A program made the position numbers and the translations under genes. A model generated the notes under the pieces. That model ran no database searches and was not told where the DNA came from. It saw only the letters and a list, made by a program, of their open reading frames with translations. Shown piece by piece: positions 1 to 52,915 of a DNA stretch of 52,915 nt (its first letter is position 1; every line of letters begins with the position of its first letter). This stretch comes from Bacteroidales bacterium (GTDB lineage Bacteria > Bacteroidota > Bacteroidia > Bacteroidales > F082), in contig JAFXMK010000015.1 of assembly GCA_017530365.1 (NCBI GenBank), positions 1-52,915 of the forward strand, in the 5' to 3' direction.

Positions 1-1
1 C

Positions 2-1033
2 CCGATGGAGACTGTCCAGAAGATGGGCAAGCTCGGCATCATGGGCATCCCGATTCCGAAGCAGTACGGTGGACAGGGCGGTACCGTCCAGATGTATATC
101 ATGGCGGTCGAAGAGCTCTCGAGAGTGTGCGCCACCACCGGCGTCATCGTCTCGGCTCACACTTCGCTGTGCATGGCTCCCATCCTGGAGAACGGCACCG
201 AGGAACAGAAAATGAAATACCTGCCCAAGCTGGCCTCTGGTGAATGGATTGGCGCTTTCGGTCTGACCGAGCCCAACGCCGGCACCGATGCCGCCATGCA
301 GCAGACCACAGCCGTCGATGCTGGCGACAAGTGGATCCTCAACGGAACCAAGATCTTCATCACCAACGCCTCCTACGCCAATGTGTTCATCGTCATGGCC
401 ATGACCGACAAGTCGAAAGGCACCAAGGGCATCTCCGCCTTCATCGTGGAGAAGGGCATGAAGGGCTTCAGCATCGGCAAGAAGGAACTCAAGATGGGTA
501 TCCGCGGCAGCGCTACCTGCGAGTTGATCTTCGAAAACTGCGAAGTGCCGAAGGAAAACCTCCTCGGACCTCTTGGCAAGGGCTTCACCATTGCCATGAA
601 GACCTTGGACGGTGGTCGTATCGGTATCGCCTCCCAAGCCCTAGGTATCGCCCAAGGCGCTATGGATGAGACCGTTAAATACACCAAGGAACGCAAGCAG
701 TTTGGCAAGGCTATCGCTCAGTTCCAGAACACCCAGTTCCAGATGGCCGACCTCAAGACCAAAGTCGAAGCTGCCCGTCTGCTCGTCAGAAGCGCCGCTT
801 GGAAGAAGGACATGGGGCTGCCTTATTCACCTGATGCCGCTATGGCTAAGTTGTTTGCAGCCGAGACTGCTATGGAAGTGACGACCAAGGCTGTCCAGTT
901 CCATGGTGGCTACGGCTATACTCGTGAATATCCTGTGGAACGCATGATGCGTGATGCCAAGATCACAGAGATCTACGAAGGTACCTCAGAAGTGCAGCGT
1001 ATGGTTATCGCTGGTCAGTTGTTCAAGAAATAA
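2..1033 (+). CDS. bcd: Short-chain (butyryl-type) acyl-CoA dehydrogenase, 5' end missing
   Basis: FAD flavoprotein that oxidises or reduces short acyl-CoA/enoyl-CoA pairs and exchanges electrons with EtfAB. About 343 codons are visible; family members are near 380 residues, so about 35-40 N-terminal residues lie left of the window. The frame is open from base 2, and the first in-window ATG (5) is unlikely to be the true start. Both family signatures are present: GAFGLTEPNAGTD about 80 residues in, and a C-terminal QFHGGYGYTREYP block followed by ITEIYEGTSEVQR, whose Glu is the usual catalytic base. etfB and etfA follow directly with short gaps, which supports a butyryl-CoA dehydrogenase/Etf complex used in butyrate formation or beta-oxidation. 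The exact chain length and direction of flux cannot be read from the sequence. Confidence 0.93.
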   Translation, partial: PMETVQKMGKLGIMGIPIPKQYGGQGGTVQMYIMAVEELSRVCATTGVIVSAHTSLCMAPILENGTEEQKMKYLPKLASGEWIGAFGLTEPNAGTDAAMQQTTAVDAGDKWILNGTKIFITNASYANVFIVMAMTDKSKGTKGISAFIVEKGMKGFSIGKKELKMGIRGSATCELIFENCEVPKENLLGPLGKGFTIAMKTLDGGRIGIASQALGIAQGAMDETVKYTKERKQFGKAIAQFQNTQFQMADLKTKVEAARLLVRSAAWKKDMGLPYSPDAAMAKLFAAETAMEVTTKAVQFHGGYGYTREYPVERMMRDAKITEIYEGTSEVQRMVIAGQLFKK

Positions 1034-1048
1034 TAGGAGGGAAGCAGT

Positions 1049-1831
1049 ATGAATATTATCGTTTGTATCAAACAAGTTCCGGATACCACTGAAATCAAGA
1101 TCGATCCGGTAAAGGGCACCTTGATCCGCGACGGTGTTCCGAGCATCATGAACCCTGACGACAAGGGCGGTCTCGAGCTGGCCCTCCGTCTGAAGGACCA
1201 ATTCGGTGCCAACGTCACCGTGGTCTCCATGGGTCCTCCGCAAGCCGATGTCATCATGCGCGAAGCCTTCGCCATGGGCGCCGACCGTGCCATCCTTCTC
1301 TCTGACCGTAAGTTCGCCGGCTCCGACACCTTGGCTACTTCCTACGCCATCGCAGGTCTCTGCCGTACGTTGGATTACGACATCATCATCGCCGGCCGTC
1401 AGGCTATCGATGGTGACACCGCTCAGGTGGGTCCTGAGATGGCCGAACACCTCGGTCTGCCTCAGATCACCTACGTTTGCGACGCTAAGCTGATGCCCAA
1501 TGGCAACCTGCAAGTTCACAAAGAGAATGAGGACAGCGTCCAAGTTCTCGAAGTGGAAGGCAAGTGCCTGCTTACTGTGTTGGCTTCAGCATTTGAGCCA
1601 CGTTACATGACCGTCAGCGGCATCGTCGAGGCTTACAACCGCGAGGTTGAGGTCTGGGGTGCCGACAAGATCGACTACGACGAGACGAAACTCGGTCTGA
1701 GCGGTTCTCCCACCAAGGTGTTCCAGAGCTTCCCGAAGGCCATGAAAGCCCCAGGCGAGGTCCACGAGGTGAGCGAAGAAGAAGCCGTTGAGCTGATTGT
1801 CAACAAACTGAAAGAAAAACACATCATCTAA
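1049..1831 (+). CDS. etfB: Electron transfer flavoprotein beta subunit
   Basis: Beta subunit of the soluble electron-transfer flavoprotein that pairs with EtfA and passes electrons to or from the acyl-CoA dehydrogenase encoded just upstream. The protein has 260 residues, normal for the family. It opens with the typical MNIIVCIKQVPDT and has the signature GRQAIDGDTAQVGPE at about residue 120, part of the nucleotide-binding region. The start follows a strong AGGAGG at 1037-1042, 15 bp after the dehydrogenase stop, so the three genes are read as one operon. In anaerobic Bacteroidota and Firmicutes such Bcd-EtfAB complexes are often electron bifurcating, with NADH as donor and crotonyl-CoA plus ferredoxin as acceptors. 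That is inferred from context here. Confidence 0.95.
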   Translation: MNIIVCIKQVPDTTEIKIDPVKGTLIRDGVPSIMNPDDKGGLELALRLKDQFGANVTVVSMGPPQADVIMREAFAMGADRAILLSDRKFAGSDTLATSYAIAGLCRTLDYDIIIAGRQAIDGDTAQVGPEMAEHLGLPQITYVCDAKLMPNGNLQVHKENEDSVQVLEVEGKCLLTVLASAFEPRYMTVSGIVEAYNREVEVWGADKIDYDETKLGLSGSPTKVFQSFPKAMKAPGEVHEVSEEEAVELIVNKLKEKHII

Positions 1832-1842
1832 AAGTTACAGCC

Positions 1843-2865
1843 ATGGAATTGAAAGATTATAAAAACGTATTCGTTTTCGCAGAACAACGTGAAGGTAACA
1901 TCCAATCCGTTGCTTTCGAACTTTTAGGTAAGGCCCGTGACCTGGCCGACGCTCTCGGCGAGAAGGTCGTGGCCATGTTGCTCGGTTGCGGTGTGAAAGA
2001 CCAAGCCCAGAAGCTCATCGAATTCGGAGCTGACGAAGTCATCGTCGCCGACGTCCCCGAGCTGAAGGACTATCTGAGCGAGCAGTACTCACAGGTCGTT
2101 GACCAGATCATCAAGGAACGTCATCCCAACATCGTGCTGTACGGTGCCACCACCATCGGCCGCGACATGGCTCCGCGTATCGCTGCCCGTCTGAAGACCG
2201 GTCTGACCGCCGACTGCACCAAGTTGGAAGTCGTTGCCGACGAGAAGAGCAACGGCGAGCTGCAGTTCCGCATGACCCGTCCCGCTTTCGGTGGCAACCT
2301 GATGGCTACCATTATCTGCCCGAACACCCGTCCACAGATGTCCACCGTGCGTCCTGGCGTGATGCAGAAGCGTCAGCGTGAGGAAGGCCGTCAAGGCGTG
2401 GTCACCATGTTCACTCCTCAGTTCGACACCACCAAGTTCAAAGTGAAGCTGGTGGAGACCATCAAGGAAGACAAGACTGTGGTCGATATCGCCGATGCCA
2501 AGATCCTGGTGTCTGGCGGCCGTGGCGTCCAAAACAAGGAAGGCTTCGACAAGCTGCAGGCCTTGGCCGACGTCATCGGTGGCGTGGTGTCATCATCACG
2601 CGCCATGGTTGACAATGGCGTGATGCCTCACGACCGTCAGGTGGGACAGACAGGTAAGACCGTCCGCCCGAACCTCTACATGGCCTGTGGTATCAGCGGC
2701 GCCATCCAGCACTTGGCTGGTATGGAAGAGTCCGACTTCATCATCGCCATCAACAAGGATAAGTTCGCCCCCATCTTCAGCGTCGCTGACCTTGGCATCG
2801 TGGGTGATCTGCACAAGATCGTCCCAATGTTGACGGAGCGCCTGAAGAAGGAAGTGGAGAAGTAA
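1843..2865 (+). CDS. etfA: Electron transfer flavoprotein alpha subunit
   Basis: Alpha subunit of the electron-transfer flavoprotein; it holds the FAD that shuttles electrons between EtfB and the dehydrogenase. The protein has 340 residues. The C-terminal FAD domain is complete, with SGGRGVQ at about residue 225, SRAMVDNG, QVGQTGKTVRP, CGISGAIQH, INKDKFAPIF and GIVGDL, all expected for EtfA. The gene starts 11 bp after etfB and ends just before an intrinsic terminator, so it is the last gene of the bcd-etfB-etfA operon. Nothing in it looks damaged. Confidence 0.95.
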   Translation: MELKDYKNVFVFAEQREGNIQSVAFELLGKARDLADALGEKVVAMLLGCGVKDQAQKLIEFGADEVIVADVPELKDYLSEQYSQVVDQIIKERHPNIVLYGATTIGRDMAPRIAARLKTGLTADCTKLEVVADEKSNGELQFRMTRPAFGGNLMATIICPNTRPQMSTVRPGVMQKRQREEGRQGVVTMFTPQFDTTKFKVKLVETIKEDKTVVDIADAKILVSGGRGVQNKEGFDKLQALADVIGGVVSSSRAMVDNGVMPHDRQVGQTGKTVRPNLYMACGISGAIQHLAGMEESDFIIAINKDKFAPIFSVADLGIVGDLHKIVPMLTERLKKEVEK

Positions 2866-2887
2866 TCCTAATTAAACTTCTTTTATC

Positions 2888-2918
2888 AGAGACAGTCCCC
2901 TTGGGGCTGTCTCTTTTT
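2888..2918 (+). terminator. Intrinsic terminator after etfA
   Basis: AGAGACAG-T-CCCC pairs with GGGG-CTGTCTCT around a TT loop (one bulged T), followed by a run of five T. It lies 22 bp after the etfA stop and ends the operon. Confidence 0.85.
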
Positions 2919-2931
2919 ATTTCTTCCAAGG

Positions 2932-3252
2932 TTATTGTTCGCTGATGATTTGTCCTATTAAGGAGTCGGGCTCACGGCGCATATCCCAGAAAGCAGATAC
3001 TTCTATATGGTCGTCAACAATATGATAAATCAATTTGTTAAAACTATTCACTACAATACTGCGATTGTTTCCTGGCTCATTTTCCAAAAGAGGCTCTAAT
3101 ATGCCAAGATACGGATTTGTTCCAATTAGTTTCCTAGTTAATTGGACGTTCTTCATAAAGTTATCCTTAGAAATCTTTCCAAACTCTTTTTGGATGTATT
3201 TAGCAGTTTCGCGTATTTGATTCTTCGCGAAATCAGTAATGATCACCCTCAT
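2932..3252 (-). CDS. ParE/RelE-family toxin of a toxin-antitoxin pair
   Basis: A 106-residue basic protein of ParE/RelE type. It begins MRVIITDFAKNQIRETAKYI (strand, then a long helix with the DIA..I-like pattern) and later has a TNPYLGI segment, then RSIVV, KLIYHIVDDHIEVSAFWDMRR, the beta-strand core that ends in the family's usual basic motif. Its ATG overlaps the stop codon of the upstream antitoxin gene (ATGA, 3249-3252), the usual sign of coupled translation in such pairs. Gyrase inhibition (ParE-like) versus ribosome-dependent mRNA cleavage (RelE-like) cannot be separated by eye; the length and the F-x-D-x-R-x-x-P ending favour ParE. Confidence 0.82.
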   Translation of the reverse strand: MRVIITDFAKNQIRETAKYIQKEFGKISKDNFMKNVQLTRKLIGTNPYLGILEPLLENEPGNNRSIVVNSFNKLIYHIVDDHIEVSAFWDMRREPDSLIGQIISEQ

Positions 3253-3425
3253 AAAGACTCCGCCATTTCAGATTGCTGCTCTTCAGCGGCGAGTTCGGCT
3301 TCAATTTCGTCCATTGCTTCATCAAAATCCTGCCATTGACCAGAAGCAAATTGCCTTTCGCTAATAGCAATCATTTCGCGAAGTTCTTCAATGGTGTAGG
3401 GTTTGAGATTGGAATCGGTGTTCAT
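3249..3425 (-). CDS. Antitoxin partner of the ParE-type toxin
   Basis: A small acidic protein (58 residues from the start chosen here) rich in Glu and Ala, with a TIEELREMIAISERQFASG helix pair and an acidic tail that would wrap the toxin. The frame stays open to 3494, but a promoter -7 box, TAACTTTG, lies on this strand at 3459-3452. The real start must lie downstream of it: ATG at 3437 or, preferred, ATG at 3425 with GGAG eight bases upstream. The longer reading beginning MTKKPEL would start upstream of the promoter. It overlaps the toxin gene by 4 bp. No clear DNA-binding fold can be named. Confidence 0.75.
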   Translation of the reverse strand: MNTDSNLKPYTIEELREMIAISERQFASGQWQDFDEAMDEIEAELAAEEQQSEMAESL

Positions 3426-3451
3426 GATGATCTCCATTGTTTTTATATCCG

Positions 3452-3459
3452 CAAAGTTA
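3452..3459 (-). promoter_or_regulatory. -7 box of the toxin-antitoxin promoter
   Basis: Minus strand TAACTTTG matches the Bacteroidota -7 consensus TAnnTTTG and sits 15 bp before the nearest ATG of the antitoxin gene. No good -33 TTG is visible, which fits an autoregulated promoter. Confidence 0.55.
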
Positions 3460-3649
3460 ATCAAATCTTCTGATAATTCTGGTTTTTTCGTCATAATTCT
3501 GATTCTATATTAAATAAATTGTCGTTAATAGTTTTTCAAAAAAACTAGTTTTGTTTGCAAATATACAACGATAATATAAATTTGTCAAGTATTAATTTAT
3601 TAAGTTTTATCAAGTCTAGAAAAGAAAACGCAATCTCTGCTTTTTTCCC

Positions 3650-3657
3650 TATCTTTG
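3650..3657 (+). promoter_or_regulatory. -7 promoter box upstream of the phosphatase gene
   Basis: TATCTTTG, 17 bp before the ATG at 3675. The intergenic stretch 3495-3649 is AT-rich and holds nothing else recognisable. Confidence 0.6.
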
Positions 3658-3674
3658 CCAGCAAATAACCTAAT

Positions 3675-4142
3675 ATGAAAAACAAGATCCTTTTCGTTTG
3701 TCACGGCAACATCTGTCGCAGTCCGATGGCGGAGTTCGTGATGAAGCATCTTGTGGAGGAGAAGGGACTCCAAGACCACTTTGAGATTGCTTCTGCGGCG
3801 ACCTCCACCGAGGAGTTGGGCAATCCTGTGTATCCACCGGCGCGTCGTAAGTTGGCGGAACACGGCATCGGTTGTCAAGGAAAGACGGCTCGGCAGATGA
3901 CCATGGACGATTATCGCCATTACGACTACATCATCGTGATGGATCGCAACAACGTCCGTAACTTGCATCGTCTCCTAGGTGGCGATCCCGACCAGAAGAT
4001 CAGCCTTTTGATGGATTACACCCGCCGCCCCGGACAGGTGGCCGATCCTTGGTACACGGGCGATTTCGAGGCCACGTGGATCGATGTCTTGGAAGGCTGT
4101 GAAGGATTGTTGGAGCATAACATGAAAGGAATGTCAAAATAA
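3675..4142 (+). CDS. Low-molecular-weight protein-tyrosine phosphatase
   Basis: Cytoplasmic LMW-PTP/arsenate-reductase fold enzyme of 155 residues, the usual family length. The catalytic P-loop is at the N-terminus: VCHGNICRSPMAE at about residues 8-20 (Cys-x5-Arg-Ser). The general-acid motif DPWYTGDF lies near residue 129. It removes phosphate from tyrosine residues, or possibly from phosphoarginine as in some bacterial members. It starts 17 bp downstream of a -7 box and is followed 8 bp later by the exporter gene, so the two are probably co-transcribed. No capsule or polysaccharide kinase gene is nearby to suggest a target. Confidence 0.93.
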   Translation: MKNKILFVCHGNICRSPMAEFVMKHLVEEKGLQDHFEIASAATSTEELGNPVYPPARRKLAEHGIGCQGKTARQMTMDDYRHYDYIIVMDRNNVRNLHRLLGGDPDQKISLLMDYTRRPGQVADPWYTGDFEATWIDVLEGCEGLLEHNMKGMSK

Positions 4143-4150
4143 ACAATGCC

Positions 4151-5389
4151 ATGACCGATACCCCTAAAACCTTAGACCTTGCCTACGAAGCCGGATCCAT
4201 CCTGTTGGAGAACGGCGCCGAGATCTCCCGTGTGGAAGAGACCATGCGGCGCATCGCCGGCCATTACGGCGTAGAAGACGAGAGTTTCTTCGTGCTCAGC
4301 AACGGCATCATGGCAACCGGCAAGGACTACGCCCGTTCCAAGTTCATCCCTATCAAGGGCGCAAGCCTCGACAAGGTGGTGGCCGTCAACCAGCTGTCAC
4401 GAGAAGTGGAGCAGGGGCGCTACACCTTGGAGCAGCTGGATCAACAGCTGCAAGCCATCCGTGCCATGAAGGCCAAGCCCGCCTGGGAGCAGATCCTGGC
4501 TTCTGCCATGGGCAGTGCAGCCTTCTGTATCATCTTTGGAGGCGGTTTCATGGACTGTGTGGCCTCGTTCATTGCAGGACTGGTGTTGTGGGTGTTCATG
4601 CTTTTTGTAGGCTCCAGAAGGCTTTCTCGCATCGTGGGCAACGCTACGGGCGGCCTGCTGGCCACCTTGCTCTGCATCGGGATGTACCGTCTCGGTCTCG
4701 GCGACCACCTGAGCAACATGATCATCGGCGCCATCATCCCTTTGATTCCTGGCGTGCCTTTCACCAACGGCATCCGCGACATGGCCAACGAGGACTATAT
4801 CGCAGGCGTCACAAGGCTCTTGGACGCCTTGTTGACCTTCTTCTGCATCGCCTTGGGCGTTGCCTTAGCCTTTATGTTCGACGGCAATGTGTTCGGGTCG
4901 ATGCCCGTGTTGGGAGGACTCACCGCCGATCCGCAGACGGCCGGCTATGCCATCCAGCTCATCGCCGCCTTCGTGGGCACCGTGTCGTTTGCCGCCCTCT
5001 TTGGTGTGCCACGCAAGTATTATTTCGACGCCGGTTTCTGTGGCACGATGGGATGGCTCTTGTATCTCGTGTTAAGCCGTTACACCGCCATGTCGCCCGT
5101 CGAGGTCATCTTCTGTGCCACGGCCTTGGTCACGTTGACGGCGCTGTTTCAGTCGATCGGGAGGAAGTGCCCCATCACGGTGTTCCTCATCTGCGGCATC
5201 TTCCCCTTGGTGCCCGGTGCAGGCATCTTCTGGACGAGCTACAACATCGTCTCTAACCAGCTCCCTGAGGCTCTTCACACCGGTTTCGCCGCCCTCAAGG
5301 CCACTGTCGCCATCGCTTTTGGCATCTTGGCCATCATGGAGATCAACAGCGGAAACCGTATAGGGAAGAGGTTCGCAAAAAGAAAATAG
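4151..5389 (+). CDS. ThrE-family threonine/serine exporter, both halves fused
   Basis: Inner-membrane exporter of 412 residues. The N-terminal ~110 residues form the soluble ThrE/YjjP-type domain (LLENGAEISRVEETMRRI, LSNGIMATGKD). Five membrane segments of the first half follow, with the conserved PLIPGVPFTNGIRD at about residue 195. The second half, about 265-410, is the YjjB/ThrE_2-type unit with the matching CGIFPLVPGAGIF. In many bacteria these halves are separate proteins; here they are one chain. The likely role is export of threonine, serine or other small amino acids when intracellular levels rise. The gene follows the phosphatase by 8 bp. Confidence 0.88.
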   Translation: MTDTPKTLDLAYEAGSILLENGAEISRVEETMRRIAGHYGVEDESFFVLSNGIMATGKDYARSKFIPIKGASLDKVVAVNQLSREVEQGRYTLEQLDQQLQAIRAMKAKPAWEQILASAMGSAAFCIIFGGGFMDCVASFIAGLVLWVFMLFVGSRRLSRIVGNATGGLLATLLCIGMYRLGLGDHLSNMIIGAIIPLIPGVPFTNGIRDMANEDYIAGVTRLLDALLTFFCIALGVALAFMFDGNVFGSMPVLGGLTADPQTAGYAIQLIAAFVGTVSFAALFGVPRKYYFDAGFCGTMGWLLYLVLSRYTAMSPVEVIFCATALVTLTALFQSIGRKCPITVFLICGIFPLVPGAGIFWTSYNIVSNQLPEALHTGFAALKATVAIAFGILAIMEINSGNRIGKRFAKRK

Positions 5390-5391
5390 TG

Positions 5392-5399
5392 TATCTTTG
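5392..5399 (+). promoter_or_regulatory. -7 promoter box upstream of the YkvA gene
   Basis: TATCTTTG begins 3 bp after the exporter stop and lies 20 bp before the ATG at 5420, so the YkvA gene can have its own transcript. Confidence 0.6.
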
Positions 5400-5419
5400 C
5401 GCTCAAATTGTAGAATGCC

Positions 5420-5758
5420 ATGGAATCGAACACCACAAATTACAACCTCCCCGGGTTATGGGAGCGGATCAAGGACAGCGCCAAGCGGCTGGGACGTTTC
5501 ACCACCAAGAAGGCGTTGCTGATGTATTATGTGCTGAAGAGCGACAGCACCCCTAAATCAGCCAAGGCGATCATTTACGGGTCGCTGGCGTATCTGATTC
5601 TTCCCATCAACCTGATTTCGGCAAAGCGTCATCCCATCCTCGGCTGGGCCGACGAGGTGGCGGTCATTGCCATCGCCTACAGGAAGATCAAGCAGCACAT
5701 CACTCCCGAGATGGATCAGGAGGCTGAAGAGACTTTGGACAAGTGGTTCTCCAGATAA
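5420..5758 (+). CDS. YkvA-family (DUF1232) small membrane protein
   Basis: A 112-residue protein with the DUF1232 core IIYGSLAYLILPINLIS at about residues 51-67, followed by HPILGWADEVAVIAIAY. The family core is a short hydrophobic hairpin with a conserved Leu-Pro-x-Asp/Asn. The N-terminal ~45 residues are basic and helical and probably cytoplasmic. The molecular function of the family is unknown. It is the last intact core gene before the decayed island begins. Confidence 0.82.
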   Translation: MESNTTNYNLPGLWERIKDSAKRLGRFTTKKALLMYYVLKSDSTPKSAKAIIYGSLAYLILPINLISAKRHPILGWADEVAVIAIAYRKIKQHITPEMDQEAEETLDKWFSR

Positions 5759-5762
5759 CTGA

Positions 5763-5949
5763 ACCATAGCCACCCTCAACGTCTATGAGCAGTATTTCGC
5801 TGCTGAGATGGATTTAAAAGGGGCGCCGTTCCAAGAAACGTGAGCAGGCTTTGTTGGAGGAATTCCGCGGAGCCATCGATGTCCTTGCCCATGAAGCCGG
5901 TGGCGAGGTGTATTGGGACCGCCCATTGCGTGAGGCGAGAAGGGGATAA
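5763..5949 (+). pseudogene. Frameshifted 3' fragment of a small Bacteroidales gene (second copy at 22,167)
   Basis: Read in two frames, this stretch encodes the C-terminal half of the protein at 22,167-22,433. The first frame gives VYEQYFAAEMDLKG; after one extra G in the GGGG run at 5820-5823 the second frame gives GRRSKKREQALLEEF and then VYWDRPLREARRG to the stop at 5949. The 22-kb copy has SYDAYFSKVIYEGKG, GRRSKKREQQLLSEF and VHWEQPLREARWG at matching places. It is therefore a truncated, frameshifted paralogue. The function of the family is not known to me. Confidence 0.8.
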
Positions 5950-5966
5950 TATTTTCAATACAATTG

Positions 5967-5996
5967 TTGCAGATCTAGAAATTTGTTGTATTTTTG
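5967..5996 (+). promoter_or_regulatory. Promoter with no gene behind it
   Basis: TTG (5967-5969), 19-bp spacer, TATTTTTG (5989-5996), a good match to the Bacteroidota consensus. Transcription would start near 6003 and meet the hairpin and T-run ending at 6060 after about 57 nt. Confidence 0.5.
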
Positions 5997-6008
5997 CTCT
6001 CTCAAAAG

Positions 6009-6060
6009 AGCCGTACACATTCCAATTCCAGTATGAGGTAATGTAGAGTGCGGCTTTTTT
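6009..6060. terminator. Imperfect hairpin with T-run, usable in both directions
   Basis: AGCCGTACAC (6009-6018) pairs with GAGTGCGGCT (6046-6055) with two mismatches and a 27-nt loop, followed by six T on the plus strand. On the minus strand it is followed by CTTTTG and can end the fragment gene at 6059. Together with the promoter at 5967 it would define a ~57-nt RNA. Confidence 0.45.
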
Positions 6061-6541
6061 ATTTGCTGCACTCTATTTTGTTTACGCAATACTGAACGTG
6101 TTTTCCATCTGCTTTGACGCCTATGGTAAGTTTGGCCAAGAAGTTCAAGTATGGGACTTCTTCATTTATGAAAGAATAATAAAGTACAACCATGTTTTTG
6201 TATCCGTTTGCTTTTTGAGTATTACCTCTCGGCTTTTCATAGATAGGTCCATCCCCTGTTTTATTGGCATTAGCGATGATTGTTTCTAGGTGTTTAACTG
6301 CATACGTGGATTGCCAATTCTTTGAAGCAGCATAAATGGTTTTTTTGTCACTCTCTTTTTCAACTACAAAAACATCTACACCGAGGTAATTACAAAACAC
6401 CCTATTTTGTTTTCCTGTCTTTTGTAGCTTTTTCCAAAGAATGGAGTAGTATTTTTTGATTAATGTAACTCGTTCTTTACTTTGTTTCTTTTCTGTAGGT
6501 ATTCCATCAATTATTTTAGGTAATTCTTCAATGTTTAATTG
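6059..6541 (-). pseudogene. 5'-truncated fragment, C-terminal nuclease-like domain of a mobile-element protein
   Basis: The minus-strand frame is open from 6541 (just after a TAA) to 6059, but it has no ATG before mid-gene; the only early candidate is a GTG at 6400. The reading begins QLNIEELPKIIDGIP and continues through KKLQKTGKQNRVFCNYLGVD to IYEKPRGNTQKANGYK, VVLYYSF, LAKLTIGVK and QYCVNKIECSK. The last third resembles BECR/RelE-like nuclease domains found at the ends of large phage and conjugative-element proteins (tentative, from memory of the family pattern). The missing start and decayed surroundings suggest a broken-off C-terminus, not a working gene. It may still be translated from the GTG. 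Confidence 0.5.
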
Positions 6542-6642
6542 TTATTATAAATAATCTGCAAAAATAAAACTAAATTAATTAAATCAAAAGAAATAATTTA
6601 ATTATACCGTTACCTCATCTTAAAGTTTGTTTCAGAAATCAG

Positions 6643-6673
6643 TTGAAAATATGGGTTGTGTTTTGTATTTTTG
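6643..6673 (+). promoter_or_regulatory. Promoter of the BREX leader
   Basis: TTG (6643-6645), 20-bp spacer, TATTTTTG (6666-6673). It is the only good plus-strand promoter between the decayed genes and brxP, about 320 bp before the brxP ATG, so the operon has a long leader. Confidence 0.55.
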
Positions 6674-6685
6674 CCCACTGCTTTG

Positions 6686-6706
6686 AACCACCTTTGGTGG
6701 TTTTTT
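6686..6706 (+). terminator. Intrinsic terminator directly behind the BREX promoter
   Basis: A perfect 7-bp stem AACCACC/GGTGGTT with a TTT loop, then further T, starting about 13 nt after the -7 box. Unless read through, transcripts would stop after about 25 nt. Confidence 0.7.
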
Positions 6707-6738
6707 GACAAAGGCGTTTTCTGGACGCTTTGGTTTTG

Positions 6739-6894
6739 ACTCGTTGGAACTTCGCAAAATCAAACGGTCAGTCAAAGACAGAGCAGCGGGAACGCCCCAT
6801 GTAATGATTATACGTGTCTGTATATATTATTTGGCGTGGGGTTTTCAGCGTTGCTCGTTTCGACTGACCGGGCAAGGCGAAGGCCTCAACGAGT
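6739..6894 (+). ncRNA. 156-nt imperfect long hairpin in the BREX leader (candidate structured RNA or palindromic element)
   Basis: Nested complementary arms: ACTCGTTG 6739-6746 with CAACGAGT 6887-6894; CTTCGC 6750-6755 with GCGAAG 6877-6882; CGGTCAGTC 6765-6773 with GACTGACCG 6862-6870; GAGCAGCG 6781-6788 with CGTTGCTC 6849-6856 (one G-U pair); AACGCCCCATG at 6791-6801 with CGTGGGGTTTT at 6835-6845; and ATAC/GTAT near the loop (6810-6823). The arms are collinear, so the whole stretch folds as one long interrupted helix. No convincing reading frame crosses it. A member of a 6S-like or other structured RNA family, or a MITE-like palindrome, are the main alternatives. Confidence 0.5.
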
Positions 6895-6928
6895 GGAACG
6901 GGCATCAGAACTGGCTCCACGTCTTTTT
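6893..6928 (+). terminator. Hairpin with T-run between the long hairpin and brxP
   Basis: GTGGA (6893-6897) pairs with TCCAC (6916-6920), with CAG/CTG inside, followed by seven T at 6922-6928. The stem is weaker than that at 6686. If used, it would separate a ~250-nt leader RNA from brxP. Confidence 0.4.
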
Positions 6929-6991
6929 TTCTGATTTTTATGGTTAGGGAGCCAAACCTTATTGGTTGGGATACAAACACAGACAACAGAC

Positions 6992-9550
6992 ATGTTCAAA
7001 ATAGTCTGGGATAAGCCACATAACGGGGTGACACTCACGATGTCATCTGCTGGAGAAGCCCTCGCCATTGCGCCGAGGCCAGTTTTTTATGAAGAATTGG
7101 ATCTTTTGGGATTGAATCACATGGGGTGGGTTTATCCTCATTCCGATGCTCCACTTCTTTGGGCTTGTGACCGCCGTTATTTCTATTGCGGTGTACTTGT
7201 GATGGAAGTCAAAGGAGGCAATCTTTTCGACGACCCAGAAATTATCCTGACTCCTGAAGGAAAGAACATCGTCCTTACCCCTATAGATATTGAAGCCTTA
7301 CGCGAAGTCAATGCCGATACAATGTTTCTCATTGAACATGAAGCGATGGAGTTCATCAATAGTGTTTATCGTCGTTATAAAGGTATAACAAAAGCTTCAG
7401 AGACAAATCCTGACATTGACTTCCAGGCTCTGGCCGCGCGGATTGAAAAGAAGACAGGAGAAAAGCAAGTAGTCATAAAAGAGTCTTGCGACAGTTTCGA
7501 CATCATGTCTGAAAGTGAAGCAAACGCTCAAGGCAAGGGGGCTGTGTTGACGAGCAAAATTGATATGTTCATTGCTTCATTCTCAGGAGGTAAAGATTCT
7601 CTAGTGTTATTAGACCTTGTTACAAGAGTAATACCAAGCACTGAATTCTCCGTCATCTATTCTAATACTGGATATGAGCTGCCAACCTCACTAGAATTAT
7701 ACAAGAAAACCGAAGAGTTCTATAAAAAAGCATACCCGGAACTTACATTCCTGATGTCTGAAAACCATCAACCAGTAATGTATTATTGGGACAAAATGGG
7801 TTCTCCAAGTCGAATGCATCGTTGGTGTTGTGCTGTTATGAAAACAGCCCCTCTGTATCGTTTACTAAAAGAGGAAGCTCGTTTAGGGAAGCAACCTTCA
7901 GTTCTTGTTTTTGAAGGTGTCCGGTCAGAAGAAAGTGAGCGTCGCTCTCAATATAATAGAACAGGCAAAGGAGTAAAGCATAACAATGTGATCAATGCTA
8001 GACCTATATTTGAGTGGAATGCAACCGAGATTTACTTATATATCCTCCTTCACAATCTTCCGTATAATAATGCATATAGAAAAGGACTTGCTCGTGTCGG
8101 TTGTTCTATCTGTCCTTTCTCTTCGGAGTGGTCTGAATATGTAGTTATGAAACAATATCCCGACTGCATAAAAGGGTTTGTGGACGAGTTATTTGAAAAG
8201 ACATCTGAGATAGGCATTTCAAACGATGTCACAAAGCGACAATACATAAAAGATGGAAAATGGAAGTTACGTGCGGGTGGTAAGACCTCAAATACAGAAG
8301 GATCTTCGGTACAATTCATAACAACTATTCCAGATTTTTATGCTATTGTCAAGCATCCAAAAGAGGACATCCTAAAGTGGCTCATCCCTGTTGGGGCAAT
8401 CTCTATCATTGGTCGAGATGAGTCAGAAATTGTTGGTAACCTCAAGTATGAAAAAGACACGTTCCAATTCGTCATCAAGTATGACAAAGACAATTTCACC
8501 ATCACATTTAATAATGTCCCCAACGACCCTATTTTTCATAGTTTGTTAAAGAGAGCCATTTACAAAGCTACATACTGCGTCCATTGTGAAGTTTGCGAAG
8601 TTGAATGCCCTACCGGTGCGCTATCAGTCGTTCCAATAGTCACAATAAACAAAGAGAAGTGTGTCCATTGTCATAAATGCCTTACATTCAAAGACAGAGG
8701 ATGTGTGATGGCTAGCTCAATTAATATATCAGAATCAACGAATAAAAATAATCCAAGAATGGCAACATCTGGTATAGATAGATATTCAACCTTTGGTTTA
8801 AGAGAGAAATGGATTAATGAATTCTTCTTAGACTATGACAATTTCTTCCAAGGAGGAAATCAATTGGGTACAAAAATGGTTCCTGCTTGCATAAACTGGT
8901 TTAGAGAAAGTGAAATCCTTGATCAAAAAGACAAAGTCATTACACCATTCGGTTTGGCATGTGCTCCTGTTTATCCTGATAATCAACCTTTGATATGGGA
9001 GTTTCTTTGGGTTAATCTTTCATATAATTCTCAGATTATTAATTTCTACACTTCGAAAATCCCATTCAATAGAGCTTTTTCAAAACCTGAGCTTCTTGCC
9101 ATGTTGAAGGAAACTTATCCAGATATTGCCGAAGCGACGCTTGGAAATCCGCTTGGTGCTCTATGCAATATGTTTGGGATTGGAGAAGATACGATTATTG
9201 GTGATACCTTACGACAAGGTGTTATAAAAGCAAAAGGTCGCTCAGTTGAAACAGTGATGAGAATGCCTCATAATGAGGTTTCGTATAAAACCGTCGCTTA
9301 TTCTTTGTTCAGATATGCAGAATCCAATAATAGACGATCGCTTACTATATCTGAGTTCTATGCGGAAGGTCAAGAAGAAGGTGTCTACCGTCAATTCGGT
9401 GTAGATCGCCCAGTTCTTGAGCGCATTCTTCGCACCCTTCAGGAAGAGCGTAACCACATTCTTAATGTCCAACTCAACCTGGGTCTAGACAATATCAATT
9501 TACGCGAGGATATTTCCTCTACTGACATTATCAAAATGATGCTTAATTGA
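6992..9550 (+). CDS. brxP: BrxP: PAPS-reductase-family protein of type 4 BREX
   Basis: The defining gene of type 4 BREX. ATG 6992 (852 residues) is chosen over the TTG at 6962. Residues ~1-190 are an unassigned N-terminal region. The adenylating PAPS-reductase/DndC-like domain follows, with SFSGGKDS at about 196-203, HRWCCAVMK near 277, FEGVRSEESERRS near 307 and the Cys pair in VGCSICPF near 370. Two 4Fe-4S clusters follow: CVHCEVCEVECP at ~529 and CVHCHKC at ~557. From ~590 to the end lies a DUF4007-like domain (STFGLREKW, LGTKMVPACINWF, TPFG). The chemistry of this family is sulfur transfer, so DNA sulfur modification like Dnd/Ssp phosphorothioation is a reasonable inference; no DNA methylase is encoded nearby. 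It is the first gene of the operon, and brxC starts about 20 bp after its stop. Confidence 0.88.
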   Translation: MFKIVWDKPHNGVTLTMSSAGEALAIAPRPVFYEELDLLGLNHMGWVYPHSDAPLLWACDRRYFYCGVLVMEVKGGNLFDDPEIILTPEGKNIVLTPIDIEALREVNADTMFLIEHEAMEFINSVYRRYKGITKASETNPDIDFQALAARIEKKTGEKQVVIKESCDSFDIMSESEANAQGKGAVLTSKIDMFIASFSGGKDSLVLLDLVTRVIPSTEFSVIYSNTGYELPTSLELYKKTEEFYKKAYPELTFLMSENHQPVMYYWDKMGSPSRMHRWCCAVMKTAPLYRLLKEEARLGKQPSVLVFEGVRSEESERRSQYNRTGKGVKHNNVINARPIFEWNATEIYLYILLHNLPYNNAYRKGLARVGCSICPFSSEWSEYVVMKQYPDCIKGFVDELFEKTSEIGISNDVTKRQYIKDGKWKLRAGGKTSNTEGSSVQFITTIPDFYAIVKHPKEDILKWLIPVGAISIIGRDESEIVGNLKYEKDTFQFVIKYDKDNFTITFNNVPNDPIFHSLLKRAIYKATYCVHCEVCEVECPTGALSVVPIVTINKEKCVHCHKCLTFKDRGCVMASSINISESTNKNNPRMATSGIDRYSTFGLREKWINEFFLDYDNFFQGGNQLGTKMVPACINWFRESEILDQKDKVITPFGLACAPVYPDNQPLIWEFLWVNLSYNSQIINFYTSKIPFNRAFSKPELLAMLKETYPDIAEATLGNPLGALCNMFGIGEDTIIGDTLRQGVIKAKGRSVETVMRMPHNEVSYKTVAYSLFRYAESNNRRSLTISEFYAEGQEEGVYRQFGVDRPVLERILRTLQEERNHILNVQLNLGLDNINLREDISSTDIIKMMLN

Positions 9551-9570
9551 ACCCCTTCAAACGCGATATC

Positions 9571-12500
9571 ATGGCACGTTATTCCGATTACATCCAAATG
9601 CAAAACTATCTGCCAGTGTACGACATCACGGCAGAATCTAGCAATCGTCTTTGGGCTTCTTTTATCCCTACGAACCAGTTCTGCGATTTGCTGCAACAAA
9701 CGATGACCGCTGTGTCTTCGTCCGAAAAATCCAAACGCAAGAGCATTTGGGTACAAGGCACATTTGGAACGGGCAAATCTCACGCCAGCTCCGTTGTCCG
9801 ACACCTCCTTTGCGATAAATACGAGGATGTCAGTTTTTATTTTAACAAAATAGAAGACATCAGCCTTCGCAATCAGGTGGATAATTTCCGCAAAAATAAG
9901 CGCCTCTTCTCTGTAGTCATCAAAGGAGTTGAAGGTGCTTATGACCTGCCTCGCTTTGCCCTTTCCTTGCAACGTGAGGTTAAAGATGCCCTTAACGCTG
10001 CTGGCCACACCAAAATAGTAGTCAAATCAGATTTTGAGAGTGCTGTCCAATATGTTGAGCAACACATGCAATACACTCAGGATGCCATTGATAAACACGA
10101 CGACCTCAAAGACATCGCCCCTACTCCAGAGGATGTTATCACTCTTCTTAGGACAAACAACATTCAAGCCTATTTAGAATTGGAAGAAGCTCTTTATGAG
10201 ACTGTTGGAGTAACCTTAACCTCTAAAAATGTCAGCGAATGGCTTGCCGAGGTAGAACGCGCCATCGAGTCTGAAGGAATTGCTGATGGCTTAGTTATCT
10301 TTTGGGATGAGTTCACCTCCATTATGGAAGCCATCGGTAGTGACCGCATCAACGTCCTACAGAATATCGCAGAGAAGTCTCAAAGCTGCAATCTCTTTCT
10401 GTTCTTGATTTCTCACCGCGTAGAAGATCAGGTAGCTTCAGGCGGTAAACGCGATGATGTAAAAACGATGAATGATCGCTTCTACACCATCCGTTACATG
10501 ATGGATGAAGTGTCTACTTACAAGGTAATGCGTCATACTTTCGACGTGAAAAACGATGAAGGTTACGATATTCTTAAATATAACCGCACTGTCAAACTCA
10601 ATGAACTTATTGACTACCTCTGCGAAGGAGGTGTTGAGGATGAGCGCAAAAGCATCCTCGAACTCTTCCCTATGCACCCTTATAGTGCTTTCTTATGCTC
10701 CAAACTTTCAGACTATGTAGGTTCCGCCAACCGTTCAGTCGTTAACTTTATGAACGATGACAAAAAGGGCTTTCGTAAGTTCATTGCAGATGAATCTGTT
10801 TTTGATTTGAGGGGGTTGCTAACGGCAGAATGGCTTTGGGACTTTTTCTATGATAGCTTTGCGGCAAATCCTCTCTGTGGAGCCTTTACTTCCAATTTCC
10901 AAAACCATATTTACAAAGTACAAAAAGAAGGAGGCGATGATTATGTTCGTGTTTATAAAGGCATACTCCTACTCAATACGCTATCTACACAATTTGCCAC
11001 CAAGAGTCCTGAAATCATAGCCAGAATCTCGCCTAATGAAAAGAGCATCCGTGGCCTCTTTGCCGATGATCGTCTGGAGCCCAAGATGGACGACATCCTG
11101 CGCTTCCTTGACACCAATCAGATAATTGCCCGTGATGTGTTTGGTGAGTTCAAGATCTCCGTCAGTTCGCTCAATCCGGTCGAGATTGCCAACGAAAAAG
11201 AGAAAGTAAAAGCGCAATTTAAGTCTGCAATTGATTTTCTGTCCTTCAATCTTGCCGCCAAGACGAACCTTACCAAACTCTTTAATGTTGGTGACTACCT
11301 CATCCGTAAATGCGACCCTCAGGTTTTCTCTTGCTCGGATGCTGAATCCTTAATTCGCGCAAAGCTGGGTAAATACACCTCAGAAAAGCCCAACACATTG
11401 CATGTGGTAATTTATTTGTCAATAACCGAAGATGAACGCCGAGCAGCCGAAAACCGAGTGAAGGATTTCTCCATAGAATACCCAAATTCTATTCATATTA
11501 TTCCAGATGAGTTCTTCACAGAGGAGGCTCGCTCAAAGTTTATTGACTTCATTGCCAATCATAATGTTGCAAAAAGCCATTATCAAGAGTCTATCGAAAA
11601 GGAAAGTGAACAAGCGGCAAAGATGCTTGTGACCAAATGGAGCAATCGTCTTGTAAATGGATCGTTCACCTTGTATTTCAACGGCGAGCAGACCCGTGAA
11701 GGAATAATAGCCAACATCTATATGCTTATCAATAAAAAATATAGCTGTAGAGTGTTTAGTAAAGGTTTGGAATCTGTTAAGGCATACAGAGCAGGTGTTA
11801 AAGACGTTAAAGACACTTTCTTTGCTAACAAGAATTTCCCCGCACTTGTACTGCAAATGCTTCAGTCGCCTAACCGTGACAGGCTAACCAAATTCTCAGG
11901 CTCAGATATTCCGGCAAAATATGTTTTTGAAGAGAACGACAACCATTTGGTTGATGAAGATTGCAAACTAACCTCAGCAGCAATTTCTGGTAACTGCTGG
12001 ATTGCGCAAGTTTGCGAAGAGGTTGACAAATGCATCGAAAAGGCCAAGAAAAAGTATGTCGACAAATTCTCTCTTTCCGAGGTTTTTGCTCCATTAATGA
12101 GACCACCTTATGGCTTCTTCTCTTCACGCGCCAACTGGGTAGCTTTTTCCTATGCACTTCGCAAGCATAAAGCCGATTTGTTTGTTACATCTATTTCCCA
12201 ACCTATCTCTGATGAGAAACTCACTGAAATGATTGTGGAATTGTTCAAGATGTGGAACGATGGCCACTCCGAGGCCAACAACAAGCTTTTGCTCCGCTTT
12301 GGTTCTAAGGAAGAGAGCGAGCTCACCCAATTGCTTTACGAAGTTTTCCAACTACAGTTTATCAAGGACATTCCCGAAGTTAAGAGCCTCAGCAATGTTC
12401 GTTGGGGAATCAACGAGTTTTGTAAACAGAAATCCAAATATCCACTTTGGGTACTCACTTACTGCGATAATGTTAACGAGAAATTGGCTACTATAATCAA

Positions 12501-13053
12501 GCAGCTTATAGAAGTACTCGAAGCCGACCAGAATCCTGATATTGCCAAAATCAAAAATTTATATCATCAAGTCAGTGGCGAAAGAGTGGATATTGCTCAG
12601 TTGGTTTCTAACCCCAATAATTATGAAAACGGCTTTTATAACTTCATCAATTCGATGAAGACGGTTAAGATACAGAAAGAATGGTGGGACGAACTTATTG
12701 AGGAAATCTCTCACCTACAATCCGAGGTTGCTTTCCGCAAGGAGTCAGATGTTCGTGAATGCGTTTATACTTTCTACAACACAAAACGAGACGAGCAGAA
12801 TCCAACTCCGACTCCAAAGCCGAACACCCCCACCTCATCAAGTACTACACCAACACAAGTTACAGCCACGCCTTCGACCATCCCCACAACCTTTAATCCT
12901 GTCAAAAAAACCGTTGACCCTGAGTCAGTCAAGAAAGCGAAAAATCTAGTCAAAGAAGCCAATATGCCAGGAGTGCTTTGGCAGAAAGTTGTTTTGGACA
13001 TCATTGACAACAACCCGGAAGTAGCCGAGTTCATTTCCAAATACCTATCGTAA
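9571..13053 (+). CDS. brxC: BrxC/PglY-type ATPase of BREX
   Basis: Large BREX P-loop ATPase of 1160 residues from ATG 9571 (a TTG at 9547 inside the brxP stop is the alternative). The Walker A motif is in WVQGTFGTGKSHASS at about residues 60-74 and Walker B in LVIFWDEFTS near 240. The long remainder is the family's helical body. Residues ~1075-1110 are a Pro/Thr-rich linker (TPTPKPNTPTSSSTTPT), after which a short folded tail runs to the end. BrxC proteins are DNA-associated ATPases required for BREX defence and modification in the systems studied. The gene ends 3 bp before pglZ. Confidence 0.88.
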   Translation: MARYSDYIQMQNYLPVYDITAESSNRLWASFIPTNQFCDLLQQTMTAVSSSEKSKRKSIWVQGTFGTGKSHASSVVRHLLCDKYEDVSFYFNKIEDISLRNQVDNFRKNKRLFSVVIKGVEGAYDLPRFALSLQREVKDALNAAGHTKIVVKSDFESAVQYVEQHMQYTQDAIDKHDDLKDIAPTPEDVITLLRTNNIQAYLELEEALYETVGVTLTSKNVSEWLAEVERAIESEGIADGLVIFWDEFTSIMEAIGSDRINVLQNIAEKSQSCNLFLFLISHRVEDQVASGGKRDDVKTMNDRFYTIRYMMDEVSTYKVMRHTFDVKNDEGYDILKYNRTVKLNELIDYLCEGGVEDERKSILELFPMHPYSAFLCSKLSDYVGSANRSVVNFMNDDKKGFRKFIADESVFDLRGLLTAEWLWDFFYDSFAANPLCGAFTSNFQNHIYKVQKEGGDDYVRVYKGILLLNTLSTQFATKSPEIIARISPNEKSIRGLFADDRLEPKMDDILRFLDTNQIIARDVFGEFKISVSSLNPVEIANEKEKVKAQFKSAIDFLSFNLAAKTNLTKLFNVGDYLIRKCDPQVFSCSDAESLIRAKLGKYTSEKPNTLHVVIYLSITEDERRAAENRVKDFSIEYPNSIHIIPDEFFTEEARSKFIDFIANHNVAKSHYQESIEKESEQAAKMLVTKWSNRLVNGSFTLYFNGEQTREGIIANIYMLINKKYSCRVFSKGLESVKAYRAGVKDVKDTFFANKNFPALVLQMLQSPNRDRLTKFSGSDIPAKYVFEENDNHLVDEDCKLTSAAISGNCWIAQVCEEVDKCIEKAKKKYVDKFSLSEVFAPLMRPPYGFFSSRANWVAFSYALRKHKADLFVTSISQPISDEKLTEMIVELFKMWNDGHSEANNKLLLRFGSKEESELTQLLYEVFQLQFIKDIPEVKSLSNVRWGINEFCKQKSKYPLWVLTYCDNVNEKLATIIKQLIEVLEADQNPDIAKIKNLYHQVSGERVDIAQLVSNPNNYENGFYNFINSMKTVKIQKEWWDELIEEISHLQSEVAFRKESDVRECVYTFYNTKRDEQNPTPTPKPNTPTSSSTTPTQVTATPSTIPTTFNPVKKTVDPESVKKAKNLVKEANMPGVLWQKVVLDIIDNNPEVAEFISKYLS

Positions 13054-13056
13054 ACT

Positions 13057-15489
13057 ATGGACGCATCAGATAAAATTATTCGTTTCGACTCCTACGAAGC
13101 CTTGCTCGATGAAATCAAGCGCGATATGACCGACGGCGACCCGCTACGCTGTCGATACCCCGTCCGCTTCATCCTGCTAAACAATTTCGATGTCTTCACA
13201 AAGTTTGCACAGGACTTGGCTCATCATGGCGTTTCGCCCTTAAATCTTGAAGAACTTATAGAAAACACCCCCGATCGTTGGATAACTACAGATGAACTTT
13301 GTCAAGCCATAAAAGACCGTAAGGTAAGAACCTTGGTCACGCCTTTTTCAGAATTGGTTCGTTTCTATTCAGAAAACGACTTTCGCGGCTTCTTCAATGA
13401 GATAATGATTAACACAGAGGATGTTGACCGCCCTGAAAAGCGCATCTATATTCCATTGATTGGCCTCCAGAATCGATTTAGCAATTTCCTCAACAGCTTT
13501 GCTCGCATTGAGGAAAGCGCACCCGTTTGGGCTTATCTCTCGGAGGAACAGAAGACCAAGGTGTTTCTTACAACTATCAAGAATGAAGCCAACTCTAATC
13601 TCAAAAAAGGTAGTATAGTAGTCCTCAACACATTGTACGATTGGCTCCGTTTCTGGAAAAACCAAGCTCCGCAGACTCAAATTGTCTGCTCTTCAGGTCC
13701 AATAAACCGTAGAGAAAAAAACTCTGATCCAGACAACATCTTTACTTTTGAACATATCCAAAACTCTCACCAGTACATTGAATCATTCCTGGGCATCAAT
13801 GTCCCGTTTGCATACAAAGAATCTGAGGAAGACTATTGGGCTATGTTGCTTGCTGACATACTCAAGAGTAACCCAGCGTCTTTTAGTTTTTCCTCCTATG
13901 TCTCAGCCCTTTTCGGTTTTGCTAAAGTCGCGCCGCGAGATTTGTTCTACCGCTGGGTGCTAACAGACACCATTCCATACCACCGTTGGTTACTGAAGAA
14001 TTACTTCCTTTCTTCTTCCGTTGCTGACAAATACCCCTACTTAAAGATATGTTTAGAGGAGTTGACGGAATACGAGACATACAGCGAACTTTCATCAAAG
14101 GTCGCTGAGCGCATTTTCTATTTCAGCCAGCCTCATGCTCAGATGCAATTTGCCTCAGAACGTGAGTTCTTGATGAAACGCTCATCCACTATCTTCATCG
14201 AGTTTACGGATAAAGCCACTGAGAGTTATATCAAAACCTGCATTTCTGAAATTAGCCAAAATAACATACAACTTGCAATCGCACTCACGACAGGTGTGTT
14301 TGATTTTGAAAAAGTTATGCTCACAGCCTGGTATGCCGACCGTGACCATACTGGCCTTTCCCTTGAAAAAGCAGCTGAAAAATACCCCGATTTGAGGATG
14401 TATCTATCCGACCTCAAACCTTCCGAGAAAAAACAAGATAACTGGTACTTGTACTACTTTGATGCTTACCGCGAAGCCAAGCTCTCCGATGAAATCACTG
14501 AAAAAATCCATTCTTACATCACGGAGAAAAACCATGATGAGAACTCCTTCTATGGTTGGTATCATTCGTTCAACGAAACACATGACCTTCTTAACAAACA
14601 CATTTCCTCTAACGACCTGCAACCCGATAAGGTGTATTGGATTGATGCTTTAGGTGCCGAGTTTCTTCCTTTCCTTCTTTCGGTATTTGAGGAAGAAAGT
14701 AACGGTTACCGTGTGATTCACTCCGAGGTTACGCGCTGCACCATTCCTTCTGCAACATCACAAAATCGTTTTGATAATGTGGTGAAATTTGGAGAACTTG
14801 ATGAAATAGCTCACGATAGTACTGGCTACCAGAAAAATTCCACCTTGGTCAAGGAATTGACGATTCTTGCAAAAAAGATGTGGGAGATAATGATCAGCAA
14901 TTCACATGGCGAACATACTATTGCCATCGTTTCTGACCACGGTCTAAGCTGTCTCTCTCGTAAAGCAGAGTCGAAAAAATATGATGCCAAAGTTGAGCAT
15001 GATGGCCGTTACATAAAAGTTCCCGCAGATGGAAAGTTATATCATGACTCCGACTATGTAGTTCACATCAATGAAAACGACGGAGAGCGATATAAAATAG
15101 CCCTTACACACTCGTCGCTGGGTCGTAAACCCGTCCATGAAGTTCACGGTGGCTGCACTCCTGAAGAAGTGCTAGTTCCATATCTCATCATTACAAACAA
15201 GAAACAGAATCTGACTCGTTTTAAATATGAGTTGGTTTCCAAAGAATTAGAAGTTTCCGAGCCAGTCGTTTCTGTTGTCATTATGCCTCAGCCTTCTAAG
15301 GTCAAGCTTACTATTGACAATCAAGAATACAACATGACACGGAGCGCTGGCAAATGGTCTGTCCGTGTTGAAGGATTGGAGGAAGGCGAATACAAGGTGG
15401 ATATATCCATTCCTGGCGGAACATCCCATAGTGAAACAATCAAAGTTATTGGCACCGGTTTCGGTGGAAATGACTTCCTAAAGTTTTAA
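13057..15489 (+). CDS. pglZ: PglZ, alkaline-phosphatase-fold protein of BREX
   Basis: The gene shared by all BREX types; the protein has 810 residues. The PglZ domain lies in the second half: metal-binding IDALGAEFLPF at about residue 528, RCTIPSATSQNR near 565, IVSDHGLS near 627, and EVHGGCTPEEVLVPYLI near 695. These are the expected metal-site and core motifs of the alkaline phosphatase superfamily. The N-terminal half (1-480) is helical and family-specific, and the last ~100 residues look like a small beta domain (KVKLTIDNQEYNM, GGTSHSETIKV). It sits 3 bp after brxC and 3 bp before brxL. Confidence 0.92.
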   Translation: MDASDKIIRFDSYEALLDEIKRDMTDGDPLRCRYPVRFILLNNFDVFTKFAQDLAHHGVSPLNLEELIENTPDRWITTDELCQAIKDRKVRTLVTPFSELVRFYSENDFRGFFNEIMINTEDVDRPEKRIYIPLIGLQNRFSNFLNSFARIEESAPVWAYLSEEQKTKVFLTTIKNEANSNLKKGSIVVLNTLYDWLRFWKNQAPQTQIVCSSGPINRREKNSDPDNIFTFEHIQNSHQYIESFLGINVPFAYKESEEDYWAMLLADILKSNPASFSFSSYVSALFGFAKVAPRDLFYRWVLTDTIPYHRWLLKNYFLSSSVADKYPYLKICLEELTEYETYSELSSKVAERIFYFSQPHAQMQFASEREFLMKRSSTIFIEFTDKATESYIKTCISEISQNNIQLAIALTTGVFDFEKVMLTAWYADRDHTGLSLEKAAEKYPDLRMYLSDLKPSEKKQDNWYLYYFDAYREAKLSDEITEKIHSYITEKNHDENSFYGWYHSFNETHDLLNKHISSNDLQPDKVYWIDALGAEFLPFLLSVFEEESNGYRVIHSEVTRCTIPSATSQNRFDNVVKFGELDEIAHDSTGYQKNSTLVKELTILAKKMWEIMISNSHGEHTIAIVSDHGLSCLSRKAESKKYDAKVEHDGRYIKVPADGKLYHDSDYVVHINENDGERYKIALTHSSLGRKPVHEVHGGCTPEEVLVPYLIITNKKQNLTRFKYELVSKELEVSEPVVSVVIMPQPSKVKLTIDNQEYNMTRSAGKWSVRVEGLEEGEYKVDISIPGGTSHSETIKVIGTGFGGNDFLKF

Positions 15490-15492
15490 AAA

Positions 15493-16926
15493 ATGAGCGA
15501 ATTAGGTAATAAAATAAGAACAGTTTTCGGCTCTGCTGCCATTTTGAAAAACCCTCAAAACTACGATGTTTTCTTGGGAAGAAATCTCCCTTCATTTGTG
15601 AAGGACTTCTTGATTTCTCAATATGCTTTGCCTGACGGAACACTCCGCAAGCAAGAGCTTGCTCGTTTTCTTGATGAGCATATTCCCAGTAATAATAATG
15701 CTGTGAAGGCTCGTTTGCGTAATGGCGAGACTTTAACATTGCTTACCCGTTTCATCGTTACCACCAACCTCCTTGCTAACAAGGTTCAGTTTCAAATTCC
15801 AGATATGGGAATCAAGCCAAACGAGACCCTTATTCCTCCATATCTTGTTGAAAAATACCCCTCCGACTTGATTGATGGAGAAAAGTGGGGCCTCCTGAAA
15901 ATAGTCTATATTCCACCCGATGAAATGGGCCCTGGGCATGTAGAAATGGTTGATTTCAGACCCTTTAAGCCTTTGGAAAAATTGGATCTGAACTTGTATC
16001 GTAATTTCAGGTCGGCGTTTACCACAGAAGAATGGATTGATGTCATCATCTCAGCGATGGAGTACAATCCTGCTTCATTCAAAAACCAAACTCAAAAACT
16101 TGAATTTATCACCCGACTCTTGCCTTTCATTGAGCCACGCCTCAATATGGTGGAACTTGCCCCAAAAGGCACAGGTAAGTCTTATGTTTTCGGCAACCTT
16201 AGTAAATATTCATGGTTGGTAAGTGGCGGAGCCGTATCGCGAGCCAAGCTGTTCTTCGACAAGTCTCGAAGAACACCTGGCATCATGCACGACCATGATT
16301 TGGTTTCTTTCGATGAAATCCAAAGTATAACCTTCACTGACCCGTTGGAAATGAGAGCTATCTTAAAGGGTTACCTGGAATACGGCAAGGCAACGGTAGA
16401 CAACTATGAGTTCATGTCCGAATGTGGTCTTATGCTGCTCGGCAACATCGAACTTACGTCCGAAGGTTTCCCTCGCAGCGATCGTTACTTTGACGAGCTT
16501 CCTGGTGTCTTTCACGAATCCGCTCTTCTTGACCGTTTTCATGGATTTATCGAAGGTTGGCTGCTCCCGCGTATGAATAATGACATGATTCTTCGTGATT
16601 GGACAATCAATGTCGAGTTTTTCTCTGAAGTGATGCACAAACTTCGTGTTGCTCCTGAATACGCAGAGTTGGTCAACAATGCAATCGAGATACCTCCTAA
16701 AGCCGACACGCGTCATCTTAATGCTGTTAAGCGTATCGCTACAGCTTACTGTAAGCTTCTATTCCCGAATATCACAAACGTCGAAGATCTCGACAAATAT
16801 GAATTTGACCGCTATTGTCTCCAGCCTGCCATTCATCGTCGTGACCAAGTTCGCCGCCAATGCGCCAACATCGACAATGAAAGCTCTTTCTCCAAGCCTA
16901 TGCCTGACATTCGTGTAAAAGACTGA
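15493..16926 (+). CDS. brxL: BrxL, AAA+ ATPase of BREX (short form)
   Basis: AAA+ ATPase of 477 residues. Walker A is ELAPKGTGKSYVFGNLS at about residues 219-235 and Walker B VSFDEIQS near 271; LMLLGNIE near 315 fits sensor 1, followed by the ALLDRFHGFIEGW segment typical of the family. Members from type 1 systems are about 680 residues with a C-terminal Lon-like domain. This one ends soon after the ATPase core, like the short branch of the family, so no protease active site is present. Characterised BrxL proteins form MCM-like rings on DNA and are needed for phage restriction. It follows pglZ by 3 bp; the next gene starts 7 bp after its stop. Confidence 0.88.
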   Translation: MSELGNKIRTVFGSAAILKNPQNYDVFLGRNLPSFVKDFLISQYALPDGTLRKQELARFLDEHIPSNNNAVKARLRNGETLTLLTRFIVTTNLLANKVQFQIPDMGIKPNETLIPPYLVEKYPSDLIDGEKWGLLKIVYIPPDEMGPGHVEMVDFRPFKPLEKLDLNLYRNFRSAFTTEEWIDVIISAMEYNPASFKNQTQKLEFITRLLPFIEPRLNMVELAPKGTGKSYVFGNLSKYSWLVSGGAVSRAKLFFDKSRRTPGIMHDHDLVSFDEIQSITFTDPLEMRAILKGYLEYGKATVDNYEFMSECGLMLLGNIELTSEGFPRSDRYFDELPGVFHESALLDRFHGFIEGWLLPRMNNDMILRDWTINVEFFSEVMHKLRVAPEYAELVNNAIEIPPKADTRHLNAVKRIATAYCKLLFPNITNVEDLDKYEFDRYCLQPAIHRRDQVRRQCANIDNESSFSKPMPDIRVKD

Positions 16927-16933
16927 CGCGATT

Positions 16934-19183
16934 ATGTTTTCAGAAGAAGCAAAATATGGTAATAGCGATCAATCGCACAAATCTATCGCTATTAGTGAAG
17001 ATAGTGAAAGGTTGTTTAAGCTCCTATTTGATGATTTGTCTGTGAGAGCTCAAAATATACTTAGATATAATAATTTAAACAGTTTAGAAGATCTCACTCC
17101 TTGGATTGAGGGTGCATGTAATGATTTTCTCAAATTAAGAAATTGCGGAAAACAAACTTCTATAGAACTCATGGTTATGATTCGAGAGCTAAGAGAGTCT
17201 ATAGAAATAATACATCAAACCACCGATGAAAGGGATTGTAGGACAATTGTAACAACGTCTTCATCAAGCTCAGAACCGAGTAATACTATCTCATTGAGTG
17301 AAGAACGAAAAAGGAGATTCATGTTCCTTTTTGACAATTTGTCTATTAGGGCCCAGCATATACTAAAAGACAATCATATTGACAGCATTGAGGGTCTATC
17401 GCCATGGATAAAAGGAGAGACCGATAGTTTTCTTTGGTTTAAGAACTGCGGCAAACGCACTTCTTTAGAACTGATGGAAATGGTTTTCGAGTTGAGAGAT
17501 TTTATTGACTTTTACCAATCCGGAAAAGAAGACGGCATGGAAGGTCAAGAAAAGGATGGCAAACAACTCGTTGAAAACCTAATGGCTATTAATAAATCGC
17601 TCCCCCCTCTTCCCGTATATTATCGCGTGGCTCTTAAGTACACGCAATTGGGCTACTTCCCGTTTTTTTTAGCACTGTATTTATGTTTATTATTAGACGA
17701 CAACAAAGATTTTAACATGATGATACAGTGTTCAAATATTTATGCCAACGAAAGCACGAAAACCTTATCTGAAATTAGCTTGAAAAATAAAATAACTCGA
17801 GAACGTGTGCGTCAAATTCGCCTTAAACAGTTCCGCAAATTTCATGATAGGGTTGTAAAAATATCAAAAGCAGAAGCCTTTGAAGCTTCCAAATACAATG
17901 CCTCTAGTGAATATGAACTTAGAAATATTGCTTCTCGTGAAGAAGTCCCATTTAACAGTAATTTTATTGTATGGGTCATTTGCCTAATAGATAATCATTA
18001 CAAGTTAATTGGAGAGCCCAGCAAAGCTTTTTTCAGCTCTTCATATTCGGCTGAAACATTGTATGCTGTGCCTAAAGTGTTAAGTGATTTTTTTGATTTC
18101 AAGGAGTTTATTGAGTCAGTTAAAACACAGATTAACGAAAAGCGCTTTTACGAAGAAAGAGTGGAACTTGAGCAGTACGTGGGGCATCTATGCAAAGAGA
18201 ATTGCGATGCAATCACTTTTTTTGAGATAGTTAAAGAGTGCCGAAATATCATGGAAAGAGGTTATCCGGAATTGATATCAAACAGCCAGATTATCTTTCC
18301 GGCAAATTCTAGAAAAGCAATTCCCTATTTGGTTGAAGACCTCCTTCGTGAATTCGATCGACCAATGAATGTTGATGAAATCCTCGAACAACTTAGCAAC
18401 CGTTTTCCAAACCTTAAGCCAACTGCATCACAAATAAGAGGTGCCATTCGAAATAAAAGTATTGTAGCCATCAATAGAACCAGATCTTATGCTCTTTCCG
18501 AATGGAATCAAAGCAATATGCGTAGCAGAACCATACGAGATTTAGCTGCCGAATACCTTAACAGCCTCACGCCACCTGTTGCAACACTGTCTGAAATATG
18601 TGCTTATATAGCAAAGTTCCGTGATGCCGTAAAAAAAAATAGTGTCAAGGCTAATTTATTAGCAGAAGCCAACAACCTTTTCTGTCTTTACTATAAAGAC
18701 GACAAACAATTCATTGGCCTAACCGATGGGCATATTGATGATAAATATATTAAACAGGACAAACTGCAAGAAAGACGTGCCTTTTTCGATAGTATTGAGC
18801 GATTGGAAAGTTTTATTAAGAAAAATGATCGTTTTCCTTATTCTTCCAGTGTGGACGAAGAAGAATCCCGTTTATTCCGTTTTTATAATAATTCTTTGGG
18901 CTATTTAAGAAAGGATGTTTTATCTGTTGAAGAAGCAGCTGAAATCGAAAGAATTGCCTCTACTTACGGTCATCTTATGATCAAAAAAGAGCGTGTTTCA
19001 TGGGACGAATGGCTTGAACGCTTTGTGAAACATATTACGGAAAACAATTCTTTACCCCATCGAAGCTCTCCCGAGTATGCATGGTACGATGAAAACAAGG
19101 ATTTGTTTGAGGCAGGTCTATTGACTCCAGAACAAACAAGCTCTTTTGCTTTTCTTAAAAAGATAGTAGCAAGAATATCTTAA
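16934..19183 (+). CDS. BREX-linked protein with two alpha-CTD-like domains and a sigma-4-like HTH
   Basis: A 749-residue protein, fifth gene of the operon, 7 bp behind brxL. Two homologous segments (about 26-92 and 126-192) resemble the RNA polymerase alpha C-terminal domain: LSVRAQNIL...LRNCGKQTSIEL and LSIRAQHIL...FKNCGKRTSLEL, the helix-hairpin-helix pattern that in RpoA contacts DNA. Residues ~277-303 (TLSEISLKNKITRERVRQIR) match the sigma-70 region 4.2 helix-turn-helix. Residues ~461-525 (LVEDLLREFDRPMNVDEILE, then AINRTRSYALSEW) look like a HARE-HTH/RpoE-delta winged helix, and 530-600 may be a second one. The tail 600-749 is helical and unassigned. No nuclease or ATPase motif is seen. 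It is probably a DNA-binding regulator or adaptor that imitates promoter-recognition modules. The gene is visibly AT-richer than brxC-pglZ, suggesting separate recruitment. Domain calls are by eye. Confidence 0.72.
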   Translation: MFSEEAKYGNSDQSHKSIAISEDSERLFKLLFDDLSVRAQNILRYNNLNSLEDLTPWIEGACNDFLKLRNCGKQTSIELMVMIRELRESIEIIHQTTDERDCRTIVTTSSSSSEPSNTISLSEERKRRFMFLFDNLSIRAQHILKDNHIDSIEGLSPWIKGETDSFLWFKNCGKRTSLELMEMVFELRDFIDFYQSGKEDGMEGQEKDGKQLVENLMAINKSLPPLPVYYRVALKYTQLGYFPFFLALYLCLLLDDNKDFNMMIQCSNIYANESTKTLSEISLKNKITRERVRQIRLKQFRKFHDRVVKISKAEAFEASKYNASSEYELRNIASREEVPFNSNFIVWVICLIDNHYKLIGEPSKAFFSSSYSAETLYAVPKVLSDFFDFKEFIESVKTQINEKRFYEERVELEQYVGHLCKENCDAITFFEIVKECRNIMERGYPELISNSQIIFPANSRKAIPYLVEDLLREFDRPMNVDEILEQLSNRFPNLKPTASQIRGAIRNKSIVAINRTRSYALSEWNQSNMRSRTIRDLAAEYLNSLTPPVATLSEICAYIAKFRDAVKKNSVKANLLAEANNLFCLYYKDDKQFIGLTDGHIDDKYIKQDKLQERRAFFDSIERLESFIKKNDRFPYSSSVDEEESRLFRFYNNSLGYLRKDVLSVEEAAEIERIASTYGHLMIKKERVSWDEWLERFVKHITENNSLPHRSSPEYAWYDENKDLFEAGLLTPEQTSSFAFLKKIVARIS

Positions 19184-19360
19184 CTAGCCTCTCCTAAAAT
19201 ACCCGTCAAAGAGTTTACTTGCCCCATGCCTTTCAAAGAGTTCAGCACCCCGCTAAAGCCTTTGTCTTGTGCCTGGCAGTGCTACATCTGTAATCGAAAT
19301 TTTTGCTTTGTCAAATTTTGGCAAAGTATAATCGCACGGAAAAGATAAGTTAGTCATACA

Positions 19361-19368
19361 TATCTTTG
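19361..19368 (+). promoter_or_regulatory. -7 promoter box before the transposase relic
   Basis: TATCTTTG, 25 bp before the ATG of the degenerate transposase reading. I see no intact gene between the BREX operon stop and here (19,184-19,360). Confidence 0.4.
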
Positions 19369-19393
19369 CGCTGAACGACAAAACGACAAAGAG

Positions 19394-19830
19394 ATGGGCA
19401 ATATAGAGCTAATGGGTTCCAAAAAGAAACTCTTTATATGATAGAAGATTAGAGAATTTAAGGCCAATGGCCATACAAACAAGCTGGCAATGAGAGAACT
19501 CGGGCCGCACCGCGTCACGTGGTAAAGTACTTGACGATGACACTTGAGGAGTTCGAGTTGAGCTGTTTTTATCAAAGAATATTCGTCCACAAGCTGGACA
19601 CTTACGAGGACTTCGTATACGACGGCTTTGATCGATACCTATACTTGTCGGCCAGCCTGATCAACGACTGGAAAAAGGAATAGTGCCCCGAGTTGCTTTA
19701 GGTAAATGCGAAGACGGTGTTCAACTCGGTGAAGTACGTCTGTAAAAACGGACAAAAGCTAGCCAGTCAAAATGGTGAAAACCAGCCACTACAGTTTTAA
19801 CACCTTAAAGGACTTTCAAAGATACGTTTA
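19394..19830 (+). pseudogene. Degenerate IS21-like (IstA-type) transposase N-terminus
   Basis: Pieces in shifting frames with several stops: MGNIELMGSKKKLF (19,394 on), then REFKANGHTNK and MRELGPHRVT (about 19,453-19,520, a transposase helix-turn-helix), then VKYLTMTLEEFE and KLDTYEDFVYDGFDRYLYLS to SLINDWKKE (to 19,683), then AKTVFNSVKYVCKNGQK. The order HTH, linker, K-L-x-x-Y-x-D and a second helical module resembles IstA of IS21-family elements. At least three stops or shifts interrupt it. No istB helper gene and no clear terminal repeats remain. The family assignment is tentative; that it is a dead transposase is fairly safe. Confidence 0.5.
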
Positions 19831-19889
19831 ATTAGGCCACATCGCTTCAGTGGGTGACTGTGTTCGCCTAAGGATAAAACAAGTTGTGA

Positions 19890-20105
19890 ATGGCGTTCGC
19901 TGCAGCGGTGTTGCCATGTACTAAGTCGCACGGACTTCTTCACCTCAAAACAGAGGTTGGAAGAGGGGAGACCCCTTCAAAAGCCTGGCTTAAGAATACT
20001 GTTGTGGGTGCTCGTCTCGACGATGACTTGTGGTTGCTGCTCCAAAGCCCAGAATGGCGTAATCGTTTGAGGGACTTCATCTTGAGCCATAAGTTTCAGA
20101 GGTAA
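19890..20105 (+). pseudogene. Unrecognised fragment, 71 codons
   Basis: An open frame with no promoter or ribosome-binding site in front. It ends in GARLDDDLWLLLQSPEWRNR and LRDFILSHKFQR, which reads like a true protein C-terminus, possibly of an HNH-type endonuclease (weak impression). It lies between a dead transposase and a repeated promoter, so I treat it as a gene remnant. No function can be given. Confidence 0.3.
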
Positions 20106-20163
20106 TCTTCAAAAGAAGATTTAGTATCTTGAGGTGCAATTTTTGCACCTAAAGGTTAATTGT

Positions 20164-20283
20164 TTTTCAAAGAAGTAGAAATTAATCATATTAATTAATT
20201 GCTTTATATAAAATATTGTTGTTATCTTTGCGGGCGAATTCGAAAAAACATTGCCCAATATGAATAATTTGACTACTTTTGCA
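20164..20283 (+). repeat. Repeated promoter-leader, copy 1
   Basis: AT-rich promoter with the block AAATATTGTTGTTATCTTTG (-7 box TATCTTTG at 20,223-20,230), a leader reading GGGCGAATTCG then AAACATTGCCCAAT, and the first codons of the next gene (N-L-T-T-F-A). Almost identical to copy 3 at 22,442-22,575 through the start codon; copy 2 at 20,961-21,043 shares only the part up to the -7 box. Confidence 0.85.
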
Positions 20284-20565
20284 TTGCGTTTTATGCCAAA
20301 TAACGAACTTAATATGACAACTCAAGGATCTCAAAATCAGCATTGTGAAACACTTCTGAGCATGCGTGAAAAAGCTTTAGCTTTGGTAGAAAATGCTGAA
20401 AGTGAAGAACTGCTTGCTGAAGTCATTGCTATTCTAAGCGGGTCCTCATTGCCATGTGCCTATACTCACGAACAAATGGAAGTTTCGTTGCAAGCTGCCG
20501 AAACTGATTTCCGAAATGGGAACTATGAGTCTCACTCATCCATTTGCGAGCGTTATGGCGTTTAA
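20260..20565 (+). CDS. Antitoxin-like protein upstream of a truncated ParE toxin
   Basis: A 101-residue protein from ATG 20,260, preceded by the repeated promoter-leader. Its N-terminus, MNNLTTFA, is encoded by the repeat and is shared with the protein at 22,552. The middle is acidic and helical (LALVENAESEELLAEVIAIL). The C-terminal CAYTHEQMEVSLQAAETDFR to YGV resembles the toxin-binding tails of small Bacteroidota antitoxins. The downstream toxin ATG (20,555) lies inside its last codons. With the toxin truncated, the antitoxin is an orphan. Confidence 0.6.
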   Translation: MNNLTTFALRFMPNNELNMTTQGSQNQHCETLLSMREKALALVENAESEELLAEVIAILSGSSLPCAYTHEQMEVSLQAAETDFRNGNYESHSSICERYGV

Positions 20566-20737
20566 AATACATTGGTTGAGGCAAGCCTCAAAAGATATCG
20601 ATGCTATCTTTCAATTCTATAGTCAGTATGCAAGCAAACAAGTGGCACAGCGTAGAATTAGTAAGATTGTTCGTTGTATTGATAGTCTTGAAAGAATCTT
20701 GATATCGTATTTTTTTGACATCAAGTTTAGACAATAA
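20555..20737 (+). pseudogene. Truncated ParE/RelE toxin
   Basis: Starts MAFKIHWLRQASKDIDAIF and continues YSQYASKQVAQRRISKI, typical of the first two helices of ParE, with a 10-bp overlap with the antitoxin. After SLERIL the expected conserved beta-strand half is replaced by SYFFDIKFRQ and a stop, giving 60 residues instead of about 95. The toxin core and active residues are missing, so it should be inactive. The break lies just upstream of the palindromic element at 20,749. Confidence 0.65.
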
Positions 20738-20748
20738 TAAGTTTGAGT

Positions 20749-20901
20749 GAGGGTGACTAAAAAGTAGGTTCGGATACGTCATTGCGAGGAGGAACGACGA
20801 AGCAATCCATATTAGCGTAGAATTAACATCTTCGTTAATAAGTGGATTGCTTCGCTTTCGCTCGCAATGACGGCTACTGTTCAACCTTTTTGGTCGCCCT
20901 C
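20749..20901. repeat. 153-bp palindromic (MITE-like) element
   Basis: The ends are inverted repeats: GAGGGTGACTAAAAAG at the left and, read from the other strand, GAGGGCGACCAAAAAG at the right (two mismatches). Inside is a second inverted pair: CGTCATTGCGAG at 20,778 and CTCGCAATGACG near 20,872, flanking CGAAGCAATCCA and TGGATTGCTTCG. Palindromes with the CATTGCGAG...GAAGCAATCC core recur in many bacterial genomes. It contains no gene. Confidence 0.75.
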
Positions 20902-20960
20902 ATGATGGCTCAACATCGATCACAAAGCTTAGTTCAAAAAGCCGTACATTGCCTTATACA

Positions 20961-21043
20961 TTCTTTGCTGTAGTTCTTCCAAAGAAGTTGAAATTATTCA
21001 TATTAATTAATTGCTATATATAAAATATTGTTGTTACCTTTGC
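20961..21043 (+). repeat. Repeated promoter, copy 2 (drives the ORF6N gene)
   Basis: Begins with a TTCTTTGCTGTAGTTCT block similar to that before copy 3, then CCAAAGAAGTTGAAAT, the TATATATAAAATATTG block and a -7 box TACCTTTG at 21,035-21,042. Homology stops at the -7 box; the leader differs from copies 1 and 3. Between the palindrome and this copy (20,902-20,960) I see no gene. Confidence 0.8.
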
Positions 21044-21065
21044 TGACTTAATTGTTCGCAAGGAT

Positions 21066-22004
21066 ATGGAAGATAACAGTTTGGTGGCTCTAACCGAAGA
21101 ATACCTGATGTCGAAAATCTACGTCATTAGGGGAGTTCAAGTAATGCTCGACGTGGATTTGGCGGTTATTTATGGATATACCACGAAGCGTTTTAATGAA
21201 CAGGTAAAAAACAATATTGAAAGATTTGACAAAGAGGAACGGTTTCAACTAACCGATGCTGAGTTTAAAATCTTGAGGTCGAAAAAATCGACCTCAAGTT
21301 GGGGAGGGACTAGGTATTGCCCGTATGCTTTCACCGAGGAGGGAGTTTACATGTTGATGATGGTGCTTAAGGGTGAACTAGCGGTTAGTCAAAGCAGGAA
21401 ACTCATTAAACTATTCAAGCGGATGAAGGATTACGTTATTCAGTTACAAAATGTGTTGCCTTCTTCCGATATGCGAACGCTCGCAATCCAAACCCAACGT
21501 AACACTGAAGACATCCGACAGATACAACAACAGGTCAATGACCTTACCATTGTGGTCAAGGACTTCACCGATCCCAACATCAAAAAGGACTACCTTTTCT
21601 ATAATGGCCAAACTGTTGAAGCTGATTTGGCGTATGCCGAGATCTATTCATACGCTAAGAAAACGATTCATGTCATCGATAATTACATTAGCCTGAAAAC
21701 GTTAGTTCTATTGAAATCAGTTTCGGCGGGGGTAAGGGTCGTTGTTTTCAGCGACAACGTGAATCATGGTCTCCATCCGACCGAGTTAGCTGATTTTAAA
21801 CGAGAATATCCAAATGTTGACATTACCCTGAAACCCTCAGGTGGGATTTATCACGATCGTTACATATTCATTGATCACGGAACACCAAACGAAATGATTT
21901 TTCACTGCGGAGGCTCATCAAAAGATGGAGGTAGACGGATTACCTCCATTAGCCGCGTCGAGGATGTAAAGCTTTATCAAAACATCATCAGTGATTTGGA
22001 ATAG
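21066..22004 (+). CDS. ORF6N-domain protein with a C-terminal PLD-like domain
   Basis: A 312-residue protein. Residues ~8-95 form an ORF6N (KilA-N/Bro-related) DNA-binding domain: YVIRGVQVMLDVDLAVIYGY, TKRFNEQVKNN, RFQLTDAEF, YAFTEEGVYML. A coiled segment follows (~130-165). Residues ~175-312 look like a phospholipase-D-type domain with a single half-site, HDRYIFIDHG, followed by FHCGGSSKDGGRR. ORF6N proteins are common in Bacteroidota mobile elements and phage regions; DNA binding by the first domain is expected, the role of the second is unknown. It is driven by copy 2 of the repeated promoter. The gene appears intact. Confidence 0.78.
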   Translation: MEDNSLVALTEEYLMSKIYVIRGVQVMLDVDLAVIYGYTTKRFNEQVKNNIERFDKEERFQLTDAEFKILRSKKSTSSWGGTRYCPYAFTEEGVYMLMMVLKGELAVSQSRKLIKLFKRMKDYVIQLQNVLPSSDMRTLAIQTQRNTEDIRQIQQQVNDLTIVVKDFTDPNIKKDYLFYNGQTVEADLAYAEIYSYAKKTIHVIDNYISLKTLVLLKSVSAGVRVVVFSDNVNHGLHPTELADFKREYPNVDITLKPSGGIYHDRYIFIDHGTPNEMIFHCGGSSKDGGRRITSISRVEDVKLYQNIISDLE

Positions 22005-22166
22005 ATGTAAAATTGTGCCAATTGAATTGGCATAAATAATACTCCAAAGTCTTCCTACCATTCACTTGTGAAAAAAAAGTTCCCAAAAAACTGAAACATC
22101 CATCTCATTTACAGCCAATACTTTTCCGCCAAACTGCTTTTTAACGACGTTCCACGTCGTGCGGCA

Positions 22167-22433
22167 ATGGTGATGCTCGTCTGCACCTCCGAGGCGGGCA
22201 ACGTACAATATGAAGCTGCGGTGACCTTCTTTCCGCATAACGACGAGGAGGACTATGCCGTCTCTTACGACGCCTACTTCAGCAAGGTGATCTATGAAGG
22301 CAAAGGCCGTCGCTCCAAAAAACGGGAACAGCAACTGCTTTCCGAGTTCCGTGACCATATCGATGAACTGGCCCAACAGGCTGGGGGAGAAGTCCATTGG
22401 GAACAACCGCTTCGCGAAGCAAGGTGGGGATGA
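22167..22433 (+). CDS. Small conserved Bacteroidales protein, probably N-terminally truncated
   Basis: An 88-residue reading from ATG 22,167. The frame is open upstream to 22,098 with family-like sequence (IYSQYFSAKLLFNDVPRRAA) but no ATG, so the natural start may have been lost. The protein contains YEAAVTFFPHNDEEDYAVSY, GKGRRSKKREQQLL and a conserved end, PLREARWG. A frameshifted homologue lies at 5,763-5,949, on the other side of the BREX operon. I do not know a function for the family. Copy 3 of the repeated promoter begins 9 bp after its stop. Confidence 0.55.
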   Translation: MVMLVCTSEAGNVQYEAAVTFFPHNDEEDYAVSYDAYFSKVIYEGKGRRSKKREQQLLSEFRDHIDELAQQAGGEVHWEQPLREARWG

Positions 22434-22441
22434 CAGAACGA

Positions 22442-22575
22442 TCTTTGCTTTAGTTCTCCCAAAGAAGTTGAAATAACTTTTATGAATTAATTGCTATATA
22501 TAAAATATTGTTGTTATCTTTGCGGGCGAATTCGAAAAAACATTGCCCAATATGAAAAATTTGACTACTTTTGCA
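22442..22575 (+). repeat. Repeated promoter-leader, copy 3
   Basis: Shares its 5' part with copy 2 and its 3' part, through the leader and first codons of the gene, with copy 1. Promoter elements: TTG 22,491-22,493, 21-bp spacer, TATCTTTG 22,515-22,522. Confidence 0.85.
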
Positions 22576-22821
22576 GAAGCTGATCAACTGATTGGATCAG
22601 AAAAACAGTGCTTCATGATCGATGATTTGACTAATCAAACGGATGAACTAGAGGAATTGCTTGACCAGATGGAAGCTCAAAGCACAACACCTCCACCGTG
22701 CCAATACACGGTTGAGGAAGCCATTCAGCGTGTACTTCAGGCTACTTCAGATGTTGATGCAGGTAAAGATTTGATGTCTCTTGAGGAATTCGAACGCATT
22801 ACTGCCTCATGGTCGAAGTGA
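22552..22821 (+). CDS. Orphan antitoxin-like protein
   Basis: An 89-residue acidic protein from ATG 22,552, starting MKNLTTFAEADQL; the first eight residues are encoded by the repeated promoter-leader and match the start of the 20,260 protein (N-L-T-T-F-A). The rest differs: DELEELLDQMEAQ, then PCQYTVEEAIQRVLQATSDV and a C-terminal DLMSLEEFERITASW helix like toxin-binding tails. No toxin gene follows; 22,822-22,940 is empty. It could neutralise a toxin encoded elsewhere, or be a relic. Confidence 0.5.
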   Translation: MKNLTTFAEADQLIGSEKQCFMIDDLTNQTDELEELLDQMEAQSTTPPPCQYTVEEAIQRVLQATSDVDAGKDLMSLEEFERITASWSK

Positions 22822-22941
22822 TCCTAACGTCATTTTTAATCTTATATTTGCCAACTAATTATTTTAATCAAACGTGAAACAATAGCGTGTAATTCTTTAT
22901 GCCTCCAATAGCGCATGTTCATAAAAAAACAACAAAAGCCC

Positions 22942-22972
22942 TTGCGGGAGTCAAAAGTTTGTTGTAGTTTTG
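22942..22972 (+). promoter_or_regulatory. Promoter of a candidate small RNA
   Basis: TTG (22,942-22,944), 20-bp spacer, TAGTTTTG (22,965-22,972), a close match to the Bacteroidota consensus with no reading frame behind it on this strand. Confidence 0.5.
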
Positions 22973-22978
22973 CAAAAA

Positions 22979-23079
22979 TGTCCGTTTGGCAGGGAACAGG
23001 TCTGCCAGTAAAACCGATTCAACGCCCGCCCTTATGACGGTAGCGGATAAGAACAAAGGGGAGTCAAATCCCCTTTTTT
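22979..23079 (+). ncRNA. Candidate ~100-nt small RNA
   Basis: Bounded by the promoter at 22,942-22,972 and the terminator at 23,055-23,079. It holds a 5' hairpin (TTGGCAG with CTGCCAG, near 22,985-23,010) and no reading frame of note. Its 3' end is antisense to the last codons of the minus-strand gene at 23,064. Confidence 0.4.
23055..23079. terminator. Intrinsic terminator, both directions
   Basis: A perfect 8-bp stem AAAGGGGA/TCCCCTTT, loop GTCAAA, then T on the plus strand; the minus-strand copy also ends in TTTG. It overlaps the stop region of the minus-strand gene. Confidence 0.75.
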
Positions 23080-23540
23080 CGTGCACGTTCCACTCGTTTC
23101 GGGTTTTTACGCGACATTGGCCGTAAATCAAAAGCAGTCATGACAAATCGTTTGTTTTTGTCGTTCCACTTGGTTTTAATAATAAGCATAAAGTTCTCAC
23201 CGCGTAGTTTAATTTTGTTTTCACGCTGATTTTCGGTGTGAATTCCGAAAGCAAAAACCATAGGAATGAAATCCTCGATATTAAAGCCAAGTTGCTTAAA
23301 CTCTTCTTCGTGCTCCTCGATGATGTGGCACAGACCGTAACCATTTTTGCCGCCAACACCCCACACAATATCGACAAAACCAATATCATCCCTATACAAA
23401 GCGTCGGCACATTCTCCATTTTTCTGTTTTTTCAAGAATAGGATAGCCTCTTTGGGTTTCTTTTTGAATTGTCTGTAAATTGGACCAAAATCTCCAATTT
23501 CGATTTTGGTTTCCTGATAGGTACTTTTTGTATTTTTCAC
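23064..23540 (-). CDS. Nuclease-like small protein (BECR/DUF3519-like), chromosomal copy
   Basis: A 158-residue protein. The core GDFGPIYRQF, KPKEAILFLKKQ, GECADALYRDDIGFVDIVWG, GYGLCHIIEEH and GFNIEDFIPMV fits the HII-x-x-H pattern of barnase/EndoU/colicin-like (BECR) nuclease domains that end many phage and conjugative-element proteins. It is clearly homologous to the gene at 49,422 in the integrated element (roughly 45 percent identity by eye). The tail is very basic (RKNPKRVERARKKG). A minus-strand -7 box TATTTTTG lies near 23,620, about 75 bp before the ATG. The nuclease role is inferred from the motif pattern only. Confidence 0.55.
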   Translation of the reverse strand: MKNTKSTYQETKIEIGDFGPIYRQFKKKPKEAILFLKKQKNGECADALYRDDIGFVDIVWGVGGKNGYGLCHIIEEHEEEFKQLGFNIEDFIPMVFAFGIHTENQRENKIKLRGENFMLIIKTKWNDKNKRFVMTAFDLRPMSRKNPKRVERARKKGI

Positions 23541-23747
23541 TTGAAGTGGATCTATGTATTAATATTATCTACTGTAGTTCGAAAGATAAAACATAGTTCA
23601 CTTGTATCACGCTGCAAAAATAATAAAATTAACTCAACAAGTTATGATTAGTTTCCCAAATTATCTAGAATTTCCTATTTTTGCTGATTAAACCTCCATA
23701 CAAGGTAAAGCTGAACGATCGCAAAACAACTCCACTAAAACCAACCA

Positions 23748-24112
23748 ATGTCCCCAATCCTACATAAGAAAACCTTCCAGGAACTGATCACCGACGAACT
23801 CTACGAGCTGTTGCGGGTGCGTAGCGAGGTGTTCGTGGTGGAACAAAACTGCGTCTATCAGGACATGGATGGCGACGACCAGCAGTCCATCCACCTGTGG
23901 CTGAGCACAGGGGAGAAGGTGGTGGCTTTGGTAAACAGATCATGCTTCATGCCATCGATGCCGCTGTCGAGCACTTTGGCGCGACACGCATCACCATCGA
24001 GGCACAGGAGTATGCCAAGGGTTTCTACGAAGGAGTCGGCTTCAAACAGTCATCCGAAACCTTCATGCTCGACGGAATTCCGCATATCAAAATGACCTGG
24101 ACGAAAGACTGA
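23748..24112 (+). pseudogene. elaA: elaA-type GNAT acetyltransferase with an internal deletion
   Basis: The first 60 codons read as ElaA: FQELITDELYELLRVRSEVF, VVEQNCVYQDMDG and IHLWLSTGEKV. The reading then jumps frame, and the C-terminal half continues in another frame from about 23,925: GFGKQIMLHAIDAAVEHFGA, ITIEAQEYAKGFYEGVGF and LDGIPHIKMTW. About 40 codons covering the middle strands and the first acetyl-CoA-binding segment are missing. ElaA proteins are about 150 residues; the deletion plus frame change should abolish activity. It marks the right edge of the decayed island. Confidence 0.8.
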
Positions 24113-24126
24113 AACACTTTTACACC

Positions 24127-24414
24127 ATGAACAAGATCCTCCTGTCATACCTGATCGCCATCAACGCCATTGGATTTGTTCTGTTTGGCCTCGACAAGGC
24201 GTTCTCAAAACAGAAAGGGCACCCTCGCATTCCGGAAAGAGTGCTGCTGTGGCTCGCCCGAGTAGGTGGGGGAGTCGGCTGCTGGATGGGAATGCTGCTC
24301 TTCCGTCATAAGACCAAACACATCCGGTTCAAAGTGCTCGTTCCGCTATGGACGGTGATCTGGATCGCTTTGGTTTTAATGTCGCAAAACGAGCATTTCA
24401 AATCTATGCTATAA
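24127..24414 (+). CDS. DUF1294 family membrane protein
   Basis: A 95-residue protein with three hydrophobic segments (about 5-22, 40-60, 70-88) and the DUF1294 motifs FGLDKAFSKQKGHPRIPE at ~20-38, GGGVGCWMGMLLFRHKTKH at ~48-66 and F...PLW. The function is unknown. It follows the elaA remnant by 14 bp and ends just before a perfect hairpin terminator. Confidence 0.8.
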   Translation: MNKILLSYLIAINAIGFVLFGLDKAFSKQKGHPRIPERVLLWLARVGGGVGCWMGMLLFRHKTKHIRFKVLVPLWTVIWIALVLMSQNEHFKSML

Positions 24415-24420
24415 CTAAAA

Positions 24421-24448
24421 GAGGGTGACCAAAACTTTGGTCACCCTC
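24421..24448. terminator. Perfect 13-bp hairpin between convergent genes
   Basis: GAGGGTGACCAAA and its exact complement TTTGGTCACCCTC with a 2-nt loop, followed by TTC. It lies between the DUF1294 gene and the convergent protease gene. The arm is almost the same as the ends of the palindrome at 20,749-20,901. Confidence 0.7.
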
Positions 24449-24473
24449 TTCAATGATTATTGCTACAAAAAGG

Positions 24474-27400
24474 TTAATAAGTAAACGTCCTGTCGCCAGT
24501 CGCATTAGACTTGTAGATGTAACCTTTGCCAGGTTCAAGGGTCCGCAATTCACCTCTCCATGACGAGTTTCTATAGATGACGCTGTTCTCAGAGGACTTG
24601 ACAATGTCTCCCTCAACAGGTTGGAGCCCCGAGAAAGCCTCTTCTACGGACATGCTCTCACCGCGAAGATATCCTATCCAGTTGATATTATGGTGAATGG
24701 TGATTTCATGCTCAGTAGGGTTGACCGGCACACCCGTCAACGTGAATTCACAGCTGTTGCTAACATTGATGATTAACATCTGACGGATGTCGAACTCAAT
24801 GCTCGTAGGTCTCCATGCCCCATCGTAGTAAACCATAGAGCCACTATGAGCCTTGATTATGGCAGTACCCGTGCTTCCAACCGCTGTTGCAATGGCGTCC
24901 TTCAACTGATCTAGGGTGATGTCAAGGTTGGTTGACCACCAGTTATATCCAGCAGACAATGAAACGGTTTGCTGCACCTGGGCCTCGTTTGCCTCAATGC
25001 CAAGGATGAGATGGTTCTTTACCGACAATACATTGCTGTTGTATTCTGAAGTGGTTGGCGGCGCTAACGGATTGTAGTTCGTTGCTGCGGAATAGGCATA
25101 CAAGGCTTGATTCTCCTCAGTACTGTAAACCGAACAGGACATGTAGGGTGAATGATCGTATCCATTGGTGTTGTCGTCAACTACCAGGACAAGATTGGAG
25201 GTGCCGTCATATTCGAACGGAGTGTCGAGCTCAAAGGTGGTCCAAGCTACTGCGCCCATCGTCACCGTGCCGCTGTACACCTTGTCGGAGGCCTCCATGG
25301 CAATCCAATCGGTTTTACTGCTGAAAGAGGATTTGTCCGTGTGTTTCAGATAGATGTCGTAGGTGCGGACTCGATCGGTATTCGCTTTATTAAAGAAGGA
25401 GATACTTGTGATGGTGCAGGCCGATCCGATCTCTTCGGCAGTATAGATCTGTTGCGACAGCGCATATTCGTAGAAACTGTAGCTGGGGAGATAGTCGTGG
25501 TTGCTTTCATCTTGTCCCAAAGCCACTCCTTGCCCAAAACTGGCAACAAACTGATGGTTGCCATCAACCGGGAAGGTGAAAGGATTGGCGGTTGACACCA
25601 CCACACCGTTTTCGCTCCACCCCGTGAAGAAATAGCCGTTGGCTGGGGTGGCAGTCAGAGTGCAATAATCGCCAAAACCAAACTCGCCTCCGCCACTGAC
25701 GGTGCCTTGAGCAGTATTACTAGATGTGGCAGTGACGTCGAATATGGCAGTGGCAGCACCACAGTTACAATCGAACTCGAAGAGCACGCCGGAAGCAGGA
25801 CTTGCCCCTTGTTGGAAAATGATGACATCGCCTTCGTAGCTTACCACGAAAGAACACTCTGTGTCGTAGCTGCCTTTGGTCCAGGTCAGGGTTACGTGGG
25901 TGCCATTGTGGATTTCCAAAGGATAGGTGGCAGCATTGTTGCCCGAAGCGATGGTAAGGTCTTGCGAGGCAGTTCCATCATCGAAACTAACAGTAAGCTT
26001 GGCACCGTTCCAACCATCTCCATAGCTGTCCCTAAGGCTGAAGATGACGCTACAGGTGTTCTTCAGTGTCTCGGTGCCCTGTGCACTGAGGCCTCCATCA
26101 GCGGCCATCGTGAAGGTGACGGGGATTTCCGCGTCTTCAGGGCAATTGGCCGCAATGGTAATGGTAAAAGCACAGGAGACTTCTCCTTCGGCGGCGATAT
26201 CACCGACCGTGACCGTTGGGTTGGAGATTGTCACGTAATTGCTGGTAGTGCTCATCGTGGCAACGGCATTGGTGACTTCGTAGTGTCCGGTGTTCAAGAA
26301 TCTGGCAGTCAGCGTCAAGGTCTCACCAGGGACAAAACCTCCGTTCCATGACATGTTTTTGTATTCTAACGAGGCTTCACCTGCGATGATCACAAAATCG
26401 CCCACCCAGGTATTGTCGCCATTGTTGGCAGTGTAATGGAAGGTGACACGTGTGCCTTCTGCCATGCTGGAGTTAAAATTGAAAAGGAATCCGCTCACCG
26501 TGGTGGTGGCACCGGCGGACAAGGCGCTGAAGGTCTTGGTAGGAGTGGTGATGTTGGCATCCTCGGAAGTCAAGGTGACAGTGGTGGTGCCAGTGCATTG
26601 GCTGTTGCCCACGTTCTTGAAGGTGAGGTCCAATGAGGTGTTGTCGCCGATATGGGCTGTCATGGGCGTATAGCTGTCGAGGCAGATGTAGGGTTCTTCG
26701 ATCACAACAGCCGGGATGGTCTGGATATAGGGTTGACGTTGGGTGCGGGTGACCACGATCATCACGTCGCCAGCACTAGTGATAGGCGTGATCGGCACGT
26801 TGACGGTACCTGTTGAACCGACTTGCGCCACACCGAGGATCTCATTGTCGCGGGTGATGGATACATACGAGCCAGCATCAGCATTAACGGTAAAGGTGTT
26901 TACACCGATACCGATGGTGGAGGCGTGGCTCACCTGGTTTACGGAAGGCTGTGTCATGTAAGGCATCACAGATCCGTCACCCAAACACTGGTAGGCCCTC
27001 CAATAGTATTCATCATCGACGCTGTATTCATAACCGGCAGCATGGGCGTACGTCACGGCAGCGTTACCGATGTAGATGATCGAGCTGATGCTGTTGAACT
27101 CCGTCTCGTCGAACAAGGCGTCGTACATGCCTGTCATGGTGGACTCGACGGTTTGTACGGTGGCAGGTTCCGGGTCGTGGGCTCCCACACCGAAGTAGTA
27201 GTCTTCAAACCAATAGGTTTCAACGACTGAGCCGATGTAGCCGAAGGCACCCTTGTTGGCAGCGCGAATCAAAGTCTCACCCAAGCAAGGGGTATAGGTG
27301 CTGTTGCCCCAGTTAGCCGCCAAGCAGCAGTTACCCACTGCCAAGAAATACTTGTCGTTATTGGTCAATGCGTTGGCGTTGGCGTTAGTAAAGCTAGGAC

Positions 27401-28766
27401 TTGACCATGCCTGAATGCTACCGTGTGCGGTGTAATTGACAAAACCGACACCAGTATTCAGGTGATCATAGCATCCTGTGTAGTTGGAGGTGACATAGCC
27501 ATGGACGTTACTGAAGCCATGCTCCGTGTTGAAATAGCTGTTCAGGGCATATTGAATGGTGGGGCGACCGGCGGCTTCATCCCATCCGTTGGCATCCATG
27601 CCGGCAATCAGGACCGCATTGTCCAAATAGTTCGGGTCAGACATGGTGTATTTCTCGTAGGTCATGATCTTATGGACGAGGTTGCCCAACTCGGTAGTGT
27701 TCGACACCGCCATGCGGCTCATATAAAGATCGTGATAGATGTCGTTGTCAACGGAAGCGTATGGGTTGTCACTTACGTATGGATTGAAATAGTTGCCTGA
27801 TATGTTATAGGTTTCGTAATTGGTGACGTCGTTCTCGTCGCCAACGATGACCAGGAAAGTGGGGTGGTAGGCGTTGTACTTGCTTTGGATTAAGGAGCGG
27901 ATGGTGGCACCATTGGTGCCGCTGGTAACAGTCTGAACATCGACGTCTATGCCTTTCTGCTTTTTCCAGTTCAGCCAAGCCTGGAAGGGCTCGCTTTCGG
28001 TATATTTCGAGGTGGTCACCACGAGCATCTTCACAGGGGTGGTGTAGAGGTCGGGGAAGTTTTCATAGACGCTGCGGATGGCATTGCCGTTGAACAGCTG
28101 TTTGTAAACGATGTCGAAATAAGGACTGTAGGTCTTGACGAGCATGTCCTCAGTGGCTCTGGCATCGGCATCGTCAAAGTGGACGGTGACCTCGATGTTG
28201 TTGAACACACGGATGGTATTGTTGACGGGGTCGTAGCTCACCGGCTCGATGGTCATCTTGCCGAGTTGCACGCCACGCATGGTGCCTACCACGCTGACCA
28301 TGGCCTTTGGCGTGGAACGGAAGCCTCGGGTGGATTGGTAGGCGGCTTCGTTCATGACAAAAGGCACCTCTTCGGGCTTTTGGTCTTTGCGCAACGAAGG
28401 CTGCCGTGGCACCAAGGTGCGGATGCCATAGTCTTTCAGACGGTAGTCAGTCGCGCTGTAGCTGGTGATTTCAATGCGCGGGGTAGCGCCGAATGGCACG
28501 GCGATGAGTTCGTTCACGACGGGAATCTGAGGGTCGCCTTCGTTACCGCCGATGACGGTGTTGGGTAGGCTGAGCCACGAGTAGGTCCCGCGCTCACTTT
28601 TGTAATCTTGTGCTTCAATGGTTGAGAATGAGAAGGAAGCCTTAAGGATTCTCATGTCACTTTTCACGCATTCGGCCTTGTCAACGGAACGCAGTTGGAT
28701 CTTTTGCTGTGCTATAGCGCTGATGCTGAGCATCAATGCCATTACAATTAGGGGAAGCTTCTTCAT
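24474..28766 (-). CDS. Secreted gingipain-family (C25) cysteine protease with repeat-rich C-terminus
   Basis: A 1430-residue secreted protein. The start at 28,766 (MKKLPLIVMALMLSISAIAQ) gives a clean signal peptide; the in-frame ATG 33 bp upstream does not. Residues ~25-230 are a C25-type propeptide. The catalytic domain spans ~240-590 with His in VNYTAHGSIQAW and Cys in LAVGNCCLAANWG, the gingipain dyad. Immunoglobulin-like/CARDB-type beta modules follow (~640-900), then a domain with DSYGDGWNGAKL, then a bacterial repeat (GYFFTGWSENGVVVST), then a module ending PGKGYIYKSNATG. The last module is not a typical T9SS sorting tail, so the export and anchoring route is unclear. It is divergent from the M28 peptidase gene, with both promoters in the 119 bp between them. 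Confidence 0.85.
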   Translation of the reverse strand: MKKLPLIVMALMLSISAIAQQKIQLRSVDKAECVKSDMRILKASFSFSTIEAQDYKSERGTYSWLSLPNTVIGGNEGDPQIPVVNELIAVPFGATPRIEITSYSATDYRLKDYGIRTLVPRQPSLRKDQKPEEVPFVMNEAAYQSTRGFRSTPKAMVSVVGTMRGVQLGKMTIEPVSYDPVNNTIRVFNNIEVTVHFDDADARATEDMLVKTYSPYFDIVYKQLFNGNAIRSVYENFPDLYTTPVKMLVVTTSKYTESEPFQAWLNWKKQKGIDVDVQTVTSGTNGATIRSLIQSKYNAYHPTFLVIVGDENDVTNYETYNISGNYFNPYVSDNPYASVDNDIYHDLYMSRMAVSNTTELGNLVHKIMTYEKYTMSDPNYLDNAVLIAGMDANGWDEAAGRPTIQYALNSYFNTEHGFSNVHGYVTSNYTGCYDHLNTGVGFVNYTAHGSIQAWSSPSFTNANANALTNNDKYFLAVGNCCLAANWGNSTYTPCLGETLIRAANKGAFGYIGSVVETYWFEDYYFGVGAHDPEPATVQTVESTMTGMYDALFDETEFNSISSIIYIGNAAVTYAHAAGYEYSVDDEYYWRAYQCLGDGSVMPYMTQPSVNQVSHASTIGIGVNTFTVNADAGSYVSITRDNEILGVAQVGSTGTVNVPITPITSAGDVMIVVTRTQRQPYIQTIPAVVIEEPYICLDSYTPMTAHIGDNTSLDLTFKNVGNSQCTGTTTVTLTSEDANITTPTKTFSALSAGATTTVSGFLFNFNSSMAEGTRVTFHYTANNGDNTWVGDFVIIAGEASLEYKNMSWNGGFVPGETLTLTARFLNTGHYEVTNAVATMSTTSNYVTISNPTVTVGDIAAEGEVSCAFTITIAANCPEDAEIPVTFTMAADGGLSAQGTETLKNTCSVIFSLRDSYGDGWNGAKLTVSFDDGTASQDLTIASGNNAATYPLEIHNGTHVTLTWTKGSYDTECSFVVSYEGDVIIFQQGASPASGVLFEFDCNCGAATAIFDVTATSSNTAQGTVSGGGEFGFGDYCTLTATPANGYFFTGWSENGVVVSTANPFTFPVDGNHQFVASFGQGVALGQDESNHDYLPSYSFYEYALSQQIYTAEEIGSACTITSISFFNKANTDRVRTYDIYLKHTDKSSFSSKTDWIAMEASDKVYSGTVTMGAVAWTTFELDTPFEYDGTSNLVLVVDDNTNGYDHSPYMSCSVYSTEENQALYAYSAATNYNPLAPPTTSEYNSNVLSVKNHLILGIEANEAQVQQTVSLSAGYNWWSTNLDITLDQLKDAIATAVGSTGTAIIKAHSGSMVYYDGAWRPTSIEFDIRQMLIINVSNSCEFTLTGVPVNPTEHEITIHHNINWIGYLRGESMSVEEAFSGLQPVEGDIVKSSENSVIYRNSSWRGELRTLEPGKGYIYKSNATGDRTFTY

Positions 28767-28796
28767 AAGTGGGTTTTTAATATTTGTAAAAGGCTG

Positions 28797-28804
28797 CAAA
28801 GATA
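28797..28804 (-). promoter_or_regulatory. -7 promoter box of the C25 protease gene
   Basis: Minus strand TATCTTTG, 30 bp before the chosen ATG at 28,766. It confirms that the upstream in-frame ATG (28,799) cannot be used, since it lies inside the box. Confidence 0.6.
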
Positions 28805-28839
28805 CTGTTTTTTTGTTTACGGTTTACGTTATTATTTTC

Positions 28840-28847
28840 TATCTTTG
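28840..28847 (+). promoter_or_regulatory. -7 promoter box of the M28 peptidase gene
   Basis: Plus strand TATCTTTG, 38 bp before ATG 28,886. It is back to back with the minus-strand promoter at 28,804. Confidence 0.6.
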
Positions 28848-28885
28848 TGCACCTAAATACTTATGATAACAACAAAAATACTGAT

Positions 28886-30715
28886 ATGAAAAAGCTTTTA
28901 CTTACTCTCGTTGCTTTGCTGCTTTCATCAGTGATGATGGCGGGAAGCCTTGTTAAAATCAACTATTCAGGACGCACCGAGCTGGAGAAGCTCTTCGCCG
29001 ATTCGAATATCACCATTCACTATTATAACGACACGGAGGTCTATGCCACCGCCAAGACCTTCGACGCCAAAACCATGACCATGCTCGACGAGAACGCCTT
29101 CCGCGACAACGAGGTCTATACCATCGTGTATTGCCCCGACAATGCCCAAGAAGCCTATCTCGACAACTACGACATCGACGCCCTGGCCAAGATGGATCAT
29201 GCCATCCTCGCCAAAGGCATGGTGATGCCCTATAAGAACGACGGCGCCGTGGCGATCTTCAACAAAGAAGCCCGTCTGCCACGCATGACCCGCGACTTCC
29301 CGACGGTGACAGAGGAGGATCCCCTCATCCGTGAGATGATGGACCAAGTGAACATGGACTCGTTGCAAGCCACCGTTCAGCATCTCCAAGACTATGGTAG
29401 CCGCATCTGGAACACTGACAACGCCTTCGCCGCTTCAGACTGGATTGCAGGACGCATGGCCTCCTACGGCCTGGAGGTGGAGCAACAGGCCTTCAACGCC
29501 AACACCTGGATGGGTAGCGGCGCTGCAGGTCCCAACGTCATCGGCATCCAACGCGGCACGCTCTATCCCGACACCTACGTGGTGTGCGGCAGCCACCTCG
29601 ACTCGTTCTCCTACGAGGCGATGTATGGAGGCGGTACGGCTCCCGGCGCCGACGACAACGCCACCGGCGTGGCCAGCGTGCTCGAAAGTGTCCGAATCAT
29701 GAGCCAATATGAATTTGAATACTCCATCGTCTATTGCGCCTACGGCTGCGAAGAGATGGGCCTCTACGGCAGCGAGGCATACGCCAGCCGTTGCCAACAA
29801 CAAGGCATGGACATCATCGGCTACTTCAACAACGACATGAACGGCTACCTCTATGGCGATGAAATCCATATCGACCTGATCTATCCCAATTCGGTGGAGC
29901 CTATCGGCACCTACTACATGAATGTGGCCAACATCTATTTCCCCGATATGCCCGTCCGTCACGTCAACTTCAACGAGGGCGACAGCGACCATACCTCGTT
30001 CAACAACCACGGCTACATGGGCATCTATCCCTTCGAGGATTATCAGCATTACAGCCCCAACATCCATACGCCACAAGACCTGATCGGTCCCTCGGTCAAC
30101 AGCTTCGGCATGTCGCAACGCTACTGCCAGATGAATATCGGCTGTCTCGCCGAGATCGCCAATCCAGTGGGGGAGACGCCCGTCGTTTCTTGTAACCCAG
30201 TGGAAGATTTCCAAATTACGGAATACCCTCTTGTCAAAGATCTTTCTTTAATTACCTTGTCGTGGTCGGCACCATTGGAAGGCTCGACGGGTGAATTGGA
30301 TCATTTTGAAGTGTTCCGGGATGGCCAGCTTCACGCTGCTGTGGAGTCTGACGTATATGAATACACCGACACCATTACCGAAGGATTGACGGCAGAGTAC
30401 TTCATCAATGCAGTTTATAGTGACGGCTGTGAGGCGGCTTCAGAAACACTCGTAGGTGTCGGCAATCCTACTCAGCTAACCGAGTCGGCCCTCGCCAAGG
30501 TTCAGGTTTATCCCAATCCCGTGGAAGGTGACTTGACCGTCAAGGCGGAAGGCCTGCAGTATGTCGTCGTTTATAACGCGATGGGACAGCAGGTCGCCGT
30601 CATCGTGCCCAAACAGAATGAATGCCTGATTCCCATGACGTATCCCCAAGGAATGTATTTCATCCAGCTGGTCACCCAAAACGGTGTGGCCAATAGGACT
30701 GTGGTGGTAAAGTAA
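28886..30715 (+). CDS. Secreted M28-family aminopeptidase with T9SS sorting domain
   Basis: A 609-residue protein from ATG 28,886 (MKKLLLTLVALLLSSVMMAG, signal peptide). The catalytic domain (~150-430) has the M28 two-zinc ligands: His and Asp in CGSHLDSF, GADDNATGVAS, CEEMGLYGS (catalytic and zinc-binding Glu), NNDMNG and DSDHTSFNNHG. A fibronectin III-like domain follows (~445-535). The last ~75 residues are a type IX secretion sorting domain (VQVYPNPVEGDLTV, VVYNAMGQQV, YPQGMYFIQLV, ending VVVK), so it should be exported across the outer membrane and anchored or released. It is a scavenging peptidase that may work with the divergent C25 endopeptidase in digesting protein. Confidence 0.9.
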   Translation: MKKLLLTLVALLLSSVMMAGSLVKINYSGRTELEKLFADSNITIHYYNDTEVYATAKTFDAKTMTMLDENAFRDNEVYTIVYCPDNAQEAYLDNYDIDALAKMDHAILAKGMVMPYKNDGAVAIFNKEARLPRMTRDFPTVTEEDPLIREMMDQVNMDSLQATVQHLQDYGSRIWNTDNAFAASDWIAGRMASYGLEVEQQAFNANTWMGSGAAGPNVIGIQRGTLYPDTYVVCGSHLDSFSYEAMYGGGTAPGADDNATGVASVLESVRIMSQYEFEYSIVYCAYGCEEMGLYGSEAYASRCQQQGMDIIGYFNNDMNGYLYGDEIHIDLIYPNSVEPIGTYYMNVANIYFPDMPVRHVNFNEGDSDHTSFNNHGYMGIYPFEDYQHYSPNIHTPQDLIGPSVNSFGMSQRYCQMNIGCLAEIANPVGETPVVSCNPVEDFQITEYPLVKDLSLITLSWSAPLEGSTGELDHFEVFRDGQLHAAVESDVYEYTDTITEGLTAEYFINAVYSDGCEAASETLVGVGNPTQLTESALAKVQVYPNPVEGDLTVKAEGLQYVVVYNAMGQQVAVIVPKQNECLIPMTYPQGMYFIQLVTQNGVANRTVVVK

Positions 30716-30734
30716 TCCTTGGTTTACTAAAAAG

Positions 30735-30773
30735 AAGCGACGGATACGTCTGACGTGCCCGTCGCTTTCTTCT
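30735..30773 (+). terminator. Terminator after the M28 peptidase gene
   Basis: AAGCGACGG pairs with CCGTCGCTT (9 bp, with a small inner CGT/ACG pair in the loop), followed by TCTTCTT. Confidence 0.75.
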
Positions 30774-30797
30774 TGCTTCTTCCTTCTAAAAATTCTC

Positions 30798-30828
30798 TTG
30801 TCTCGTATCGAAAAATAATGTATCTTTG
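30798..30828 (+). promoter_or_regulatory. Promoter of the hypB operon
   Basis: TTG (30,798-30,800), 20-bp spacer, TATCTTTG (30,821-30,828), 19 bp before the hypB ATG. Confidence 0.65.
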
Positions 30829-30847
30829 ATGATTCTATTTTTCTGTT

Positions 30848-31525
30848 ATGGACGAAGTCAAGATCATTGAAATCAAGAAGAGCGTATTTGCTGACAATGA
30901 GAAAGATGCCGATGCATTACGGCACGAATTGAAGGATAGGGGAGTGTTCCTCCTCAACCTGATGTCAGCCCCAGGAAGTGGCAAAACCACCACTTTGGTC
31001 AAAACGATAAACCGTCTTAAGGACAAAATTCGCATCGCAGTGATGGAAGCAGACATCGACAGCGAGGTGGATGCCCTCCGGATCAAGGAGGCCACTGGCG
31101 TGCCTTCCATCCAGCTCCATACAGGTGGGATGTGCCACCTCGACGCGGAGATGACCCGCCAAGGCCTTGACGGACTCTTACCTTTAACCTCTAACCTCTC
31201 ACCCGATCTTGTGATCCTCGAAAACGTAGGAAACCTCGTCTGTCCCGCCGAATTCGACACGGGAGCCACCGCTAATGCCATGATCCTCTCCGTACCAGAA
31301 GGCGATGACAAACCACTCAAATACCCACTGATGTTCTCGGTATGCGACCTGGTGCTGATCAACAAGATCGACGTGATGCCTTATTTCGACTTCGACTTGG
31401 AGCGTTGCATACAAAACATCAAAATGCGTAACCCCAACGCCCAAGTGATCCCCATCAGCGCCAAGACCGGCGACGGCATCGATGCCTTTGCTGAATGGCT
31501 CCTTAAAAAAATAACTGAAAACTGA
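30848..31525 (+). CDS. hypB: HypB, GTPase for nickel insertion into hydrogenase
   Basis: A 225-residue cytoplasmic SIMIBI-class GTPase that works with HypA to deliver Ni to [NiFe]-hydrogenase or other Ni enzymes. Walker A is MSAPGSGKTTTL at ~38-49; Switch and family motifs include MEADIDSEVDA, GGMCHLDAEM and ENVGNLVCPAEFD (~118-130), and the base-specificity motif is INKIDV. The N-terminus lacks the CxxCGC high-affinity Ni site and any His-rich stretch. A short segment reading LPLTSNLSPD near residue 112 is encoded by an ACCTCTA-type repeat and looks like an insertion. First gene of an operon with the Fe-S flavoprotein and hypA. Confidence 0.92.
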   Translation: MDEVKIIEIKKSVFADNEKDADALRHELKDRGVFLLNLMSAPGSGKTTTLVKTINRLKDKIRIAVMEADIDSEVDALRIKEATGVPSIQLHTGGMCHLDAEMTRQGLDGLLPLTSNLSPDLVILENVGNLVCPAEFDTGATANAMILSVPEGDDKPLKYPLMFSVCDLVLINKIDVMPYFDFDLERCIQNIKMRNPNAQVIPISAKTGDGIDAFAEWLLKKITEN

Positions 31526-31557
31526 AAACTGTAAACTGCCAACTAAAAATTGATACA

Positions 31558-34410
31558 ATGCCCGAAATGTCCACCAAGTTTGTCCCCAAACACAAAGGCG
31601 ACAAAAACCCCAACCCGAAACTGATCAAGTTCGTCCGTCATGTCACGGACCGCATCCCCGGCAAACTGAAGATGACCACTGACGGTCCCGAATACTGGGG
31701 ACTGGCCTGCATCTTTGAAGACGAGATGGATGCGCAAACCCGCGAGGCCTCGCTCGACCTGCTCCTGGACATGCTGCCAGGCAAGCCGCTGAAGGTCCGC
31801 GAACACCGTACTTACAAGCTCCTCCACGAATGGAACGCCAAGAAACACTATACCCCCGACGACGCCTCGTTCGACGAGCTGCTGGACAAGCTGTCCTATT
31901 TCGGGATGCTGGAGTACGACTATGGTGACAAATACACCAAGGACGGTCCCGTGCCTGGCACCACCTTCAACCGTGAAGACCGCATCTATTGGGTCCCTAT
32001 GTTTGTTCCGGGATCAGCCGAATATACCAACATGAACGTCGAGCTGATGGACAAACATCCCGAGCTGGCCATGTTCTTCGAGCGGATGACCTTCCTCCCG
32101 TTGGAGAAGATCACCCCGAGCATCCCCATGGGAGGTGCCGGCATCGGCATGCACGTCATCCCAGTGGAGAAAGCCATCTCCATGGAGAACCAAAGTATCG
32201 ACATCGAACATATCTCATACTGGCTCAAACGCTATGAGGGCCACCTCGGCGTGGGCATCTGCTCCTGCCGCTACGGGCGAAAGAAACTCGACGAGGGCTG
32301 CGCCGACGACTACCGCGACTGGTGCATCGGAGTGGGCGACATGGCCGACTACCTGGCAGAGACGGGCCGTGGCCATTACATCACCTACGATGAGGCGATA
32401 GCCATCCTCAAGAAAGCCGAGGACCACGGCTTCGTGCATCAGGTGACCAACATCGATGGCGAGGGAAAGATCTTCGCCATCTGCAACTGCAACGTCAAGA
32501 TTTGCAACGCCTTAAGAACGTCACAACTATTCAATACTCCCAACCTGTCGCGTAGCGCCTACGTGGCCAAGGTGGATCCTAACAATTGCGTGGCTTGCGG
32601 TCGCTGCGTGGAATACTGTCCCGCTGGCGCCGTGAGGCTGGGCCAGAAGCTCTGCACCAAACATGGCGAGCAGACCTATCCCAAACAAGAGCTGCCTGAC
32701 GCCAGGAAATGGGGTCCGCACAAATGGGACGAAGACTACCGCGACAAGAACCGCATCAACTGCTACCCGACGGGTACGGCACCTTGTAAGACGGCCTGTC
32801 CGGCCCACATCGCTGTGCAAGGCTATCTGAAGAAAGCCGCTGAAGGCAAATACACCGAGGCGCTGGAGCTCATCAAACGCGAGAACCCGTTCCCAGCCGT
32901 ATGCGGACGTGTCTGCAACCGCCGCTGCGAGGACGCCTGTACCCGTGGCACCATCGACCAGCCCATCGCCATCGACGCCGTCAAGAAGTTCATCGCGGAA
33001 CAGGACCTCAAGGCTGAGACACGTTTCGTGCCCGAGGTGAACATCTGCTCCAACGTGCAAGATCATTGGGAAGAGAAGATCGCCATCATCGGTGGCGGTC
33101 CCGCTGGCTTGAGCTGCGCCTATTACCTCGCCACCATGGGCTACAAACCCACGGTGTTCGAGAAGTCGGAGATCCCAGGCGGCATGCTGCAGTATGGCAT
33201 CCCGTCCTACAAGCTGGGCAAGGACGTCCTCAAGGCCGAGATTGACATCATGCGTGAGATCGGCGTGGACATCCGCACCGGCGTGGAAGTAGGGAAGGAC
33301 CTCACCATCCAACAGCTCCGTGATCAAGGCTACAAGGGCTTCTACGTGGCCATCGGCTGCCAAGGCGGCAAGCTGCCAGGCATCCAAGGCGAGACCCTCG
33401 AGGGCACCATCACCGCCATCGATTTCCTGCATGCCATGAACTGCGGTCCCAACAACCTCTCAACTCTCACCTCTCAACTCTCAACTAAAAAAGTAGTGGT
33501 GGTCGGTGGTGGTAACGTCGCTATCGACGCGGCACGTGTTGCCAAACGCAGCGGTGCCTCTGAAGTCACCATGCTCTCGCTCGAGACGGAAGACATCATG
33601 CCCGCCTCGCAAGAGGAACGTCGCGAAGCCCGCGAAGACGGCGTGGTGATCAATCCCGGATGGGGACCGAAGGAGGTGCTAGGAGAAAGTGGAAAGGTTA
33701 AAGGTATTGTCTTCAAGAAATGCACTGCTGTGTATGACGCTGAAAAACGTTTCAATCCGCAATATGACGAGAACGAGACCATTACCTTGGATGCCGACTT
33801 GGTGATCTTCGCCATTGGTCAGACCGTCATCCTCAAGGATCTTCTGAAAGACACCAAAGTGGAGTTCTTCCGTGGCGTCTATCCCGTGGCCGACAAGCTG
33901 ACCTACCAGACCGCCGAGGAAGACATCTTCGTGGGCGGCGACTGCTTCACGGGTCCCAAGTTCGCCATCGATGCCATCGCCGCTGGCAAGGAAGCCGCCG
34001 AGAGCGTGCACCGTTATGTGCAGCATGGCCATCTGACCATCGGCCGCAACCGCCGCGACTTTATCGAACTCAACAAGGACGACATCGAGGTGGCCTCGTA
34101 CGATAACACGGCACGCCAGGTCGAAGGTGAAGCCCACGACCGCGATCCATTCAGCGAATACCATCTTACCCTTACCGAGGAACAGGTGCGCAAGGAGACG
34201 GCACGCTGCCTGAGCTGTGGCGCCTCCGTCGTCGATACGAACCGCTGCATCGGCTGCGGCGTGTGCACCACCAAGTGCGCCTTCGATGCCATCCACCTGC
34301 ACCGCGATAACCCCGATGCCAGCAACATGGTGGTCTCTGAAAAGAAATTCGGTGCCATCCTGCCATACATGCTCAAACGCACCGGTAAAATCATCTTCGG
34401 CAAAAAGTAA
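31558..34410 (+). CDS. Large Fe-S flavoprotein oxidoreductase (GltD-like core)
   Basis: A 950-residue soluble protein. Residues ~1-330 have Cys-rich patches (ICSCRYG, CADDYRDWC, ICNCNVKIC). A 4Fe-4S ferredoxin segment, NCVACGRCVEYCPAGAV, is at ~340. A GltD/DPD-type Fe-S domain follows (CKTACPAHIAVQGYL, CGRVCNRRCEDACTRG, ~400-480). Then FAD binding, IIGGGPAGLSCAYYLATMG (~507), and NAD(P)H binding, VVVVGGGNVAIDAARVAKRS (~645). A C-terminal 4Fe-4S segment, CIGCGVCTTKC, is at ~895. It probably moves electrons between NAD(P)H and ferredoxin or another Fe-S partner. The position between hypB and hypA suggests a link to hydrogen metabolism, but no hydrogenase subunit is in the window. A 12-residue Ser/Thr/Leu insert (~633-644) is encoded by a simple repeat. 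Confidence 0.82.
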   Translation: MPEMSTKFVPKHKGDKNPNPKLIKFVRHVTDRIPGKLKMTTDGPEYWGLACIFEDEMDAQTREASLDLLLDMLPGKPLKVREHRTYKLLHEWNAKKHYTPDDASFDELLDKLSYFGMLEYDYGDKYTKDGPVPGTTFNREDRIYWVPMFVPGSAEYTNMNVELMDKHPELAMFFERMTFLPLEKITPSIPMGGAGIGMHVIPVEKAISMENQSIDIEHISYWLKRYEGHLGVGICSCRYGRKKLDEGCADDYRDWCIGVGDMADYLAETGRGHYITYDEAIAILKKAEDHGFVHQVTNIDGEGKIFAICNCNVKICNALRTSQLFNTPNLSRSAYVAKVDPNNCVACGRCVEYCPAGAVRLGQKLCTKHGEQTYPKQELPDARKWGPHKWDEDYRDKNRINCYPTGTAPCKTACPAHIAVQGYLKKAAEGKYTEALELIKRENPFPAVCGRVCNRRCEDACTRGTIDQPIAIDAVKKFIAEQDLKAETRFVPEVNICSNVQDHWEEKIAIIGGGPAGLSCAYYLATMGYKPTVFEKSEIPGGMLQYGIPSYKLGKDVLKAEIDIMREIGVDIRTGVEVGKDLTIQQLRDQGYKGFYVAIGCQGGKLPGIQGETLEGTITAIDFLHAMNCGPNNLSTLTSQLSTKKVVVVGGGNVAIDAARVAKRSGASEVTMLSLETEDIMPASQEERREAREDGVVINPGWGPKEVLGESGKVKGIVFKKCTAVYDAEKRFNPQYDENETITLDADLVIFAIGQTVILKDLLKDTKVEFFRGVYPVADKLTYQTAEEDIFVGGDCFTGPKFAIDAIAAGKEAAESVHRYVQHGHLTIGRNRRDFIELNKDDIEVASYDNTARQVEGEAHDRDPFSEYHLTLTEEQVRKETARCLSCGASVVDTNRCIGCGVCTTKCAFDAIHLHRDNPDASNMVVSEKKFGAILPYMLKRTGKIIFGKK

Positions 34411-34415
34411 TCGCC

Positions 34416-34757
34416 ATGCACGAACTAGGAATTGTGTTTTATATCATTAAGGACGTCAAGCAAGTGGCGGAGGAGAACCACGTGGAGCATGTCTCCAGCG
34501 TTGTGATGGACATCGGCGAGGTCTCGACGGTGGTTCCGCATCTGCTCACCGACTGCTGGCATTGGGCAGCCGACAAGGAACCCGTCTTGAAAGGTTGCGA
34601 GATGAAGGTCAACACCATCCCGGCCGTCACCTGGTGCGACGCGTGCAAAACAGAATACGAGACCGTCAAATACGGCAAGACCTGTCCCCACTGCAACAGC
34701 GACAACACCTGGCTGCTCCGGGGCAACGAAGTCGAAATAAATAGTATCATCGTTTAA
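34416..34757 (+). CDS. hypA: HypA, nickel metallochaperone
   Basis: A 113-residue protein. It starts MHELGIV, in which the Met-His-Glu terminus binds Ni. The zinc domain is CDACKTEYET...CPHCNSDN (two CxxC pairs, ~72-94). It should pair with HypB, encoded two genes upstream, to load Ni into hydrogenase. It starts 5 bp after the flavoprotein stop. No hypCDEF or hydrogenase genes are in the window, so the client enzyme must be elsewhere. Confidence 0.92.
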   Translation: MHELGIVFYIIKDVKQVAEENHVEHVSSVVMDIGEVSTVVPHLLTDCWHWAADKEPVLKGCEMKVNTIPAVTWCDACKTEYETVKYGKTCPHCNSDNTWLLRGNEVEINSIIV

Positions 34758-34790
34758 TTGAGTTACTCCTAACCCCTAACTTATAAAAAA

Positions 34791-35153
34791 ATGTCCTGTT
34801 TCATTGTTCCTTTAACCCAAGCGCTGGCAACCACCGCTTACCGAAAAAGACATCAAGAATCCATCAACAACCCCAAGTCATCAGTGCTGAAGCGGCATCT
34901 TCCTGCATTGGAGAAGATGCTGTGGGGCGGCTCGGTGATGCTTGTCGTTGACCACGTCATCAACGGAGAGGTCACCTGGCGCTATCCCTTCTTTACGGCC
35001 CTGGAAAGCGCAGGCGGCGGCCAGATCATGCTTAAAGAAATGCTTACGGTAGGCCTACCTATGTCGTTGGTTTTAACCTTAGTATGGATCGGTTATGCTC
35101 TCCTCAAAGAGCATCGTAGAACCATTGCCAAAACTGAACAACTGAACAACTGA
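34791..35153 (+). CDS. Small two-span membrane protein
   Basis: A 120-residue protein with hydrophobic segments at about 44-62 (MLWGGSVMLVVDHVI) and 85-106 (VGLPMSLVLTLVWIGYALL). The N-terminus, MSCFIVPLTQALATTAYRK, looks like a short amphipathic or membrane segment. It is unknown to me. The next gene, a DUF5692 protein, starts 21 bp later and the two probably act together. Confidence 0.65.
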   Translation: MSCFIVPLTQALATTAYRKRHQESINNPKSSVLKRHLPALEKMLWGGSVMLVVDHVINGEVTWRYPFFTALESAGGGQIMLKEMLTVGLPMSLVLTLVWIGYALLKEHRRTIAKTEQLNN

Positions 35154-35173
35154 TTAACTTTAAATTTATATCC

Positions 35174-36277
35174 ATGTTTTTCCAAGTTTATGGCGCTAAT
35201 GCGCTGCCTCAGTGGGGAATGATGCTCGTTGTCCTCGCAGGCCTCATCCTTTTGAACGAGTTTGCCCGTCGCACCAAGTTCGGCGGTATCTTTACTTTCT
35301 TGGTAGTTCCGGTGGCCCTTACCGCCTACTTCCTCGCCATTTGGATTGGCGTACGGAACGGTGCCCAATGGGCACTTGAAAACCAGACCCATGTCTATAT
35401 GCAAGGTTGGTTCCACTATGCCAAACTCTATGCAGCCACAGCCGGATGTATCGGCTTTATGATGATCAAGTATAAGTGGGGCATCGGTGCCAAACACTGG
35501 TTCAAGCCCTTCCCGTTTATCATTGTGGCCATCAACATCCTGATTGCCTGCGTCTCCGACTTCGAGAGCGCCGTGATGGGATGGAACAAGTGGTGGCTCA
35601 CCTCTGAAGGTGTATGGCAGTATGGTGGCTGGCACAACGTCTTCAACGGCGTGGCCGGTTTGTTCAACATCTTCTGCATGACCGCTTGGTGGAATGTGTA
35701 TGGCTCTAAGGACAAGAAAGATATGATCTGGGCCGACATGACCTGGGTCTATATCGTCATCTACGACATCTGGAACTTTGCTTACACCTACAACTGCCTG
35801 CCGACGCACAGCTGGTACTGCGGTATCGCTCTGCTGCTGGCTCCTACGGTAGCTGCTCTTCTTTGGAACCGTGGTGGTTGGATCCAGAACCGCGCCAACA
35901 CGCTGGCCATTTGGTGCATGTTCGCTCAGGTGTTCCCGCTCTTCCAGGAGACCTTCAAAGACGGTCGCCAGTGGTTCAGCTGGGCTACGCTTCCCGTCCT
36001 CTATCCCGAAGGTGTCGGCACCATCGAGAAACTGTATGCTGCCGGTGGACAAGCTGCCGTTGACGGCATTGTGGGTACTACCGTAGATCCTTCCGTCGTG
36101 GCGGCCAATCCCACCATGATGGTCGTGATCAGCGCACTCGCTCTGGTAGTGAATATCGTTGCCTTAGGCTATATCATCTGCGTGTCGAAGAAACGCCACA
36201 TCAACCCGTACAAGGAAGACGTCTTCGTCAACCAGAAGTACTACAAGGATGCCATGGCCCGCGCCGACGTCGATTAA
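35174..36277 (+). CDS. DUF5692-family multi-span membrane protein
   Basis: A 367-residue integral membrane protein with about nine hydrophobic segments and many Trp and Tyr residues (NEFARRTKFGGIFTFLVVPV, DMTWVYIVIYDIWNFAYTYN, LPTHSWYCGIALLLAPT). The pattern matches DUF5692, found in anaerobic Bacteroidota and Firmicutes; its function is unknown. The C-terminus (KKRHINPYKEDVF) is cytoplasmic by charge. It is expressed with the preceding small membrane protein; a role in transport or sensing is possible but unsupported. Confidence 0.72.
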   Translation: MFFQVYGANALPQWGMMLVVLAGLILLNEFARRTKFGGIFTFLVVPVALTAYFLAIWIGVRNGAQWALENQTHVYMQGWFHYAKLYAATAGCIGFMMIKYKWGIGAKHWFKPFPFIIVAINILIACVSDFESAVMGWNKWWLTSEGVWQYGGWHNVFNGVAGLFNIFCMTAWWNVYGSKDKKDMIWADMTWVYIVIYDIWNFAYTYNCLPTHSWYCGIALLLAPTVAALLWNRGGWIQNRANTLAIWCMFAQVFPLFQETFKDGRQWFSWATLPVLYPEGVGTIEKLYAAGGQAAVDGIVGTTVDPSVVAANPTMMVVISALALVVNIVALGYIICVSKKRHINPYKEDVFVNQKYYKDAMARADVD

Positions 36278-36298
36278 ACTTTACTAATGTCAATCACA

Positions 36299-37336
36299 AT
36301 GAAAAAACTAACATTTCTGCTTGCAGCACTCGTGTTGTTCATGATGGGCTGCAACCAACCTAAGACCCCTAAGGCCACCCCGTTGCCGGCAGATATCGCC
36401 AAATACGACATGGTGATGCTCGATGAGGGACAGCTCAATTTCTACAACACTGCCACAAGTGTCATGACGCCCTTGGAAGCTGAGAAAGACAGCGTGGTGA
36501 ATGCACATTTTGAGCCTGATATCGTTTATTATTGCGTGGCCAAGGACAACCATATCCTGCTGCGTTGCATCGACCTGTCACAGTCCAATCCACAGCCCAA
36601 AGAGCTGTGTGACTGGGGCGTGCCCTACGTCGATTGCGTGACCGAGACCTACGGTGAGGTGTCTCCTTTGGAATTCTACCGTGGGAGAAACACGCTGGGC
36701 TTGTATCATAACTTCAGTTGGGACGGCTACTGGTTTAACGAACAGAAGCTTTACGACCTGGAGACGGGCGAGATCGCCGACTGGACTTGGGAATGGGAAG
36801 AGGCAGGGTATGCCTCCGATGAGGAACAGTCAGAAGAGGACTACCATTACGTCAGTACTGCCGACGAGCTAAGAGAATATCTCCAGCAGATCGAAAACCG
36901 CTATTACTTTATTGATGGCGACACCATCTGCTTGACGGATGAGATCGACCTCAGCCTCTATGGCAGCGACGATCCCGATTACATGGTGGAACCGGAGTAC
37001 GAGTACATTTCTTCTTCACCCGACAACTCGAAGGTGCTCTATATGGTCATCTTGGACTGGGGTGACTTCCCGCACGGCATCCTGGGCATCTCCAGCATTG
37101 ACGGAAAGATTCAGATGCCGATCGAAGACACCGACTGCACAGGCTACAATGCCCAATGGCTCGACGATGGTTCACTGGTGTATGTAGGGGAGGAACCGCT
37201 CTCACCGGATGATCCCGATGCCGAGAACCATTACCACTACCGTCCACACTGCATCAAGCGCATCTATCCCGACGGACACACCGAGATCATCGCCCATTGC
37301 GGTGAATTCGTAATGAAGCAACCTGTAGTTCAATAA
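36299..37336 (+). CDS. Lipoprotein, first of three paralogues
   Basis: A 345-residue protein from ATG 36,299. Signal peptide MKKLTFLLAALVLFMMGC ends in a lipobox Cys, so it is a lipoprotein. The mature part has the opening YDMVMLDEGQLNFYNTATSV and PLEAEKDSVVNAHFEPDI, shared with the next two genes, and a later SSPDNSKVLYM...AQWLDDGSLVYVGEEP, like blades of a TolB/WD-type propeller. The function is unknown. A terminator follows, so it is probably separate from the next two genes. Confidence 0.78.
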   Translation: MKKLTFLLAALVLFMMGCNQPKTPKATPLPADIAKYDMVMLDEGQLNFYNTATSVMTPLEAEKDSVVNAHFEPDIVYYCVAKDNHILLRCIDLSQSNPQPKELCDWGVPYVDCVTETYGEVSPLEFYRGRNTLGLYHNFSWDGYWFNEQKLYDLETGEIADWTWEWEEAGYASDEEQSEEDYHYVSTADELREYLQQIENRYYFIDGDTICLTDEIDLSLYGSDDPDYMVEPEYEYISSSPDNSKVLYMVILDWGDFPHGILGISSIDGKIQMPIEDTDCTGYNAQWLDDGSLVYVGEEPLSPDDPDAENHYHYRPHCIKRIYPDGHTEIIAHCGEFVMKQPVVQ

Positions 37337-37358
37337 TTTAATTGATTCTTAATTTTAA

Positions 37359-37392
37359 ATGGAGACAGTCTTCGGATTGTCTCCATTTTTTT
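37359..37392 (+). terminator. Terminator after the first lipoprotein gene
   Basis: ATGGAGACAgTC pairs with GAtTGTCTCCAT around a TTCG tetraloop (one G-U/T-G type mismatch), followed by seven T. Confidence 0.85.
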
Positions 37393-37448
37393 ATAATTTT
37401 ACGAGCTCAATCATCTATGATATAAAACAACATAAAATCTAATACAAA

Positions 37449-38903
37449 ATGAAAAAAACACTCTTTTTTCTCATTGCCATCATGGCATTCGGACTGGTTG
37501 GTTGCGAACGCACACCTGAGTCCAGCACATCCAAAGTCGATATGGTCGTCATCCAACATGGTCAGATGCAATTCTACGATCATGCCACACAAAAAGTGAC
37601 CCCTTACGAAGCCGAAAAAGACAGCGTCGTCAATGTTGTATTCGACGACGACAACCATCTGTATTACACCTCGGCCAACCAACAAGACATCAAGCTGAAG
37701 ATGATCGACCTCAACGTGAAAAATCCACAACCGACGTTATGTGCCGACTGGCAACTGACGCTGGAACAGATCACCGACGAAATGTTTGACAGCGATGCCT
37801 GTGCGTTGAACAAGGACAAAAGTGGCAACCTCTATATCTTGAATATGTCACCATACGATGAAGGTGACGAGTTGGAATGCTATAATATCGCCTCAGGTAA
37901 GGCTAGATTCATGTCCTATAACGATTATTGGGAGCAATACAACACGTATGAATTTTACAACAACGACCAGTTCTATAACGGTGATGGCATGTTCTACTAT
38001 GTCACGCCTGAAGGCAAGTATTGCCTGACCGACCAGATGGATTTTATGCCTCTTTTCCAAGACGAGGAATGTTTGCGTTACCTGCATTTCTACCCGGAGG
38101 AGATCAGTCCTGATGGCAAAAAAGTCATTATCAAGGCTAACAGCGAGATGGGAGAGTTGGACTATGGCTATCATTGCGTGGCTACCCTTGATGGCAAGCA
38201 GCAAAACATCTTGACCGATTCCGACCTCAGGTCTTATTATCCACAATGGCTGTCGGACGGCTCGCTGGTTTATGTGGGAGAGGAGCCAAGACCTACTGAC
38301 GATCCTTACTACGATGCCGAGTGGAACAACACCCGTTATTGCATCAAGATTTTGGCGCCCGATGGTACCGCCTCCGTCCTGGTTTCGGATGCCAAGGAGT
38401 TTTTCTTCAATCCCATCTACACTCCCGCGACGACGCAACATGAAGGACAAATGACCCTTGAAGGCTACGACCAAGCTACCTTCGACAATGGAAAAGTGAC
38501 TTTCGTCAACTCCTCAACCAACCAATCCATCGCTTTCGATGCTGAAAAGAACTACGTGGTCAACGGCGTCTTCTACAGAGACTATTCTTTCTATTACACC
38601 GTTTCCATCGGTGACGAGTTGTATCTGAAACAGATTGATCTCTATGATTATCCAGTCAACCCACAACTGCTTGGCGACTGGAACCTGAAACTGAGCGACT
38701 GTTACTCCGAAAGCTGTGGAAAAACCGCATCGATGAATAATTTCGATGCCGTCTTTGATGGTTTCGCCTATGTCGTGCTGACAACAATAGAATACGGCTT
38801 GGATGAAAAGTCCTGTGAGTTCAAAAACACCCGGTACTTCAATGGATACAATGGCGTGAGGACTGATGGGTGGCCTGAGCAATGCGTTGAAAGGAACGAC
38901 TGA
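37449..38903 (+). CDS. Lipoprotein, second paralogue
   Basis: A 484-residue protein. Signal peptide MKKTLFFLIAIMAFGLVGC carries a lipobox. The mature sequence VDMVVIQHGQMQFYDHATQK, YEAEKDSVVNVVFDDDNHLY and NPQPTLCADWQLTLEQ is strongly similar to the next gene. The repeat-like SPDGKKVIIKA...PQWLSDGSLVYVGEEP suggests beta-propeller blades. The first module is followed by a second, shorter copy of the opening (ATFDNGKVTFVNSSTN, ~345 on). Surface-exposed or periplasmic; function unknown. It starts the operon with the third paralogue and the TPM protein. Confidence 0.78.
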   Translation: MKKTLFFLIAIMAFGLVGCERTPESSTSKVDMVVIQHGQMQFYDHATQKVTPYEAEKDSVVNVVFDDDNHLYYTSANQQDIKLKMIDLNVKNPQPTLCADWQLTLEQITDEMFDSDACALNKDKSGNLYILNMSPYDEGDELECYNIASGKARFMSYNDYWEQYNTYEFYNNDQFYNGDGMFYYVTPEGKYCLTDQMDFMPLFQDEECLRYLHFYPEEISPDGKKVIIKANSEMGELDYGYHCVATLDGKQQNILTDSDLRSYYPQWLSDGSLVYVGEEPRPTDDPYYDAEWNNTRYCIKILAPDGTASVLVSDAKEFFFNPIYTPATTQHEGQMTLEGYDQATFDNGKVTFVNSSTNQSIAFDAEKNYVVNGVFYRDYSFYYTVSIGDELYLKQIDLYDYPVNPQLLGDWNLKLSDCYSESCGKTASMNNFDAVFDGFAYVVLTTIEYGLDEKSCEFKNTRYFNGYNGVRTDGWPEQCVERND

Positions 38904-38920
38904 ATTTAAAACCAACGAAT

Positions 38921-40819
38921 ATGAAAAAAACGATCTTCTTTTTGATAGCTGTTATGGCATTAGTGGTCACAGGCTGCGACTGGTTCCACAAGGCCGACCT
39001 TTCAATGGTGGACATGGTGGTCATCCAACATGGCCAGATGCTATTCTATAACCATGCGACCCAAAAGCTGACACCATACGAAGCAGAGAAAGACAGCGTG
39101 GTCAATTTGGCATTCGACAACAACAACCACCTGTATTACACCACTGCCAAGCAGCAAGACCTGAAGCTGAAGATGCTCGATCTCAACGCCAAGAATCCAC
39201 AGCCCACTTTGTGCGCTGACTGGCAGCTGACGCTTGACGAGGTTACCGACTTTATGTTTGGTACCGGCGTTTGCCCTTTGAATATCGAATCAAGCTTTGA
39301 AAACCTCTACCTTGTCAATCAATCCTACACTGAAGAAGGTATTGATGTAGAGACTTACAACATACCGTCAGGCAAGACCGGCACGTTGTCGTACGAGGAA
39401 CACATGGGAATCTATCCGGAACTGCTCTCTTCCAATCCCAACCTCGACAAGGACCGTTACTATTGCGAAGATGGCAAGTTCTATCATATCACAAACGATG
39501 GCAAGGTCTGCTTGAACGACAAGATCGACTATAATGCCCTTTTCATGGGAGAAGACCTGGAAGACGTGTCCTTCTATCCAATGGCGGTAAGTCCTGATGG
39601 TCAGAAAATCGCATTTGATGCAAACTGGGAGATCGGAGAAGGATGGGGCTTCTATTGCGTGGCTAGCCTTGACGGGAAAAACCAGAAGGCGCTGCCCGAT
39701 TCCGATAACTGGACTTTGGGACCACAATGGCTCTCCGACGGCACCTTAGTCTATGTGGGAAATGAGCCAAGACCCAAAGACGATCCGACCTACGATGAGG
39801 AGTGGAACAACACACGCCATTGCATCAAGACAGAGGCTCCCGATGGGAAAGTATCCCTCTTGGTTTCCGATGCCAAAGATTTCTACATGAATCCCGTGGG
39901 AACGACAATGTCGCCGAGAAAGGAGAAACAAGCCTCGCTTGAAGGCTGCGACATGGCCATCTTCGATAATGGCAAAGTGACGTTCTACAACTCATCGACC
40001 AATGAGTTCATCCCATTTGTCGCTGAGAACGACTATGTGGTGAGCGGCGTCTTCCATGAAGACTATGCCTTCTATTATACCGTTGCCATTGGCGACAACC
40101 TTTATTTAAAAGAGATGTATGTGGGAGACTATCAAACAGAGCCGCATTTGATTGGCGGCTGGGACCTGAAGTGGAGCGACTGCGTTTCGGCCGACTCCCT
40201 AGAATTCGCGAGGATGACTTCCTACTTGTATATGCCGCTGATTATGATTGCGTATGACTATGTGGAGGATTTTGAAGAATTTACGGCAAACAAGTATTTC
40301 AATTGCTTCACCCAGAAAAAAACCGACCGTTATTGGCCTGACGACATCAGTGAAGATGAAGGGGACGACAAGGCCGTTGCCCAATACATTGATGACGAGC
40401 GTTTGTTTATCCAAGTGTCGGTTCCCGCAGAAGACGACGAGGAAGAAGACAAGAGCGTTTACTACTATGGAACAGAGGAGAGAAGTAGGGTTTGCCTCAA
40501 CGACAAACTCGAAATCCCCAAGGGAGAATACTCTTACGAGCCTCAGTTCGACTTCTACAGCATCAGTCCCACACGCGAGAGCGTGGTCTTCGGTGCCTAT
40601 ACCGACTGGGGTCATGTCGGCCATGGTCCGCTCTGCTTTGCCACCCTCGACGGGAAAACGCAACTGGCGCTGCCCAACACCGATGCCGCCAATGTCTATT
40701 ACGGCTGGCTGAACGACGGCAAGCTAGCTTATGCTGAATATCGTGGCATTTTTACAGTCGCAACTGACGGGACAGTCACACAACTGTCACCGGCACACAG
40801 ATTCGTTACGATGAAATGA
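38921..40819 (+). CDS. Lipoprotein, third and longest paralogue
   Basis: A 632-residue protein with signal peptide MKKTIFFLIAVMALVVTGC and a lipobox. It begins like the second paralogue (VDMVVIQHGQMLFYNHATQK, YEAEKDSVVNLAFDNNNHLY) and has an added second half, with CDMAIFDNGKVTFYNSSTNE at ~345 and a further module with SPTRESVVFGAYTDWG at ~565 and LPNTDAANVYYGWLNDGKL. This looks like growth by repeat addition: one module in the first paralogue, one and a half in the second, two here. An acidic stretch (EDDEEEDK, ~510) separates the modules. Its stop overlaps the next gene's start (ATGA). Confidence 0.78.
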   Translation: MKKTIFFLIAVMALVVTGCDWFHKADLSMVDMVVIQHGQMLFYNHATQKLTPYEAEKDSVVNLAFDNNNHLYYTTAKQQDLKLKMLDLNAKNPQPTLCADWQLTLDEVTDFMFGTGVCPLNIESSFENLYLVNQSYTEEGIDVETYNIPSGKTGTLSYEEHMGIYPELLSSNPNLDKDRYYCEDGKFYHITNDGKVCLNDKIDYNALFMGEDLEDVSFYPMAVSPDGQKIAFDANWEIGEGWGFYCVASLDGKNQKALPDSDNWTLGPQWLSDGTLVYVGNEPRPKDDPTYDEEWNNTRHCIKTEAPDGKVSLLVSDAKDFYMNPVGTTMSPRKEKQASLEGCDMAIFDNGKVTFYNSSTNEFIPFVAENDYVVSGVFHEDYAFYYTVAIGDNLYLKEMYVGDYQTEPHLIGGWDLKWSDCVSADSLEFARMTSYLYMPLIMIAYDYVEDFEEFTANKYFNCFTQKKTDRYWPDDISEDEGDDKAVAQYIDDERLFIQVSVPAEDDEEEDKSVYYYGTEERSRVCLNDKLEIPKGEYSYEPQFDFYSISPTRESVVFGAYTDWGHVGHGPLCFATLDGKTQLALPNTDAANVYYGWLNDGKLAYAEYRGIFTVATDGTVTQLSPAHRFVTMK

Positions 40820-42369
40820 GAAAGGGGCTTGTCATATATCTCTTCCTCATCCTGACAATCCCTTTGTCAGCGCAACGGGTGTGGACGGTGGGCACCGTTC
40901 CGAACACCCGTCTGGAGAGCGACCTCATCCATGTCTCCGACCCTGACGACATCTTGGCCGACAGTTGCGAGCAGCTCATCAACACGGCATTGAACGCCAT
41001 CCGCGAGCAGGCTGACGTGTTTGTCGTGGCCTTGGGCTCCATCGGCGATGCCGACATCGACGTGTTCGCCAATGAACTCTTCAACTACTGGGGCATCGGC
41101 GACCGTAGAAAAGACAACGGCGTACTGATCCTCTTGGCCAGAGAGCAGCACGATCTGAAGTTCGAGACCGGCTATGGGGTGGAAGAGATCTTGACGGATG
41201 CCCGCTGTCAGGATATCTTCTTGGACTATATGGTGCCGTACTTCATGAAAGACGACTATCAAAGCGGACTCTGCGCCGCAGTGATCCAAGTGGTTGACGT
41301 ATTCGGTGGCGAGGTTCCCGACGGACTCGTCACCATCCTGCCGACCCGGCAGGGAGAAGGAGAAGAAGATGACGATCTCTCCGGCGCGGAATTACTCCTT
41401 GGCCTGATGTTGTTCGTGATGCCTTTCTTCGGTTTCATCGTGTTTATTCTCCAGTTTGTCAGCAAGAAAACCGTGACGGGTAAAAGTTCGAATGCCCTTC
41501 AAGCCAATGTGGTTGACGGTGTGCGGTACGTTAGCGGCAGGTCCGACCAATGGGATGGCAACCCCTGGGGAGGGATGGGCTGTTTGAAAGGCCTACTGTT
41601 CGGCTTTTCCCCTTTGCTGATCTTCTTCATCGTCTATATCATTGAAGGATGGCGTGTGGAAGATCCGGAGCAAATCAGCTACAAGCGCATCCTGTTGTTT
41701 ACCGTCCTTGCTTATCTCACATGGGCGTGCATCAGGCAAAACTGGCGTGCCCTAAGGGTCGCCAACAAGAATGCCAAGGCGGATCCGTTTCCAAAAGCCT
41801 TGTATGAAAAAGCCGACAAAAATAGTCTGACACGTCTTACCCGATGGCTAGCCTTCTGGGTGGGGTGGATCTTCATACTGATTTTCAGACATAAGATTAA
41901 TAAGTCGCACGTATGCCAGTGTCCGGATTGCGGCAGTGAGATGAACACGTTCAACAAATTCCGTTTCACTGATGTGCAACAGAAGGAGATGGCATTGAAA
42001 TCCGTCAGCTACAATCCTTACATTTGTCCCTACGGCCACGTGACGGTCCAGAAAAACTACCCGCTTTCAGGAACCAAGTATCAGGTTTGTCCGTCATGTC
42101 AAGGGCATACTGCGAGAGTATCCAACACCAAAACCATCCGAGAAGCCAACTACGATCACGCGGGGCTCAAACAAGTGACCCATCACTGCGAGTTCTGTGG
42201 CCATACTTGGATTGTGGAGGAGACCATCGCCAAGCTGGTCCATTCCTACAGCGGTTCCAGCTCTTCTTCCTCCTCTTCGAGGAGCTACCATTCCTCTTCT
42301 TCGCACCGCTCAGGTGGATCCTTTGGAGGAGGCCGGTCGGGTGGTGGAGGCTACCATGGCAAGTGGTAA
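40816..42369 (+). CDS. TPM-domain (YgcG-type) membrane protein
   Basis: A 517-residue protein. Signal peptide (1-19) precedes a TPM domain at ~35-150 (DDILADSCEQLINTALNAIR, DNGVLILLAREQHDLKFETG, ILTDARCQDIFLDYMVPYF), a fold with phosphatase-like or chaperone roles in different members. Membrane spans lie at ~196-216, ~258-275, ~290-305 and ~345-360. A Zn-ribbon-like region follows (CQCPDCGSEMN, ICPYGH, VCPSCQGH, CEFCGH, ~370-460), then a Ser-rich tail ending GGGRSGGGGYHGKW, common in YgcG-type proteins. It overlaps the lipoprotein stop by 4 bp. Last chromosomal gene before the integrated element. Confidence 0.83.
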   Translation: MRKGLVIYLFLILTIPLSAQRVWTVGTVPNTRLESDLIHVSDPDDILADSCEQLINTALNAIREQADVFVVALGSIGDADIDVFANELFNYWGIGDRRKDNGVLILLAREQHDLKFETGYGVEEILTDARCQDIFLDYMVPYFMKDDYQSGLCAAVIQVVDVFGGEVPDGLVTILPTRQGEGEEDDDLSGAELLLGLMLFVMPFFGFIVFILQFVSKKTVTGKSSNALQANVVDGVRYVSGRSDQWDGNPWGGMGCLKGLLFGFSPLLIFFIVYIIEGWRVEDPEQISYKRILLFTVLAYLTWACIRQNWRALRVANKNAKADPFPKALYEKADKNSLTRLTRWLAFWVGWIFILIFRHKINKSHVCQCPDCGSEMNTFNKFRFTDVQQKEMALKSVSYNPYICPYGHVTVQKNYPLSGTKYQVCPSCQGHTARVSNTKTIREANYDHAGLKQVTHHCEFCGHTWIVEETIAKLVHSYSGSSSSSSSSRSYHSSSSHRSGGSFGGGRSGGGGYHGKW

Positions 42370-42391
42370 AAACGGAAACGTCATGAAACGA

Positions 42392-42424
42392 CAAAAGCCC
42401 CGAGCATTCGGGGCTTTTGTTTTG
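42392..42424. terminator. Bidirectional terminator between the TPM gene and the tRNA end
   Basis: A 12-bp perfect stem CAAAAGCCCCGA/TCGGGGCTTTTG with loop GCAT and T-rich flanks. It serves the TPM gene on the plus strand and, on the minus strand, would have ended the original tRNA transcript. Confidence 0.85.
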
Positions 42425-42454
42425 GTGACCCGGCTGGGGCTCGAACCCAGGACT
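42423..42454 (-). other. tRNA 3' end fragment: attachment site (att) of the integrated element
   Basis: On the minus strand AGTC, then CTGGGTTCGAGCCCCAG (a perfect 5-bp T-stem with a TTCGAGC loop), CCGGGTC (3' acceptor strand), discriminator A and CCA. No matching 5' acceptor strand GACCCGG, D-arm or clear anticodon arm follows upstream on that strand. This is what a tRNA-integrating element leaves at its distal end; the whole tRNA should lie at the other end, right of the window. CATAATCC just upstream hints at a Met (CAT) anticodon loop but the spacing is not right. Confidence 0.8.
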
Positions 42455-42532
42455 GGATTATGTTTTTCAGAGATTTCCAATCTATTGACCTTCACCGAAT
42501 TAGGTTTATAATTTAATGGATATTTATCTGTG

Positions 42533-42553
42533 TTTTGTGCTGTTTTTGTGCTG
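42533..42553 (+). repeat. Direct repeat TTTTGTGCTG x2, possible integrase arm sites
   Basis: TTTTGTGCTG at 42,533-42,542 and again at 42,544-42,553, 11 bp apart, about 80 bp inside the tRNA end. Paired direct repeats at this distance are typical of tyrosine-recombinase arm-type sites. No integrase gene is in the window. Confidence 0.4.
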
Positions 42554-42570
42554 GTACCATGGCAAAAAAA

Positions 42571-42936
42571 TTACATATTAGCATGAATCCATTCTCGTTC
42601 CTGAATGTTGTCTTCAATTCGATCAATGAAAGCATCGGACGGAAACAACAATTGCATCAGCGTTTCGAAGTCGTGCTGGTTGGTGGGGGCCACGCCAAGG
42701 AACAGTGTCTTCCGCATCGGAATATAGTCTTCCATCTTGCAATAGGACACACACATGTCCGTTTGGTAGTTGCTGATGAAAGCCTGATTGAACTCAATCC
42801 AGATTTCTCCATACTTCCCAAACCTGTAGTCGTATGCGATGCAAGCCCCACTGCCCTTTTCGTCAATCTTAAAGCCATACTCTTTTAGAGCTTCTTCCAG
42901 TTTGAAAAACTTGTCTATTGCTGGTACACTTGCCAT
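42571..42936 (-). CDS. Hypothetical protein, end of the repressor operon
   Basis: A 121-residue protein of no family I recognise (FFKLEEALKEYGFKIDEKGS, AYDYRFGKYGEIWIEFNQAF, LLFPSDAFIDRIEDNIQE). It looks like a compact alpha/beta protein. It is 15 bp downstream of the next minus-strand gene, so it belongs to the three-gene leftward operon that begins with the XRE gene, where prophages often keep lysogeny or immunity functions. Confidence 0.6.
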   Translation of the reverse strand: MASVPAIDKFFKLEEALKEYGFKIDEKGSGACIAYDYRFGKYGEIWIEFNQAFISNYQTDMCVSYCKMEDYIPMRKTLFLGVAPTNQHDFETLMQLLFPSDAFIDRIEDNIQEREWIHANM

Positions 42937-42951
42937 ATCGCTGAGTTTTAA

Positions 42952-43440
42952 TTATCCCCGTTGCTTCAGCACCTCTATCAATTCCGTAACCTTTGCCGTC
43001 AGCTTGTCGATGGAGGCAGCTACTGCTACATTACCCATGATTTCTGGAAGATGCTGGTTTACATAATCACTTCCAAAAGTCTTCCCTATTTCACGACAGA
43101 TTATTCTCATATTCATTATATTAACCTGGTCTGTTTTCAAGTCTATTATCGAATTATTGATAAATGCAATTGGCTCAGATTCCTTGAATTTTACTTTTAG
43201 ACTATTAAACCAGTTTATTACCTCTACCTTGTATTTATCATCTTTCAAAACAATCGACTTTATCAAGACAAAAGCTTCTCCAGCAATCATTAGATCGTCG
43301 TTTATCAAAGCCCAATCTACTATATCATAGGCATTGATAAGCAAATCGCCATATTTTTCTTTGTTTTCTTTCCCATTTTCGATTGCCGAAAAGGTCTTTC
43401 TTAATTCATTCAATCTCTTGATGATTTCTTCTTTTGTCAT
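42952..43440 (-). CDS. Hypothetical helical protein in the repressor operon
   Basis: A 162-residue, mostly helical protein (IIKRLNELRKTFSAIENGKE, NMRIICREIGKTFGSDYVNQ). The C-terminal segment SIDKLTAKVTELIEVLKQRG is coiled-coil-like. There is no signal peptide or membrane span and no recognised domain. It lies between the XRE gene and the 42,571 gene with gaps of 13 and 15 bp. Confidence 0.6.
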   Translation of the reverse strand: MTKEEIIKRLNELRKTFSAIENGKENKEKYGDLLINAYDIVDWALINDDLMIAGEAFVLIKSIVLKDDKYKVEVINWFNSLKVKFKESEPIAFINNSIIDLKTDQVNIMNMRIICREIGKTFGSDYVNQHLPEIMGNVAVAASIDKLTAKVTELIEVLKQRG

Positions 43441-43453
43441 AGTTGCTGATTAT

Positions 43454-43783
43454 TTATTGATTTTTCAAAATGTTGCCAAGTCCTTTGTCTTGGATATAAG
43501 CCAAAACCTCATTGGTTTTACTTTCTTCAACTTCTACCTGAAGAACTACTTTCGTTCGTTGTGGCGTGTCTTCTTTCGGCTGGGTAAACAGGGCCACGAA
43601 GTCCCGTCCAAGTACCTTTGAAATAGTAAACAAATCTTTTACGTACAAATCGTCCTTCTTGAACCATCCGTTCAAAGTTTGCTTCGAAATGCCACATTCT
43701 TTGGCAATCTCGACCATCTTGTAATTGCTTTGTTTACAGGCATCCTGTATAAGTTTGCCTACATGAATTTCTTTTGCTTCCAT
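43454..43783 (-). CDS. XRE-family transcriptional repressor of the element
   Basis: A 109-residue protein with an XRE/cro-type helix-turn-helix at about residues 8-60 (YKMVEIAKECGISKQTLNGW, FKKDDLYVKDLFTISKVLGR) and a short C-terminal extension. The position is diagnostic: it is first in a leftward operon and divergent from the early operon, with promoters and an inverted repeat in the 151 bp between. It is the likely lysogeny repressor; TTAAC-N3-GTTAA sites at 43,905 and 49,313 are candidate binding sites. Confidence 0.8.
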   Translation of the reverse strand: MEAKEIHVGKLIQDACKQSNYKMVEIAKECGISKQTLNGWFKKDDLYVKDLFTISKVLGRDFVALFTQPKEDTPQRTKVVLQVEVEESKTNEVLAYIQDKGLGNILKNQ

Positions 43784-43859
43784 AATATGTTAATTTACAA
43801 TTAATTAGATTAATTTTAGTTTGATTCTGGTAAATTTTTTGATATTTTTTGTAAAAACA

Positions 43860-43892
43860 TTTGTTTTGTAGTAAATTATTTATTTACCTTTG
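43860..43892 (+). promoter_or_regulatory. Early rightward promoter of the element
   Basis: TTTG (43,860-43,863), 21-bp spacer, TACCTTTG (43,885-43,892): the best consensus promoter in the element. Its start site would lie next to the inverted repeat at 43,904. Confidence 0.7.
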
Positions 43893-43903
43893 CACCGTCA
43901 AAT

Positions 43904-43920
43904 ATTTAACGATGTTAAAT
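43904..43920. promoter_or_regulatory. Candidate repressor operator
   Basis: Perfect inverted repeat ATTTAAC-GAT-GTTAAAT, 12 bp past the -7 box and so overlapping the start of transcription. The TTAAC-N3-GTTAA core recurs twice at 49,313-49,342. Confidence 0.6.
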
Positions 43921-43934
43921 CAAAATTCAAGCCA

Positions 43935-44195
43935 ATGGAAAACAACAAAGAAAAGCAAGTGCTCAATGTGAATGAACTAATCGTAGACGGAGAAGAGCTT
44001 CAGGAAGTCATCGCCGTCGAGGTCGCTAACAGATTCCGCGATGACAATCACGGATTCAATTGTAAACAATCCTTCGCGATGTGTTGTAGTTGTGATAACA
44101 ACAAGATCTGCGTTCTTCGCAGATATAGAATGGCGGCATGTGCTGCCGCTGACGAGGCTATACGACACTTCTTTCAACTAAGACAAAATCCTTAA
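43935..44195 (+). CDS. Hypothetical Cys-rich protein, first early gene
   Basis: An 86-residue protein from ATG 43,935; the longer frame would start at the promoter. It has a Cys cluster (CKQSFAMCCSCDNNKICVLR) that may bind metal, and ends RRYRMAACAAADEAIRHF. No family is recognised. First gene of the rightward operon of short, tightly packed genes typical of phage early regions. Confidence 0.6.
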   Translation: MENNKEKQVLNVNELIVDGEELQEVIAVEVANRFRDDNHGFNCKQSFAMCCSCDNNKICVLRRYRMAACAAADEAIRHFFQLRQNP

Positions 44196-44199
44196 ACTC

Positions 44200-44433
44200 A
44201 TGCAAACAATCCAATTAAGCGAGCTTCGGGACCAGTTGACGGCCAACGACTACGAGCTGTTCCGCCGTGGCGTCATCATGGAGTGCCGAGTCACCAACGC
44301 TACCTGGAGCAACTGGACCACGGGCAAGTTCCTGCCCGAGAAGAAGTACCAATCCCTGATCGACCGCGTGGCCGCCCGCTTCGGCCTCACCGTGTTCGGA
44401 ACCGAAGTGGCGGTGGAAGGAGGTAACCAATGA
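44200..44433 (+). CDS. Small HTH-like protein
   Basis: A 77-residue protein. ELRDQLTANDYELFRRGVIM and WSNWTTGKFLPEKKYQSLID resemble the small DNA-binding proteins of Bacteroidota phages that recognise DNA through a cro-like fold; this is an impression only. It is 4 bp after the previous gene and overlaps the next by 4 bp (ATGA). Confidence 0.55.
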   Translation: MQTIQLSELRDQLTANDYELFRRGVIMECRVTNATWSNWTTGKFLPEKKYQSLIDRVAARFGLTVFGTEVAVEGGNQ

Positions 44434-44579
44434 AATGGAAAGTAATGTTACTGAACTATGATTCGGAATGGGTAGAGTACTGCAACTCCCCAACGCTCAG
44501 TTTCGCCATGGAAGCCAATGCGGATCTTCGTCGGAGGGGCTTCCAGGAACATCAAACCAAATTGGTAAAGTGTGTATAA
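44430..44579 (+). CDS. Hypothetical 49-residue protein
   Basis: ATG at 44,430 inside the stop of the previous gene (ATGA). The reading is MKWKVMLLNYDSEWVEYCNS to TKLVKCV. No family is recognised. The translational overlap and clean stop just before the next ATG argue that it is real. Confidence 0.5.
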   Translation: MKWKVMLLNYDSEWVEYCNSPTLSFAMEANADLRRRGFQEHQTKLVKCV

Positions 44580-44582
44580 TCC

Positions 44583-44696
44583 ATGACCGATGAAGAACGA
44601 TATGAATATTACCAGCAACAGGAACGGTACAGGTGGAAGTGCTTTAACTTTCAGTGTGAACTGATCAAATTCTTTGAAAATACGCTAGTCAAATGA
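44583..44696 (+). CDS. Hypothetical 37-residue protein
   Basis: ATG at 44,583, three bases after the previous stop; the reading is MTDEERYEYYQQQERYRWKC to FFENTLVK. The stop overlaps the next start (ATGA at 44,693). Highly charged and aromatic; no family is recognised. Confidence 0.5.
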   Translation: MTDEERYEYYQQQERYRWKCFNFQCELIKFFENTLVK

Positions 44697-45346
44697 CAAT
44701 CTACGATCAAATAATGAATGAAAAAGCAGATTTCAGGGAGAGTTTTTACCGTTTGATTCGGTACCGCTTATATTATAAATTTAAATTGATATTCGAAGAA
44801 TATCCGACAGATAGAGTTGTATCAATAGAAGACTCCATACATCAATTTTATATATATATTGCCGGTGAGAACGGAACTTTCGACATCCTGTTCAGAATTC
44901 GTGACAAAGATCGTTTTCTTGGCTTCTTGTTCTCCACATTTAGGAGATTCCTGATATGGAAATATACGAAACCCTATTTGAATGAACAAAGGTTAACGGA
45001 TAGTTTAAAAGGGCTATCTATTGACGATGACAAGGAGGATCTGTCGGAACTGAAGGAATCCGAGATTGCCGTGTTTGCAGATAAATTCGCCCGCATGGAC
45101 CAATGCCTAGATCCATCCAGATCGATACAACTAACCTTGTCTATGCTTCAAACGGTTAAAGGACGCACCTTGAAGCAATACACCGTTGCTGATAAAATGG
45201 CCATTGGAAGAAATAAATTCAGGTCGCAGGAACTCTATGTCAAAAGATCATTCCTGAAAGCTGTTCTTATTCCGGATTCGTTCCCGGTGGAATTAGACCC
45301 GTATCATCAATCTATGAAGGACAATATCATCAATCGTTCGATTTAA
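44693..45346 (+). CDS. Possible sigma-factor-like protein of the element
   Basis: A 217-residue protein. SIEDSIHQFYIYIAG and RDKDRFLGFLFSTFRRFLIW resemble sigma region 2 (the D-x-x-Q-x-F-Y and core-binding helices). The C-terminal TLKQYTVADKMAIGRNKFRS with ELYVKRSFLKAVL could be a region 4-type helix-turn-helix. It has no other domain. If correct it could direct RNA polymerase to late promoters such as that at 52,486. The similarity is weak; a structural or hypothetical protein is the alternative. Confidence 0.4.
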   Translation: MTIYDQIMNEKADFRESFYRLIRYRLYYKFKLIFEEYPTDRVVSIEDSIHQFYIYIAGENGTFDILFRIRDKDRFLGFLFSTFRRFLIWKYTKPYLNEQRLTDSLKGLSIDDDKEDLSELKESEIAVFADKFARMDQCLDPSRSIQLTLSMLQTVKGRTLKQYTVADKMAIGRNKFRSQELYVKRSFLKAVLIPDSFPVELDPYHQSMKDNIINRSI

Positions 45347-45394
45347 TAAAGATTCTAGAAGACCATTTAACCTTGAAACTAAACCTATACCTCC

Positions 45395-45529
45395 ATGGCC
45401 AACCACACCATCTACATCGCCTGCCCAAACTGCGGTCATGAATACGACGCAAGGCTGCACTGGCTCGTGTGCCCCAACTGCGGGCACGAGACCAACGCCG
45501 ACGAATTGACAATGCAACAAATATTCTGA
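45395..45529 (+). CDS. 44-residue zinc-ribbon protein
   Basis: Two CPNCGHE-type knuckles (IACPNCGHEYDARL and LVCPNCGHETNADE) form a complete four-Cys zinc ribbon in a 44-residue protein. It lies between the sigma-like gene and the DUF5618 gene. Small zinc ribbons in phage early regions usually bind nucleic acid or polymerase; nothing more can be said. Confidence 0.65.
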   Translation: MANHTIYIACPNCGHEYDARLHWLVCPNCGHETNADELTMQQIF

Positions 45530-45536
45530 TTTTTTA

Positions 45537-45544
45537 TAACTTTG
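45537..45544 (+). promoter_or_regulatory. -7 promoter box before the replication genes
   Basis: TAACTTTG, 15 bp before ATG 45,559. No -33 TTG at the right distance, so activity may need an activator. Confidence 0.5.
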
Positions 45545-45558
45545 CAACCTCAACAACA

Positions 45559-45954
45559 ATGGAAAAGAAAAACCCCATAGAAGAAGCCCGACGTTACGTG
45601 GCCAACGCCAAGGATGCCATCAAGAATGCTGAACTTGATGCCAGACTTGGTATTTACAACGACCGTAAATACGTGAAAACAGCCGGCAACACGCTTTGGA
45701 ACGGCTGTCTCGTCGCCTTGGATGCCGCTCTGGGTGTGCGCAAGGGTCTCAAGAAAGGCCAGCGCCCGGATATCGACGATTACAAGGCATCGGCCACCAA
45801 GCGCGACAAAAAACTGCTGGCCGCCATCGTGAAGGGCTATGCTGTCATCCATCTCTCCATGGGCTATGACGGCATACAGGACCCGGATGTGTGCAAGCGA
45901 GGCTTCGTGATTGCCAACGAGATCATCGACCGCTGTGAAATCCTATTGAAGTAG
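45559..45954 (+). CDS. DUF5618-family protein
   Basis: A 131-residue protein from ATG 45,559 (the frame is open upstream, but the promoter box is in between). EEARRYVANAKDAIKNAELD, YNDRKYVKTAGNTLWNGCLV, DAALGVRKGLKKGQ and LSMGYDG match the DUF5618 pattern, an all-helical, HEPN-like family of unknown function in Bacteroidota. It lies 13 bp before the primase-helicase gene with its AGGGGAGGAGG ribosome-binding site. A HEPN-like RNase or a replication accessory role are possibilities only. Confidence 0.7.
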   Translation: MEKKNPIEEARRYVANAKDAIKNAELDARLGIYNDRKYVKTAGNTLWNGCLVALDAALGVRKGLKKGQRPDIDDYKASATKRDKKLLAAIVKGYAVIHLSMGYDGIQDPDVCKRGFVIANEIIDRCEILLK

Positions 45955-45967
45955 GGGAGGAGGTCTT

Positions 45968-48748
45968 ATGGATATCCTTCAACGCATTTACGATGCCACC
46001 AACAGCGGCCTCGATATCATACTGTCTTATTATCCCCAGGCTGCCGACAGCGTGGACCGTGCAAACAAAGGGTTCTCCATCAGGAAGGAAACCGCCCCGT
46101 CGGCCTTCCTGAAAAAGATCAAAGGCATCTGGCGCGTCACCGACTTCGGCGACACGGATCACGCCATGTCACCCATCGATGTCGTGATGAAAGAAGAGAA
46201 CATGGAGTTCAACGAGGCGATATCGCTCCTGGCACAACGATATGGCATCGATACCAGGCTGAACGACCAGGTGAACCGCGCCCAGGTGGAGGCAAGGCCG
46301 GCCACCGACGACGAAAAGGACGGCGACTTCAACTTCGAGACGCACCCCTTCTCCGCCGAAGAGCTCCGGATCCTTGGCAACGGCGTCAAGGAGGAACATG
46401 CCTCCGCACTGTCGTTCTTCGCCTTGTCCTGGTACTCCATGACCAAGAACCGAAAGACCACCACCGTCTTCAGCAACGAGAACTTCCCGATCTTCATGCG
46501 AGAGTGCCACACCAAGGGCGAATCGTTCTTCAAGATACTGAAACCGCTCGAGCCGAAAAAGGAGTACCGCTTCATCTACCTCGGCAAGAAGGAGGCCGAC
46601 TACGTGAACGGCCTGCACGAGCTTCGCAAGGCCCATTCAGAGTTCCTGTCCAACCACGAGAACGAGGAAGAGGAGGAAGGTAAACGCAAGCCTACCAAGC
46701 TGCCCGAGTGCGTGATATGCTCCGGGGAGCGCGATGCCGTCTGTTGCCTGTCGAGGGGATTTCATCCGATATGGCTCAACAGCGAGACGGCCGACCTCTC
46801 CGCCGGCGCCTTCCGCACCCTTCAGTCGATGTGCGAGAAGGTGTGCAACCTGCCCGACATCGACGAAACCGGACGCGCCAGGGCGAAGGAACTGGCGCTG
46901 CGCTACCTCGACGTCCACACCATCATCCTCCCGGACTCCCTCCTTCAGCATCGCGACCGCCGCGGCAACCCTTGCAAGGACATGCGCGACTGGTGCGAGT
47001 TCAACTCCAACCCCCGCGAGTTCCAGAAACTGGTAGACACGGCCAGGTCGTGCAAGTTCTGGGTGGAGAAGAAAGGCAAGGACGCCATCCGCACGGAGCT
47101 CGACGTGGTGAACCTGCTGTGGTTTTTGGAGCTGAACGGCTACGCCCGCCTGGTCGATCCCCAGACCATGAAGGAGAGGATCATCTGCGTTACTGGCAAC
47201 AACATCGTCGGCGAGGTCACGGCCAACAAGATCCGCGACTTCCTCCTGGACTACTGCGGCAAGCGCCACCTGCCGCTCGACGTGCAGCGCACCCTGATAT
47301 CGTCGCGCCTGGTGTCCGGCGTGCTCGATGCGCTGCCGGTGGTCAACGACAGGGTGAATTTCCGGAACCACACCGCCGACAGCCAGTTCTTCCGCTTCGA
47401 CAACGAGAGCGTGGAGGTCACGGCCGAAGAGGTACGCAAATGCCACGACTTCCACATCTGGGAGAGCGACGTGTGCCGCCACCACTTCAAGCGCCTGGCA
47501 CCCTCGTTCACCGTCACCGAGACCAAGGTGAGTGAAACCGAGAGCCGCACCGACTTCACCATCAACGACGACAGCTCGCTCTTTTTCCGCTTCTGCATCA
47601 ACTCCAGCCGCCTCCACTGGCGCAAGGAGTTCGACGCGGCCAAGGCCGCCGGCGACGCCGACTATTTCAACGACCGGCGCTTTTCCGTGTTCGGCGAGTA
47701 CCTCACCGACCGTGAACGCGAGGAACAGGCACGCTGCCTGATGGCCAAGATGTACGCCATCGGATACCTCCTGCATTCCGGGAAGGATCCTTCCATGCCG
47801 TTCATCGTTTGGGTGCTCGAGGACAACGTGATGAACGACGAGGCTTCCTCCGGCGGCTCCGGAAAGTCGTTCATCGGCGCCACCGTCCGCATCCTCAAGC
47901 ACGTGGTGAACCTCGACGGACGAAACCGCCACCTCACCGAGAACCAGCACTACCTGGAACGCGTCGACGAGGACACCGACATCCTCTGGGTGGACGACGC
48001 GCTGAAGTACTTCGACTTCGACAGCTTCTACACGCTGGCCACCGGCACCATGATCGTCAACTCGAAACACGTGAAATCCAAGGAGCTTACCTTCGACGAG
48101 TCGCCCAAGATCGCCATCACCTCCAACTTCGCCCCAAACCGCTTCGACGAAAGCACCCTGCGCCGCTTGCTGTTCGTCCCCATGAGCGACTACTACCACC
48201 AAAAGACAGAGTTCAACGACTACGAGGAGACGCGCCGCATCAGCGACGACTTCAACCAGAACCTCTTCGGGCCTGACTACACCCGCGAGCAGTGGAACGC
48301 CGACATCAACTTCCTGATCGACTGCCTTCAGTTCTTCCTCAGGGAGAAGGCCCGGAAACACGTCGTCTATGCCGACCTCGGCAACATCTACAACCGCATC
48401 AACCTGGCCATCATGGGAGACCAGTTCAACGAGTGGGCCGAGGGCTATTTCCTCCAGGGCGGACCCAACCTCGACGTGATGATCCGCAAGACCGACGTTT
48501 TCAACGACTTCGTGGCCGCCACGGGTCTGAAGCTCTGGTCGGCCTCCAAGTTCAGCCGCGCCCTACAGTCGTTCGTCCGCAACAACGGCCATTACATCGA
48601 CTGCATCAACCCGCCGGAGCTGTGCCCCGTGTCGACTCCCGGGCGCATCGTCCGCAAGGTGCAGAACCGCACCGAGTACTACATCTACATGAAGACCGTC
48701 GGAACCAAGGTGGAGGAGAGGTACAAGGACGACGATATTTTGCGGTGA
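45968..48748 (+). CDS. Primase-helicase (Toprim-like plus SF3/AAA+ helicase)
   Basis: A 926-residue replication protein. The N-terminal ~95 residues resemble the CHC2-type primase module without Cys ligands (GFSIRKETAPSAFLKKI, WRVTDFGDTDHAMSPIDVVM, EAISLLAQRYGI). A Toprim-like region at ~240-330 has VICSGERDAVCCLSRGF and LDVHTIILPDS. From ~600 is the P-loop helicase: SSGGSGKSFIGAT (Walker A, ~630), TDILWVDDALKYFDFD (Walker B, ~672), SPKIAITSNFAPNRFDESTL (sensor and arginine-finger region). It should prime and unwind DNA at the element's origin; the iteron cluster begins about 220 bp after its stop. The strong AGGGGAGGAGG before ATG is unusual here. The gene is distinctly GC-rich at third codon positions, unlike the genes on its left, which suggests modular assembly. 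Confidence 0.83.
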   Translation: MDILQRIYDATNSGLDIILSYYPQAADSVDRANKGFSIRKETAPSAFLKKIKGIWRVTDFGDTDHAMSPIDVVMKEENMEFNEAISLLAQRYGIDTRLNDQVNRAQVEARPATDDEKDGDFNFETHPFSAEELRILGNGVKEEHASALSFFALSWYSMTKNRKTTTVFSNENFPIFMRECHTKGESFFKILKPLEPKKEYRFIYLGKKEADYVNGLHELRKAHSEFLSNHENEEEEEGKRKPTKLPECVICSGERDAVCCLSRGFHPIWLNSETADLSAGAFRTLQSMCEKVCNLPDIDETGRARAKELALRYLDVHTIILPDSLLQHRDRRGNPCKDMRDWCEFNSNPREFQKLVDTARSCKFWVEKKGKDAIRTELDVVNLLWFLELNGYARLVDPQTMKERIICVTGNNIVGEVTANKIRDFLLDYCGKRHLPLDVQRTLISSRLVSGVLDALPVVNDRVNFRNHTADSQFFRFDNESVEVTAEEVRKCHDFHIWESDVCRHHFKRLAPSFTVTETKVSETESRTDFTINDDSSLFFRFCINSSRLHWRKEFDAAKAAGDADYFNDRRFSVFGEYLTDREREEQARCLMAKMYAIGYLLHSGKDPSMPFIVWVLEDNVMNDEASSGGSGKSFIGATVRILKHVVNLDGRNRHLTENQHYLERVDEDTDILWVDDALKYFDFDSFYTLATGTMIVNSKHVKSKELTFDESPKIAITSNFAPNRFDESTLRRLLFVPMSDYYHQKTEFNDYEETRRISDDFNQNLFGPDYTREQWNADINFLIDCLQFFLREKARKHVVYADLGNIYNRINLAIMGDQFNEWAEGYFLQGGPNLDVMIRKTDVFNDFVAATGLKLWSASKFSRALQSFVRNNGHYIDCINPPELCPVSTPGRIVRKVQNRTEYYIYMKTVGTKVEERYKDDDILR

Positions 48749-48862
48749 CAACTTTACTTTGTTAAATACTCTGTCCGACCTCCAGGACATCCGCAAGGAA
48801 GTCATGGCCGCGCGATGACCCGCCGGACACACGACCGTTTCACCTACCGTTATGAACAAGAT

Positions 48863-48894
48863 GCGCCCGCCCCTTCGGCGGGCGCTCCTTTTTT
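48863..48894 (+). terminator. Terminator after the primase-helicase gene
   Basis: A perfect 9-bp GC-rich stem GCGCCCGCC/GGCGGGCGC with loop CCTTC, then TCC and six T. Ends the early/replication transcript. Confidence 0.88.
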
Positions 48895-48967
48895 CCCCTC
48901 GGACGGCAGCCGGATTTTTCTCGCCTTTTTCCCTTTTCCCCTTTAACCCTAAATTTTCGGAAAAAAA

Positions 48968-49238
48968 GTGAAACTTTGAAACTTGTATATAGAATGACCG
49001 ATTCTTGAAAAACTAAAAAATTGAAAATCAAAAGTTTACAAATGTAAAATGGCGGTTTCACTTTCGGTTTCACTTTCGGTTTCACAGTTTCACATCTGAA
49101 ACCCGAAGCGAGATGTGAAACCGTCCCTGGAGCCTCCTTCGGCGCCGATCGCTCAGGTTTCACTTTCTGAAACTTGCGATGTGAAACCGCTAAACCATTG
49201 GTTTACAATAGGTTTAAAAAACCGATTTACGGTTTCAC
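48968..49238. repeat. Cluster of nine GTTTCAC iterons, candidate replication origin
   Basis: GTTTCAC on the plus strand at 49,055, 49,067, 49,079, 49,087, 49,157 and 49,232; the complement GTGAAAC at 48,968, 49,115 and 49,181. The first four are 12, 12 and 8 bp apart, and two of the inverted copies are preceded by GAT or CGAT. The segment is flanked by A/T-rich DNA, has no gene (48,895-49,421 is empty apart from these and the operators), and lies directly behind the replication gene. Confidence 0.6.
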
Positions 49239-49311
49239 TTTTTTTCCGAAAATTGGGTTTTTTGTTTTTTCCCATACACGAAGGGAAACGTGTTTTCCAT
49301 GCCCGTTTTCA

Positions 49312-49343
49312 CTTAACAATGTTAAATATTTAACAATGTTAAG
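49312..49343. promoter_or_regulatory. Double operator, two TTAAC-N3-GTTAA sites
   Basis: TTAAC-AAT-GTTAA at 49,313-49,325 and again at 49,330-49,342, 17 bp centre to centre, together almost one 32-bp palindrome. Same core as the operator at 43,904, so probably bound by the XRE protein. Confidence 0.6.
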
Positions 49344-49370
49344 TAATACACTGAAAATCAATAAATTATG

Positions 49371-49401
49371 TTGAATTTTCGGAAAATTCGTGTTATTTTT
49401 G
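49371..49401 (+). promoter_or_regulatory. Promoter of the element's nuclease-like gene
   Basis: TTG (49,371-49,373), 20-bp spacer, TATTTTTG (49,394-49,401), 20 bp before ATG 49,422 and 28 bp downstream of the double operator. Confidence 0.65.
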
Positions 49402-49421
49402 CAGCTGAAAAAACAATTTTC

Positions 49422-49847
49422 ATGAAAAACAAAAAAAATACCGGTGATTTTGGTCCCGTTTTTCCTCAGTTCGAGGGTAAGCCGAAGGATGCCATCATCC
49501 ATTTGAAGAAGGTTAGGGAAGGAGAGTGTCCTGGTGCGCTTTATAGAAAAGATATCGGGAAAATAGATATCGTTTGGGGAGCGGTGACCGATCCTGTGAA
49601 GCACAAGGGATATGGACTCTCCCATATCATAGACAAACATGGATCCGAAATCAAGCAGCTTGGCTTTGAGGTGGAGGATTTCATTCCTATCGTAGTCCAG
49701 TTCGGAGAGTTAAAGGAGAAAAAATCAGACGAAAAGAAGATTACCCTGGAGAGCCGTATGTTTAGGGCTGTGATTCAAAAGCAGTGGAACGGAAAGAAGA
49801 AGACTTTTCTGCTGTCAACCTTTGATCTACGAAAAAAGCCCAGATAA
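49422..49847 (+). CDS. Nuclease-like small protein (BECR/DUF3519-like), element copy
   Basis: A 141-residue protein from ATG 49,422; the longer frame from 49,368 starts upstream of the promoter. The core is GDFGPVFPQF, KPKDAIIHLKKV, GECPGALYRKDIGKIDIVWG, GYGLSHIIDKH and GFEVEDFIPIV, closely similar to the chromosomal gene at 23,064 on the other side of the window. The HII-x-x-H and Trp pattern fits BECR-type nuclease or toxin modules. It has its own promoter, a double operator upstream and its own terminator: a stand-alone, possibly lysogenically expressed gene, like a phage 'moron' used in defence or conflict. The nuclease call rests on motifs only. Confidence 0.6.
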   Translation: MKNKKNTGDFGPVFPQFEGKPKDAIIHLKKVREGECPGALYRKDIGKIDIVWGAVTDPVKHKGYGLSHIIDKHGSEIKQLGFEVEDFIPIVVQFGELKEKKSDEKKITLESRMFRAVIQKQWNGKKKTFLLSTFDLRKKPR

Positions 49848-49862
49848 ATCCGGGCTATTTTC
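49837..49862 (+). terminator. Terminator after the nuclease-like gene
   Basis: AGCCC-a-GAT pairs with ATC-c-GGGCT around AA, then ATTTTCTT. Confidence 0.75.
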
Positions 49863-49959
49863 TTCGTTACCAGACAGTACGGCAATCATTGTCTGTTTTA
49901 CCTGAAAGATACTCCCTTTCAGAACGACAGGCAAATATACGACTTTTTCTTGATTTTCA

Positions 49960-50030
49960 ACTAAAAAACAAGAAAATCTCTGAAAATGACAGAAAATCAC
50001 CGAAAAATCGCAAGAAAATGCGAAAAAATT
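49960..50030. other. Phased A-tract (curved DNA) segment
   Basis: A-tracts of 4-6 bases start at 49,963, 49,973, 49,983, 49,993, 50,003, 50,015 and 50,023, i.e. about one helical turn apart; less regular A-tracts continue to 50,075. Such phasing gives strongly bent DNA. The stretch 49,863-50,078 has no gene. Confidence 0.65.
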
Positions 50031-50078
50031 GAAATAAAATTCTGGAAAATGAAATAAAATAACTAAAAATCGAAGAAA

Positions 50079-50684
50079 ATGCCTGAAAAACAAGAACAAA
50101 AAGCAGAAAACAAACCGAGCAGCAGAAGAAATTCCCTGACCATCGGGATCGGAAACCAGGAAACTGCAGACCGTTTCCTGGCCATGAAGAACAGCACCTA
50201 TGCCGGTACCTATGAGGAAGCCCTGAAACTCCTACTCGACGCCTACGAGAAACCTGGCTCAGACGAACAAACCGCAGAAACCATCAATGGTCTTCATCAA
50301 ACAATCGACTTGCGAAATGCGGAGATTGGTGAATTGCAAAAAACCATACGCGAAAAGGATATCAGGATCAGCGAACTGGAAGTCAACTTGGAAGAGGCCC
50401 GTCGCGTCTCCAACGAGAATGCCGAGGCTGGCCTTGGCAACCAGCTCCAGCTGGATGAACTACGGCAGCGCACCGACGGCGCCATCATCCTGAAGCCCAA
50501 CCCTGTGACCGCCTATTTCTTGAAGGAGATGGCAGAGAAGGAAGGCACCGATCCCGGCAAGATCCTGGAACGCCTCTTCATGGACGACCTCCAGAACCCC
50601 CGTGCCAACAACCTTCCATACACCGTGAGCGCTTCCAGGATCCGCGAAGTGATGGCGGAACTGAGAAAGGAGCCCGAGAAATGA
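50079..50684 (+). CDS. RHH/coiled-coil DNA-binding protein, possibly partition or late regulator
   Basis: A 201-residue protein. An N-terminal ribbon-helix-helix-like segment (RRNSLTIGIGNQETADRFLA, TYEEALKLLLDAYEK, ~15-60) is followed by a long coiled coil (TINGLHQTIDLRNAEIGELQ, ISELEVNLEEARRVSNENAE, ~66-125) and a C-terminal helical region with a second RHH-like pattern (LKEMAEKEGTDPGKILERLF). The architecture recalls KfrA-type and partition proteins. The curved DNA directly upstream could be its target. First gene of a tight four-gene block: the next ATG overlaps its stop (ATGA). Confidence 0.55.
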   Translation: MPEKQEQKAENKPSSRRNSLTIGIGNQETADRFLAMKNSTYAGTYEEALKLLLDAYEKPGSDEQTAETINGLHQTIDLRNAEIGELQKTIREKDIRISELEVNLEEARRVSNENAEAGLGNQLQLDELRQRTDGAIILKPNPVTAYFLKEMAEKEGTDPGKILERLFMDDLQNPRANNLPYTVSASRIREVMAELRKEPEK

Positions 50685-50995
50685 GCCAGGAACCAAAAAC
50701 CAACGAATCCCGCCTGAAGAGCGCCGGCCTCCGCATGGCCATAAAGCTGCTTCCGCCTGACCTGCTGTCCAAGGCACCGAAGCTGCTGGAGAGCTACCTT
50801 ATGGAACGCCTTTCACATGTGGAACCGGAGAGCAACGAGGCCGGTGCCTGCTACATGATCGTTCCCCAGCCCGACGGGAGGCTGGTCGTGATGACCGTCA
50901 CCCTCGACGAACAGAACACCGTCAGCCGCGTCGTCGACCGCACCGACATCAACGTGATATTCCAATCCCTACTGAACAACCTTAAAGAACTGTAA
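50681..50995 (+). CDS. Hypothetical protein, structural block
   Basis: A 104-residue protein overlapping the previous gene by 4 bp. LRMAIKLLPPDLLSKAPKLL is amphipathic, followed by a beta-rich half (ACYMIVPQPDGRLVVMTVTL). No family is recognised. The position just before the ATPase suggests a virion or assembly function, without direct evidence. Confidence 0.55.
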   Translation: MSQEPKTNESRLKSAGLRMAIKLLPPDLLSKAPKLLESYLMERLSHVEPESNEAGACYMIVPQPDGRLVVMTVTLDEQNTVSRVVDRTDINVIFQSLLNNLKEL

Positions 50996-50997
50996 CC

Positions 50998-51645
50998 ATG
51001 GAAAACCTATTTGACATAAAAAAAGATGCTACCGGACCGGACTACGTCAGCTTCGAAGAGATAGAGAACGCTTTCAGTCGTCCGACACAATACCAGCACT
51101 TCTTCGAACAACCGTCGCCAGGGCCGCAGTACGAACCCTCACCCGAATTTCCCGAAGACCTCGTCGACCCGGACGGCAGCGCACGTGATCCGGAATCTGT
51201 CCCGGATGATGCCTCGCCCGTGGTGGACCACGAGCACGCCCTCCGCACCGGTGAGCGCATCGCCAAGCTTATCGACACCGGCATCGACTTCACCCTCTCC
51301 AACTTCATCGCCCGCAACGGCGAGTCGTACCATGCCGACGAACGCGACCTGAAGGACATCGCCGAGGCATGGGGAGAGATCAGCGAGGAACGCCAGTGGA
51401 ACATCGGCCCTGAGATGACGCTGGTGATCCTGTATGTCATGGTCTACGGACCGCTTGTCAAACAGGCGGTCACCGACCGGCGCCTGGCCGTCCTCGAACA
51501 GAGACAAAATGAGATGCAGGCCCAGATCGACATGCTCCGTGACGGCCAGCAACCTCAGCCGCATCAACAACCCGAAAAACCCGTCGACGATGGAAACACA
51601 GAACCCAAGCCCAACCCCTTCAACTACGCCCCGGCAAAAGGATAG
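50998..51645 (+). CDS. Hypothetical acidic/proline-rich protein, structural block
   Basis: A 215-residue protein. Residues 1-80 are disordered and rich in Pro, Asp and Glu (FFEQPSPGPQYEPSPEFPED). A helical domain follows (~83-150: IAKLIDTGIDFTLSNFIARN, PEMTLVILYVMVYGPLVKQA, a possible membrane-active helix), then a coiled coil (RLAVLEQRQNEMQAQIDMLR) and a Gln/Pro tail. It could be a minor structural or scaffold protein. The ATPase gene start overlaps its end by 56 bp in the preferred reading. Confidence 0.55.
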   Translation: MENLFDIKKDATGPDYVSFEEIENAFSRPTQYQHFFEQPSPGPQYEPSPEFPEDLVDPDGSARDPESVPDDASPVVDHEHALRTGERIAKLIDTGIDFTLSNFIARNGESYHADERDLKDIAEAWGEISEERQWNIGPEMTLVILYVMVYGPLVKQAVTDRRLAVLEQRQNEMQAQIDMLRDGQQPQPHQQPEKPVDDGNTEPKPNPFNYAPAKG

Positions 51646-52246
51646 GGGGCGAGAGGTGTTCGTAATGGTCATTTTAGGAAAGAAAAACACTGGAAAGACC
51701 ACCTATGTACGACGGATCATCAGACAATCGCTTCAGGCCAAGAGGCGTGTTCTGGTCGTTACGCCAAACTACGATGACTTTCAGGGCATCCCTATGGTCA
51801 ATCCGAGGTTTCCGCAGCGCATCGCCACATATAAAGGCGCCCGTAGAATCGTTTGCGTGGCCGAGCCGAAGACCGTCGACGAAATCTGCAAGGACTTTCG
51901 CCACGGCCTCCTGGTGTTCGACGACTGCCGTGCCTACATCGGAGACAAGCCGAGCATCTATCTGAAGAACATGCTGATCTCTGCCCGACACTACGACGTT
52001 GACATCATCGCTGTCGGCCATGGCCTTACCACCGTGCCGCCTCAGTTCTTTGCCTACGCCACACATTTTATGGTGTTTGCTACAACTGACAACCCCGTAA
52101 AACGCAAAAACGATGTCCGCAACTTCCCTGCCCTGGAGGCAACCGTCAACCAGGTAAACCATGATGCCACACTTCCTGAAGCCAAAGATGCCCAAGGCAA
52201 CGTATTTGCAGGTCCACATGTGTTCAAGATCGTCAAAAACGAATAA
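51590..52246 (+). CDS. FtsK/HerA-type packaging ATPase (Zot/P9-like)
   Basis: A 218-residue P-loop ATPase. Walker A is VILGKKNTGKTTYVRRII, Walker B HGLLVFDDCRAYIGD, followed by NMLISARHYDVDIIAVGHGL and VPPQFFAYATHFMVF, the strand-Gln pattern of HerA/FtsK ATPases. The length and lack of membrane spans resemble the genome-packaging ATPases of tailless membrane-containing viruses (PRD1 P9 type); Zot/pI proteins of filamentous phages are the main alternative. The start is uncertain: ATG 51,590 keeps the full first beta strand, while ATG 51,665 avoids overlap and has GAGAGG nearby but cuts the strand. Small HTH and membrane-protein genes follow. Confidence 0.7.
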   Translation: METQNPSPTPSTTPRQKDRGREVFVMVILGKKNTGKTTYVRRIIRQSLQAKRRVLVVTPNYDDFQGIPMVNPRFPQRIATYKGARRIVCVAEPKTVDEICKDFRHGLLVFDDCRAYIGDKPSIYLKNMLISARHYDVDIIAVGHGLTTVPPQFFAYATHFMVFATTDNPVKRKNDVRNFPALEATVNQVNHDATLPEAKDAQGNVFAGPHVFKIVKNE

Positions 52247-52249
52247 GCC

Positions 52250-52423
52250 ATGACCGAAGTTCCGCTCCATCCGATGACCCTCACGCAGCTGGCCGCACGC
52301 TGGCAGGTCAGCGAGAAGACAGTGAAGAAATGGATCAGGCCCTTCCGTGAAGAGCTGGGTACCATACATGGCCGCATCTTCACCCCGCAGCAGGTGAAGA
52401 TCATCCTGGGACATCTTGAGTGA
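52250..52423 (+). CDS. 57-residue MerR/Xis-like helix-turn-helix protein
   Basis: MTLTQLAARWQVSEKTVKKW is a clear helix-turn-helix, followed by GRIFTPQQVKIILGHL, the short wing and helix seen in excisionase-like and MerR-like mini proteins. It starts 3 bp after the ATPase stop. It may be an excisionase or an activator of the palindrome-containing promoter that follows. Confidence 0.72.
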   Translation: MTEVPLHPMTLTQLAARWQVSEKTVKKWIRPFREELGTIHGRIFTPQQVKIILGHLE

Positions 52424-52485
52424 CCTGGAACGGGATGGCCTTAACCGTCCCTTAATGGAATTAACCGGAATTATCCGCTCCTATG

Positions 52486-52528
52486 CGTCCCCAAGCGGAA
52501 CCTTTCGTTTGGGGACGTCGTATGTTTG
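52486..52528 (+). promoter_or_regulatory. Late promoter with palindromic operator
   Basis: Perfect inverted repeat CGTCCCCAA (52,486-52,494) and TTGGGGACG (52,509-52,517), 14-bp spacer, ending 3 bp before the -7 box TATGTTTG (52,521-52,528). There is no -33 TTG; the palindrome takes its place. Two direct TTAACCG copies lie just upstream (52,441 and 52,461). ATG of the next gene is 46 bp downstream. Confidence 0.55.
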
Positions 52529-52573
52529 CGTCCTGGAACTGTTATGTCAAACCAATAACCAAAACCTAAAACC

Positions 52574-52696
52574 ATGTTAGAAAAAATCGGAAAATCAAAC
52601 AAGATCATGGCTCTGGTGAGCATCGTCACCCTGGCCATCGTTGCCTACGTGCTTGTTTACAAGCCTTGGAAGGCAAGTCAAAAAGCCGCTGAATAA
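52574..52696 (+). CDS. 40-residue single-span membrane protein
   Basis: Reads MLEKIGKSNKIMALVSIVTL, then AIVAYVLVYKPWKASQKAAE. One hydrophobic span (~12-30), a basic N-terminus and a short basic tail. Tiny membrane proteins encoded next to a packaging ATPase are typical of internal-membrane viruses and of filamentous phages. No family is recognised. Confidence 0.6.
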   Translation: MLEKIGKSNKIMALVSIVTLAIVAYVLVYKPWKASQKAAE

Positions 52697-52711
52697 GAAG
52701 GAGGACCGACC

Positions 52712-52915
52712 ATGAAAATGAACAAGAAAACCATCATCATCCTGATCGTCGTGGCCGTGGCTGCCTACCTCGTGTGGAAGAAACGCAAGGAGGGCAAGGC
52801 CGTCTCCACGACCGACACCGGCACCGGTGCGCTTCCGGGCTCCCTGGAGTACATCCTGGCCAACGTGCCCTTCACCAACAAGGAGGTCCGCAAGATCAAC
52901 GCCACCATGGCCCGT
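52712..52915 (+). CDS. Single-span membrane protein, cut by the window end
   Basis: ATG 52,712 with AGGAGGACC upstream. 68 codons are visible: MKMNKKTIIILIVVAVAAYL is an N-terminal membrane span, then a basic cytoplasmic-type linker (KKRKEGKAV), a Thr/Gly-rich stretch (TTDTGTGALPGS) and the start of a globular part (LEYILANVPFTNKEVRKINA). It is the second small membrane protein of the late operon. No function can be assigned. Confidence 0.65.
   Translation, partial: MKMNKKTIIILIVVAVAAYLVWKKRKEGKAVSTTDTGTGALPGSLEYILANVPFTNKEVRKINATMAR

Follow-up and report, generated by a model that had tools for sequence, protein, structure and literature searches.

What is the role of a gene that encodes several fused RNA-polymerase-like modules and follows directly on the four core genes of a type 4 BREX operon? 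The question is raised by a stretch of 52,915 nucleotides (hereafter the window) from the draft genome of a Bacteroidales bacterium (2.67 Mb, 88% complete; operon on contig 6), where positions 6992-19183 hold the full set of type 4 BREX genes and a fifth gene behind them, here called orf5:

6992..9550, forward strand: brxP, PAPS-reductase / ferredoxin-like / DUF4007 protein (PADLOC BrxP, 892 bits, full length)
9571..13053, forward strand: brxC ATPase (PADLOC BrxC-PglY, E 7.5e-138)
13057..15489, forward strand: pglZ, type 4 (NCBIfam BREX_PglZ_4, 609.8 bits, cut-off 140)
15493..16926, forward strand: brxL (Pfam BrxL_ATPase 373 bits, BrxL_N 83 bits; TIGR02688 439.8 bits, above cut-off)
16934..19183, forward strand: orf5, 749 amino acids, RNA-polymerase-like modules fused, starting 7 bp 3' of brxL

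A first-pass annotation, made from the sequence alone, had called the operon type 4 BREX. PADLOC and NCBIfam models confirm this with brxP, brxC, pglZ and brxL all present in canonical order, and the identification of the four core proteins is secure. With ATG starts the annotated gaps of 20, 3, 3 and 7 bp between the five genes are also correct; alternative in-frame TTG codons lie upstream at 6962 for brxP and at 9547 for brxC. BrxP scores 115 bits with Pfam PAPS_reduct and 26.2 bits with DUF4007, slightly below the cut-off of 27. Judging by gene content, the operon is predicted to carry out phosphorothioate modification and phage defence. The same window also encodes a 1441-residue peptidase of family C25 at 24474-28799 on the reverse strand (Pfam E 1e-49).

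We scanned 84,980 species genomes with a BrxP alignment; the best 80 of 88 confirmed stretches gave 77 loci, and viral contigs added three. These 80 type 4 loci include 62 that contain brxL and 59 with at least 350 nt of sequence after it. A relative of orf5 lies directly 3' of brxL in five of the 59 (L059, L060, L072, L081 and L122; gaps of 2 to 5 bp), running past the fetched stretch in L060, L072 and L081, while in another locus, L100, a relative lies directly upstream of brxP, 19 bp away. This survey of the position behind brxL, suggested in the first-pass annotation, shows that the gene recurs in the same coupled position but is not a usual part of type 4 BREX. The five loci, referred to below as siblings, are exactly those in which BrxL shows 91-93% identity to that of the window; BrxL of the remaining loci is at most 69% identical among the matches listed, and none of the 54 other loci with sequence behind brxL has an orf5 relative there. 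With five of five against none of 54, orf5 marks one sub-clade of type 4 BREX, within which the fifth gene is constant. It is the last operon gene in six cases, and in a tree of 32 family members the six proteins encoded downstream of brxL form one clade (100/99); the L100 protein groups with L042, which is not linked to BREX. Three separate acquisitions of orf5, as might be read from a BrxP tree (77 rows) with the orf5 loci in three places, were rejected because brxP recombines and because BrxL and BrxC identities group all loci with orf5 downstream. Between L060 and L072, matches of 92.3% and 95.8% enclose an unalignable stretch of about 1.2 kb within brxP, as though a part of BrxP that sets specificity had been swapped.

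The modules recognised in orf5 are two RpoA-CTD-like domains, a sigma region 4 helix-turn-helix (HTH), two delta/HARE-like winged helices and a helicase-associated-like C-terminus:

17018..17182, forward strand: alpha-CTD 1, residues 29-83 (Pfam RNA_pol_A_CTD 26.1 bits; RpoA-CTD profile, hhalign 95.3%)
17336..17485, forward strand: alpha-CTD 2, residues 135-184 (RpoA-CTD profile, hhalign 69.5%)
17699..17854, forward strand: sigma region 4-like HTH with recognition helix TRERVRQI (profile and pattern searches)
18314..18748, forward strand: two winged-helix (HARE/delta-like) domains, residues 461-605 (sub-cut-off delta-subunit matches of relatives)
18749..19180, forward strand: helicase-associated-like helical region, residues 606-749 (Pfam HA in relatives, PDB 2kta)

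Profile searches bear out the earlier description of a 749-residue protein with alpha-CTD and sigma-4 similarity. The Pfam model RNA_pol_A_CTD is above its cut-off in orf5 (26.1 versus 23.8 bits), in one stretch only. With Sigma70_r4 (cut-off 24.1), orf5 scores 13.9 bits and four siblings 16.6 to 22.8, the L100 relative has no match to this model, and two other relatives exceed the cut-off with 25.1 and 33.5 bits; a family profile matches sigma-4 in the PDB with E 8e-7. Sigma-4 similarity is general in the BREX sub-family, yet below cut-off in all four siblings scanned. The TRERVRQI helix is identical to the recognition helix of a sigma factor of the host genome (L137), which we take to be RpoD, and pattern search finds a TRERVRQ-type motif in 29 of the 32 family members. 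The HARE-HTH/delta profile has no match in the window's own orf5; in relatives its matches (E 0.008, 8e-4 and 2e-6, all below cut-off) map onto both winged helices, and residues 529-605 have a winged-helix fold in the AF2 model and VIA. Similarly, Pfam HA does not match the window's orf5 and reaches 15.0 to 27.0 bits in four siblings (best 25.7 and 27.0; cut-off 28.4), and the family profile matches PDB 2kta with E 0.003. Pfam scans found no alpha-NTD and, at E up to 1, neither Sigma70_r2 nor WYL, and no catalytic domain was found with Pfam, NCBIfam, the RpoA-CTD profile or fold search.

How well do these modules hold within the sub-clade? Compared with the window, the siblings are 91-93% identical in BrxL, 81-84% in BrxC, 67-72% in PglZ, 59-86% in BrxP and 36-40% in orf5, no other operon gene diverging as much as orf5. 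A value of 25-26% for PglZ of L072 proved to be an artefact of a frameshifted reading, the true identity to the window being 67% over 744 residues. Most of the divergence of orf5 falls in its N-terminal half: identity is 13-19% over the first 215 residues, 19-24% in the sigma-4 region, 36-43% in the part that follows and 47-61% in the winged-helix and C-terminal regions. The alpha-CTDs, detected in the window copy, are undetectable by sequence in the sibling proteins (hhalign 0.4% in all five; no Pfam match in the four scanned), so "two alpha-CTDs" is a property of the window copy and not of the BREX sub-family, which restricts the earlier claim. In the AF2 model of whole orf5 (7-row alignment, mean pLDDT 61) residues 1-209 fall below pLDDT 50, so that a fold search with it is uninformative on the alpha-CTDs. 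For the sibling L059, a low-depth model (5 rows) of residues 1-330 has a mean pLDDT of 70, with 79-95 in blocks over residues 11-180; the Foldseek matches listed for it include no alpha-CTD.

The position behind brxL is occupied more widely. In 30 of the 59 loci a codirectional ORF of at least 100 amino acids is coupled to brxL, its start lying within -20 to +35 bp of the brxL end, and these ORFs belong to many families, so that the proposed five-gene unit stands as far as the coupling of its fifth gene goes but is one case of a variable slot. Besides the five orf5 relatives the occupants include L063-like and L082-like families, Schlafen-type proteins (L115 by Pfam; L109 and L128 by similarity of their starts) and others. 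The slot gene of Bacteroides heparinolyticus (L086:12303-13769) encodes an otherwise unrelated 488-residue protein with an alpha-CTD (39.3 bits) and a weak sigma-4 match (17.8 bits, below cut-off). The slot proteins of L063, L070, L071, L074, L078, L082, L112 and L123 form two unnamed families that, by eye, seem to have a C-terminal domain in common, and some of the L063-like and L082-like genes carry a sulfur-binding domain. Altogether five of the 30 slot ORFs carry such a domain, like that of a stand-alone gene of about 145 codons that lies between brxP and brxC in 20 of the 80 loci (e.g., L129:12508-12942). The profile of the latter, built from 17 of the 20 loci (L101 has just a 99-codon ORF), matches the solved phosphorothioate-binding domain SBDHga1 (8h0l) with E 3.6e-23, and the protein seems dedicated to reading the DNA mark that its own operon makes. 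Schlafen-type, sulfur-binding and other slot genes look like accessory readers or effectors. The window itself holds a trace of a sulfur-binding gene about 0.7 kb behind orf5:

19926..20090, forward strand: sulfur-binding-domain gene remnant (profile positions 85-141 of 147)

The first-pass annotation had named homologues mostly away from BREX operons as a refuting result, and the wider family is indeed mostly found away from BREX: of 33 loci collected that have a member but no BREX, eight place it beside Dnd-type or HerA/HSP90-like genes and 25 do not. With a limit of E 1e-10, the BREX-linked alignment matched 4 genomes out of 395 from the phylum and 13 out of 173 from the taxonomic family, the window's being in both sets. 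Among 295 genomes of the order, BrxP occurs in five and orf5 relatives (E up to 1e-3) in 38, 19 of these at 1e-10 or better including the window's; several of the weaker matches fall in frames 331-341 codons long, which is the length of rpoA. The two stand side by side in the window's genome only; in another (G098) they lie on separate contigs, with no BREX gene seen next to the relative. At five loci (L043, L046, L159, L160 and L162) an orf5 relative is directly followed on the same strand by DndD (PADLOC E 1e-92 and 2e-91 in the two loci scanned; TIGR03185 above cut-off in L159) and a DndE/DndH-like ATPase. The DndC model matched in none of the five genomes, one of which is 79% complete, leaving them with no known route to phosphorothioate; the DndD neighbours had raised the idea that the family as a whole is tied to phosphorothioation, which was dropped for this reason. 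At three loci (L163, L164 and L166, the first two nearly identical) the relative ends a five-gene operon with a HerA-like gene (PADLOC mads_8 E 7e-7, HerA E 1e-4) and an HSP90-like gene (NCBIfam HtpG E 7e-9); by eye only, two further genes are radical-SAM-like and NurA-like. Ten relatives are shorter (488-521 residues), at least seven of them beside genes for ribosomal protein S6, S18 or L9 (by eye). Nine family members are paralogues from the genus of the window, with mobile-element-like genes next to several of them, and the neighbours of the remainder are uninformative. A tblastn search with orf5 at E 1e-3 found no match in plasmids and phages, and viral contigs contain at least one distant relative. 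That the wider family lies mostly outside defence operons, ribosomal-gene neighbourhoods included, fits an ancestry among transcription factors.

A candidate promoter lies about 320 bp upstream of the brxP ATG:

6642..6673, forward strand: Bacteroidota-type promoter-like site (GTTG ... TATTTTTG; pattern match, 1 mismatch)

The pattern follows what we take to be the Bacteroidota promoter consensus and has 19 matches in the window versus 5.8 expected by chance. Because this site precedes brxP, and because no exact TAnnTTTG occurs on the forward strand between 13750 and 19361, the region from brxP to orf5 is likely to be on one transcript. The brxP leader of about 320 nt (6674-6990) contains a terminator-like hairpin at 6711-6731 (one found in 6400-7100 versus 0.6 expected by chance), and attenuation is possible. 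Rfam models gave no match in the window at gathering scores, with two at chance level only before brxP. A comparison of the sequences upstream of brxP across loci found no common operator and little in common beyond a promoter-like TATTTG motif. A small HTH gene lies within 1.2 kb upstream of brxP in 17 of the 80 loci (16 of 75 if only those with over 300 nt of upstream sequence are counted). It is absent in the window, the five siblings and L100, which is not significant (about 1.3 expected in six).

Domain content, coupling to brxL, constancy within the sub-clade and a recognition helix in common with a host sigma factor are seen directly. The most likely reading, held with slightly less than even confidence, is that orf5 serves this operon as a dedicated transcription factor that binds promoters: its modules are of DNA-binding and RNA-polymerase types, the recognition helix is that of the host sigma factor, the family lies mostly outside defence operons, and the L100 relative sits just before brxP, where regulators such as the small HTH genes often lie. 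The sigma-4 HTH and, in the window copy, the two alpha-CTDs would bind the -33 and upstream DNA used by the host holoenzyme, and the winged helices and C-terminal domains would supply additional DNA or partner contacts. In this way orf5 would occupy host-type promoters, foremost the one before brxP, and would set the amount of costly BREX machinery produced; having no recognised sigma-2 domain, it should not form a holoenzyme. We infer its DNA target, the sign of regulation and the operon's own promoter as the main target. The promoter-like site and the likely single transcript suggest such regulation, whereas the place of orf5 as last gene in six cases, the lack of a common operator seen before brxP, and an identity of 13-19% in the N-terminal half while BrxL keeps 91-93%, beyond expectation for a simple regulator, suggest otherwise, as does the use of the same slot elsewhere for sulfur-binding, Schlafen-type or other genes.

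Alternatively, orf5 could be a targeting or sensing subunit that imitates promoter-bound RNA polymerase and brings the BREX core there or releases it, a reading we regard as possible though doubtful. It would locate active or vacant promoters, e.g., on phage DNA during takeover, its variable N-terminal half meeting DNA or a phage factor and its conserved C-terminal half the core. Translational coupling to brxL, kept in the window and five other loci, speaks for it, as do the divergence centred on the N-terminal half, the relatives that precede the five DndD-DndE/H pairs or end the three HerA/HSP90-like operons, the alpha-CTD and weak sigma-4 similarity of the otherwise unrelated L086 slot protein, and the sulfur-binding-domain proteins in the slot of five loci. 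Against it stand the 25 relatives away from Dnd- or HerA/HSP90-type genes, the undetectable alpha-CTDs of the siblings and the missing DndC-model match in the Dnd-linked genomes, and any contact with BREX proteins or phage factors is a proposal. The 30 loci with some coupled ORF of many families could also mean that the position behind brxL gathers unrelated genes and that orf5 is a passenger; this appears improbable, as all five sub-clade members keep the frame open in the portions fetched despite wide divergence, and L100 is a separate case upstream of brxP. We think it very improbable that orf5 has the host or phage RNA polymerase as its target, touching the beta-flap with sigma-4 and working as an anti-sigma or co-sigma factor, a reading with which the first nine Foldseek rows for the sibling N-terminal model, all sigma chains (E 0.17 to 0.71), are consistent.

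Beyond the regulator that we favour, the occurrence of the same gene family beside other defence genes suggests a promoter-binding part of bacterial immunity that is so far undescribed. In its boldest form, which we consider rather unlikely, a Bacteroidota family of RNA-polymerase mimics, each combining modules of the alpha-CTD, sigma-4 and delta-like types in a single protein, would be a promoter-recognition module common to unrelated defence operons (type 4 BREX, DndD-DndE/H and HerA/HSP90-like), directing or triggering them at invader promoters or when phage takeover empties host promoters. If orf5 does aim or trigger defence at promoters, this would be an unusual principle common to unrelated operons. 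Neither the recognition and attack of phage DNA by BREX nor the control of type 4 is settled, and a fast-evolving protein, constant in one sub-clade, that copies the DNA-recognition helix of the host sigma factor gives a concrete handle.

A full-text literature search (HARE-HTH literature lay outside it) found no description of an alpha-CTD/sigma-4 fifth protein of type 4 BREX, and within this scope the five-gene unit appears to be new, as the first-pass annotation had supposed. In the portion of PMC12839542 available, type 4 BREX is recorded in 457 taxa with a cysteine desulfurase, a small zinc-finger/HTH protein and nuclease effectors as extras, and that portion names neither an alpha-CTD/sigma-4 protein nor a stand-alone sulfur-binding protein for type 4. 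Excerpts of other papers state that brxPCZL makes phosphorothioate (PMC11931770, citing Yuan et al. 2024), mention brxPCZL (PMC12707154) and call mzaA of the MZA anti-phage system a sigma factor (PMC9523054).

Compared with known systems, the locus is like the phosphorothioate-based type 4 BREX (brxPCZL) in its four core proteins and their canonical order, and unlike it in the constant fifth gene of the window's sub-clade. Operons of DndD with DndE/DndH are similar in that an orf5-family gene stands in front of a defence-type gene pair, although their genomes differ by the absence of a DndC-model match. As a proposed operon regulator orf5 resembles the BrxR (WYL) regulators of other BREX types, but it has no WYL match. 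MzaA (NF041931), like orf5, is a sigma-like protein encoded with an anti-phage system; it was rejected as the parent family since only the sigma-4 stretch matches orf5 (13.6 bits, E 0.021, profile positions 675-703 of 726; cut-off 800 bits), and its profile also matches two sigma-like genes of the host over positions 474-716, below cut-off. With respect to RNA polymerase itself, orf5 is unlike a subunit in having no alpha-NTD or sigma-2 domain by Pfam, and orf5 and its relatives hold modules similar to all three of the RpoA CTD, sigma-70 region 4 and the HARE-like N-terminal domain of the delta subunit.
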